IMG/VR virus record: IMGVR_UViG_3300030117_002112
Coordinates: 2,768 to 37,413 of that record
Source: a virus
Length of the DNA stretch: 34,646 nucleotides
Direction: 5' to 3' (one strand)
Shown: piece after piece, positions 1 through 34,646 of the stretch
Layout of the letters: each line of letters begins with the position of its first letter
Numbering within the stretch: the stretch's first letter is position 1
Made by a program: the position numbers and the translations under genes
The notes under the pieces: model-generated
What the model saw: only the letters and a program-made list of their open reading frames with translations
Databases searched by the model: none
Told to the model about the DNA's origin: nothing

Positions 1-1
1 A

Positions 2-58
2 CCTGAAGAGAGAAAGGAAAAAGTCTTTAAAGGATTCGCAGAAGGTAGATCTAAGTAA
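2..58 (+). CDS. C-terminal end of an upstream gene, partial
   Basis: An open frame enters from the left edge and reads 18 codons (PEERKEKVFKGFAEGRSK) before a TAA stop at 56-58. The last A of that stop is the first base of the terminase ATG (TAATG overlap), so the two genes are probably translationally coupled. The tail is lysine/arginine rich and probably helical. Genes directly upstream of a large terminase are often small terminases, but 18 residues cannot show that. No function is assigned. Confidence 0.6.
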   Translation, partial: PEERKEKVFKGFAEGRSK

Positions 59-2271
59 TGTACGAGCAAAGTTTAGTTAAAACTATCGAGCCTATAAAAA
101 AGACTACTATTAGTAGACTTAATAAAGGTAAGAAGTGGAAATATGGTTATAGTAAAGAATATGATATAGTTGTTATATCTAAAACTGGTCAAATAGGTGA
201 AATAATAGAAATACAAAATCTAAAAATAGCTTTACCTAAAAAACCCAAAGATGTATTTAAGCACGATAAAAATAAATGGGTTAAATTTGAACAACCTAAA
301 GAATTAAATCGTCTTAAAAATATATTTGATTGGAGAAATTATCCAGACGAAAATAAAGAACAGTGGTACGATTATATAGACGAAGAGTTTAAGAGAAGAG
401 ACGAAGGATTTTGGTTTATGAATAATAATAAACCAACCTATATAGTAGGAACACATTACATGTATTTACAGTGGAGCAAGATAGATGTGGGTGCTCCAGA
501 TTTTAGAGAAGCAAATAGATTGTTTTTTATATTTTGGGAGGCTTGTAAGGCAGACAAAAGATGTTATGGTATGTGTTATCTAAAGAACAGAAGATCAGGG
601 TTTTCGTTCATGTCATCTGCAGAAACGGTTAATTTAGCCACTATATCGAGTGATAGTAGATATGGTATATTATCTAAAACGGGTGCTGATGCTAAAAAAA
701 TGTTTACAGATAAAGTGGTCCCTATTAGTATTAATTATCCTTTTTTCTTTAAACCTATTCAAGATGGTATGGATCGTCCTAAATCTGAGTTAGCGTATAG
801 AGTTCCAGCTAGTAAGTTTACTAGAAAAAAAATGTCTGCTACAGATGGTATGGAAGAGATAGAAGGATTAGATACTACTATTGATTGGAAAAATACTGGA
901 GACAATAGTTATGATGGTGAAAAACTAGCTTTATTAGTACATGACGAAAGTGGTAAATGGGAAAGGCCTGATAATATATTAAATAATTGGCGTGTTACAA
1001 AAACATGTCTAAGACTAGGTAGTAGAATTATAGGTAAGTGTATGATGGGGTCAACTTCCAACGCCCTAGACAAAGGTGGAGATAACTTCAAAAAACTATA
1101 TAATGCATCAGATGTCACTAAGCGAAATAGAAATGGTCAAACAAAATCTGGTTTATACTCTTTGTTTATCCCAATGGAATGGAACTACGAAGGATTTATT
1201 GACGAGTACGGAATTCCAGTATTCACTACTCCTGACAGCGATGTGTTTGCCCCAGACGGTGAACTAATAGATATAGGCGTAATAGATAATTGGCAAAACG
1301 AAGCTGATGGATTAAAAGATGATCAAGATGCTTTAAATGAATTTTACCGCCAATTTCCTAGAACCGAAGAACACGCTTTTAGAGATGAAACAAAAAATAG
1401 TATATTTAACTTAATAAAAATATACGAACAAATAGATTACAACGAGGAGATGTCTAGAACACTTGGAATTACAACAGGTAATTTCCAATGGGTCAACGGA
1501 GTAAAAGATACACAAGTTATATTTTATCCAGATCCAAAAGGTAGATTTAAAGTTAGTTGGGTTCCATCTCAACAATTACAAAATAGAGTGGTACTTAAAA
1601 ATGGTGTTAAATATCCTGGTAATGAACACATGGGAGCGTTTGGTTGCGACTCTTATGATATATCGGGAACCGTAGATGGAGCAGGATCTAAAGGAGCATT
1701 ACACGGCTTAACCAGGTTTAGTATGGAGGACGCTCCTGCGAATAGCTTCTTTTTAGAATACTTATCAAGACCACCTACGGCTGAAATATTCTTTGAAGAT
1801 GTATTGATGGCATTGGTGTTTTATGGAATGCCAATACTAGCAGAGAACAACAAACCAAGACTTCTTTATTATCTAAGAAGAAGAGGTTATAGAGGGTTTA
1901 GCATGAATAGACCTGATAAAGTTTGGAATAAATTATCAGTAGCAGAAAAAGAAATTGGAGGCATACCTAACTCAAGCGAAGATATAAAGCAAGCTCATGC
2001 TGCTGCAATTGAGATGTATATTCAAGATCATGTAGGAATGAAGCAAGATGGAACATTTGGAGATTTATATTTTAACGAACTATTAAATGATTGGAGTAAG
2101 TTTGATATAAATAAGAGAACAAAGTTTGACGCGTCTATAAGTTCTGGTTTAGCTATAATGGCTAATAACAGACATTTATACGCACCAAATGCAAAAATTG
2201 AAAAACCAAAAATAAATATAAATATTTCTAAGTATAGTAATACTGGAACTAATTCAAGAATAATTAAGTAA
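58..2271 (+). CDS. terL: Terminase large subunit (packaging ATPase/nuclease)
   Basis: DNA-packaging motor protein, 737 residues. The N-terminal ATPase half has a deviant Walker A, LKNRRSGFS (residues 175-183), in which GKS/T is replaced by GFS and basic residues precede it. The Walker B is LALLVHDE (D296, E297), followed by a likely coupling motif MGSTSN shortly after residue 325. The C-terminal RNase H-like nuclease half has FGCDSYD with the first acidic residue at D531, and a late KFDASISSGLA with D691 as a plausible last metal ligand. The ATG overlaps the preceding stop codon, and the portal gene starts 5 bases after this stop. Length and motif order suit the long terminases of Bacteroidetes phages, including the crAss-like lineage. 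Family-level closeness cannot be judged without a search. Confidence 0.94.
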   Translation: MYEQSLVKTIEPIKKTTISRLNKGKKWKYGYSKEYDIVVISKTGQIGEIIEIQNLKIALPKKPKDVFKHDKNKWVKFEQPKELNRLKNIFDWRNYPDENKEQWYDYIDEEFKRRDEGFWFMNNNKPTYIVGTHYMYLQWSKIDVGAPDFREANRLFFIFWEACKADKRCYGMCYLKNRRSGFSFMSSAETVNLATISSDSRYGILSKTGADAKKMFTDKVVPISINYPFFFKPIQDGMDRPKSELAYRVPASKFTRKKMSATDGMEEIEGLDTTIDWKNTGDNSYDGEKLALLVHDESGKWERPDNILNNWRVTKTCLRLGSRIIGKCMMGSTSNALDKGGDNFKKLYNASDVTKRNRNGQTKSGLYSLFIPMEWNYEGFIDEYGIPVFTTPDSDVFAPDGELIDIGVIDNWQNEADGLKDDQDALNEFYRQFPRTEEHAFRDETKNSIFNLIKIYEQIDYNEEMSRTLGITTGNFQWVNGVKDTQVIFYPDPKGRFKVSWVPSQQLQNRVVLKNGVKYPGNEHMGAFGCDSYDISGTVDGAGSKGALHGLTRFSMEDAPANSFFLEYLSRPPTAEIFFEDVLMALVFYGMPILAENNKPRLLYYLRRRGYRGFSMNRPDKVWNKLSVAEKEIGGIPNSSEDIKQAHAAAIEMYIQDHVGMKQDGTFGDLYFNELLNDWSKFDINKRTKFDASISSGLAIMANNRHLYAPNAKIEKPKININISKYSNTGTNSRIIK

Positions 2272-2276
2272 TAAAT

Positions 2277-4697
2277 ATGGCAGAGTCTGGCATTAAAAGT
2301 TATTTCCCAAAACAAACCGTAAGTGATGCTGAAAAGTTGAGTTATGATTATGGTTTAAAAGTTGGTAAAGCAATAGAAACAGAATGGTTTAATAACGATA
2401 GAACTATTAGCAGGTATAAATCTAGTTTTAATGATTTTCATAATTTAAGATTGTATGCTAGAGGCGAGCAATCTATTCAAAAGTATAAGGATGAGTTATC
2501 TATAAATGGTGATTTGTCCTATCTTAATTTAGACTGGAAACCTGTTCCTATTATACCTAAATTTGTAGATATTGTTGTCAACGGTATTGCGGAAAGAACT
2601 TATGATATAAAAGCATATTCACAGGATCCTTTTGGTATTGAAAAGAGAACTCAATACATGGAGTCAATTATAAGAGATATGCAGACTCAAGAGTTCAAAG
2701 ACGCTGCTATGCAAAAATTCAATATAAATCTTTACAAAAATAAAAAAGAAGATTTACCGAAATCCCAAGAGGAGCTAGAGTTACACATGCAGCTTAACTA
2801 TAAGCAAGCTGTAGAATTAGCAGAAGAACAAGCTTTAAAAGTTTTGTTTGAAGGTAATAATTATGAACTAATAAAGAAAAGATTTTTTTACGATTTAACA
2901 GTTTTAGGTATTGGTGCCGCTAAAACATCTTTTAATACTTCTGAAGGTGTTACTATAGATTATGTTGATCCAGCTAATTTAGTATATTCATATACAGACT
3001 CACCATATTTTGATGATATATATTATGTTGGCGAAGTAAAAACTATTCCAGTTAATGAATTAGCTAAGGAATTTCCTCATTTATCAGAAAGTGATCTTGA
3101 GGATATAATGAATACTAAATCTACAAATAGATCTAATTATAATTCAATACACACTTACGATAAAGAAGATAATAATACTATCCAAGTCTTATATTTCAAT
3201 TACAAAACTTACATGAATGAAGTTTATAAAGTAAAAGAAATGGGTACTGGTGCTGATAAAATTATACCTAAAGATGATTCATTTAATCCACCTGAAAATA
3301 TGGAGGGCGGATATTCAAGATTATTAAGATCAATAGAGTGTTTATACGAAGGTGTTATGGTTCTTGGTACAGATAGATTACTTAAATGGGAAATGTCTAA
3401 AAACATGATGCGACCTAAAAGTGATTTTACTAAAGTTAAAATGAACTATTCTATTGTAGCGCCAAGAATGTATAATGGTAAAATTGATTCATTAGTAAAG
3501 CGTGTAACTGGTTTTGCGGACATGATTCAATTAACTCATTTGAAATTACAACAAGTAATGGCTAGAATGGTGCCAGATGGTGTTTATTTAGATGCTGATG
3601 GTTTAGCAGAGATTGATTTAGGTAATGGAACTAATTACAGTCCTCAAGAAGCTTTAAATATGTTCTTCCAAACAGGTAGTGTTATTGGTAGATCTTTTAC
3701 GAGTGAAGGTGATATGAATCCAGGAAAAGTGCCTATCCAAGAAATAACATCTGGATCTGGTGGTAACAAAATACAAGCGCTTATAAATAATTATAATTAT
3801 TACTTACAAATGATGCGTGATGTAACTGGGCTTAATGAGGCTAGAGATGGTAGTATGCCAGACAAAAACGCTTTAGTAGGTGTACAAAAATTAGCAGCAG
3901 CTAATTCTAATACGGCAACTAGACATATACTACAGTCTGGATTATTTTTAACAGCTGAGATAGCAGAGTGCTTATCTTTAAGGATATCAGATATTATAGA
4001 ATATTCTCCGACTAAAGATGCGTTTATACAAGCTATAGGTACACATAATGTTGCTACGTTAGAAGAGATGTCTAATTTACATTTATATGATTTTGGTATA
4101 TTTTTAGAATTAATGCCAGACGAAGAAGAAAAAGCAATGTTAGAAAATAATATTCAAATGGCATTGCAACAACAAACTATAGAGTTGGAAGATGCTATTG
4201 ATCTTAGAGAAATTAAAAGTATTAAACTAGCAAACCAATTATTAAAAATACGAAGAAAAAGAAAATTAGAAAGAGATCAAGCTGTACAACAGCAAAATAT
4301 GCAACAACAAGCTCAGTTAAATCAACAATCAGCTCAGGCCGCAGCACAAGCAGATATTCAAAAAAACCAAGCATTAAATGCTAGTAAGGCTGAGTTAATG
4401 CAATTAGAATCTCAAATAGAAACTCAAAAAATGGCTCAAGAGGTAGAAATGAAAAAAGAGTTAATGGAATTAGAGTTTCAATATAACATGCAATTAAAAG
4501 GAATGGAGGTCGAGGGGATGAAAGAAAGAGAAAAGCAAAAAGAAGATCGTAAAGATGAAAGAACAAAAATTCAAGCAACTCAACAAAGTGAGATGATTGA
4601 GCAAAGAAATAGTGGAAAACCACCTAAAAACTTTGAATCCTCAGGTAATGATATATTAGGTGGAGGATTTGATTTAGGAGCGTTTGAACCTAAATAA
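2277..4697 (+). CDS. Portal protein
   Basis: Dodecameric portal that would form the DNA entry/exit channel and dock the terminase. It has 806 residues and lies directly after terL, the usual place. The core has portal-like features: a segment near residues 85-110 (KFVDIVVNGIAER), an alpha/beta stretch around DYVDPANLVYSY, and long helices in the middle (TGFADMIQLTHLKLQQVM). From about residue 628 to 785 the chain is a Q/E/K-rich, heptad-like region (QQQNMQQQAQLNQQ and later repeats) that is probably a long coiled coil. This would match the C-terminal barrel/crown helices of podoviral portals such as P22. The start ATGGCAG follows the TAATAAAT leader typical of this genome. The assignment rests on position, size and architecture rather than a catalytic motif. 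Confidence 0.85.
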   Translation: MAESGIKSYFPKQTVSDAEKLSYDYGLKVGKAIETEWFNNDRTISRYKSSFNDFHNLRLYARGEQSIQKYKDELSINGDLSYLNLDWKPVPIIPKFVDIVVNGIAERTYDIKAYSQDPFGIEKRTQYMESIIRDMQTQEFKDAAMQKFNINLYKNKKEDLPKSQEELELHMQLNYKQAVELAEEQALKVLFEGNNYELIKKRFFYDLTVLGIGAAKTSFNTSEGVTIDYVDPANLVYSYTDSPYFDDIYYVGEVKTIPVNELAKEFPHLSESDLEDIMNTKSTNRSNYNSIHTYDKEDNNTIQVLYFNYKTYMNEVYKVKEMGTGADKIIPKDDSFNPPENMEGGYSRLLRSIECLYEGVMVLGTDRLLKWEMSKNMMRPKSDFTKVKMNYSIVAPRMYNGKIDSLVKRVTGFADMIQLTHLKLQQVMARMVPDGVYLDADGLAEIDLGNGTNYSPQEALNMFFQTGSVIGRSFTSEGDMNPGKVPIQEITSGSGGNKIQALINNYNYYLQMMRDVTGLNEARDGSMPDKNALVGVQKLAAANSNTATRHILQSGLFLTAEIAECLSLRISDIIEYSPTKDAFIQAIGTHNVATLEEMSNLHLYDFGIFLELMPDEEEKAMLENNIQMALQQQTIELEDAIDLREIKSIKLANQLLKIRRKRKLERDQAVQQQNMQQQAQLNQQSAQAAAQADIQKNQALNASKAELMQLESQIETQKMAQEVEMKKELMELEFQYNMQLKGMEVEGMKEREKQKEDRKDERTKIQATQQSEMIEQRNSGKPPKNFESSGNDILGGGFDLGAFEPK

Positions 4698-4713
4698 ATT
4701 TATTAATTATTAT

Positions 4714-4724
4714 TATATTATATT
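4714..4724 (+). promoter_or_regulatory. A/T-only translation leader shared with the 7621 gene
   Basis: The 11 bases before the scaffold ATG (TATATTATATT) are identical to those before the gene at 7621, and both coding regions begin ATGGC followed by an A run. There is no purine-rich Shine-Dalgarno sequence. This may be a preferred initiation context in a host that does not use Shine-Dalgarno pairing. Confidence 0.4.
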
Positions 4725-5960
4725 ATGGCTAAAAAAGAAGAACCAACAGTAGATAATACTGTTGAAAAACAAAAAATTAAGAAAAAACCATCAATGAAGA
4801 AAATGAATACTAACACTGATGGTATAATAAAGGTTAACCTTGCTGAAACAAAAGAAGAAACTCAAGATGTTACAAAGGTTGATTTAAGTGAAACCAAAAA
4901 ACCAAAAGAAAATGAAACTAAGGAAAACAACGCTGACAACAGCGGAGTGGTTGCAGAGTCTGAAAATGCCGACGCCCCACAAGAACAAAAAGAAATACAA
5001 TCGGAAGCAGAAACACAAGAAACTCCAGTATTAGAAGAAATTACTGAAAAAGGAGAAGATATTGAAGTTGAAGTTGAAGCAACGAAAGAACAAGTTGAAG
5101 AGGCTACCATAGAAGCCGAAGTCACTGGAAAACCATTACCAGAGAATATTCAAAAGTTAATGGATTTTATGGATGAAACCGGTGGAGATTTAAATGATTT
5201 TGTTAGATTAAATCAAGATTATAGCAAATTAGATAATCAAGATTTATTATATGAATACTATAAGCAAACAAAACCTCATTTAAACGCAGAAGAAATTAAC
5301 TTCCTTATGGAAGACTCGTTTTCTTATGACGAAGAAGTTGATGATGAAAAAGAAATACGAAGAAAAAAATTAGCGCTAAAAGAGCAAGTTGCCAGCGCTA
5401 GAAGCCACTTGGACGGGCAAAAGTCCAAATACTATGAAGATATTAAAGCTGGAAGCAAGCTTACAAATGAGCAGCAAAAAGCTATAGATTTCTTTAATAG
5501 ATATAACAAAGAATCAGAAGAGACACAGAAGGCAGTTAAAAAAAATACTGATATTTTTACGCGAAAAACTAACGAAGTTTTTAATGATAAATTCAAAGGT
5601 TTTGAATACAATGTCGGTGATAAAAAATACAGATTTAACGTGAACAATGCTGAAGAGATTAAAAATACTCAAAGTGATTTAAATAATTTTACCAAAAAGT
5701 TTTTGGATAAAAAAAATGCTTTAACAGATGCTAGGGGTTATCACAAATCTTTATTTACAGCTATGAATGCAGATGCTGTTGCAAAACACTTCTATGAACA
5801 AGGAAAAGCAGATGCTATGAAAGATAGTGTTGCTAAAGCCAAAAATGTTGATATGAATCCACGACAATCTCATGGACAAATTGAAGCATCAGGCATGAAG
5901 TTTAAAGTGTTAGGTGATACGTCTTCTGATTATAAGTTTAAAATTAAAAATAGAAAATAA
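4725..5960 (+). CDS. Probable scaffolding protein
   Basis: 411 residues between portal and capsid, the standard place for a scaffold. Residues 1-30 are lysine rich. Residues about 35-135 are low-complexity and strongly acidic (many E, with E-V-E-V-E-A runs) and likely disordered. From about 140 onward the protein is helical and charged (for example NAEEINFLMEDSFSYDEEVDDEKEIRRKK), with predicted coiled-coil character around 205-330. It ends basic (DYKFKIKNRK), which suits a capsid-binding tail as in P22-type scaffolds. No protease motif is visible. The ATG is preceded by an 11-base leader identical to the one before the gene at 7621. Scaffold is an inference from position and composition; a minor virion protein is the alternative. 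Confidence 0.55.
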   Translation: MAKKEEPTVDNTVEKQKIKKKPSMKKMNTNTDGIIKVNLAETKEETQDVTKVDLSETKKPKENETKENNADNSGVVAESENADAPQEQKEIQSEAETQETPVLEEITEKGEDIEVEVEATKEQVEEATIEAEVTGKPLPENIQKLMDFMDETGGDLNDFVRLNQDYSKLDNQDLLYEYYKQTKPHLNAEEINFLMEDSFSYDEEVDDEKEIRRKKLALKEQVASARSHLDGQKSKYYEDIKAGSKLTNEQQKAIDFFNRYNKESEETQKAVKKNTDIFTRKTNEVFNDKFKGFEYNVGDKKYRFNVNNAEEIKNTQSDLNNFTKKFLDKKNALTDARGYHKSLFTAMNADAVAKHFYEQGKADAMKDSVAKAKNVDMNPRQSHGQIEASGMKFKVLGDTSSDYKFKIKNRK

Positions 5961-5983
5961 ATAACAATTTAAAATTATAAAAA
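5961..5983 (+). promoter_or_regulatory. A-rich leader of the capsid gene
   Basis: The short gap before the capsid ATG contains no G and ends in five A residues. Most other starts here have T directly before ATG. A-rich leaders without Shine-Dalgarno sequences are known to favour initiation in Bacteroidetes, and the capsid gene should be the most heavily translated one. I see no Bacteroidetes-type promoter (TTTG ... TAnnTTTG) in this gap. Confidence 0.4.
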
Positions 5984-7534
5984 ATGGCAATTACTCCAGG
6001 TAGTGTTCTAAATAGCACGCCGGCAGCAGTACAACAAGCTACGGCATCAAACTATTTAGACTTAGCGACAACCGCAAATCAAGGTTGGGCGCAACAATAT
6101 TTACCAGATCTTATGGAGAAAGAAGCTGAGGTTTTTGGAAACAGAACAATCTCAGGATTTCTTTCGCAAGTAGGAGCTGAAGAGAGCATGACAGCTGATC
6201 AAGTTGTATGGTCTGAACAAGGTAGGTTACACTTATCTTACAAAGGAAACGTGTTATCAGGACAAGCTGCGGGTGGTACTATCGTATCCGGTGGTATCTT
6301 AGAAATCACTCACGATATAGATGGTAACGCGGTTACTGCTGGTGATGACGGTATTAGAGTTAATGATACTGTTATAGTAGCTAGTGCTAGTGGTGTTGTA
6401 AAAGCATTAGTAACAGAAGTTGATGCGGTAGCCGGGCAAGTTGAGGTTGCTCCTTATGGTGTGGCTTCTTTAAACGCAGCTGGTATTACTGAAACTGGCT
6501 CACAATCAGTTACTGTATTAGTTTATGGTTCTGAGTTCCAAAAAGGTAGAAGCTATAATACTTCTGCTGACGTTGGTAATAATGGTACTGCTACTGATCG
6601 TAGAGGTGCTAATGAGCCTTCTTTCAAAACTTTCATGAACAAACCAATTATCTTAAAAGATTACTACGAAGTATCAGGATCTGATGCATCTAGAATTGGT
6701 TGGGTTGAAGTATCTGCTGAAGATGGACAAAGTGGATATCTTTGGTATTTAAAAGCTGAATCTGACACAAGAGCTCGTTTTACTGATTACTTAGAAATGT
6801 CTATGTTAGAAGGTAAAATGGGGGGTGCTCTAAATGCGGGTGCTACTGGTCATCCGGTTGTAGCTGCTGCTGATTTAACAGACGACGCTTTTGATCTAGC
6901 TTCAGGTACAGCAACAGGTACTCAAGGTTTGTTTGATGCTGTTGAAACTAGAGGTAATGCTACTGCAGGTGTAGTTCCTGGTGGTGGTGTTTTAACTGAT
7001 GTTGATGCTATCTTAGCTGAGTTTGACAAGCAAGGAGCTATTGAAGAAAATATGATATTTTGCAATAGAGATACATCTCTAGCTCTTGATGACATGTTAG
7101 CTTCAATGAACTCTTATGGAGCTGGTGGTACATCTTACGGTGTATTCGACAACTCTGAAGATATGGCGTTGAATTTAGGCTTTACTGGATTCCGAAGAGG
7201 TTCTTATGACTTCTACAAATCTGACTTCAGATACTTAAACGACAAAGCTACAAGAGGTAGTATCAATGATACTTATACACCTGGTTCTATTAGAGGTATA
7301 TTTATACCAGCAGGTGTAAGCTCAGTATATGACCAACAGTTAGGAAAAAACATGAAACGTCCTTTCTTACATGTTCGTTATAGAGCTTCGTCAACTGACA
7401 ACAGAAAAATGAAAACTTGGACTACTGGTTCAGTTGGAGCTGCTACATCTGCTTTAGATGCAATGCAAATCCACATGCTTTCTGAAAGATGTTTAGTTAC
7501 TCAAGGTGCAAATAACTTTATGTTATTGAACTAA
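5984..7534 (+). CDS. Major capsid protein
   Basis: Shell-forming protein, 516 residues, in the canonical place after portal and scaffold and immediately before a strong terminator. The N-terminal arm is typical of capsid proteins (SNYLDLATTANQGWAQQYLPDLMEKEAEVFGNRT). A beta-rich insertion at about residues 90-180 contains VNDTVIVASASGVVKALVTE. The region about residues 210-260 (FMNKPIILKDYYEVSGSDASR) and the C-terminal third (FYKSDFRYLNDKATRG, RPFLHVRYRA) look like a P-domain and axial domain of an HK97-type fold. The A-rich leader supports high expression. The fold is inferred; position and composition make the capsid call fairly safe. Confidence 0.85.
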   Translation: MAITPGSVLNSTPAAVQQATASNYLDLATTANQGWAQQYLPDLMEKEAEVFGNRTISGFLSQVGAEESMTADQVVWSEQGRLHLSYKGNVLSGQAAGGTIVSGGILEITHDIDGNAVTAGDDGIRVNDTVIVASASGVVKALVTEVDAVAGQVEVAPYGVASLNAAGITETGSQSVTVLVYGSEFQKGRSYNTSADVGNNGTATDRRGANEPSFKTFMNKPIILKDYYEVSGSDASRIGWVEVSAEDGQSGYLWYLKAESDTRARFTDYLEMSMLEGKMGGALNAGATGHPVVAAADLTDDAFDLASGTATGTQGLFDAVETRGNATAGVVPGGGVLTDVDAILAEFDKQGAIEENMIFCNRDTSLALDDMLASMNSYGAGGTSYGVFDNSEDMALNLGFTGFRRGSYDFYKSDFRYLNDKATRGSINDTYTPGSIRGIFIPAGVSSVYDQQLGKNMKRPFLHVRYRASSTDNRKMKTWTTGSVGAATSALDAMQIHMLSERCLVTQGANNFMLLN

Positions 7535-7543
7535 GACAATTTT

Positions 7544-7591
7544 AAAAGGAGAGGGCGGCATGCATGTAAACGCTCTCTGCCCTCTCTTTTT
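7544..7591 (+). terminator. Intrinsic terminator after the capsid gene
   Basis: Inverted repeat AAAAGGAGAGGGC (7544-7556) and GCCCTCTCTTTTT (7579-7591): a 13-pair stem with one G-U wobble, an eight-pair G/C-containing core (GAGAGGGC), a 22-base loop, and a T run that doubles as the base of the stem. It begins 10 bases after the capsid stop and is by far the most GC-rich short segment in an AT-rich setting. It would reduce transcription downstream of the capsid, as T-phi does after gene 10 in T7. The A run at its left foot could also let it act on the opposite strand, but no minus-strand gene is present. Confidence 0.85.
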
Positions 7592-7609
7592 ATTTTATTA
7601 ATTTTATTA

Positions 7610-7620
7610 TATATTATATT
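7610..7620 (+). promoter_or_regulatory. A/T-only translation leader, second copy
   Basis: Identical 11-base TATATTATATT directly before the ATG, matching the copy before the scaffold gene. The whole stretch between the terminator and this start is A/T only, so any promoter restarting transcription after the terminator is not recognisable by eye. Confidence 0.4.
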
Positions 7621-8442
7621 ATGGCAAAAAAACAAAAAATAGAAAAGGTAGAGGTACCTGTTGTTGAAACACCAGTTGTTGAAACACCAACACCTGAAAA
7701 AAGTGAATTAAAAAAACCAAGTTGGGAAATAAAAGAAAGAGCATATTTTTTAAAAGGAAACGCAAGACCTCTTTCTAGAATTATAAGAGGTTCTAGTCTT
7801 TATTATTTTGACGAAGAAAAAGGTTATGAAAGAGAAATCAAATACTGTCAAAATCAAAACACTTGTTTTGTTGATGAAATGAAGGGTGACCAAAGAATGG
7901 AACATATAGTTTTTAGAAATGGAGTATTACACGTTCCTAAAGAAAAAACAGTCTTACAAAAATTCTTATCTTTATACCATCCAGATAGAAACAAAGTATA
8001 TTTTGAGCATAAGCCAGTTGAAATAGCTGCAACGCAAATAGAGACTCTTGAACTAGAAGCTGATGCAATTATAGCTGCTAGAACACTCGATATAGATATT
8101 GCTGAAGCAATTATGCGTGTAGAGATTGGTTCTAAAGTATCTACAATGAGTTCTAAAGAAGTAAAAAGAGATTTGCTATTATTTGCTAGAAAAAAACCTC
8201 AACTGTTCTTAGATTTATTAAATGACGATAATGTTGTTCTTAGAAATTTTGGTATTAAAGCTGTAGAAGAAGGTATTTTAAAATTATCTTCAGATCAACG
8301 AGTGTTTACGTGGGGTTCTAATAATAGAAAACTAATGAATGTTCCATTTGACGAACATCCATACTCAGCTTTAGCTGCTTGGTTTAAAACCGATGAAGGA
8401 ATGGAGATTTACTCCAATATTGAAAAAAGATTAAACAATTAA
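7621..8442 (+). CDS. Structural-module protein of unknown function
   Basis: 273 residues; family not recognised. The N-terminus (about 1-35) is low-complexity and charged, with a duplicated VVETP encoded by a perfect 15-base tandem repeat. It is followed by a compact region with a repeated 'aromatic/basic' feel (YFLKGNARPLSRIIRGSSLYYFDEEKGYEREIKYCQNQNTCFVDE). The C-terminal half is mostly helical (ETLELEADAIIAARTLDIDIAEAIMRVE), ending in a conserved-looking FTWGSNNRKLMNVPFDEHPYS. The two Cys at about 79 and 84 (CQNQNTC) could form a pair. Its place between capsid terminator and connector genes suggests a head-completion, decoration or assembly role. There are no transmembrane segments or enzymatic motifs. 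Confidence 0.75.
   Translation: MAKKQKIEKVEVPVVETPVVETPTPEKSELKKPSWEIKERAYFLKGNARPLSRIIRGSSLYYFDEEKGYEREIKYCQNQNTCFVDEMKGDQRMEHIVFRNGVLHVPKEKTVLQKFLSLYHPDRNKVYFEHKPVEIAATQIETLELEADAIIAARTLDIDIAEAIMRVEIGSKVSTMSSKEVKRDLLLFARKKPQLFLDLLNDDNVVLRNFGIKAVEEGILKLSSDQRVFTWGSNNRKLMNVPFDEHPYSALAAWFKTDEGMEIYSNIEKRLNN
7660..7689 (+). repeat. Perfect 15-base tandem duplication within the gene
   Basis: GTTGTTGAAACACCA occurs twice back to back and keeps the frame, encoding VVETP twice, followed by TPTPE. It lies in a disordered N-terminal tail and is probably a recent slippage or duplication event that does not disturb folding. Confidence 0.8.
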
Positions 8443-8448
8443 TCAAAC

Positions 8449-8487
8449 TGTAGATGCAGTCGCTCTACGGGGCGATTGCAAACTACA
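8449..8487 (+). ncRNA. Strong intergenic RNA hairpin without a T tract
   Basis: TGTAG (8449-8453) pairs with CTACA (8483-8487). After a small internal loop (A against AA), TGCAGTCGC (8455-8463) pairs with GCGATTGCA (8472-8480) with one G-U, leaving an 8-base loop TCTACGGG. The segment is GC-rich compared with its surroundings and ends 11 bases before the next start. No poly-T follows, so it is not a simple terminator. It may be an mRNA stabilising or processing structure, a protein-binding operator, or a fold controlling the downstream small gene. Class unknown. Confidence 0.65.
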
Positions 8488-8498
8488 AATTATATTAT

Positions 8499-8666
8499 AT
8501 GGAAAATAAAAACAAATCAAAAGGTTTAGGTGATACTGTGGCAAAAATCACGAAGGCAACTGGTATAAAAAAAGTTGTAGATACGGTTAGCAAAGCAACT
8601 GGCAAAGATTGTGGTTGTGGCAAAAGACAGGATACTTTAAATAGATTATTTCCTTATAATAATTAA
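8499..8666 (+). CDS. Small Cys-containing conserved-looking protein (55 aa)
   Basis: 55 residues starting MENKNKSKGLGD. I place the start at 8499 rather than at the in-frame ATG at 8454. The latter lies inside the hairpin stem and lacks the A/T leader, whereas 8499 is preceded by AAATTATATTAT. The protein has a lysine-rich helical part with two similar units (KITKATGIKKVVD and TVSKATGKD), then a CGCGKRQDTLNRLFPY motif with two Cys in a C-G-C arrangement. No transmembrane helix is present. Function unknown. Its retention between capsid and connector genes suggests a virion or assembly role; metal or disulphide use of the Cys pair is speculation. Confidence 0.75.
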   Translation: MENKNKSKGLGDTVAKITKATGIKKVVDTVSKATGKDCGCGKRQDTLNRLFPYNN

Positions 8667-8675
8667 AAAGAAATT

Positions 8676-9434
8676 ATGGTAAATATAGATACGGTATATC
8701 AAAGGGTTTTAGTTTTTGCTAATAAAGAGCAGAGAGGTTATATAACACCTCAAGAGTTTAATATATTTGCCGGTCAAGCACAACTAGAAATTATAGAGCA
8801 ATATTTCTATGATATAAATCAATTTGAAAGAGGTAATGGTAATAACACAGAGTATTCTGATATGGTTACCTTGATACAAGAAAAACTAGGTGCTCTAACA
8901 AAAATACATATATTTCCAAAAATAACCGGTATGTTAGGTTTTCATCCATTACCTGCTGATTGTTACAAAATAGGAACAGTTACTAAGGGTGGTGTTATTC
9001 GAGAAGAAATTGATGAAATAACTTATTCGGAATGGACAAAGTATAATAAATCACCATTAACAAAATTTACTTTTAACACAAGAGGTTATGTTGTTACTAA
9101 TTGGGATCCAGTTAACAACGCTTCGGTTAGAGGTATACAAGTTTATCCTAACAATAGTGATATGGAAGGTGGTATAAAAATGAGTTATGTTAAAAAACCA
9201 GAAACTCCAAGATGGGGTTATTTTGTAGTTGGCGGTAAAGCTCTTCACGATACTAGTATATATGATCCAAATACTGGTTTAGGTAAAACAACACATTTTG
9301 AATTACATGAAGCAGAAGAAACTGAATTAGTTTATAAAATATTAAAATTCGCTGGTTTATCTATGAGAAGAGATGATGTAGCAAAAGGTGGACAAGGATT
9401 AGAGTCAATATCAGTTCAACAAGAAAAACAATAA
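8676..9434 (+). CDS. Probable head-to-tail adaptor
   Basis: 252 residues. The N-terminal helical segment (VYQRVLVFANKEQRGYITPQEFNIFAGQAQLEIIEQYF) is followed by a beta-rich middle (LGFHPLPADCYKIGTVTKGG, YVVTNWDPVNNASVRGIQVYP) and a C-terminal helix (HEAEETELVYKILKFAG). This helix-sheet-helix layout and the place three genes after the capsid suit a portal-bound adaptor of the T7 gp11 / P22 gp4 type or the ring proteins of crAss-like phages. The start is 9 bases after the preceding stop, and the next gene begins 3 bases after this one ends. The role is inferred from position and architecture. Confidence 0.5.
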   Translation: MVNIDTVYQRVLVFANKEQRGYITPQEFNIFAGQAQLEIIEQYFYDINQFERGNGNNTEYSDMVTLIQEKLGALTKIHIFPKITGMLGFHPLPADCYKIGTVTKGGVIREEIDEITYSEWTKYNKSPLTKFTFNTRGYVVTNWDPVNNASVRGIQVYPNNSDMEGGIKMSYVKKPETPRWGYFVVGGKALHDTSIYDPNTGLGKTTHFELHEAEETELVYKILKFAGLSMRRDDVAKGGQGLESISVQQEKQ

Positions 9435-9437
9435 AAT

Positions 9438-11069
9438 ATGGCATGGGATAATCAAAATCAGTTAATAACAGTACACGAGGACAATTATTATAATCGGAAG
9501 AAGAAAGATGGAACCGGTAGTTACGCCAGAGAATTTGAGCCTGGCAATTATCAATTTGTAACATTACAAACTGTTATGGATCAGTTTATGATATCTTATG
9601 TTGGTAAAGACAAAATTATACCAACTGTAAATAAACTTGATGTACAGTTTCATGCCATGAGAGGTTTACAAGAATTTTCTTATGACACACTAAAATCATA
9701 TAAAGGTTTTGAATTTACATTACCACCTAAATTAAGCGTAATATTACCTCAAGATTTTGTTGCTTATACACAAGTTAGTTGGAGCGATTCAAACGGTATA
9801 AAACATCCAATACATTATACTAACGACACTTCTAACCCAAGAAATCCTTACCAAACCGAAAACGATAGTCTACATGGTCAAGATAATCCATTTTCGCTAC
9901 ATGCTATAGGCACATTTACGGCTGGTAGTTCAGTTGTTGAATTAGATGGTTTATATCCAGAATTATTTACTTCTGTACAAGGTGTAGGTGGTGTAACAAT
10001 CAAGTTTATAAACCCAGGTATGTTTGATGGTGTTACAGTATCTGGTGGTTTTAAAGGAGCGCATGTATACGCAGTTTGGCATGATAAAACTACTCAAAAA
10101 ACTAGTATACAAATTAATAGTCCCAATGATGGTCATAATGTAAATAGCGTTCAAATTGTACCAAGTGTATCTGGAGACATGCATCTAGAATTTCACTATC
10201 AAAATCCTATTTCTATCCCATATGATCCTGCTAAAGCTAATTCATATAATTTAATACCTGGTGTTAAACTACCAATATTATATAATCCAGTATTTAGTGC
10301 TACTCATAATAAAATTACAGCCGCAAGTCCTGCTGATGTAGCTGATATTAGAGTTGGTATGAAAGTATGTTGTAGTAACGAATATTTTAATAATCAAAAT
10401 TGTCTTGTTCTTGATGTTGATTATGAAAATGGATTTATATGGGTTCATGGTCCTCAACAAACAGCCAGTCATAACAGTCCTTTACCAGCGGGAACACCAT
10501 TAATAGCAAGCACGGTGGCACCTACTGGGACAACCTTTACATCTGTACCATCGCTTTGTTTTGTAGATGAAGATATATTAGCGAAAAACGCTCAAAGAAG
10601 AAATCATGGTCCCCATATGTATGAAGAATCTGATACTTTAATTTCTTTTAAAGGTTCTAATGAGTATGACGAAGCTACTGACGATGAAATTAGAGCACTT
10701 GGAGGAGCGAAGTATGGATTAGATCCTCAAAGAGCTAATGCAAATGGAACTTTTTATATTGATCAAGATAAAGGAACTATGCGATTTAGTTCTGATTTAG
10801 TAGGTAAAACTATTATTATAGATTATATAAGCGATTCCTTAGGTCAAGTAAGAGAACAAGTGGTTCATAAATTCGCAGAAGAAGCTATGTATAAATGGAT
10901 AGCATATGCTGTTTTAGCAACACGTTCTAATACTCCAGAATATTTAGTAGCGAGATTTAAAAAAGAAAGATTTGCGGAGATGAGAAAAGCTAAATTAAGA
11001 TTACAAAATATAAACTTTAAAGAATTTACTCAAATTTTAAGAGGTAAATCAAAACTAATAAAACACTAG
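9438..11069 (+). CDS. Probable tail tube / nozzle structural protein
   Basis: 543 residues, mostly beta structure, with a helical C-terminus (EQVVHKFAEEAMYKWIAYAVLATRSN, then a basic amphipathic stretch KKERFAEMRKAKLRLQN). That C-terminal pattern resembles adaptor or nozzle proteins that wrap the tail entrance. A 'VGMKV...VLDVDYENGFIWV' beta module lies at about residues 292-345, and a second beta sandwich (VVELDGLYPELF...VQGVGGVTIKF) at 165-200. It sits between the adaptor candidate and the giant tail gene, with gaps of 3 bases on both sides, so it is tightly co-translated. The stop is TAG. No enzymatic motif is seen. Confidence 0.55.
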   Translation: MAWDNQNQLITVHEDNYYNRKKKDGTGSYAREFEPGNYQFVTLQTVMDQFMISYVGKDKIIPTVNKLDVQFHAMRGLQEFSYDTLKSYKGFEFTLPPKLSVILPQDFVAYTQVSWSDSNGIKHPIHYTNDTSNPRNPYQTENDSLHGQDNPFSLHAIGTFTAGSSVVELDGLYPELFTSVQGVGGVTIKFINPGMFDGVTVSGGFKGAHVYAVWHDKTTQKTSIQINSPNDGHNVNSVQIVPSVSGDMHLEFHYQNPISIPYDPAKANSYNLIPGVKLPILYNPVFSATHNKITAASPADVADIRVGMKVCCSNEYFNNQNCLVLDVDYENGFIWVHGPQQTASHNSPLPAGTPLIASTVAPTGTTFTSVPSLCFVDEDILAKNAQRRNHGPHMYEESDTLISFKGSNEYDEATDDEIRALGGAKYGLDPQRANANGTFYIDQDKGTMRFSSDLVGKTIIIDYISDSLGQVREQVVHKFAEEAMYKWIAYAVLATRSNTPEYLVARFKKERFAEMRKAKLRLQNINFKEFTQILRGKSKLIKH

Positions 11070-11072
11070 TAT

Positions 11073-14000
11073 ATGCCAGAGATGAAGCGTAATTTTACCA
11101 AAGGTAAAATGAACAAAGATCTTGACGAAAGACTTGTTCCTAATGGTGAATATAGAGATGCGATGAATGTACAGGTAACTACCTCAGAAGGATCTGACGT
11201 AGGTACTATTCAAAACGTATTAGGTAATACGCCTGGTTGTGATGTTAATATCGCGGGCGCGGGCTCTTATACCGTAGGATCTGTTTCTGACGAAAAAAAT
11301 GATACTTTATATTGGTTGGTCTCTGGTCCAACTGGAGCCACGGAGGAAACTGAATTAGTTAATGTCGATATGTCTGACATGATACTTCGTAGAAAACCAG
11401 ATCCAATTAATGGTGGTTATACTTGTGAAGCTGTTTTTGTTGATAATTACGCTTTTTCACTTGTAAATAATATGGTATGGGATGGAAGTTCTGATTCCGT
11501 AGATTTTTATTCTGCTGGATTACTCTCACAAATTACAACAGATTGGACTATTACAGGTGTTAATAATGACGGTAGTACATCTTCCATAGAAAATATAAGT
11601 GATATAAGCACTGGAGATAGCTTTGTTTTTGATTGGAGTTTTATAGCATCAGCAAATCCAGTATACGATGATTTTTGTGTTGGGCCCAGTCAACAATGTA
11701 ATGGTGTTGAAGTTTTATTCCCTGTAGAACAGGATGATTGTTTTAATTGTCCGCCAAACCCAAATACTTGGAGTAATAACCTTGGACTTTGGGCTGCTCC
11801 TATTGTATTTTTACGTGGATATGCTGGACCATCTTTACTTAACAACTACATAGATCTTGATCCATATGGTGGTGGTGTTAATATATCAGGAGCGCCACAT
11901 GTTTCTCCTACACCAGGTTGGCAAATCACGGCAGAAACCACTGTTAATGTTAATTATAGTGATAATACGGGTGAAACTTTATTACAATTAACTTTAGACG
12001 CTCCTATTACTTTCGGCGCATTATTCCAACCTGGTGTTAATTGGACACCAACACCAACTGTTTGGACTATCCCGCAAAATTGGTATTTAGCACCTATTGG
12101 GTTTACGATTGGTGCACAAGCAATACCGGCTATTATAACATCAAATACACCAACGGTTAATTATCTTCCAGATAGTGGTTGGATAATATTACCACCTCAA
12201 TATGATGTAAATGATTATAATATAAACGACACTATAGTTTTAGATCAAAATTTATTTACAGAACAAGCAGGTTGTATAATTGGTATTGATGGTTCTAATA
12301 ATATGTTACAAGTTGATGATTGTAATGGAACATTTCTTGAACCTCAACTTATTATGCCTGGAATACCAAATCCATATATACAGCAAGGTATAATAGTTTT
12401 AGACGAATCAATATCTTTAATAGGTCCAGATCCTGCAATTCTTAATAACTATGACAATCTTTTCCTTCAAGGGCCTAGGGTTTTAAATTTTGATCATGGT
12501 GATTTAATTTTGGGTATAAATATAATTGATGAATTTTTAATTTGGACAGATAATAAAACAGAACCAAAGAAAATAAGTATACCTCGTAGTGCTGCTGGTA
12601 CAAATCCAAATGGTACCGTTCATACTAATGTTATAGTACCTGATGCTAGTGGAAGTATTACGCCTGGTATTAACAAAGGTCCAGCAAGAGAAGAACATAT
12701 AACAGTTATTAGAAAAGCACCACATAGACCACCAACGTTAAAAATAGGCACGGAATTAAGAGAAGGACCTATAGGATTAGGCTATAACGTAACGATGCTA
12801 GGGAATTGGTTTGATGCTGTTGGCGAGCAATTATACATTTCAATTAACGATGTTGACTCAGTACCGTGTGATTTTATTGTTGGAGATATGATAGGTTTAG
12901 GTATACCTGGTATGGGTGTGCTTCCTGGTGAGACATTTTTAGATGGATACCAAGTTACATTAAAAATATTAGAAATAAACGAAGGCCCATGGACTAGTTC
13001 AGATGGAACTTATAGTGTAGCAGCTGGGACAACAGCGTATTTAGTAGAGATTATAACTTTAGTTGATGACGCACCTTTTCAAGGAGATAATTGGGAGTTG
13101 GAATTAATAGATGATGAAAACTTTTTATTTGAACGTAAACTACCTAGATTTGCTTATAGATATAAATACGTCGACAATGAGTATTCTACATATGGACCTT
13201 TTTCTGATGTAGCATTTTATCCTGGAAGTTTCGAATACCAACCAGTAAAAGCATACAACGAGGGTATGACAAATAGAATTAGAACATTGTCAATACAGGA
13301 TTTTATTCCTAGTGATATACCAGAAGATGTTGTGCAAGTTGATATTTTATATAAAAACGAAAATTCTCCTATAGTTTATTTAATGGATAGTATAAGAGAG
13401 AACGACGCGGGGGGAATGAATAACGCTTGGAATTCTGTTGGTAGTAATGATCTTGCTGGATCAGCTAAAGGATCTTATAAAATAACAACAGAAAATATAT
13501 ACTCAGCATTACCAGCTAATCAAATGTTAAGAACTTGGGACAATGTACCCAAAATTGCTTTAGCACAAGATATTAGTGGTAATAGAATTATTTATGGTAA
13601 TTATAAACAAGGTTATACTATAGAAGAGTTCGCTAATGATACTAGTGGTAAATTAGTGCCAAATATTAATATTAATTTAGTAGCTAGACCAGCTTTAGAA
13701 GAAGATATTTATTTTGCGCGAAAATCTATAAAATCGCTTAGAGATTATGATTTAGGTGTTGTTTGGGGAGACAAATATGGTAGAGAAACACCAGTAATAA
13801 CACCTAGTAGTGGATCGTTTGCTGTTCCAAAAAGTCAAGCTGAAAAATCTAATTATATAAAAGCTAGTTTAGAAAAATCTCCTCATTGGGCAGAATATTA
13901 TAGATATTATATTAAAGAAACTTCTAATCAATATTATAATTTACCTGTAGATAGAATTTATGATGCAGAAGATGGTAATATTTGGGTTTCCTTTCCATCT

Positions 14001-17000
14001 GTTGATCGAAATAAGGTAGATGAAGATACTTATATTATATTAAAAAAGGGTTCTGATACAGATATTTTAATACAAGAAAAAGCTAGATACAAGATTGTTG
14101 CTATAGAAAACGAAGCCCCAGAGTTTATAAAAACAGAATACGAGCAGTTAGCTAGAACTAATACAGATTCCACAAGGTATAGTCACTCGTGTCAAATGTG
14201 GGGTGGTGGAGTTAACGCTGGTGCTCCAAATGGAAATACTGGTTGTACTATATATCCGTTAGCACAAGGAGTTATGAGTCCACCTGTTATCGGAAGAAAA
14301 TCTTTTAGTATACATCGTGACCATTGGAAAGGTGATTGGAATGATACAACCAAACAAATGGGTTTACCGGATTTGGTAAAAGTATTTGCTGATATTACCG
14401 CTGATAATACAACAGACGAATTTTATGTTAGTTTTACAAAAGAGACTGTAAATAACGACGGTAGTTTGACTGTTATAGCTGGTAGTAAATATAGAGTTTT
14501 AGAAATCATAGATCATGATAATGTACCCGTTGATCATAACGCATATGATTCGAATGGTGATGGTAGTAATGATGTGGCTGCTGGTACTCTTACAATTAAT
14601 GCATACGAAGTAAAACTAAGCGAACCAATAAAAACTAGTGATGAATTTATAGTAGATGCGTATGATTCCAATGGTCAATTACTAAATGACGATATACATA
14701 TTATTTTTTGGAAAAAGACTATAACAAATAAGCCTGAGTTTGATGGTAGGTTTTTTGTTAAAATATATTCTGATGGTACTGATAGAAAAAACTTATCATC
14801 AGAACCAGCTTTGATCAAAAACTGGTCAATAACAGGTACAACTCCTTTATATATGATATGGGACACAAATGATGGTGTTCAAAGTACAACAGGGTGGCTT
14901 AATGATTTGTCTTTAGATACATTTAATTTTAATACTACTGGTGTTCCTGGTGGTAGCACTTACACCAAAGCTGATTGGAATTCTCATTTAAAGTTTGGTG
15001 GAGTTAATGTAACTTCTAATTGGTTTGTTGACGCAGCGAGTTTTGCGAGTCAACAACCTAATAGTAACAATAACTATTCTAATATTACAAGAACTTTCCC
15101 AGGACCTTTAGGACTAAATATTGATAGTTCTGATACAACGACCTCTGTTTCCTATAATATGTATTGCCATTCTTGTGCATTTGGCATGGGACTTTCATTA
15201 CCGGGTGGTAGTTTTAATGGTACTGGAGAAAGTACTGGTCTTGTTGGTATGAAAGGGGCTTTTGTAGATAGTAATGCACGTAAAAAATTAGATATAGGAT
15301 TTTCAAAAATAGGACCTACTGGTAACACTGGATCTGGTGGGAGATACGAAGGTTATAGCGTTAATTGGCAAGTTGGTGATGCTTCTAATTCTTATCATGA
15401 TGAAGAAAAAGCCGTTGTAGAAGGATTACAAATTAATAGAAGATTTAGATTGCAAGGGAGTCCTGTTATATATAAAATATTAGGTGTAAATAAGTTTAGA
15501 CTTTTTAACTATCAAGGTGAAAAAACTGCCACTCCTGTTAAAACGTATATAGGCTTCCCTTATTATAAAACTTTTTGGAACACTGAGCATTTAGATCAAG
15601 TTCAACTAATGGCTGAACAAAGAAACCGTAGAATTACTTATAGAATATGGTACGATGTTGATCTTACAGCGACAGATCCAGCTGATTTGGTAAGTGGTTT
15701 AGCTGGTACAGTACCTGAGTCAACGGCAGATACTATTATGGATAATGCAGAGTGGAGTAATATATCAAACGTATTAGATGGTGGTACTGTAACTAGTGTT
15801 AATTTAGAGTTTTTAGAAGAATTTAATGTAGAGGGAGAGAATAAAATAAGTGCTAATCCAGCTATATTTGAAACAGAACCTAAAGAAGATGCTGATTTAG
15901 ATTTATATTATGAGGCGTCTTCAAGCTTCCCTACGCTTCCAATAACAAATACGAATAAACATATTTATATACCTGTAGGTTCTACAATTGAAATACCTGA
16001 TTCGTTTCAAACTTTAGCTTGGACAGGTACAGCTCTTACACCGGGAACGTTTGTTACTAGTTGGGAAACTGTAAATCCTTATATTGGTCCATTTCCACCT
16101 CAAATACTTACTGTTAATTTATCAAACTCTATATTAGTAACAGATATATCGTTACTTATTGGCTTATGGAATGATATTACATTTTTAAGAGACGACGGTA
16201 CTTATGTGTCAGCTAAATTCGTTGGCTTTGCTAATTATTATACAGAAACAGATCCTAATTCCCCCAATGTTGGTCAACTTGTAACTGCTTCTCTTCAATT
16301 TAATCCGAGCACTTCTGTAGGATTAAGTTGGCATAATTGCTGGTCTTTTGGTAATGGTGTTGAATCAAATAGAGTTGGTGATACATATAACAAACCGTTT
16401 CTTGGTAATGGAGTTTCCGTATCTAGTATTTTAGAAGATAATTTCAAAGAAGAACACAAGAAATATAGTTTAATATATTCTGGAATATACAATTCTAATA
16501 GTGGTGTTAATAGTTTAAATCAATTTATCGCTGGAGAAAAAATTACTAAAGATTTAAATCCTATATATGGTACTATACAAAGATTAAAAGCTGGTTGGGG
16601 TCAAGGTGGTGATTTAATAGCCTTGTGTGAAGATAGAATATTAAAAATATTAGCTAATAAAGACGCGTTATTTAATGCTGATGGTGATACCAATGTTACT
16701 GCTACTAATAGAGTTTTAGGCCAAGCTATTCCTTACTCAGGTGAGTATGGTATTTCAAAAAACCCAGAATCATTTGCATCAGAGGCGTATAGAGCATACT
16801 TTACAGATAAAGTTCGAGGAACTGTAATGAGATTATCTAGAGATGGTTTAACACCTATATCAGATGCTGGTATGAAGGATTGGTTTAGAGACAATCTAAA
16901 ATTAAATAATAAATTAATTGGAAGTTTTGATGATAAAAAAGATGAGTATAATATATCTTTAGAAAACACCACAGAAAATATTAGTAAATCTGTTAGTTTT

Positions 17001-19535
17001 AGAGAAGACGTAAAAGGATGGGTTAGTTTTAAATCATTTGTAACTAACAATGGTATTAGTTGTGCTAATGATTATTTTACATTTAAAGAAGGTGAACTTT
17101 GGTTACATCATCATGATGTCGCAGGTAATAGAAACACTTTTTATAATGTATTTACACCAACGAGTTTTGAAGTACTTTTAAATGATGCTCCGGATGTTGT
17201 AAAATCTTTTTATACATTAAACTATGAGGGTAGTGATTCAAAAGTAACCTTAAATTTATCAGATGATCAATACCATAATTTAACAGCAAAAAACGGTTGG
17301 TATGTTGACGCCATGTTTACAAACAAAGAAACTGGTGATATTTATGAGTTTATAGAGAAAGAAGGTAAATGGTTTAATTATATACGAGGTACAAATATAA
17401 GTTATAGCGCTACAGATGATAGTATAATAGTAAATCCTGACGGTAGTTCTACTTGGGATCAAGATAGTTTTGCAATACAAGGTTTAGGCGCTGTAGGTGG
17501 TGTTGGTTCACCATTAGCAGTATATGGATGTACTAATCCTTTAGCAACAAATTACGACGCTACGGCAAACACAGACGATGGTTCATGTGTATTTCCAGCA
17601 CCAATTAATGGTTGTACACATGCTACATCTGTCGACTATGATGCTACAGCAACTAGTGATGATGGTTCGTGCACATGGCCTGGTTGTACCGATCCAAGCG
17701 CGAGTAACTATACTATTGGTTATCTAGGAGGTCCTTGGCCACCAGAGGCCCAAACTTATATAGGTATTGGAATGATTGATGATGGTTCATGTGTTTATTG
17801 TAACTATGGATGTATGGACCCAACAGCGTTTAACTATGACGCGAGTGCAACTTGCGATGGTGGAAACTGTATAGCCTCTCAATATGGTTGTATGGGACAA
17901 GCTATTATTCCTTGTAATGAATGTTTAAATTTCGATAATAATGCAAATACAGATGATGGAAGCTGTCAGTGGGAGTTTTGCGGAGAACCTGCAGATAGTC
18001 AATATAATTCTATTGCAGATGCTGAAAGTACAGGTTATATAGTAGCTGGCGTTGGATACGTTAACAACACGGTAGGATGTCAAGATGGTGGATGTACGGA
18101 TCCAACTGCATTTAACTATAATCCAAATGCTTTGTGGAATGATGGTTCTTGTATCGCGGCAATTCCAGGTTGTACAGATCCAAGTGCATATAATTATAAT
18201 GATTACGATCAAGATGGGTTTAGTAATGCACCAACTAATGATCCGACGATTGACGTTAATACTGATGATGGTTCTTGTATATATGAAAATACGTGTTACA
18301 AATGTGGTAATCGATCGACTGATGGTGCACCAGGATATATCGAGGAAGAAATAGTCTTCGAAGCGGTACAAGGTTACTGCCCACCACCACTTCTTGATCA
18401 AACAGCTGCTGATGCAGCGTTTGGAATAAACTTTAATATAGATGATTGTTGTATTGCAGGTTGTACAGATCCACAAGCAATTAATTATGATCCAACAGCC
18501 ACATGTGATGATGGTTCTTGTACTGTTATACCACAACCAATATTTGGATGTCCAGCTGGTACAGGTGCTAGCAACGAGGATTGTGGAACCAATATTAGTC
18601 CTGGTGCTACATCTCCTTGTAATGATGGTGTAACTCAAGACGATGGATCATGTAACTATGACAACTACTGCGTGTATTGTGATTTAAACGGATATGTACA
18701 AGAGGTAAATTACTTAGGATTAAACGGGTTAAGCGTCGCGTCAGATCAACTATCAGGAGGGCAATGTAATCCAAACCCGAATGCGCAGCCTAGTCCCGGA
18801 TATGAGTATACAACTGATTCTACCAATCCAAACGGCTCAGCTTGGACGTTTGTGTGGAATGGTGCTTGGCAAGGTGTTACAGCTGGTAGTGGTTGTGTTT
18901 TAGGCTGTACTGATGCTAATGCTGCTAATTACGATCCGCTCGCAACTTGGGATAATGGTAATCAGTGTATAGCTGCAATACAAGGCTGTACAGATCCTGC
19001 TGCTTGGGATTATGACCCTAGTGCTAATAGTGATATTCCATGTAGTTTCTGTACTCAAGATCCAGAAGATCCAGCAAATTATTGTGTTGGTACAAATACT
19101 CTAGTTAACGGAGTTCCCGTTTGGAATCAAACCGATGCTAGTAATTATGAATATATAGCACCTAACTCACCTTCAGGTTGTAGTATTTATCACAATGGAG
19201 AATGGTGGCAATTTAATAGTAACCTTGGAACTGACGTTACTCTTGAACCTGGAGTAAATAGTGGTAGTTTTGATCAAGGATGGGTTCGTTGTAACTCTAT
19301 TGAAAATACTTGTACTGGTCCAGTAGTTAATGCCACTGGATTTGATGCGTGGTCCGCTGCTCACACTGCGGTTTATCAACCTGGTGATCTTGTTGAATAT
19401 CCTGGTGGATCTGGAAACTTCTATATTTTCAATGCAACAGTAAATAATGGTGGTATGTATTATCCTGATAATAGTGCTTTATGGGATGATGCTAATAGTC
19501 CTTGGTTGTACTGTGCTAGTTGTGATAACTGCTAA
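11073..19535 (+). CDS. Giant tail protein: DNA-stabilisation/nozzle-like body with Cys repeats and a possible sugar-binding tip
   Basis: 2820 residues. The N-terminus (KRNFTKGKMNKDLDERLVPN, then GEYRDAMNVQV) resembles the start of packaged-DNA-stabilisation/tail-tube proteins (P22 gp10, T7 gp12 and crAss-like nozzle relatives). The body to about residue 2120 is beta rich, with a propeller-like stretch near 1840-1960 (GGDLIALCEDRILKILANKDALF; AYFTDKVRGTVMRLSRDGLTPI). Residues 2152-2657 hold about 11-12 cysteine repeats of consensus GCTDPxAxNYxxxAxxDDGSC. Residues 2757-2820 resemble a type 5/12 carbohydrate-binding module (W2760, then Y/GD/V/Y spacing). The frame is intact for 8.4 kb. Likely role: the central tail nozzle, ending in a receptor-binding tip on the cell surface. 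The body assignment is fairly good; the tip function is inferred. Confidence 0.7.
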   Translation: MPEMKRNFTKGKMNKDLDERLVPNGEYRDAMNVQVTTSEGSDVGTIQNVLGNTPGCDVNIAGAGSYTVGSVSDEKNDTLYWLVSGPTGATEETELVNVDMSDMILRRKPDPINGGYTCEAVFVDNYAFSLVNNMVWDGSSDSVDFYSAGLLSQITTDWTITGVNNDGSTSSIENISDISTGDSFVFDWSFIASANPVYDDFCVGPSQQCNGVEVLFPVEQDDCFNCPPNPNTWSNNLGLWAAPIVFLRGYAGPSLLNNYIDLDPYGGGVNISGAPHVSPTPGWQITAETTVNVNYSDNTGETLLQLTLDAPITFGALFQPGVNWTPTPTVWTIPQNWYLAPIGFTIGAQAIPAIITSNTPTVNYLPDSGWIILPPQYDVNDYNINDTIVLDQNLFTEQAGCIIGIDGSNNMLQVDDCNGTFLEPQLIMPGIPNPYIQQGIIVLDESISLIGPDPAILNNYDNLFLQGPRVLNFDHGDLILGINIIDEFLIWTDNKTEPKKISIPRSAAGTNPNGTVHTNVIVPDASGSITPGINKGPAREEHITVIRKAPHRPPTLKIGTELREGPIGLGYNVTMLGNWFDAVGEQLYISINDVDSVPCDFIVGDMIGLGIPGMGVLPGETFLDGYQVTLKILEINEGPWTSSDGTYSVAAGTTAYLVEIITLVDDAPFQGDNWELELIDDENFLFERKLPRFAYRYKYVDNEYSTYGPFSDVAFYPGSFEYQPVKAYNEGMTNRIRTLSIQDFIPSDIPEDVVQVDILYKNENSPIVYLMDSIRENDAGGMNNAWNSVGSNDLAGSAKGSYKITTENIYSALPANQMLRTWDNVPKIALAQDISGNRIIYGNYKQGYTIEEFANDTSGKLVPNININLVARPALEEDIYFARKSIKSLRDYDLGVVWGDKYGRETPVITPSSGSFAVPKSQAEKSNYIKASLEKSPHWAEYYRYYIKETSNQYYNLPVDRIYDAEDGNIWVSFPSVDRNKVDEDTYIILKKGSDTDILIQEKARYKIVAIENEAPEFIKTEYEQLARTNTDSTRYSHSCQMWGGGVNAGAPNGNTGCTIYPLAQGVMSPPVIGRKSFSIHRDHWKGDWNDTTKQMGLPDLVKVFADITADNTTDEFYVSFTKETVNNDGSLTVIAGSKYRVLEIIDHDNVPVDHNAYDSNGDGSNDVAAGTLTINAYEVKLSEPIKTSDEFIVDAYDSNGQLLNDDIHIIFWKKTITNKPEFDGRFFVKIYSDGTDRKNLSSEPALIKNWSITGTTPLYMIWDTNDGVQSTTGWLNDLSLDTFNFNTTGVPGGSTYTKADWNSHLKFGGVNVTSNWFVDAASFASQQPNSNNNYSNITRTFPGPLGLNIDSSDTTTSVSYNMYCHSCAFGMGLSLPGGSFNGTGESTGLVGMKGAFVDSNARKKLDIGFSKIGPTGNTGSGGRYEGYSVNWQVGDASNSYHDEEKAVVEGLQINRRFRLQGSPVIYKILGVNKFRLFNYQGEKTATPVKTYIGFPYYKTFWNTEHLDQVQLMAEQRNRRITYRIWYDVDLTATDPADLVSGLAGTVPESTADTIMDNAEWSNISNVLDGGTVTSVNLEFLEEFNVEGENKISANPAIFETEPKEDADLDLYYEASSSFPTLPITNTNKHIYIPVGSTIEIPDSFQTLAWTGTALTPGTFVTSWETVNPYIGPFPPQILTVNLSNSILVTDISLLIGLWNDITFLRDDGTYVSAKFVGFANYYTETDPNSPNVGQLVTASLQFNPSTSVGLSWHNCWSFGNGVESNRVGDTYNKPFLGNGVSVSSILEDNFKEEHKKYSLIYSGIYNSNSGVNSLNQFIAGEKITKDLNPIYGTIQRLKAGWGQGGDLIALCEDRILKILANKDALFNADGDTNVTATNRVLGQAIPYSGEYGISKNPESFASEAYRAYFTDKVRGTVMRLSRDGLTPISDAGMKDWFRDNLKLNNKLIGSFDDKKDEYNISLENTTENISKSVSFREDVKGWVSFKSFVTNNGISCANDYFTFKEGELWLHHHDVAGNRNTFYNVFTPTSFEVLLNDAPDVVKSFYTLNYEGSDSKVTLNLSDDQYHNLTAKNGWYVDAMFTNKETGDIYEFIEKEGKWFNYIRGTNISYSATDDSIIVNPDGSSTWDQDSFAIQGLGAVGGVGSPLAVYGCTNPLATNYDATANTDDGSCVFPAPINGCTHATSVDYDATATSDDGSCTWPGCTDPSASNYTIGYLGGPWPPEAQTYIGIGMIDDGSCVYCNYGCMDPTAFNYDASATCDGGNCIASQYGCMGQAIIPCNECLNFDNNANTDDGSCQWEFCGEPADSQYNSIADAESTGYIVAGVGYVNNTVGCQDGGCTDPTAFNYNPNALWNDGSCIAAIPGCTDPSAYNYNDYDQDGFSNAPTNDPTIDVNTDDGSCIYENTCYKCGNRSTDGAPGYIEEEIVFEAVQGYCPPPLLDQTAADAAFGINFNIDDCCIAGCTDPQAINYDPTATCDDGSCTVIPQPIFGCPAGTGASNEDCGTNISPGATSPCNDGVTQDDGSCNYDNYCVYCDLNGYVQEVNYLGLNGLSVASDQLSGGQCNPNPNAQPSPGYEYTTDSTNPNGSAWTFVWNGAWQGVTAGSGCVLGCTDANAANYDPLATWDNGNQCIAAIQGCTDPAAWDYDPSANSDIPCSFCTQDPEDPANYCVGTNTLVNGVPVWNQTDASNYEYIAPNSPSGCSIYHNGEWWQFNSNLGTDVTLEPGVNSGSFDQGWVRCNSIENTCTGPVVNATGFDAWSAAHTAVYQPGDLVEYPGGSGNFYIFNATVNNGGMYYPDNSALWDDANSPWLYCASCDNC
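17526..19043 (+). repeat. Array of GCTDP...DDGSC cysteine repeats in the giant tail protein
   Basis: About 11-12 diverged units start at residues 2152, 2180, 2204, 2246, 2272, 2340, 2366, 2463, 2492, 2611 and 2638. The standard unit is 21 residues, G-C-[TM]-x-P-x-A-x-[ND]-Y ... D-D-G-S-C, and several are expanded to 27-37 residues by loop insertions. Each unit has one Cys at the front and one at the end, suggesting a disulphide or calcium-stabilised small fold (D-D-G-S). Longer Cys-rich linkers separate some units, for example 2299-2339 and 2403-2462. Such repeats are familiar from secreted proteins of marine Flavobacteriia. Confidence 0.85.
19341..19532 (+). other. Possible CBM5/12-type chitin/carbohydrate-binding module at the protein tip
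   Basis: Residues 2757-2820 read FDAWSAAHTAVYQPGDLVEY, then FYIFNATVNNGG, then a P...W.......W pattern. This matches the W-x(n)-Y-x-x-GD-x-V-x-Y ... aromatic ... P ... W layout of chitin-binding type-3 modules, where exposed aromatics stack on sugar rings. Extra Cys at the very end (CASCDNC) may cap it. Similarity is judged by eye only. Confidence 0.5.
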
Positions 19536-19561
19536 TATTGTTTAATAATTAAAAATAAAAT

Positions 19562-19951
19562 ATGCCTCTTATAAACTTAACTTTTGATAGTATGAATATC
19601 TCCGCGCAAGTTGGTGATATACTCCATTATTCTCATAGTGGGCTTAATGTTGGTGGTTTTGATAGCACCGCCTTAGGTAATACCGTAGTTATAGGGCCAA
19701 TAGTAAATATAATAGACAATACTTTAAGTGGTGGTGTTGGGTGGACAGTAACAGTTAACCATATTAATGGAGATCCTCCTTTAAGTTTACCACCTCCAGC
19801 AGCCGGTGATTATATATCTTTTTCTAAAGATAAAACAGTTAATACTTCTAGCTTAGTAGGTTATTATGCTAACGTTAAATTTGTTAATGATTCAAATAAT
19901 AAAGTAGAGTTATTCTCGGTTGGATCAGAAATTTCAGAAAGTAGTAAATAA
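19562..19951 (+). CDS. Small beta-rich structural candidate (129 aa)
   Basis: 129 residues, family not recognised. The start MPLINLTFDSMNISAQVGD is followed by a beta module (VGDILHYSHSG ... VVIGPIVNIIDNTLSGGVGWTVTV). The C-terminal half reads as a conserved block (YISFSKDKTVNTSSLVGYYA, then NVKFVNDSN, and ends SVGSEISESSK). There is no signal peptide or membrane segment. It follows the giant tail gene by 26 bases of A/T-only leader and precedes the 601-residue gene by 8 bases. It is probably a small tail or capsid accessory protein. The real-gene call is firm; the function is not. Confidence 0.75.
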   Translation: MPLINLTFDSMNISAQVGDILHYSHSGLNVGGFDSTALGNTVVIGPIVNIIDNTLSGGVGWTVTVNHINGDPPLSLPPPAAGDYISFSKDKTVNTSSLVGYYANVKFVNDSNNKVELFSVGSEISESSK

Positions 19952-19959
19952 ATAATAAT

Positions 19960-21765
19960 ATGAATACAATAGGTGCTTTTAATATAGATTTGACAGATTT
20001 ACCAGTAAGTTCTGAAACTAGAAACTTTACTATTCTAGGAAGTGTTGGTGCAATTTTTACTTTAGAAATTAAAAACGAAGATAGTTATTATTACAATTTC
20101 ATTACACAAACTTTTCAAGCTGGTAAAGCTGGTTTATATGATATAGTTATAACAAGTGGTATTTATAGAAACTCTATTAAATTCCCAACTGTTGAAGATG
20201 ATGATCATTATGATATTTATTTATTCGCCGGTCAAGACACTGAACATGGTCCATATAGTGAGGTTAGATTTGGAGATGATACAATAGATATAAATTCTTC
20301 TACTGGATCTAATTCAAAGTTAATGAGAAAAATTATATATCAATATACAAATTTAACTTTAACTTTATCTACATATGCAGCAACCGCTGCTTTTTCAATT
20401 ACTAGTGCAGTTAATGATACTTTTACGGTATCTCGTGGTAGAGGTCTAGCAAAAGTTCCGTTTACTATATCTTGTTCTTCTAGTAGCGGTGCTTGCTTTA
20501 GAATTTTAAAACAACCTACATCTAATGATATTCTATCGTTTATGGAACCAACGGTAGGAGCAGCTCCAGAATTATTACCAGGTGAAAATGAATACCCAAC
20601 AGCTAGAGCTGCTTTTACTGGAGATGATGTTAATGGCGCTGTAACTAGTGGGAGCGTAGTTAGAATGGATAATACTGATTTATCTGCTGTTATAGAAGTT
20701 GGAGATAAAATAACATCACCTGTTACAACAGATACTGTAGATGGCGCTGTTTCTAGTTCTAATAGAATTGTAATGGATAATAATGTTGCCACAAAGATGG
20801 CAGTTGGAGATCAAGTTACAGGTACCGGTATTTCAGATGGATCAGTAGTAACTGTTACTCATTTAAATCCAGATAGTGATAACGTTAAAGAACTTCAAGT
20901 ATCAGAAGCTGTTAGTATAAGTGACGGTGTTACTTTGACTTTTAGTTCTCAAGTAAATAGAAGTTTAACTACTGTTACAGTTGTAGAAACTAGTGGCACA
21001 GCCACTGACTTTACAATGTCACAAGCTATTCAATTTCGCGATAATCAGCCTTTAACTTTTACACCGCAAATGAATTACCAATGGCCACTAGATAGTATTA
21101 AAAATATTAAAGAAGACATGATAGTAGTACCAGGTACAAATGTTACTGCAAATACATCTGTAGGTAAATACGAGGATACTGTAACTTTATTTGCAGATAC
21201 TGCTGATGAAAAAGTAATAGTAAAAAATAGTGCGCCAGCTTTAAATACAAAAGCTCAAAAACCAACAATAGTAAAAGGTTTAGTAACAGTACAACCTGGA
21301 AATGTGGTTTTTGATAAACAACAGAAATTAGCTTTGGCAGGTGACGCTATGAAAATAGGTGGATATGGTACGGATCACATTTTAGATATACATGGATATG
21401 AAATTAAGTTTACTGATTTAGCTATAGAATTAACGGATGTAACAACTACTACTACAGCTGCTTCAACAAATAGTACAAGTGTGGTTGTAGCAGCTAGAGA
21501 CGGAATATTAAATTCAGTTAGTACTGTTAGCGGTATAGGTATAGATCCCTCGGTGGTAGCACCAACCGTAAATAGTGGTGCCAGTACTACGGGTGCTGGA
21601 ACAATAGTGTTGAGTGCGGCTCAAACTTTAGAAAATGGTATAACATTAACTTTTGATGGTGCTGGTAAAACAGCTACTATAACTGGTTTTGTAGAAGTTT
21701 TAAAAGCGGGTACTGCTGACGCAACGTTAAGGTTTGATGTGGAAAAGCTTCTAACATCAACATAA
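19960..21765 (+). CDS. Beta-rich structural protein with repeated modules
   Basis: 601 residues. The N-terminal 140 residues form a separate beta domain (FTILGSVGAIFTLEIKNEDSYYYN; FQAGKAGLYDIVITSGIYRN). From about 221 on there are repeated surface-protein-like modules with V-[ND]-G-A-V ... MDN ... V-G-D-x-[IV], at 224 and 260 (36 residues apart). The second continues into GTGISDGSVVTVTHL and SISDGVTLTF. A related module sits at about 503-567 (STSVVVAARDG ... IVLSAAQTLENGITLTF). Such modules are typical of extended fibres or decorations. Placement after the tail genes suggests a tail appendage or head fibre. No enzymatic motif. Confidence 0.55.
   Translation: MNTIGAFNIDLTDLPVSSETRNFTILGSVGAIFTLEIKNEDSYYYNFITQTFQAGKAGLYDIVITSGIYRNSIKFPTVEDDDHYDIYLFAGQDTEHGPYSEVRFGDDTIDINSSTGSNSKLMRKIIYQYTNLTLTLSTYAATAAFSITSAVNDTFTVSRGRGLAKVPFTISCSSSSGACFRILKQPTSNDILSFMEPTVGAAPELLPGENEYPTARAAFTGDDVNGAVTSGSVVRMDNTDLSAVIEVGDKITSPVTTDTVDGAVSSSNRIVMDNNVATKMAVGDQVTGTGISDGSVVTVTHLNPDSDNVKELQVSEAVSISDGVTLTFSSQVNRSLTTVTVVETSGTATDFTMSQAIQFRDNQPLTFTPQMNYQWPLDSIKNIKEDMIVVPGTNVTANTSVGKYEDTVTLFADTADEKVIVKNSAPALNTKAQKPTIVKGLVTVQPGNVVFDKQQKLALAGDAMKIGGYGTDHILDIHGYEIKFTDLAIELTDVTTTTTAASTNSTSVVVAARDGILNSVSTVSGIGIDPSVVAPTVNSGASTTGAGTIVLSAAQTLENGITLTFDGAGKTATITGFVEVLKAGTADATLRFDVEKLLTST
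20626..20949 (+). repeat. Tandem diverged beta modules within the 601-aa protein
   Basis: Two aligned units begin 108 bases apart. GTTAATGGCGCTGTAACTAG at 20629 and GTAGATGGCGCTGTTTCTAG at 20737 differ at only a few positions, and both lead to an ATGGATAAT (MDN) and a GTTGGAGAT (VGD). The identity at DNA level points to a relatively recent duplication, with the second unit extended by an extra strand region. Confidence 0.65.
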
Positions 21766-21775
21766 TAGTAAAAAA

Positions 21776-21795
21776 ATAGTCAAAACTGTGACTAT
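21776..21795 (+). other. Short perfect hairpin before the cupin gene
   Basis: ATAGTCA (21776-21782) and TGACTAT (21789-21795) form a 7-pair perfect stem with a 6-base loop (AAACTG). It lies 11 bases after the 601-residue gene stop, preceded by an A run and followed by ATTAGATATAAATT, not a proper T tract. It is AT-rich and could be a weak terminator, a processing site or a palindromic protein-binding site. Confidence 0.45.
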
Positions 21796-21819
21796 ATTAG
21801 ATATAAATTAAATTAAATT

Positions 21820-22290
21820 ATGTCTAAAAATAAAGTTGTTAAAAATTCAAGAAAAAAAATATTATCATTAGAAAAATCTTTAATAGATATAGCTGACGGA
21901 ATAAATATAGAAGGTGATGGTAAACATATAATTACTGAGAGTAAAATAGCTCCAGTAAAGCATACTTTTGCTGATAGTATTTACGTTAGACAAATGGATA
22001 TAAAAAAAGGTGGTGTTGTGGTTGGAGCAATACATAAACACTTACATGTTTGGTTTTTACTAACCGGACATATTTCTGTAGCTACGGAAAATACAACAGA
22101 AGATTATATAGCTCCTTGTTATGTGGTTTCAACACCGGGAGTTAAAAGAGTTATACTAGCAAATGAAGATTCTATATTTGTAAATATACATAAAAATCCT
22201 TCTAATACCCAAGATATAGATCAATTAGAAAAAGAAATAGTAGCTTTAAATTACGAAGAATATGAAGAATATATTAATAAAAATAAATAG
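21820..22290 (+). CDS. Cupin-fold protein
   Basis: 156 residues. The central part has a cupin/RmlC-type beta-barrel signature: GAIHKHLHVWFLLTGHISV, with metal-ligand-like H72, H74 and H76, followed by a gly-containing strand turn. A second motif area is around PCYVVSTPGVKRVI, and a late histidine (VNIHKNP) is at about 127. The N-terminus is basic; the C-terminus is acidic and helical (EKEIVALNYEEYEEYI). Cupins bind sugars or small metabolites and may be metal enzymes, so virion sugar binding or host metabolite modification are both possible. The gene lies between a fibre-like gene and the ejection-protein genes, with a 3-base gap to the next start, so co-expression with virion proteins is likely. 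Confidence 0.7.
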   Translation: MSKNKVVKNSRKKILSLEKSLIDIADGINIEGDGKHIITESKIAPVKHTFADSIYVRQMDIKKGGVVVGAIHKHLHVWFLLTGHISVATENTTEDYIAPCYVVSTPGVKRVILANEDSIFVNIHKNPSNTQDIDQLEKEIVALNYEEYEEYINKNK

Positions 22291-22293
22291 ATT

Positions 22294-23076
22294 ATGGCAT
22301 TTGCAACAATAGCATTAATAGGAGCGGGTGTAGCGGCAGCTGGTGGTATAACTAAACTTGGTATGTCTCTAGCTGGTAGAGGAAAAAGAATAGAGGAGCA
22401 AGAGAAAGCTAAAGAAGAAATGGATAAATTCAAAAAAGAATACGAGAATTTAGACACTAGTAACTTAGCCGCTAATGTACGTAATCAGTATGCCAATATG
22501 GAAAACACATATGAAGATCTTACTGTAAACCAACAACAAGCCCAATTTGAAGCAGAACAAATACAACAACAACAAGCTAATATAATGCAAGGTATGCAAG
22601 GTGCGGCGGGTGGTTCTGGTATAGCTGCTTTAGCGCAAGCTATGGCACAACAAGGTCAATTAGCAGCGCAAAGAGCTAGTGCTAGTATTGGAGCGCAAGA
22701 ATCTAAAATACAACAATTACAAGCTGGTGAAGCTAGTAGACTTCAAATGCAAGAAAGAGCAGGTGAGGTTCAAGCGCAACAAATCAGACGTGCTGGTGCT
22801 CAACAAGCTAGAAGTTTAGAATGGCAAAAAACTGGAACATTACTAGGTATGTCACAGCAAAGACTAGGTGCTGCTAATCAGGCTAGAGCAGAAGCTAGAG
22901 CACAGCAAATGAGTGCGATTGGAGATATTGCAAGTGCTGGTATGCAAGTTGCTCAAATAGGTATGAAAGGCATGGGTGGTGGTGGTGCTACCCCTCAAAG
23001 TGGCGGTTATTTAGATGCTGCGGGTAACGAGGTTAGTGTAAACCCTGAGTTTGCAAGTGAATTTGAAAAAATATAA
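22294..23076 (+). CDS. Probable internal virion (ejection) protein, gp14-like position
   Basis: 260 residues. The N-terminus has a hydrophobic glycine/alanine stretch (ATIALIGAGVAAAGGITKLG) that could insert in a membrane. A Q/A/E-rich helical region follows from about 30 to 215 (for example QQAQFEAEQIQQQQANIMQG), with long amphipathic character, and a glycine/methionine-rich tail (QIGMKGMGGGGATP). Small ejection proteins of T7-like phages (gp14) have an N-terminal hydrophobic segment followed by an Ala/Gln-rich helix, which this resembles in composition only. Position before two further candidate internal proteins fits. The start ATGGCA is 3 bases after the cupin stop (TAG). Confidence 0.5.
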   Translation: MAFATIALIGAGVAAAGGITKLGMSLAGRGKRIEEQEKAKEEMDKFKKEYENLDTSNLAANVRNQYANMENTYEDLTVNQQQAQFEAEQIQQQQANIMQGMQGAAGGSGIAALAQAMAQQGQLAAQRASASIGAQESKIQQLQAGEASRLQMQERAGEVQAQQIRRAGAQQARSLEWQKTGTLLGMSQQRLGAANQARAEARAQQMSAIGDIASAGMQVAQIGMKGMGGGGATPQSGGYLDAAGNEVSVNPEFASEFEKI

Positions 23077-23080
23077 ATAT

Positions 23081-24115
23081 ATGAGTGATACAAGTTTAAT
23101 ACGAGGTGCGGCTACAGCATATAAAAACTGGGATAATGTTCCTGGAATATATGATGGTTTAGATAAGGCAATTGGAGGTGGTATGGAAATGATGGAAGAA
23201 GGTCTTACTGGTTTAAAAAAAGAAAAAATAATAGACGAACAATTAAAAGGTCAGTTTAATGAATTAGCCACTGATATTTATGACAACTATGATGGATCGT
23301 TTAAAACAGATGTTGATTATAAGCATACAATACAAGAAGTTAAAAGCATGGAGCAAGAATATTACGATGCTTTAAAGAGCGATGATCCAGAGTTATTAAC
23401 TAAAGCTAAGTTAAGATTTAATAATTTAGACAGCGAAATACAAACAACAAAAGAATTAAGAAAATCAATAACAGATCCAGAGTTTGGAATGTCTAACGCT
23501 GTAAAAGGTTCTAATCGTTTAATTGTAAATACTTGGTTAGCTGAAAATTACGAAAAGTCTGGTGAAGGTGGAAATTATACTTATACTATGGATATTCCTG
23601 GTCTTGGTAAAGTAACTAAAACTAGACAGGAGATAGAAGCAATGGCTCTTATGAAAAATAATCTTCCTAACGAAGCTTATACAAAAGTATTTAGAAAATA
23701 TATAGGCACTAAAAAAGCAGGGAATAAAAAACTATTAAAACATGATCTTGGGCAAAACGTTGTGCCTACTAAAAAAAATGATTTAGATGTTTTTTTAAAT
23801 GACGAAGGTTTTGCAGCTGGAGGAACTTTTACAGATTTAATGATGAGACCTGACAATAAAAAATATTATAGCGAGCTATATGGTGATATAATAAAAAGTT
23901 ATGATATGAATCCTACTGAGGATGATTATGATGAATTTGTAGATGCTATAGCTAATCCTAACAATAAATTCTGGCAAACACAACCAAAAGGTTCTTGGGA
24001 AGAAACATCTAGAAAAATAGCTATAGAAACACTTACCAATGCCGTTGTAAATGGACATAATGAAACTTGGGGTGTAGGTGAAGAAGAAGGTGAGAATATA
24101 GATGATATCTCTTAA
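23081..24115 (+). CDS. Probable internal virion protein (344 aa)
   Basis: 344 residues with start at 23081. An earlier in-frame ATG at 23051 lies inside the upstream gene, and 23081 has the usual A/T leader (TATAAATAT). It is mostly helical: an N-terminal region (GAATAYKNWDNVPGIYDGLD), a coiled-coil-like acidic part (EVKSMEQEYYDALKSDDPELL), then a mixed region with GNYTYTMDIPGLGKVTKTRQ and a strongly acidic tail (GVGEEEGENIDDIS). No signal peptide or catalytic motif. It lies between the gp14-like candidate and the giant polyvalent protein, the place of T7 gp15, but is shorter than gp15. Function is inferred from position. Confidence 0.5.
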   Translation: MSDTSLIRGAATAYKNWDNVPGIYDGLDKAIGGGMEMMEEGLTGLKKEKIIDEQLKGQFNELATDIYDNYDGSFKTDVDYKHTIQEVKSMEQEYYDALKSDDPELLTKAKLRFNNLDSEIQTTKELRKSITDPEFGMSNAVKGSNRLIVNTWLAENYEKSGEGGNYTYTMDIPGLGKVTKTRQEIEAMALMKNNLPNEAYTKVFRKYIGTKKAGNKKLLKHDLGQNVVPTKKNDLDVFLNDEGFAAGGTFTDLMMRPDNKKYYSELYGDIIKSYDMNPTEDDYDEFVDAIANPNNKFWQTQPKGSWEETSRKIAIETLTNAVVNGHNETWGVGEEEGENIDDIS

Positions 24116-24126
24116 TAAAATATAAT

Positions 24127-27100
24127 ATGAGCGAAGTATTTGTAGATAATAAATATCAAGGTGGTTTTGTTGGAGATTTAGAAACTTTAACAAGTCAATT
24201 TCAACGTGGAGATATAAATAATCCATTAGACGAATATGACGTTGAAGCCTTAATTTCTTCTCAAAAAAATATTGATTTAATTATAGATAATAAAATACCA
24301 TTAACTGATGAAGCTAAATTTGAGTTAAACAAAGTATTAAAATATCATGACGAAGATTATGTAAATAAATTTAGATCAACTTATTTTACACCGCAAGAAG
24401 TCGATTCACTTTCACAATCACAATCTCGTTCAGAAACTATCACTACTGATGTAAAAGAATCTAAAAGACCAAAAACTCACGAACGATTATGGAAAGCGCT
24501 AGTAGATAAAGAGCTTTATAGTGGTGATTATAATAAATTTCAAGAACAATTTTCTACACCAGAAACACAACAAAGATTATTCAAGTCTCTTAAAGCGAAA
24601 AAACTATACAGCAAATCTGCTGGTGATTTCATGAATACATTTTTTCCAGTTATTGAAGAACAAAAAGTAGAAACAGTAGTAGAAGATACTCCAGAAACAA
24701 AGGTTCAAAACATACAGAAAGATGATAAGTCTTCAGTAATCGAACGTTCTTACATGCAAGAAGACGAAAGTTATGATGATTTTTATAATAGAATAACGCC
24801 TACTACTAGAGAAGTAGAAGAAGAAGTTTATGATGCTAGTTATAGAGGTTTTGTAAAAAAACCAGTTACCAAAACAGTTATAGATGGAATAGCAAAAATA
24901 AAAGACGGCGTTTATGTAAATGAAAATAACGAACCAGCTACCGAAGAAGAAATACTTAGATATACTGAATTAGAGCAGTTAAACAATATTCGTCAAGAAT
25001 CTTTTGCTATAACATCTAGATCGGCGGGTGATTATAGTGATTTGTCTGCTAGCGAAATTGTAGAAGCTGGTAAAAAAGAAAAACTAGAAGATGTTGATGT
25101 AACTCAAGTTGGTGAAATAAAACCAGAATTAGACTATGAACTTAAAGATTATTTAGAATATAATCAAGAACAATTGATAAATAATTGGGAAAATTTTTTA
25201 GTTAAAACCAACGCGCCAATAATAGCAAGACAAGAAAAAGAACAACAAGAAATATGGGATTCAAAGTGGGAAGCATTTTTACAAGAAAATGAATCTACTA
25301 TAAATGGAGAAGTAAAAGCTTTAGAGCAAGAAGTTTTATCATTTTGGGAACCTCAATTTAAAAAAGCTAAAACCCAATCAGAACTTGACAATCTAATTAG
25401 TGAGGCAGAGGAAGATCTTAAAACAAGTATAAATCTTCAAATAAACGATCGTTATAAAGACATGTTTAACCAGTTGATGCTAGAGGACGAAGAATTAAAT
25501 GTTATAGGAGCTAGACATCAAGAGGAATGGAAAGTAATACAAGAAAAACAATGGGATCAATATGCTAAAAATATTAAACCAAAATATGATATTTTTACAC
25601 CTAAAGTTTTAGATGAAATAGGCGAAAACTTAGATCAAAATTATAATTTTCAATATAAACCTGGTCCAGAGCAAAAAATGTTATTACAAAGAGCTCTTGA
25701 TGGATATATTAGAGAATTTGGTATTCCAGAAGGAAAAGAATTGGAAGATGTTAAAAATGAATATTGGTCGTATTTTTATAAAAAATTAGCGTTTGATCCA
25801 TCGTCTACTAATGAAGATGGTACACCAACTTATTCTCAATGGGCTTATAAAGATATAGCAACAGGGGCATTAGAAGAAGCTAAGAAAGAATTAACAAGAT
25901 TATCCAAAGACTACGAACCAATAAAAGTTCGAGTTTCCGCTAGAGAATACAGAACAATAACACCAGAACAACAAGCTAGAAATAATAACCCTGAGTTAGG
26001 TCAAATAATAGATTTTTCCCAAAGAGTTCTTGATAATCCAGAAGAAATGAGTAAAAATGGTTTTACTAATTTTTGGAAAGGATTAACATCATTACAAGGT
26101 CATGAGTATATACCCGTGGTAGGTGGTTTAGTTGAGCTTAATAACTCGGCTCATTTTTACGAATTATCTCAAAAAAAGGATAGAACTAAAATGGAAGACT
26201 TGGCTCTTTCAATATATGCTATTAAAAACGCGTCAGATAAAAAAGTTTCAGAACTAGGTAGCACGGCTTACAATGGTGGTAAAATAGCTGGTGGATCTGT
26301 ATCCTTTATGGGTGAGGTTATACTTACTAGTGGATTGTATACTAGCGTTAGGAAAAGCATGTCTAAAGTTATAAAATCTTCTTTAGATAAAGCTATAAAA
26401 AGATCTACAGGTAAACAAGCTGCTAAAGGTGGTTTAAGATTTCAAAAAGGAACAAGTAAAATGTTGTTCGTACCTAAAAATACTACATATAAGATGGTTG
26501 ATAGCGTGGGAGATGTTACGGGATTTTTATTTGCTACAGCTGCTCAAACTAGTGTTAATCCACAAAGGTATTTAAAGGGTATGTATGATAACATGACACC
26601 AGAGATTGCCTTTGCTTATACAGATCAAGTAGATGATCTTATAACTGATTTAGAATTAAACGCGTTAGTTGGCAGTGAAGACAATCCAGATTTAAAAGAT
26701 GGAGACGATGTGTTAAAAGCTTTTGCCAAGGCTTTTGGTACTACATGGGCCGAGTACGCAACGGAACGTATGGGAGAATTACTACCTGGTATGGCTAAAG
26801 GTATGGCTAAAAAAATTGGACTAACATCTCCAGATTTTCTCAAGAGAATGAGTATAGGTCTTGTTATGCGTAAAATGGGGTTAAGTACGGTAGGAGAAGC
26901 TAGTGATTGGTTAAAAAGAACAGCTGGTTACCATGGCGTTTTTGGTGAATTAACAGAGGAATTTATTAACATGCCAATATCTAACATCATTAACGGTGAA
27001 ACTTGGCACGAAGGATTTGACCAGCAAAGTATAAAAGAAATGACAGTTGGTATAGCTCCAACAGTATTCGCCATGAGTGGTGGTAATGTTTTGTACAATA

Positions 27101-30100
27101 CAATGACTAATAAATCTAACCCATCTTATTGGGTTGATTACCAAAGACACGAAACAAAAGAATCTGCATTAAAACATTTAAATAGACTAAAATCAGAAGG
27201 TAGATTAAATAAAGATACAGATATAGAAATCAGAAATGATTACGTAGCCTTTGATGAGGTTTCAACTTTTTTAGAAGGTGAAGGACTAGATAATGAAATA
27301 ATTAAAACTAGTGGACCGGGTATATCCGAAGGAAGTATAGTTGCTACTGAAACTGAAATGCTTGACGAAATGGACGATCCTAACCAAAGAAAAGAAGTGG
27401 AAGGTAGATCTGATCAAATAAAGGAAAAGCAAGACGCTATAGAGGCCTTAGAAGAGTTCATGAGAACAAAAAGAAGATCTACAGATAAAGAAAAAGAAGA
27501 CGTCAATATTAAAATTAAAAAATTACAAGACGAAATATCTGATTTAAAAGCTGCAAATGAAGTTATATTAAGTCCTATTAGAGATTCAATTATTAAAAAG
27601 AAAAAAACCGAAGCATATCAAAAAGGTTTAGATAATTTAAGAAATATATATTCTAAAGGAAATAAAGGTAAAAATAAAGATGGTTCTGAAATTTTACAAG
27701 AAGCAACTTCAGATGAAGAGGTTAGAAGTATAATAACAGCAGATATATTAAGTCGAGATGGTCTAGAAGTAAACGACAACGGTGATATAGTTTTTATAGA
27801 CAACGGTCAAAAAGTAAATTTAGATGATGCTAGTTTAAGATATATTGATAAACAAGTAGAAGCCGCTTTAACTTCACATGGTGGTTTCACTATGGACGCG
27901 GAGACTGGTAAAAAATTAATTGTAATTAATAAAAACAAAGCAATAGAAGGAGCTGGTTCAAACGTAGCTATGCATGAGTTTTTACATCACTTTCTAGTTG
28001 AAACGCTTAATAAACATCCAGAATTAAAACTAGCCGTTGGAGAAGCTTTAAGTAAACACTTGGTTAATATAGATCCTAAACAAATAAGAGATACTGATTT
28101 TAGAAAAAGAGTAATGACGTATCAACAAGACTTTGGGTATACAACATCAATGGAAGAAACATTAAATCTTCTATCTGATGCTATAGCTAATGGTACTTAT
28201 CAATATAATGAGTCAGCAATGACTAAACTTGGTGATATTATAAGGCGTGTAGCTAGTAGTTTTGGAGTAAGAGTAGAGTGGAAAGACGGGAGAGATGTAT
28301 TTAATTTCATACGAGATTACAATAAAGCATTTGAATCTGGGAAATTATCAAAAGGTTTTCTAGAAACAATGGAACAAGGTGTAGTAATAGGTGGTAAAAT
28401 AAAAACTGAAGCACAAGCCTTAAAGGACAAGCTTAAAGAAATTAGAAAAATACCTGGGTTTGAAGAAGTTAAACTAGAAGATGCTGCTGATGCTCAAATG
28501 TTATTTTCCAAAGACACTGAAAATCCTCTTGTAGGTAACGAAACTTTTCAAGAAAAAATACAAACATTATACGAGCAAGGAGATTTAGATGCAATACAAG
28601 AAGCTTATAAACCTAGAATAAAAAGAGTTCTTAGAGCAGAATGGGGTTGGACAGAAGAAATATCTGATAAGTTTGAAGGTATAGTTGAAGAAGCTGTTGG
28701 TCCAGATAGAGGTGTTTTACAATTAATTCTCGGTCCTGGAAAAACAAAATATGATCCAACTTTAGGTGTTCCTTTATCTGGGCATATAGGATCTGTACTT
28801 CAAAAAAGAGGTTTAAGTGAGTTTGTGAAAAGAGAATATCCAGAAGGTGTTATAGAACAACGTATGGGTAAAGAATCTGTAGCAAAAGAAGTCGCTAAGA
28901 TAGAAACTAAACCGCAGGATGTTATATTAACAGATAAAGTTTTAGATAAATATATAACGCCTTTATTGTCTGATTTAAAGTTTACTAAAGATCAAATTAA
29001 AGTTTTAAGAGCAGAAGTTTTAAAAATTGTTGGTACTAAACTAAAAGCCTTAGACGCTGCTGTATCCAAAAATCAATCTATTAGTCCTATGATTGCTGAT
29101 ATGAAAAAGCAACTATATGTTAAAAACGGGCCAATACACAATGTAGTTTATGATATTATGACCGCTGACATGGCGGATATGATAAGTGAAAATCTTAAAG
29201 CTATAAATCCAAAAACTAAAAAGTTATACACAAAAAAAGAGGCTGAACATAAAGCTTTTAAAGATTCAGTAGAAAAGTTTTTCAAAACACCTAAATACAA
29301 AAAAGCAATTTTAGATTCTTTAACTACCACATGGTTGGCTAAATGGTTACCAATGGGTGTTCAGAAAAAGATAGTTGGTATGGGTTGGGTTAATCATGAC
29401 GTTTGGGAAGGGAGAAAAAAGGGTACTAAACGAGGTGATGTTGAAGCTTGGCAAGCTAGCGAAGAAGGTCCTTATAAGGGTATGACTGATGGAAAGCAGA
29501 AGATAAGAAGAAATCCTAAGGCTACAACTGATGTAACGCCAGCAATGCTATTAAGTGCTTTTGTTAAAGGTAAAACGCCTACAGAAATAAAAAGAAAAGG
29601 ATTAGAAAACATATCTTTAACTATAACTCAAGAACTAGGTTTAGAAGTATTCAAGGCTGACATGGTTAATGATGGTAAACTAAAGGAAGTATTTAAAAAC
29701 AGACAAGATCTTTTTGATAGAATATTAAACGATAATTTTGTTGAAGAATTTGTTAGGCAATTTGAAAGAGGTACAACAAAATATAGCGCAGATGCCGCTA
29801 AAGAAATAACTTTAAAAACCGTTGAAGAGGCTAACCGTAGATTAAAAGAACAAATAACCGCTGGTTATGATGGTGCTGTCGAAATAATGGGTATGAAACC
29901 TATAAGCCTTAAAACAGAAGAAGGTAGAGAAGAGTATAGACTTTTCTTTTTAGAAAAAATAGTACCGATGCTTTCTAAAAGGGTTTTGTTAGCAATGTCT
30001 GGCAGTTTTACTGCTTCCGCTAGTACTTTAGCAAAAAATTGGAAAAGAAGATTTTTATTTAAGAATAAAACAGAGTTTACATACTTTTTAGATCAAGTAG

Positions 30101-33100
30101 AAGAACAAGGTCTTAGATTTGGTGTTAATCTTAGTGAGCAGCAAGAGCAAAAACTATACGACGCTGTAAAAAAAGAAGGTTATGGAAAGGCTAAATTAAA
30201 AACTCAAGAGAAAAAAGTTAAAGATAAAAAGTTTAAAGATAGTAAGGAGCAAGGTTTTAGATTATTGTGGGAAATGGTGCAGAAAGAAATACAAACAAAT
30301 GAAAAAACTATACCTGGTTTTGCATTTTTAATGTCTTCTTCTAGTCAATTCCAAGGACATTTTATGAGAACTGGTGCAAAAATAGATTTTTTCAATACTT
30401 TAACTGGTAAAAATAGAGAAGAACATACTTCACCTATAACAGCTTTAGGTAAATACTTTTTTCTACATGCTGTAAAGGGTAATTTATTCACAGGTGGTAA
30501 AAATAGCATTTATGATAAGGCTATCAAATCTTATTTTCAAGGTTCTTTACCTGTATTTATGGATAATAGATTAAAACAAAAGGATGCTAATGGTAATTGG
30601 ATATATGATTATTCAGATTTACCACCTTTAGAACATTTAACAGCTATATTAAATGGTGATATATCTATATGGGCTAGATATTTCCACCCTAACGTTAATA
30701 ATAATTTTGATACAGATTATGATTCGATGTCTGAAGTGGATATCGCAAATGGATTACATGAAATAGGTGGTATAAATCCAAATATTTTAGTTTTAGCAAA
30801 CGGCAATACGATAGCTAAAGAGTTTGGTGTTGATGTTAAAGGTAAAATAACTCCTGCTATAGCAGCTGCACAACAAGGTTTAATATATAGAATGGCTATT
30901 GGTGAGAATATAAGTGCTGCTAAAATAAAAGAAGTTTTAGACGGAGCGAGTAAAACACCAATTAAAAGTGAAGCTAAAAAACAAATGACATTAACTAATG
31001 CTGTGGTTGTTTCTAGATCTATAGATGCTAAACCTAAAGGTATTACTGTTTTTGATTTTGATGATACATTAGCTACTAGCAGGTCAAAGGTTATATCAAC
31101 AGCTCCAGATGGTACCGTTAGAAAGCTAACAGCAGAACAGTTTGCTAAAGAAGGCGCTGATTTGTTAGATCAAGGTTATACACATGACTTTTCTGAGTTT
31201 AGCAAAGTTGTAAAAGGTAAAACAGCATCACTGTTTAATAAAGCTTTAAAATTACAAAAGAAATTTGGTCCTGAAAACATGTTTATATTAACGGCAAGAC
31301 CAGCGGAATCAGCAGAATCAATACATGAGTTTTTAAAAGCTAACGGTTTAAATATACCATTAAAAAATATTACTGGCTTAGGTAATTCTACATCAGAAGC
31401 AAAAGCGCTTTGGATAGCTGATAAAGTTGGTGAAGGTTACAATGACTTTTATTTTGCTGATGATGCGTTGCAAAATGTACAAGCTGTTAAGAACATGCTA
31501 GATCAATTTGATGTAAAATCGAAAATCCAACAAGCTAAAATTAATTTTAGTAAAGACGCTAGCGATCAATTCAACGAGATACTAGAAGATGTTACTAATA
31601 TTGATGCTGTAAAACGTTTTTCAGATACTAAGGCTAGAAAACGTGGCGCTAGTAAAGGTAAGTTTAGAATATTTATACCACCGTCACACGAGGACTTTGT
31701 AGGTTTACTTTACAACTTTATGGGTAAAGGTAGAAAAGGAGATGGACATAGAGATTTCTTTGAGAGAAATTTAATTAAACCATTAAATAGAGCTTATAGA
31801 GAAATAGATACAGCTAAGCAAGCTATAGCTAATGATTATAAATCTCTTAACAAAGCATTTCCAGATGTTAAAAAGAAATTAAAAAAGAAAACTTTTGATA
31901 ATGATTTTACATTTGAAGATGCAATTAGAATTTACTTGTGGAATAAACATGGTTACGATATACCGGGGCTTAGCAAAACAGATCAACAAAAATTAGTTGA
32001 CTTAGTGACACAAGACCCAGCATTACAAAATTACGCAGAAACATTAAACGTCATATCTAAACAAGATACATATGTAAGTCCAGGCCAAGGGTGGGAAGGT
32101 GGCAATATAAAAATAGATTTAATAGATGCTACTGGTAGAGTTGGTAGAGAACAATACTTTGCTGAGTTCAACGAAAATGCAGAGCTAATATTTTCACCTG
32201 AAAACTTAAATAAAATAGAAGCTGCATATGGTAAATCTTTTAGAGAGGCTTTAGAAGATATGCTTCACAGAATTAAAACTGGTGTTAATAGACCTAAAGG
32301 ACAAAGTGGACCGGTAAATAGGTGGATGAACTTCCTAAATGGATCTGTTGGTACAGTTATGTTCTTTAATATGAGATCAGCTATATTACAGCAAATGTCT
32401 ATTGTTAACTATTTAAATTTTGCTGACAACAATATGTTTGCAGCTGCCAAAGCATTTGCAAACCAAGCTCAATATTGGAAAGATTTTGCTTATATATTTA
32501 ATTCAGATATGTTAAAGCAAAGAAGAGGTGGTATTGGTACAGATATAAACGGAGCTGAACTCGCGGAAGCTGTTAGTAAAGCAAGAGGTGGTAGTATATT
32601 TGATAAAACTGGTGTTTTAGTAGGTAAGCTTTTACAATTAGGATTTACACCTACACAAATTGGGGATAACATTGCAATATCAATTGGTGGTGCTACTTTT
32701 TATAGAAATAGGATAAATAAATATTTAAAAGACGGTTTAAGCAAAAAAGAAGCAGAAGCAAAAGCGTGGACTGATTTTCAAAATATAACACAGTCAACAC
32801 AGCAGTCATCTAGACCTGATATGACTTCGCAACAGCAAAGCATGTGGATTGGAAAGATGGTATTAAATTTCCAAAACATTACTTCTCAGTATAATAGAAT
32901 AATTAAAAAAGCTGCAAGCGATATATATAATAGAAGAATGACACCGCCTAATACTACGCAGTTCCAAAGTGATGCTTCTAACATGTCTAGAATATTATAT
33001 TATGGCGCAGTGCAAAATGTAATATTTTACAGTTTACAAACAGCATTGTTTGCAGTTATGTTCGGAGATGAAGATGAAAGTAACGAACAATTTTTAAAGA

Positions 33101-33891
33101 AAAAAGAAAGAGTTATAAATGGAACAATTGATTCTATATTAAGAGGATCTGGTATATATGGTGTTGCTATTTCTACTTTAAAAAACATGGCTATAAAATG
33201 GTTTGAACAACGGGAAAAAAGTTACAATAAAGATGAAAGTGCTGTTTTGATGGAACTTGCAAATTTCTCACCAGTTGTTGGTATTAAGTCTAGAAAAATA
33301 GTTAACGCTGAGAAAACCATTAATTATAATGAAAGTGTTATAAGTGAAATGGAGACATTTGATGCTGATAATCCAGCTTGGTCTGCCGCTACTAACTATA
33401 TTGAAGCTTTAACTAATCTTCCTGCTAATAGATTATACCAAAAAAGTATAAATATTAGAAATGCTTTGGATAATGATTACGAAGCTTGGCAAAGAGCTCT
33501 GTTCTTTAGCGGTTATACAACTTGGAGTCTTGGGCTTGAAGATACCAAGAAAATGCAAGTAATAAAAGAAACTGTTAAAACTAAAAAGAAAGAAGCTTCT
33601 AAAGAAAAAGCAAAAATAAAACGAGAAGAAAAGAAAAAAGAAAAAGAGGAAGAAAACAAATCTTTAATCGAAGAAAATAAAAAGAAAAAAGATGGTAGGT
33701 GTGCACATATAAATACTAGTGGTCAACGTTGTAAAAACGACGTTGTTAAAGATGGTTTTTGTAGTATACATGAGAAGGTAGAACAAAGAAAAGATGGTAA
33801 AAAAAGACAGTGTAAAAAATACAAAAGCGACGGTACAAGATGTAAAATGCAAACATCTAGTAAATCTGGCTTTTGTTATTACCACGATTAG
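24127..33891 (+). CDS. Giant multidomain polyvalent virion protein: zincin protease, HAD phosphatase and CCCH finger pair
   Basis: 3254 residues with an intact frame. In order: two copies of an ~30-residue unit (R120-F142, R150-F173) with the pattern R-L-[WF]-K-x-L ... L-Y-S; a helical region; a Gly/Ala-rich hydrophobic stretch near 710-750; a coiled coil at about 1095-1165; a zincin motif HEFLHH (H1283, E1284, H1287) with a candidate third ligand in SMEET (E1343/E1344); a possible sigma-region-2-like piece (1485-1574); a conserved-looking central region to ~2290; and an HAD domain with DFDDT (D2310, D2312), T2389 in LTARP and FADD (D2445, D2446). The C-terminal part has hydrophobic segments near 2740 and 2956-2979. 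After a lysine/glutamate linker come C3192/C3202/C3212/H3215 and C3229/C3239/C3250/H3253. This matches the published 'polyvalent protein' concept. Likely ejected; the T7 gp16 position suggests it, but ejection is unproven. Confidence 0.7.
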   Translation: MSEVFVDNKYQGGFVGDLETLTSQFQRGDINNPLDEYDVEALISSQKNIDLIIDNKIPLTDEAKFELNKVLKYHDEDYVNKFRSTYFTPQEVDSLSQSQSRSETITTDVKESKRPKTHERLWKALVDKELYSGDYNKFQEQFSTPETQQRLFKSLKAKKLYSKSAGDFMNTFFPVIEEQKVETVVEDTPETKVQNIQKDDKSSVIERSYMQEDESYDDFYNRITPTTREVEEEVYDASYRGFVKKPVTKTVIDGIAKIKDGVYVNENNEPATEEEILRYTELEQLNNIRQESFAITSRSAGDYSDLSASEIVEAGKKEKLEDVDVTQVGEIKPELDYELKDYLEYNQEQLINNWENFLVKTNAPIIARQEKEQQEIWDSKWEAFLQENESTINGEVKALEQEVLSFWEPQFKKAKTQSELDNLISEAEEDLKTSINLQINDRYKDMFNQLMLEDEELNVIGARHQEEWKVIQEKQWDQYAKNIKPKYDIFTPKVLDEIGENLDQNYNFQYKPGPEQKMLLQRALDGYIREFGIPEGKELEDVKNEYWSYFYKKLAFDPSSTNEDGTPTYSQWAYKDIATGALEEAKKELTRLSKDYEPIKVRVSAREYRTITPEQQARNNNPELGQIIDFSQRVLDNPEEMSKNGFTNFWKGLTSLQGHEYIPVVGGLVELNNSAHFYELSQKKDRTKMEDLALSIYAIKNASDKKVSELGSTAYNGGKIAGGSVSFMGEVILTSGLYTSVRKSMSKVIKSSLDKAIKRSTGKQAAKGGLRFQKGTSKMLFVPKNTTYKMVDSVGDVTGFLFATAAQTSVNPQRYLKGMYDNMTPEIAFAYTDQVDDLITDLELNALVGSEDNPDLKDGDDVLKAFAKAFGTTWAEYATERMGELLPGMAKGMAKKIGLTSPDFLKRMSIGLVMRKMGLSTVGEASDWLKRTAGYHGVFGELTEEFINMPISNIINGETWHEGFDQQSIKEMTVGIAPTVFAMSGGNVLYNTMTNKSNPSYWVDYQRHETKESALKHLNRLKSEGRLNKDTDIEIRNDYVAFDEVSTFLEGEGLDNEIIKTSGPGISEGSIVATETEMLDEMDDPNQRKEVEGRSDQIKEKQDAIEALEEFMRTKRRSTDKEKEDVNIKIKKLQDEISDLKAANEVILSPIRDSIIKKKKTEAYQKGLDNLRNIYSKGNKGKNKDGSEILQEATSDEEVRSIITADILSRDGLEVNDNGDIVFIDNGQKVNLDDASLRYIDKQVEAALTSHGGFTMDAETGKKLIVINKNKAIEGAGSNVAMHEFLHHFLVETLNKHPELKLAVGEALSKHLVNIDPKQIRDTDFRKRVMTYQQDFGYTTSMEETLNLLSDAIANGTYQYNESAMTKLGDIIRRVASSFGVRVEWKDGRDVFNFIRDYNKAFESGKLSKGFLETMEQGVVIGGKIKTEAQALKDKLKEIRKIPGFEEVKLEDAADAQMLFSKDTENPLVGNETFQEKIQTLYEQGDLDAIQEAYKPRIKRVLRAEWGWTEEISDKFEGIVEEAVGPDRGVLQLILGPGKTKYDPTLGVPLSGHIGSVLQKRGLSEFVKREYPEGVIEQRMGKESVAKEVAKIETKPQDVILTDKVLDKYITPLLSDLKFTKDQIKVLRAEVLKIVGTKLKALDAAVSKNQSISPMIADMKKQLYVKNGPIHNVVYDIMTADMADMISENLKAINPKTKKLYTKKEAEHKAFKDSVEKFFKTPKYKKAILDSLTTTWLAKWLPMGVQKKIVGMGWVNHDVWEGRKKGTKRGDVEAWQASEEGPYKGMTDGKQKIRRNPKATTDVTPAMLLSAFVKGKTPTEIKRKGLENISLTITQELGLEVFKADMVNDGKLKEVFKNRQDLFDRILNDNFVEEFVRQFERGTTKYSADAAKEITLKTVEEANRRLKEQITAGYDGAVEIMGMKPISLKTEEGREEYRLFFLEKIVPMLSKRVLLAMSGSFTASASTLAKNWKRRFLFKNKTEFTYFLDQVEEQGLRFGVNLSEQQEQKLYDAVKKEGYGKAKLKTQEKKVKDKKFKDSKEQGFRLLWEMVQKEIQTNEKTIPGFAFLMSSSSQFQGHFMRTGAKIDFFNTLTGKNREEHTSPITALGKYFFLHAVKGNLFTGGKNSIYDKAIKSYFQGSLPVFMDNRLKQKDANGNWIYDYSDLPPLEHLTAILNGDISIWARYFHPNVNNNFDTDYDSMSEVDIANGLHEIGGINPNILVLANGNTIAKEFGVDVKGKITPAIAAAQQGLIYRMAIGENISAAKIKEVLDGASKTPIKSEAKKQMTLTNAVVVSRSIDAKPKGITVFDFDDTLATSRSKVISTAPDGTVRKLTAEQFAKEGADLLDQGYTHDFSEFSKVVKGKTASLFNKALKLQKKFGPENMFILTARPAESAESIHEFLKANGLNIPLKNITGLGNSTSEAKALWIADKVGEGYNDFYFADDALQNVQAVKNMLDQFDVKSKIQQAKINFSKDASDQFNEILEDVTNIDAVKRFSDTKARKRGASKGKFRIFIPPSHEDFVGLLYNFMGKGRKGDGHRDFFERNLIKPLNRAYREIDTAKQAIANDYKSLNKAFPDVKKKLKKKTFDNDFTFEDAIRIYLWNKHGYDIPGLSKTDQQKLVDLVTQDPALQNYAETLNVISKQDTYVSPGQGWEGGNIKIDLIDATGRVGREQYFAEFNENAELIFSPENLNKIEAAYGKSFREALEDMLHRIKTGVNRPKGQSGPVNRWMNFLNGSVGTVMFFNMRSAILQQMSIVNYLNFADNNMFAAAKAFANQAQYWKDFAYIFNSDMLKQRRGGIGTDINGAELAEAVSKARGGSIFDKTGVLVGKLLQLGFTPTQIGDNIAISIGGATFYRNRINKYLKDGLSKKEAEAKAWTDFQNITQSTQQSSRPDMTSQQQSMWIGKMVLNFQNITSQYNRIIKKAASDIYNRRMTPPNTTQFQSDASNMSRILYYGAVQNVIFYSLQTALFAVMFGDEDESNEQFLKKKERVINGTIDSILRGSGIYGVAISTLKNMAIKWFEQREKSYNKDESAVLMELANFSPVVGIKSRKIVNAEKTINYNESVISEMETFDADNPAWSAATNYIEALTNLPANRLYQKSINIRNALDNDYEAWQRALFFSGYTTWSLGLEDTKKMQVIKETVKTKKKEASKEKAKIKREEKKKEKEEENKSLIEENKKKKDGRCAHINTSGQRCKNDVVKDGFCSIHEKVEQRKDGKKRQCKKYKSDGTRCKMQTSSKSGFCYYHD

Positions 33892-33925
33892 GTAAACAAT
33901 TTAAAAAATAAGTGACTATAAAGCA

Positions 33926-34646
33926 ATGGTAAAAAGACTAATAATACTGCTACTATTTATATCTAATATAACAGTGGCTCAAACATTTGACATTGAGGAC
34001 GTTAAGAAGATGCTTAAGTTTTCTACGTTCTATGCCGCCGTAAATGGTGGAACGTCACTTTCTGATGTTGATATATTCTCTGTAGATAATGGCTTATCTA
34101 CACAGACTATTTCAACTCCTTATGATTATAATTTTACCATAGGTTTACGTAAGATAGCGAGATTTGGTTATGAAAATAAAGCGCAAACGTTTTATGATGG
34201 AACGGAATCTAATTACAGTGACGCGGCCACTGTCGGTAAAGTTAAAGGAGTTGAATACTTATTTGAAGTGGATTACAAACGACAAGAAGGCGTAGATTAT
34301 ATGGATCAACACCATTTTATTAGGTTTAGTTCTGACGATGGTTGTGAAGACGAGTTATGTATAAACTTTTTCGCTTTAAAACTTGAATACTTAGAAGATG
34401 GCTTTGCTGACGTAAAATACTTTGAAGCATCAGAAAGATATAGACAACGTAAAGGCAAAAATTTATCTTGGAACGTGGGATTAACACATCGACTTGCAGA
34501 GCCATACGGTTACAATGCGCTTGATGAGTGGATGTTATCAAATGGTAATATTCATTATACTTATTTAGCGTTACAAGAAGGTTATACGGCGGATGTGTAT
34601 AGCAACACGTATTTTAATCCTGCTGGTGAACTCGTAGCAACTAGCG
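33926..34646 (+). CDS. Exported beta-rich protein of flavobacterial type, partial at the right edge
   Basis: 240 codons read from an ATG at 33926 to the window end with no stop. The N-terminus (MVKRLIILLLLFISNITVAQ) is a clear signal peptide: basic start, a Leu/Ile core and a likely cleavage after T-V-A. The mature part is beta rich with aromatic-alternating strands (YDYNFTIGLRKIARFGYENK, YLFEVDYKRQ, HHFIRFSSDDG) and a Cys pair (DGCEDELC). This layout suggests an outer-membrane barrel or periplasmic lipoprotein-like protein made in the infected cell rather than a virion part. It follows the giant gene by 34 bases, with an AAGCA leader unlike most starts here. The family is not known to me; the end of the gene is outside the window. 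Confidence 0.75.
   Translation, partial: MVKRLIILLLFISNITVAQTFDIEDVKKMLKFSTFYAAVNGGTSLSDVDIFSVDNGLSTQTISTPYDYNFTIGLRKIARFGYENKAQTFYDGTESNYSDAATVGKVKGVEYLFEVDYKRQEGVDYMDQHHFIRFSSDDGCEDELCINFFALKLEYLEDGFADVKYFEASERYRQRKGKNLSWNVGLTHRLAEPYGYNALDEWMLSNGNIHYTYLALQEGYTADVYSNTYFNPAGELVATS

Follow-up and report, generated by a model that had tools for sequence, protein, structure and literature searches.

What is a long array of cysteine repeats, of a kind familiar from bacterial secreted proteins, doing at the end of a putative phage tail nozzle protein, and what has become of the domain that ends this protein in related phages? The locus that raises these questions lies in a 34,646-nucleotide stretch of viral DNA (IMG/VR record IMGVR_UViG_3300030117_002112, positions 2,768 to 37,413), the whole of which is called the window here. 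Its relevant features are as follows.

11073..19535, + strand: 2820-aa open reading frame (ORF) for a crass-like phage muzzle (tail nozzle) protein that carries a C-terminal Cys-repeat array
17124..17390, + strand: crAss_MUZ_C domain (Pfam PF25729)
17478..17489, + strand: QGLG motif, directly 5' of the array
17526..19043, + strand: array of ~11 GCTDP-x-NY-x-A-x-DDGSC units with inserted loops (motif scan, unit profile)
17526..17678, + strand: di-unit used for modelling, consisting of units 1 and 2 (AlphaFold2; MPEG1 profile match)
19110..19532, + strand: divergent C-terminal tip, 140 aa, no relative found
19562..19951, + strand: severed muzzle C-terminal domain (CTD), a separate 129-aa ORF just downstream (CTD profile, E 9e-31)
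21820-22290: short tail-fibre gene, separate and downstream of the muzzle gene (phrog_12032)

A muzzle protein with a cysteine-repeat array

Judged by its sequence, the 2820-aa ORF is a crassvirus muzzle, the tail nozzle of crass-like phages. It matches phrog_14478 (E 3.7e-118), and its crAss_MUZ_C domain (aa 2018-2106; 28.5 bits against a Pfam cutoff of 27) sits immediately upstream of the repeat array, while tblastn with the ORF matched phages of Cellulophaga, Flavobacterium, Tenacibaculum and Maribacter (87 records). The gene order is also that expected for a crassvirus muzzle, which follows the terminase, portal and head/tail genes in the structural block: TerL (phrog_6681), portal (phrog_6547) and structural phrogs 13704, 14543 and 13977 precede the gene. 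The muzzle homologue of phage phi40:1 is, according to its record note, a virion protein verified by MS. An earlier, sequence-only reading of the window had called the ORF a phage tail protein, and the Pfam, phrog and tblastn matches agree. By eye, the ORF starts like a cytosolic muzzle; it had no NCBIfam match such as Por_Secre_tail, and was found to lack both the signal for export and the anchoring (T9SS or lipoprotein) of Flavobacteriales GCTDP proteins.

The array begins at aa 2152 (nt 17526). The motif scan found 11 D(D/N)GSC-type motifs and 10 GC[TM]xx starts, and the unit profile resolved seven near-complete units and four with inserted loops or decayed halves, or ~11 in all, with C-to-C spans of ~20 to 36 residues. 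The repeats described earlier (11-12 units, with loops of 21-37 residues, which these spans fit) are real, and their coordinates were right to a few residues. The tail holds nine strict units, whereas 2000 shuffles of its residues gave 0.006 on average and never more than 1; among 1000 shuffled tails the unit profile found a domain above 8 bits once (best 10.2 bits), compared with 38-43 bits for the strongest units of the array. AlphaFold2 modelled the di-unit with a pLDDT of 94.2 and a pTM of 0.52, and the unit is predicted to be an ordered, cystine-type module, in keeping with the disulphide-type stalk module that had been proposed. When phage and host units were aligned together, the two Cys of every unit, along with G, N and Y, proved invariant or nearly so, and the array has the pattern that defines the GCTDP-type repeat of Flavobacteriales (GC-T/M-D-P ... 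NY ... A ... DDGSC, two invariant Cys). Pfam EGF and TSP_3 matched neither the window (E up to 10) nor 49 tails (E 0.05), the array had no match among plasmids, and searches of one open-access library returned unrelated papers or none, with no published description of the GCTDP/DDGSC repeat among them.

Separation of the C-terminal domain

In all six cultured relatives examined, as in 11 IMG/VR relatives, a small conserved CTD directly continues the muzzle chain; in the window, the array occupies the place of this domain. The profile of phrog_18548 spans both parts, matching muzzle aa 1971-2057 (profile 2-88) and the 129-aa ORF (profile 191-238 of 241), which shows that the old CTD is encoded by the next ORF, from which it would be made as a separate small protein. 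This split of the muzzle gene had escaped the sequence-only reading.

We surveyed 81 loci, the window and the best 80 of 383 relatives, counted as loci rather than independent events, with near-duplicates kept (L020/L021, L040/L084, L048/L049, L014/L015, L055/L056). Units on the muzzle and a separate CTD were found together in 48; two more had units on free-standing ORFs and a separate CTD, 11 a fused CTD and no units, and seven a separate CTD and no units, while two had no CTD that could be found and 11 were truncated. Hence the CTD is a separate ORF in 50/50 unit-bearing loci where both are visible, and units occur in 0/11 fused loci. The array is therefore dispensable, being absent from 11 loci, and is no requirement for the split, which seven loci have without units. 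The QGLG motif accompanies the array where the array has its own ORF (L012, L052).

Fusion is the state of the six cultured outgroup phages. On the CTD tree, the fused and split states need 1-2 changes, against 10.3 when shuffled, a count that fits a single fission; on the muzzle tree they need five (both trees without L021, L049 and L084, and the CTD tree also without L043). Since a muzzle tree constrained to unite the fused loci in one clade passed an AU test (p 0.59; the constrained tree was even better, by 7.9 log units), a single fission followed by vertical descent suffices. As the test allows one fused clade, swapping of 3' modules between muzzle backbones is not claimed. The CTD is predicted to be a beta-barrel. 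When the unsplit C-terminus was modelled with AlphaFold2 from 19 rows, the result was poor overall (pLDDT 44), with only the CTD (residues ~379-460) at 64-89. VIA-align gave a Z of at most 6.2, below the informative level, and a profile search found no solved relative.

Turnover of arrays and tips

The arrays and tips have changed at a far higher rate than the muzzle. Between L028 and L029, MUZ_C is 93% and the tail 48% identical, and between the window and L006 the values are 83% and 39%. Among 49 tails searched with Pfam (E 0.05), adhesion-type domains were present in several (fn3 in 10, Lcl_C in three), and BACON in none. RVT_1, the reverse transcriptase that would be a sign of a DGR, was found in 0/25 records, which are fragments. 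The tip of the window had no Pfam match (E up to 10), no IMG/VR relative and no match to solved structures better than E 0.35, and hence resembles no known binding domain in these three collections; a supposed resemblance to a CBM5/12-like chitin-binding domain was dropped for the same reason. Nor do we claim the SprB-like inserts seen by eye in L006 and L055, as no SprB match occurred among the 49 tails, or a Lcl/FISUMP-like tip in L028, which has no Pfam family at 1e-3. The earlier placement of the array just before the protein's tip holds only for the polypeptide, which ends in these 140 aa.

This turnover bears on the idea that the array is a passive spacer or a stabilising coat, resistant to protease or shear, with separate tail fibres touching the host. 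The short tail-fibre gene downstream would suit such a role, as would the conserved, simple units and the use of similarly long arrays by bacterial proteins. However, tails whose change outpaces that of the muzzle and whose tips are unrelated to one another are more like receptor-binding parts, and some of them carry fn3 or Lcl_C domains; we regard a purely passive role as unlikely.

The repeat in likely hosts

Marine Flavobacteriales have abundant phages, and the unit of the array is itself abundant in secreted proteins of one set of small-genome marine members of this order. It was present in 12/12 genomes of one family, 63/196 in the same order and 3/198 in the phylum, with up to 154 matches in one genome of that family (G001), and an NCBIfam family such as Por_Secre_tail matched two of the host proteins (L093, L095). 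The expectation that the repeat would be familiar from surface proteins of marine Flavobacteriia is therefore borne out, at the level of secreted proteins. The sole physical link between phage and host is an 8.5-kb phage contig with a muzzle and three units, binned with a repeat-rich genome (G295).

Repeats so numerous in likely hosts might suggest that the phage wears a host module to blend with, or bind through unit-unit contacts, the homologous host adhesin arrays. We consider such mimicry improbable, as there is no evidence of unit-unit binding and Kyanoviridae phages carry two or three units as well. On origin, the units of the window are 71-86% identical to their best host units, and those of other phages are about as close, so there is no sign of recent transfer; host-to-phage transfer is plausible, and the earlier statement that the repeats were taken from a host lacks a direction of transfer behind it.

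The repeat elsewhere

In 50,697 phage records, the array (P0001) had no more than five matches, of which four were to S-CAM3 and the fifth to a SAG virus; the repeat is thus not widespread in unrelated phages, and it is present in the host group. The sequence-only reading had anticipated neither its occurrence in cyanophages nor the single unit of animal perforin-2. When IMG/VR was scanned with the array, 143 loci matched, and a muzzle was present in only three of the 80 best. Of six non-muzzle loci inspected, five encode proteins of secreted type whose start resembles a signal, and two of these (L116, L163) have a confirmed T9SS tail; the sixth (L189) is a signal-less ORF of phage-like look on a 231-kb viral contig. 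The remaining non-muzzle loci are probably mostly bacterial fragments and were therefore left out of the phage evidence.

After removal of 12 near-duplicate loci, of domains scoring below 14 bits and of any row that had over three gaps, the nearest neighbour of a unit lay in the same array for 14.8% of units, against 3.3% when shuffled. This lends some weight to the suggestion of one transfer followed by duplication as regards duplication within arrays, but most units have their nearest neighbour elsewhere. Phage units are also nearer to phage units (0.666) than expected by shuffling (0.496). This excess, with the cyanophage structural proteins, L189 and the single unit in animal MPEG1, would fit an old mobile extracellular module common to phages, bacteria and animals, acquired here from other phages or by vertical descent and uninformative about the host. 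That origin seems to us rather doubtful, given that, among bacterial genomes, the unit is strongly concentrated in the order of the relatives' hosts.

Proposed function of the array

Together, our data favour, as a probable but far from certain reading, an adhesion arm of host-type modules, bridged by disulphides and quick to change, on the nozzle protein of a marine crass-like Flavobacteriales phage, that is, a variable arm probably used for gripping host cells. Just after the conserved QGxG, the chain departs from the path to the CTD into ~11 two-cysteine modules, of a type that likely hosts place on their own secreted proteins, and then into the divergent tip. On the outside of the virion, the modules would make up a semi-rigid arm braced by disulphides, the separate CTD would keep packing on the muzzle, and the loops and tip of the arm may contact the host surface, aiding adsorption and nozzle opening. 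Several considerations speak against such an arm, among them the loci without an array or with a split but no units, the single binned contig as physical host link, the failure of the tip to match any binding domain and the poor model of the unsplit C-terminus. The cytoplasm in which phage proteins fold is reducing, so the disulphides of the array would have to form late. In addition, PMC10172136 describes the distal 'crass fold' of phiCrAss001 as inserted mid-chain, so the C-terminus may be on the ring side rather than at the distal tip.

A more specific version, which we put forward only tentatively, is that one fission created a display slot: a muzzle stopped after the QGxG strand could carry any adhesin array, and the severed beta-barrel, supplied in trans, would be completed by this strand. 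If so, the clean link between array and split CTD would be explained, and marine crass-like phages could mount whole cysteine-knot adhesins of host type on the nozzle, the very part that opens for DNA ejection, and could exchange them or, as in L012, even duplicate them. An adhesion arm would be a common, modular and fast-changing element, fused to the nozzle in 48/81 loci examined and marked by the gene split; the tips of its arrays may offer a sequence handle for predicting host range, and the arm a clear test of adhesion-triggered opening of the crassvirus nozzle.

Comparison with known systems

The array and the secreted GCTDP proteins of Flavobacteriales (L092-L109) share the same unit, with up to 86% identity over 21 residues, and long arrays; the bacterial proteins have signal peptides and T9SS tails or lipoboxes, whereas the phage virion protein has none. 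Structural proteins of Kyanoviridae (S-CAM3 gp232; AG-345-P14) contain the same unit two or three times, but in short arrays of an unrelated protein and phage family, and the host of S-CAM3 is Synechococcus. One unit matches the EGF-like linker of animal perforin-2/MPEG1 (6u2j and others; profile E 2.7e-5), with a local fold match over 24 columns (rmsd 0.7), and the only two Foldseek matches of the unit model were both MPEG-1 (E 2.6-4.2); there, a single unit forms a hinge in a pore-forming protein, with no array.

The closest precedent is the BACON arrays of gut crAssphage tails. As described by de Jonge 2019 (PMC6949934), these are likewise host-type tandem domains in a tail-region protein of crAssphage and gut phages, with a proposed host-binding role, a poorly conserved C-terminus and a variable number of repeats. 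BACON is an Ig-like module unrelated to the two-cysteine knot of the window, and the same paper places it near tail proteins, whereas the array of the window is on the muzzle chain itself, with the muzzle end split off. By its C-terminal Pfam domain, the muzzle gp44 of phiCrAss001 (PMC10172136) belongs to the same family as the muzzle of the window. That paper notes that muzzles vary in length by insertions, and describes insertions into the crass and IG2 domains; in contrast, the addition in the window is C-terminal, and the old CTD has become a separate ORF.

Results

Split muzzle gene and cysteine-repeat array

The muzzle gene of the window is split, and a tandem array of small two-cysteine GCTDP...DDGSC units occupies the position of its old end:

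11073-19535, + strand: muzzle ORF with the cysteine-repeat array, 2820 aa
aa 2018-2106 of this ORF, directly before the array: crassvirus muzzle C-terminal domain of Pfam (MUZ_C), 28.5 bits, cutoff 27
aa 2152 on (nt 17526 to about 19043), + strand: array of about 11 units, several with inserted loops
C-terminus of the muzzle ORF, after the array: divergent end of 140 aa
19562-19951: separate ORF for the small conserved C-terminal domain (CTD), CTD profile E 9e-31

The sequence-only reading had placed the repeats in a phage tail protein, and its identity as muzzle is supported by the Pfam domain, by phrog_14478 (matched by aa 1745-2108, E 3.7e-118) and by gene order, with TerL, portal and structural genes upstream. 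By tblastn the whole protein matched 87 phage records, 86 of them named for Flavobacterium, Cellulophaga, Tenacibaculum or Maribacter; the phi40:1 homologue is MS/MS-detected, according to its record's annotation. The 11-12 units first counted at 17526-19043 hold as about 11 of the form GCTDP-x-A-x-NY(D/N)-xx-A-xx-DDGSC, and nine strict units occur in its C-terminal tail, where shuffling the residues leaves a mean of 0.006. The array has a GC content of 41% and the remaining muzzle 34%, and because third-position GC is 21% versus 17%, amino-acid usage lies behind most of the rise. Elsewhere in the window, the C-terminus of a 3254-aa ORF (24127-33891) matches DUF5763 below threshold; at a guess, this ORF likely encodes a cargo protein packaged in the virion.

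In array-less relatives the muzzle continues past a QGxG motif into the conserved domain ending ...GYYA...ELF.V.SE..ESSK, and phrog_18548 spans both halves in the window (profile 2-88 on the muzzle, 191-238 on the small CTD ORF). Muzzle and CTD form one ORF in all six cultured relatives examined (Calle_1, elemoC, Panino, Gundel_1, phi13:2 and phi40:1; joined parts E 4.5e-16 to 1.2e-5), so the fused CTD is likely the older state. The muzzle gene of phi13:2 and Panino is broken further upstream; in phi13:2 (L090, 3304-8874) this split precedes MUZ_C, the upstream half ends in a domain that looks cadherin-like by eye, and the split possibly parallels that of the window. After the window's CTD lies a 601-aa ORF without a family match (19960-21765), whose homologue sits between muzzle and CTD in L053, L058, L077-L079 and L082, indicating that the position of the CTD gene varies.

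Among 81 loci (the window and the best 80 of 383 relatives), whose counts are not independent since the loci share descent, 48 have units on the muzzle and a separate CTD, two have units on separate ORFs and a separate CTD, 11 have a fused CTD and seven a separate CTD, both without units, and two have no CTD found, one of which (L075) has units on a neighbouring ORF; the other 11 are truncated, nine with units. Thus, in this sample the CTD stands apart in 50/50 unit-bearing loci where both are visible. In the tree of the CTD, one change (95% SH-aLRT), or two after trimming, separates fused from split forms, versus 10.3 when shuffled; the muzzle tree needs five, and on it a single clade was not rejected by the AU test (p 0.59). 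One fission is enough to account for the split.

The array ORFs of L012 (two in tandem) and L052 (one) open with a peptide that follows the pattern F-D-x-A-D-x-S-F-Q-G-L-G, and the muzzle itself ends ahead of QGLG, which indicates that the motif moves with the array. The free-standing pair in L012 (7170-12309), between muzzle and CTD and with an Lcl_C domain in the first, are possible alternative adhesins. Two array-less loci, L076 and L085, carry an extra insert (VTGIEHADGS...) in the conserved muzzle region, within 6001-8250.

Divergence of tails and origin of units

Among close relatives the tail diverges far faster than the muzzle: identity is 93% in MUZ_C and 48% in the tail for L028/L029, whose tips are unrelated, 83%, 39% and, for the CTD, 61% for the window and L006, and 98% and 87% for L055/L056. 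Across 49 tails and array ORFs, fn3 was matched in 10 and Lcl_C in three; the window tail matched neither.

That the units were taken from a host is plausible, and that a single transfer was followed by duplication is supported in part. For 574 units, the nearest neighbour lies in the same array for 14.8% (shuffled 3.3%), which points to some local duplication. Phage units have a phage unit, and host units a host unit, as nearest neighbour in 66.6% of cases (shuffled 49.6%), which points to a partial separation of the two groups. The window units reach 71-86% identity to their best host unit over 21 residues, giving no sign of recent transfer there.

The unit in bacteria and other phages

In 84,980 species genomes scanned, 18 of 35 pattern stretches were confirmed, and every one belongs to a record whose title names Flavobacteriales or another member of the Bacteroidota. 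The association with secreted proteins of marine Flavobacteriia, proposed in the sequence-only reading, is supported, as most of the complete proteins among these 18 begin with a signal peptide or lipobox (by eye) and L093 and L095 carry T9SS tails; L102 has a FISUMP domain, and L096 gave no T9SS match. At E 1e-8, and including each time the repeat-rich marine Flavobacteriales genome G001, the array is present in 12/12 genomes of its family, 63/196 of its order, 27/295 of its class and 3/198 of its phylum; of the 63 order-level genomes, 61 do not exceed 2.0 Mb. The bin of G295, which belongs to the 12 family members, contains an 8.5-kb contig that carries a muzzle, three units and the beginning of a separate CTD, and this binning points weakly to a host. 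Short predicted lipoproteins with a GCxDP unit immediately after the lipobox (L103-L108) are near-identical across several marine Bacteroidota SAGs and MAGs.

The array matches five of 50,697 phage records (four S-CAM3 and one SAG virus, both Kyanoviridae) and no plasmid. The Kyanoviridae structural proteins (L110:3569-5119, L111:3586-5139) have 2-3 such units followed by Ig-like-looking repeats. Several repeat-bearing IMG/VR 'viral' contigs (L174, L112-L191) encode secreted T9SS-type bacterial proteins, and the L174 contig (43,296) equals in size the bacterial MAG contig of L093; IMG/VR therefore probably contains bacterial fragments among these.

Fold of the unit

A di-unit alignment of phage and host sequences (57 rows; invariant G, C, N, Y, C) gave an AlphaFold2 model of pLDDT 94.2 nearly without regular secondary structure. 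The profile matches one unit of macrophage-expressed gene 1 protein (perforin-2; E 2.7e-5), and Foldseek returned two matches only, both MPEG-1 (24 columns, rmsd 0.7-0.8), at E 2.6-4.2 for a very short query. A truncated EGF-like domain is described as linking the MACPF and P2 domains of MPEG1 (PMC6989145), and by its position we take the matched stretch to be this linker. Each unit probably holds an internal disulphide; disulphides described in phiCrAss001 tails (PMC10172136) provide a precedent for late oxidation.

Discussion

PMC10172136 describes the phiCrAss001 muzzle as a hexameric nozzle with proposed roles in gating ejection and in contact with the cell surface. We propose that six copies of a semi-rigid, cystine-bridged arm would surround the nozzle of the window's phage, one for each muzzle subunit, and that the arm's changeable loops and tip would contact the host envelope. 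The arm may project from either the distal end or the collar. The CTD, as a small separate protein, would pack against the muzzle, whose QGxG strand perhaps completes it, as the first strand of the CTD barrel begins at QGxG in a weak model (residues 379-389). We found no published description of the GCTDP...DDGSC repeat in the open-access literature searched. The nearest precedent, as described in PMC6949934, is the tandem BACON arrays of gut crass-like phages, which embody the same idea but with a different module at a different site.

Follow-up and report, generated by a model that had tools for sequence, protein, structure and literature searches.

Gene neighbourhood of the giant frame

The window analysed here, from a marine phage, is a stretch of 34,646 nucleotides, corresponding to bases 2768-37413 of an IMG/VR record of 37,413 bases, and it reaches the end of that record. 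PHROG matches placed a terminase gene (58-2271) and a portal gene (2277-4697), followed by genes for virion structural proteins, upstream of the giant gene. Since relatives of the terminase and portal are found in Flavobacterium phage elemo, the Cellulophaga phages phi18:3 and phi38:1, Tenacibaculum phage Gundel_1, Maribacter phage Panino and the uncultured phage ctfjg026, the first-pass annotation was right to call this phage flavobacterial-type. In a tail protein of 2820 aa (11073-19535), Pfam recognised a crAssvirus muzzle C-terminal domain (2.2e-06), so a tail tip like that of the crassviruses is possible; in relatives, a second gene matching part of this tail protein lies downstream of the giant gene.

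The giant gene (24127-33891) encodes 3254 aa from an ATG start with no internal stop, and it lies on the + strand, as do g13 and g14. Its start codon is located 12 bases past the stop codon of the preceding gene, and the leader is AT-rich and without a Shine-Dalgarno sequence. The gene follows g13 (22294-23076), which encodes a small protein of 260 aa with a hydrophobic, Ala/Gly-rich N-terminus and is T7 gp14-like by position, and g14 (23081-24115; the ATG at 23081 was chosen over a TTG at 23051), which encodes a medium-sized protein that is T7 gp15-like by position and whose family was found in 37 loci. The small, medium and giant genes form a conserved block with the giant last, preceded by the terminase, portal, capsid and tail genes. 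The gene after the giant (33926-34645) runs off the record end. It is the most conserved gene near the giant (median identity 81%, 48 loci), and it encodes an N-terminal signal peptide, with a possible lipobox in relative L002. No match to it was found in Pfam or in phage genomes; its product is a candidate for secretion or for the outer membrane, and might act in superinfection exclusion.

One IMG/VR scan revealed relatives of the giant protein in 63 contigs, most of them proteins of 2200-3400 aa, and the match fell within one long frame in all 63, which agrees with the original reading of the window gene as a single intact frame. The order of the tail gene, g10, g11, g13, the giant and the downstream gene was held in most of these contigs. 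Another 13 relatives containing the C-terminal domain (CT, see below) were found in MAG contigs, of which the host labels Maricaulis, Woesearchaeota and Caldiserica were not accepted as hosts, being probable binning errors. A tblastn search of 50,697 phage genomes with both halves of the giant gave no match. Searches of Pfam and PDB sequences with the whole giant and with profiles of its HAD, zincin, sigma-like and CT regions gave nothing over threshold, the only resemblance being to DUF5763, below its cut-off.

The same three-gene arrangement is present in cultured phages. In phi18:3 the small, medium and giant proteins gp120, gp121 and gp123 close the structural block and were annotated from experimental MS/MS, and the corresponding sets in phi38:1 (gp99, gp100, gp101) and elemo (gp22, gp21, gp20) are placed likewise. 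The slot for the giant protein is also held in ctfjg026 and Panino, and no such giant was seen in the region of Gundel_1 that was examined. Profile iteration showed that the g13 family also includes phi18:3 gp120 (E~1e-25; itself one of the MS/MS-annotated proteins), phi38:1 gp99, elemoC gp22 and Panino 72. An N-terminal domain of approximately 375 aa, here called EJ, is common to the virion giants of the cultured phages and 24 members of the present family by profile search, and it accounts for a BLASTP match between relative L035 and phi38:1 gp101 (1.9e-15). The window protein has a diverged copy of EJ at 26731-27579 (aa ~869-1151) that was detected by profile-profile comparison only. A direct HMMER search of the window protein with the EJ profile was not significant; when the window protein was combined with L046 and L050, hhalign against the EJ profile gave E=7e-10, as compared to 0.03-0.8 for controls, and E=7.5e-5 with L046 left out.

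These results bear on whether the protein belongs to the virion at all. It could be a late multi-enzyme factor that is made in the infected cell and never packaged, its gene simply adjoining the structural genes. The virion MS/MS data come from phages outside the clade of the giant, and the highly conserved next gene (33926 onward) encodes a signal-peptide protein, which could mean that the structural genes stop close by. Because the slot, the g13 homology and the EJ domain tie the giant to MS/MS-annotated virion proteins, we regard a non-virion role as very improbable.

Domains of the giant protein

Several unrelated enzymatic or binding domains occur in this one polypeptide, namely a zincin signature, a HAD domain, CT and Cys/His fingers. 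Nearest the N-terminus is a module designated N1 (24475-25020, aa 117-298), in which two repeats of the type RLWKALVDKELYSGDYNKFQEQF were seen by eye. Profile searches located N1 at or near the N-terminus of six relatives and of L090. Tandem copies of a short motif, LWKALVDKELYSGDYNKFQEQF and LFKSLKAKKLYSKSAGDFMNTF, are found at 24475-24660 (aa ~117-178); given the N-terminal placement of the module in relatives, this motif could possibly serve as a packaging signal.

The zincin-like metallopeptidase domain (27808-28488, aa 1228-1454) has an HExxH motif, HEFLH, at residues 1283-1287 (27973-27987) and a candidate third ligand, E1344 (28156-28158). No columns other than H1283, E1284, H1287 and E1344 are invariant among 51 relatives, in a domain with a mean column identity of 21%, and the Glu-to-Glu spacing is 52-94 residues (median 60). 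An HEXXH-plus-Glu pattern of this kind has been described for polyvalent MPTases (PMC5512222). In an AlphaFold model (mean pLDDT 74) a helix and short strands precede the HExxH helix, with E1344 on a later, separate helix. A Foldseek search of PDB and BFVD with a model of the zincin and sigma-like regions returned only noise and recovered no zincin, so the zincin fold is deduced from the residues and the topology. The catalytic signature of the zincin proposed in the first-pass annotation was therefore confirmed, but a fold match to the AlphaFold model was not obtained; it is likely, from these sequence features, that the giant carries a metal-dependent protease domain.

A helical, sigma-like module follows (28603-29091, aa 1493-1655). 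The segment had been put forward as a sigma-like candidate, and it does represent a conserved module, present in 14 family members, but it resembles sigma-70 region 2 only weakly. In hhalign comparisons E was 0.0012 against four E. coli sigma factors and 0.01 against a broader set, with a probability below 20% both times. The region 2 alignment is in register (GI-DLI-Y-P-GVPL-YI versus GL-KAV-F-GYKFSTYA), and Pfam gave no support for a sigma relation. A relationship to sigma region 2 is thus offered as a suggestion.

The HAD phosphatase-like domain (30964-31566, aa 2280-2480; motif I at 31054-31068) bears the conserved residues DFDDT (2310-2314), T2389, K2426, D2445 and D2446. Motifs I, II and IV were found in 64/64 proteins, and K2426 is invariant in alignment A1. 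PHROG 415, "polynucleotide kinase", was matched by 35 of the 40 members scanned (best 5.6e-07), and together these observations bear out the earlier assignment of a HAD domain. A profile of the family HAD aligned with that of phage PNK phosphatase domains with motifs II and IV in register (hhalign, E=7e-4, probability 27%); such E-values are single-pair values, and were judged against wrong pairings run identically, which gave 0.35-0.6. A phosphatase domain is a likely component of the giant on the sequence evidence.

Motifs I and II are usually spaced by 78, but by 214 in L026 and by 277 in both L027 and L054, and this enlargement indicates that sequence has been inserted at the cap position of the HAD domain. 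The insertion between these motifs in L027 (aa 1461-1738) and L054 (aa 2090-2367) is a zeta-toxin-type P-loop kinase, over the Pfam Zeta_toxin cut-off in both (5.5e-10 and 3.8e-14, respectively). L026 (aa 1636-1850) has a different insertion of approximately 136 residues at the same cap site; its assignment as an ADP-ribosyltransferase was dropped since the ART-PolyVal model gave no match. An initial impression that L026, L027 and L054 lacked motif I was wrong, as the motif sits upstream of the insertion. In L044 (10598-11950), approximately 440 residues with weak MORN/DUF2963-like repeats are found between HAD and CT.

CT (31567-33561, aa ~2481-3145) is a domain of approximately 670 aa that follows HAD in every complete relative, and its model is all-helical (pLDDT 74). 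With the family itself set aside, this model matched BFVD entries at E-values of 7e-7 to 0.02, and many of these were annotated as large polyvalent protein-associated or ART-PolyVal. Since TM-scores were low, the resemblance is treated as a lead and no assignment was made. An identification of CT as LPD38 was not supported, the LPD38 model being over threshold in 0/19 records, that of the window included; the ART-PolyVal model was over threshold in none of the records of 41 relatives, a set to which the window's own record does not belong. The protein ends in two C-x9-C-x9/10-C-x2-H fingers (33700-33888, aa 3192-3254), at residues 3192 and 3229, that resemble DUF5763 (Pfam, E=1.2e-4, under its curated cut-off). 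The C-terminal finger pair noted originally is therefore present, and both copies are found in 8 of 64 proteins.

Conservation and exchange of modules

Iterated profiles detected HAD in all 64 proteins and CT in 62; in the remaining two the protein is truncated by the end of the contig. Zincin was detected in 51 proteins, with counts of 14 for the sigma-like module, 10 for the fingers and seven for N1. Among the 13 MAG relatives, some of which have truncated frames, all had CT, eight had HAD and five had zincin. From these counts CT is considered core and HAD nearly so, and the zincin, sigma-like module and fingers are considered optional. The first-pass annotation had regarded the domain order as unusual and had suggested comparing it across related contigs. 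Rather than an oddity, the protein belongs to a family represented in 64 or more phage contigs, and in 13 MAG contigs besides, in which HAD and the helical CT are constant, but the zincin, the sigma-like module and the fingers vary.

Median identity to the window protein was 72% for HAD and 65% for CT; zincin was at 30%, and most upstream neighbour genes were at 34-45%. Across contigs, HAD and CT together are about 45-80% identical (HAD alone 62-81%), while the other modules are often unrelated. Of 34 pairs with C-parts 80-94% identical, drawn from 60 full-length proteins, 13 had an alignable N-part of less than 25%. In L005 and L025, for example, the C-part is 87% identical, and the N-terminal 1906 and 1333 residues, respectively, have no BLAST similarity. 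The region before HAD is exchanged almost freely between relatives as modules. In pairs at low dS, dN/dS was below about 0.4 for HAD, zincin, the sigma-like module and CT, indicating that all four are under purifying selection.

This pattern must be weighed against a second alternative, that the giant has a chiefly structural role, in the internal core or in DNA translocation, in the slot of T7 gp16 or N4 vRNAP, with enzyme-like domains that serve virion assembly alone (self-cleavage by the zincin, action of HAD on packaged DNA ends) and are not host effectors. That conservation is by far highest in HAD and CT fits a constant machine part and not a fast-changing weapon, and encapsidation of N4 vRNAP needs its MPTase-bearing region (PMC5512222). 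A structural role does not, however, call for free exchange of N-terminal modules or for additional enzymes in the HAD cap, and we consider this explanation unlikely, although it deserves more weight than a non-virion role.

Proposed function and comparison with known systems

The reading that we favour, with reasonable though not complete confidence, is that the giant is a polyvalent cargo or ejection protein of a short-tailed phage of Bacteroidota type. The proposal of a polyvalent-type protein in the ejection slot is supported by synteny, g13 homology, the EJ domain shared with the phi18:3 giant and module swapping. As a likely protease and a likely phosphatase are carried by a giant in the slot of virion giants, we infer that the phage probably injects ready-made enzymes along with its DNA. 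By analogy with the phages analysed by MS/MS, the giants of which share the EJ domain only, the protein would be packaged inside the virion and would exit with or before the DNA, through an envelope channel formed by g13 and g14. CT may serve as the constant element for docking or translocation. Cleavage by the zincin could release separate enzymes from the giant, either while the virion is assembled or after entry; alternatively, the zincin could cut a host protein. HAD, probably of polynucleotide kinase/phosphatase type, would strip phosphates from nucleic-acid ends or from nucleotides, acting in the first minutes, ahead of phage gene expression; reversing the cuts that host defences make in RNA or DNA would be an example of such a task. 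A more specific form, in which HAD is a PNKP-type 3'-phosphatase, with a cap-nested kinase in some relatives, that repairs defence-cut tRNA or DNA ends at entry before phage expression, and in which the cap is an effector-exchange socket, is speculative and rather doubtful.

In current thinking, polyvalent proteins are the earliest enzymes that a phage uses in the cell. A constant and testable catalytic core is found in few of their families, and the present family has one in HAD plus CT. That HAD is strongly conserved suggests a single indispensable reaction, which is compatible with either an assembly role or a host-directed role; conservation of HAD and CT amid often unrelated modules points to that reaction being an early one. 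With the cultured Cellulophaga and Flavobacterium relatives, the slot can be approached in the laboratory; the zincin is a clear handle for testing self-processing.

With T7, the likeness is one of arrangement alone. The position of T7 gp16 claimed in the first-pass annotation was borne out by gene order, the giant being the last and largest of a small-medium-large set, but not by sequence, as five family profiles gave E-values of at least 0.1 against gp16 in hhalign. Nor was a sequence relation to T7 gp14 or gp15 found, and a Pfam search of the giant found no peptidoglycan-hydrolase domain. The likeness to the gp73-gp72-gp71 set of phage DEV, in which the giant is a virion RNA polymerase, is also limited to arrangement. 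In N4 and DEV a giant is encoded beside a small membrane protein and a medium tunnel protein (PMC10925440), an arrangement matched here, and N4 vRNAP also has an MPTase; in contrast to these polymerases, Pfam found no RNA polymerase domain in the present giant.

T4 Pnkp, a kinase plus HAD 3'-phosphatase, is similar in the PHROG 415 match and in the register of HAD motifs II and IV, and two relatives of the giant add a P-loop kinase. It differs in that the window protein has no kinase and the kinase of the relatives is nested in the HAD cap instead of being N-terminal. PNK-HAD enzymes are known as RNA-repair factors in jumbo phages (PMC7824862). The giants phi18:3 gp123, phi38:1 gp101 and elemo gp20 occupy the same slot after the same small gene family, and their EJ domain recurs in many members of the present family, but HAD, CT and zincin profiles detected none of these domains in those three giants. 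Like the polyvalent proteins (Iyer et al. 2017, PMC5512222), the giant is a large multidomain protein encoded beside virion genes, with an HEXXH-plus-Glu zincin, modular exchange and a CT model that resembles proteins annotated as polyvalent or ART-PolyVal. Unlike them it has a core HAD, a type of phosphatase unmentioned in the text of that paper, and the LPD38 and ART-PolyVal models are without a match. The literature searched contained no family with a constant HAD-CT core and cap-nested kinases. Polyvalent proteins are already known, as is giant cargo that phages eject; the giant is best read as an ejected polyvalent protein whose family is new but whose kind is familiar.
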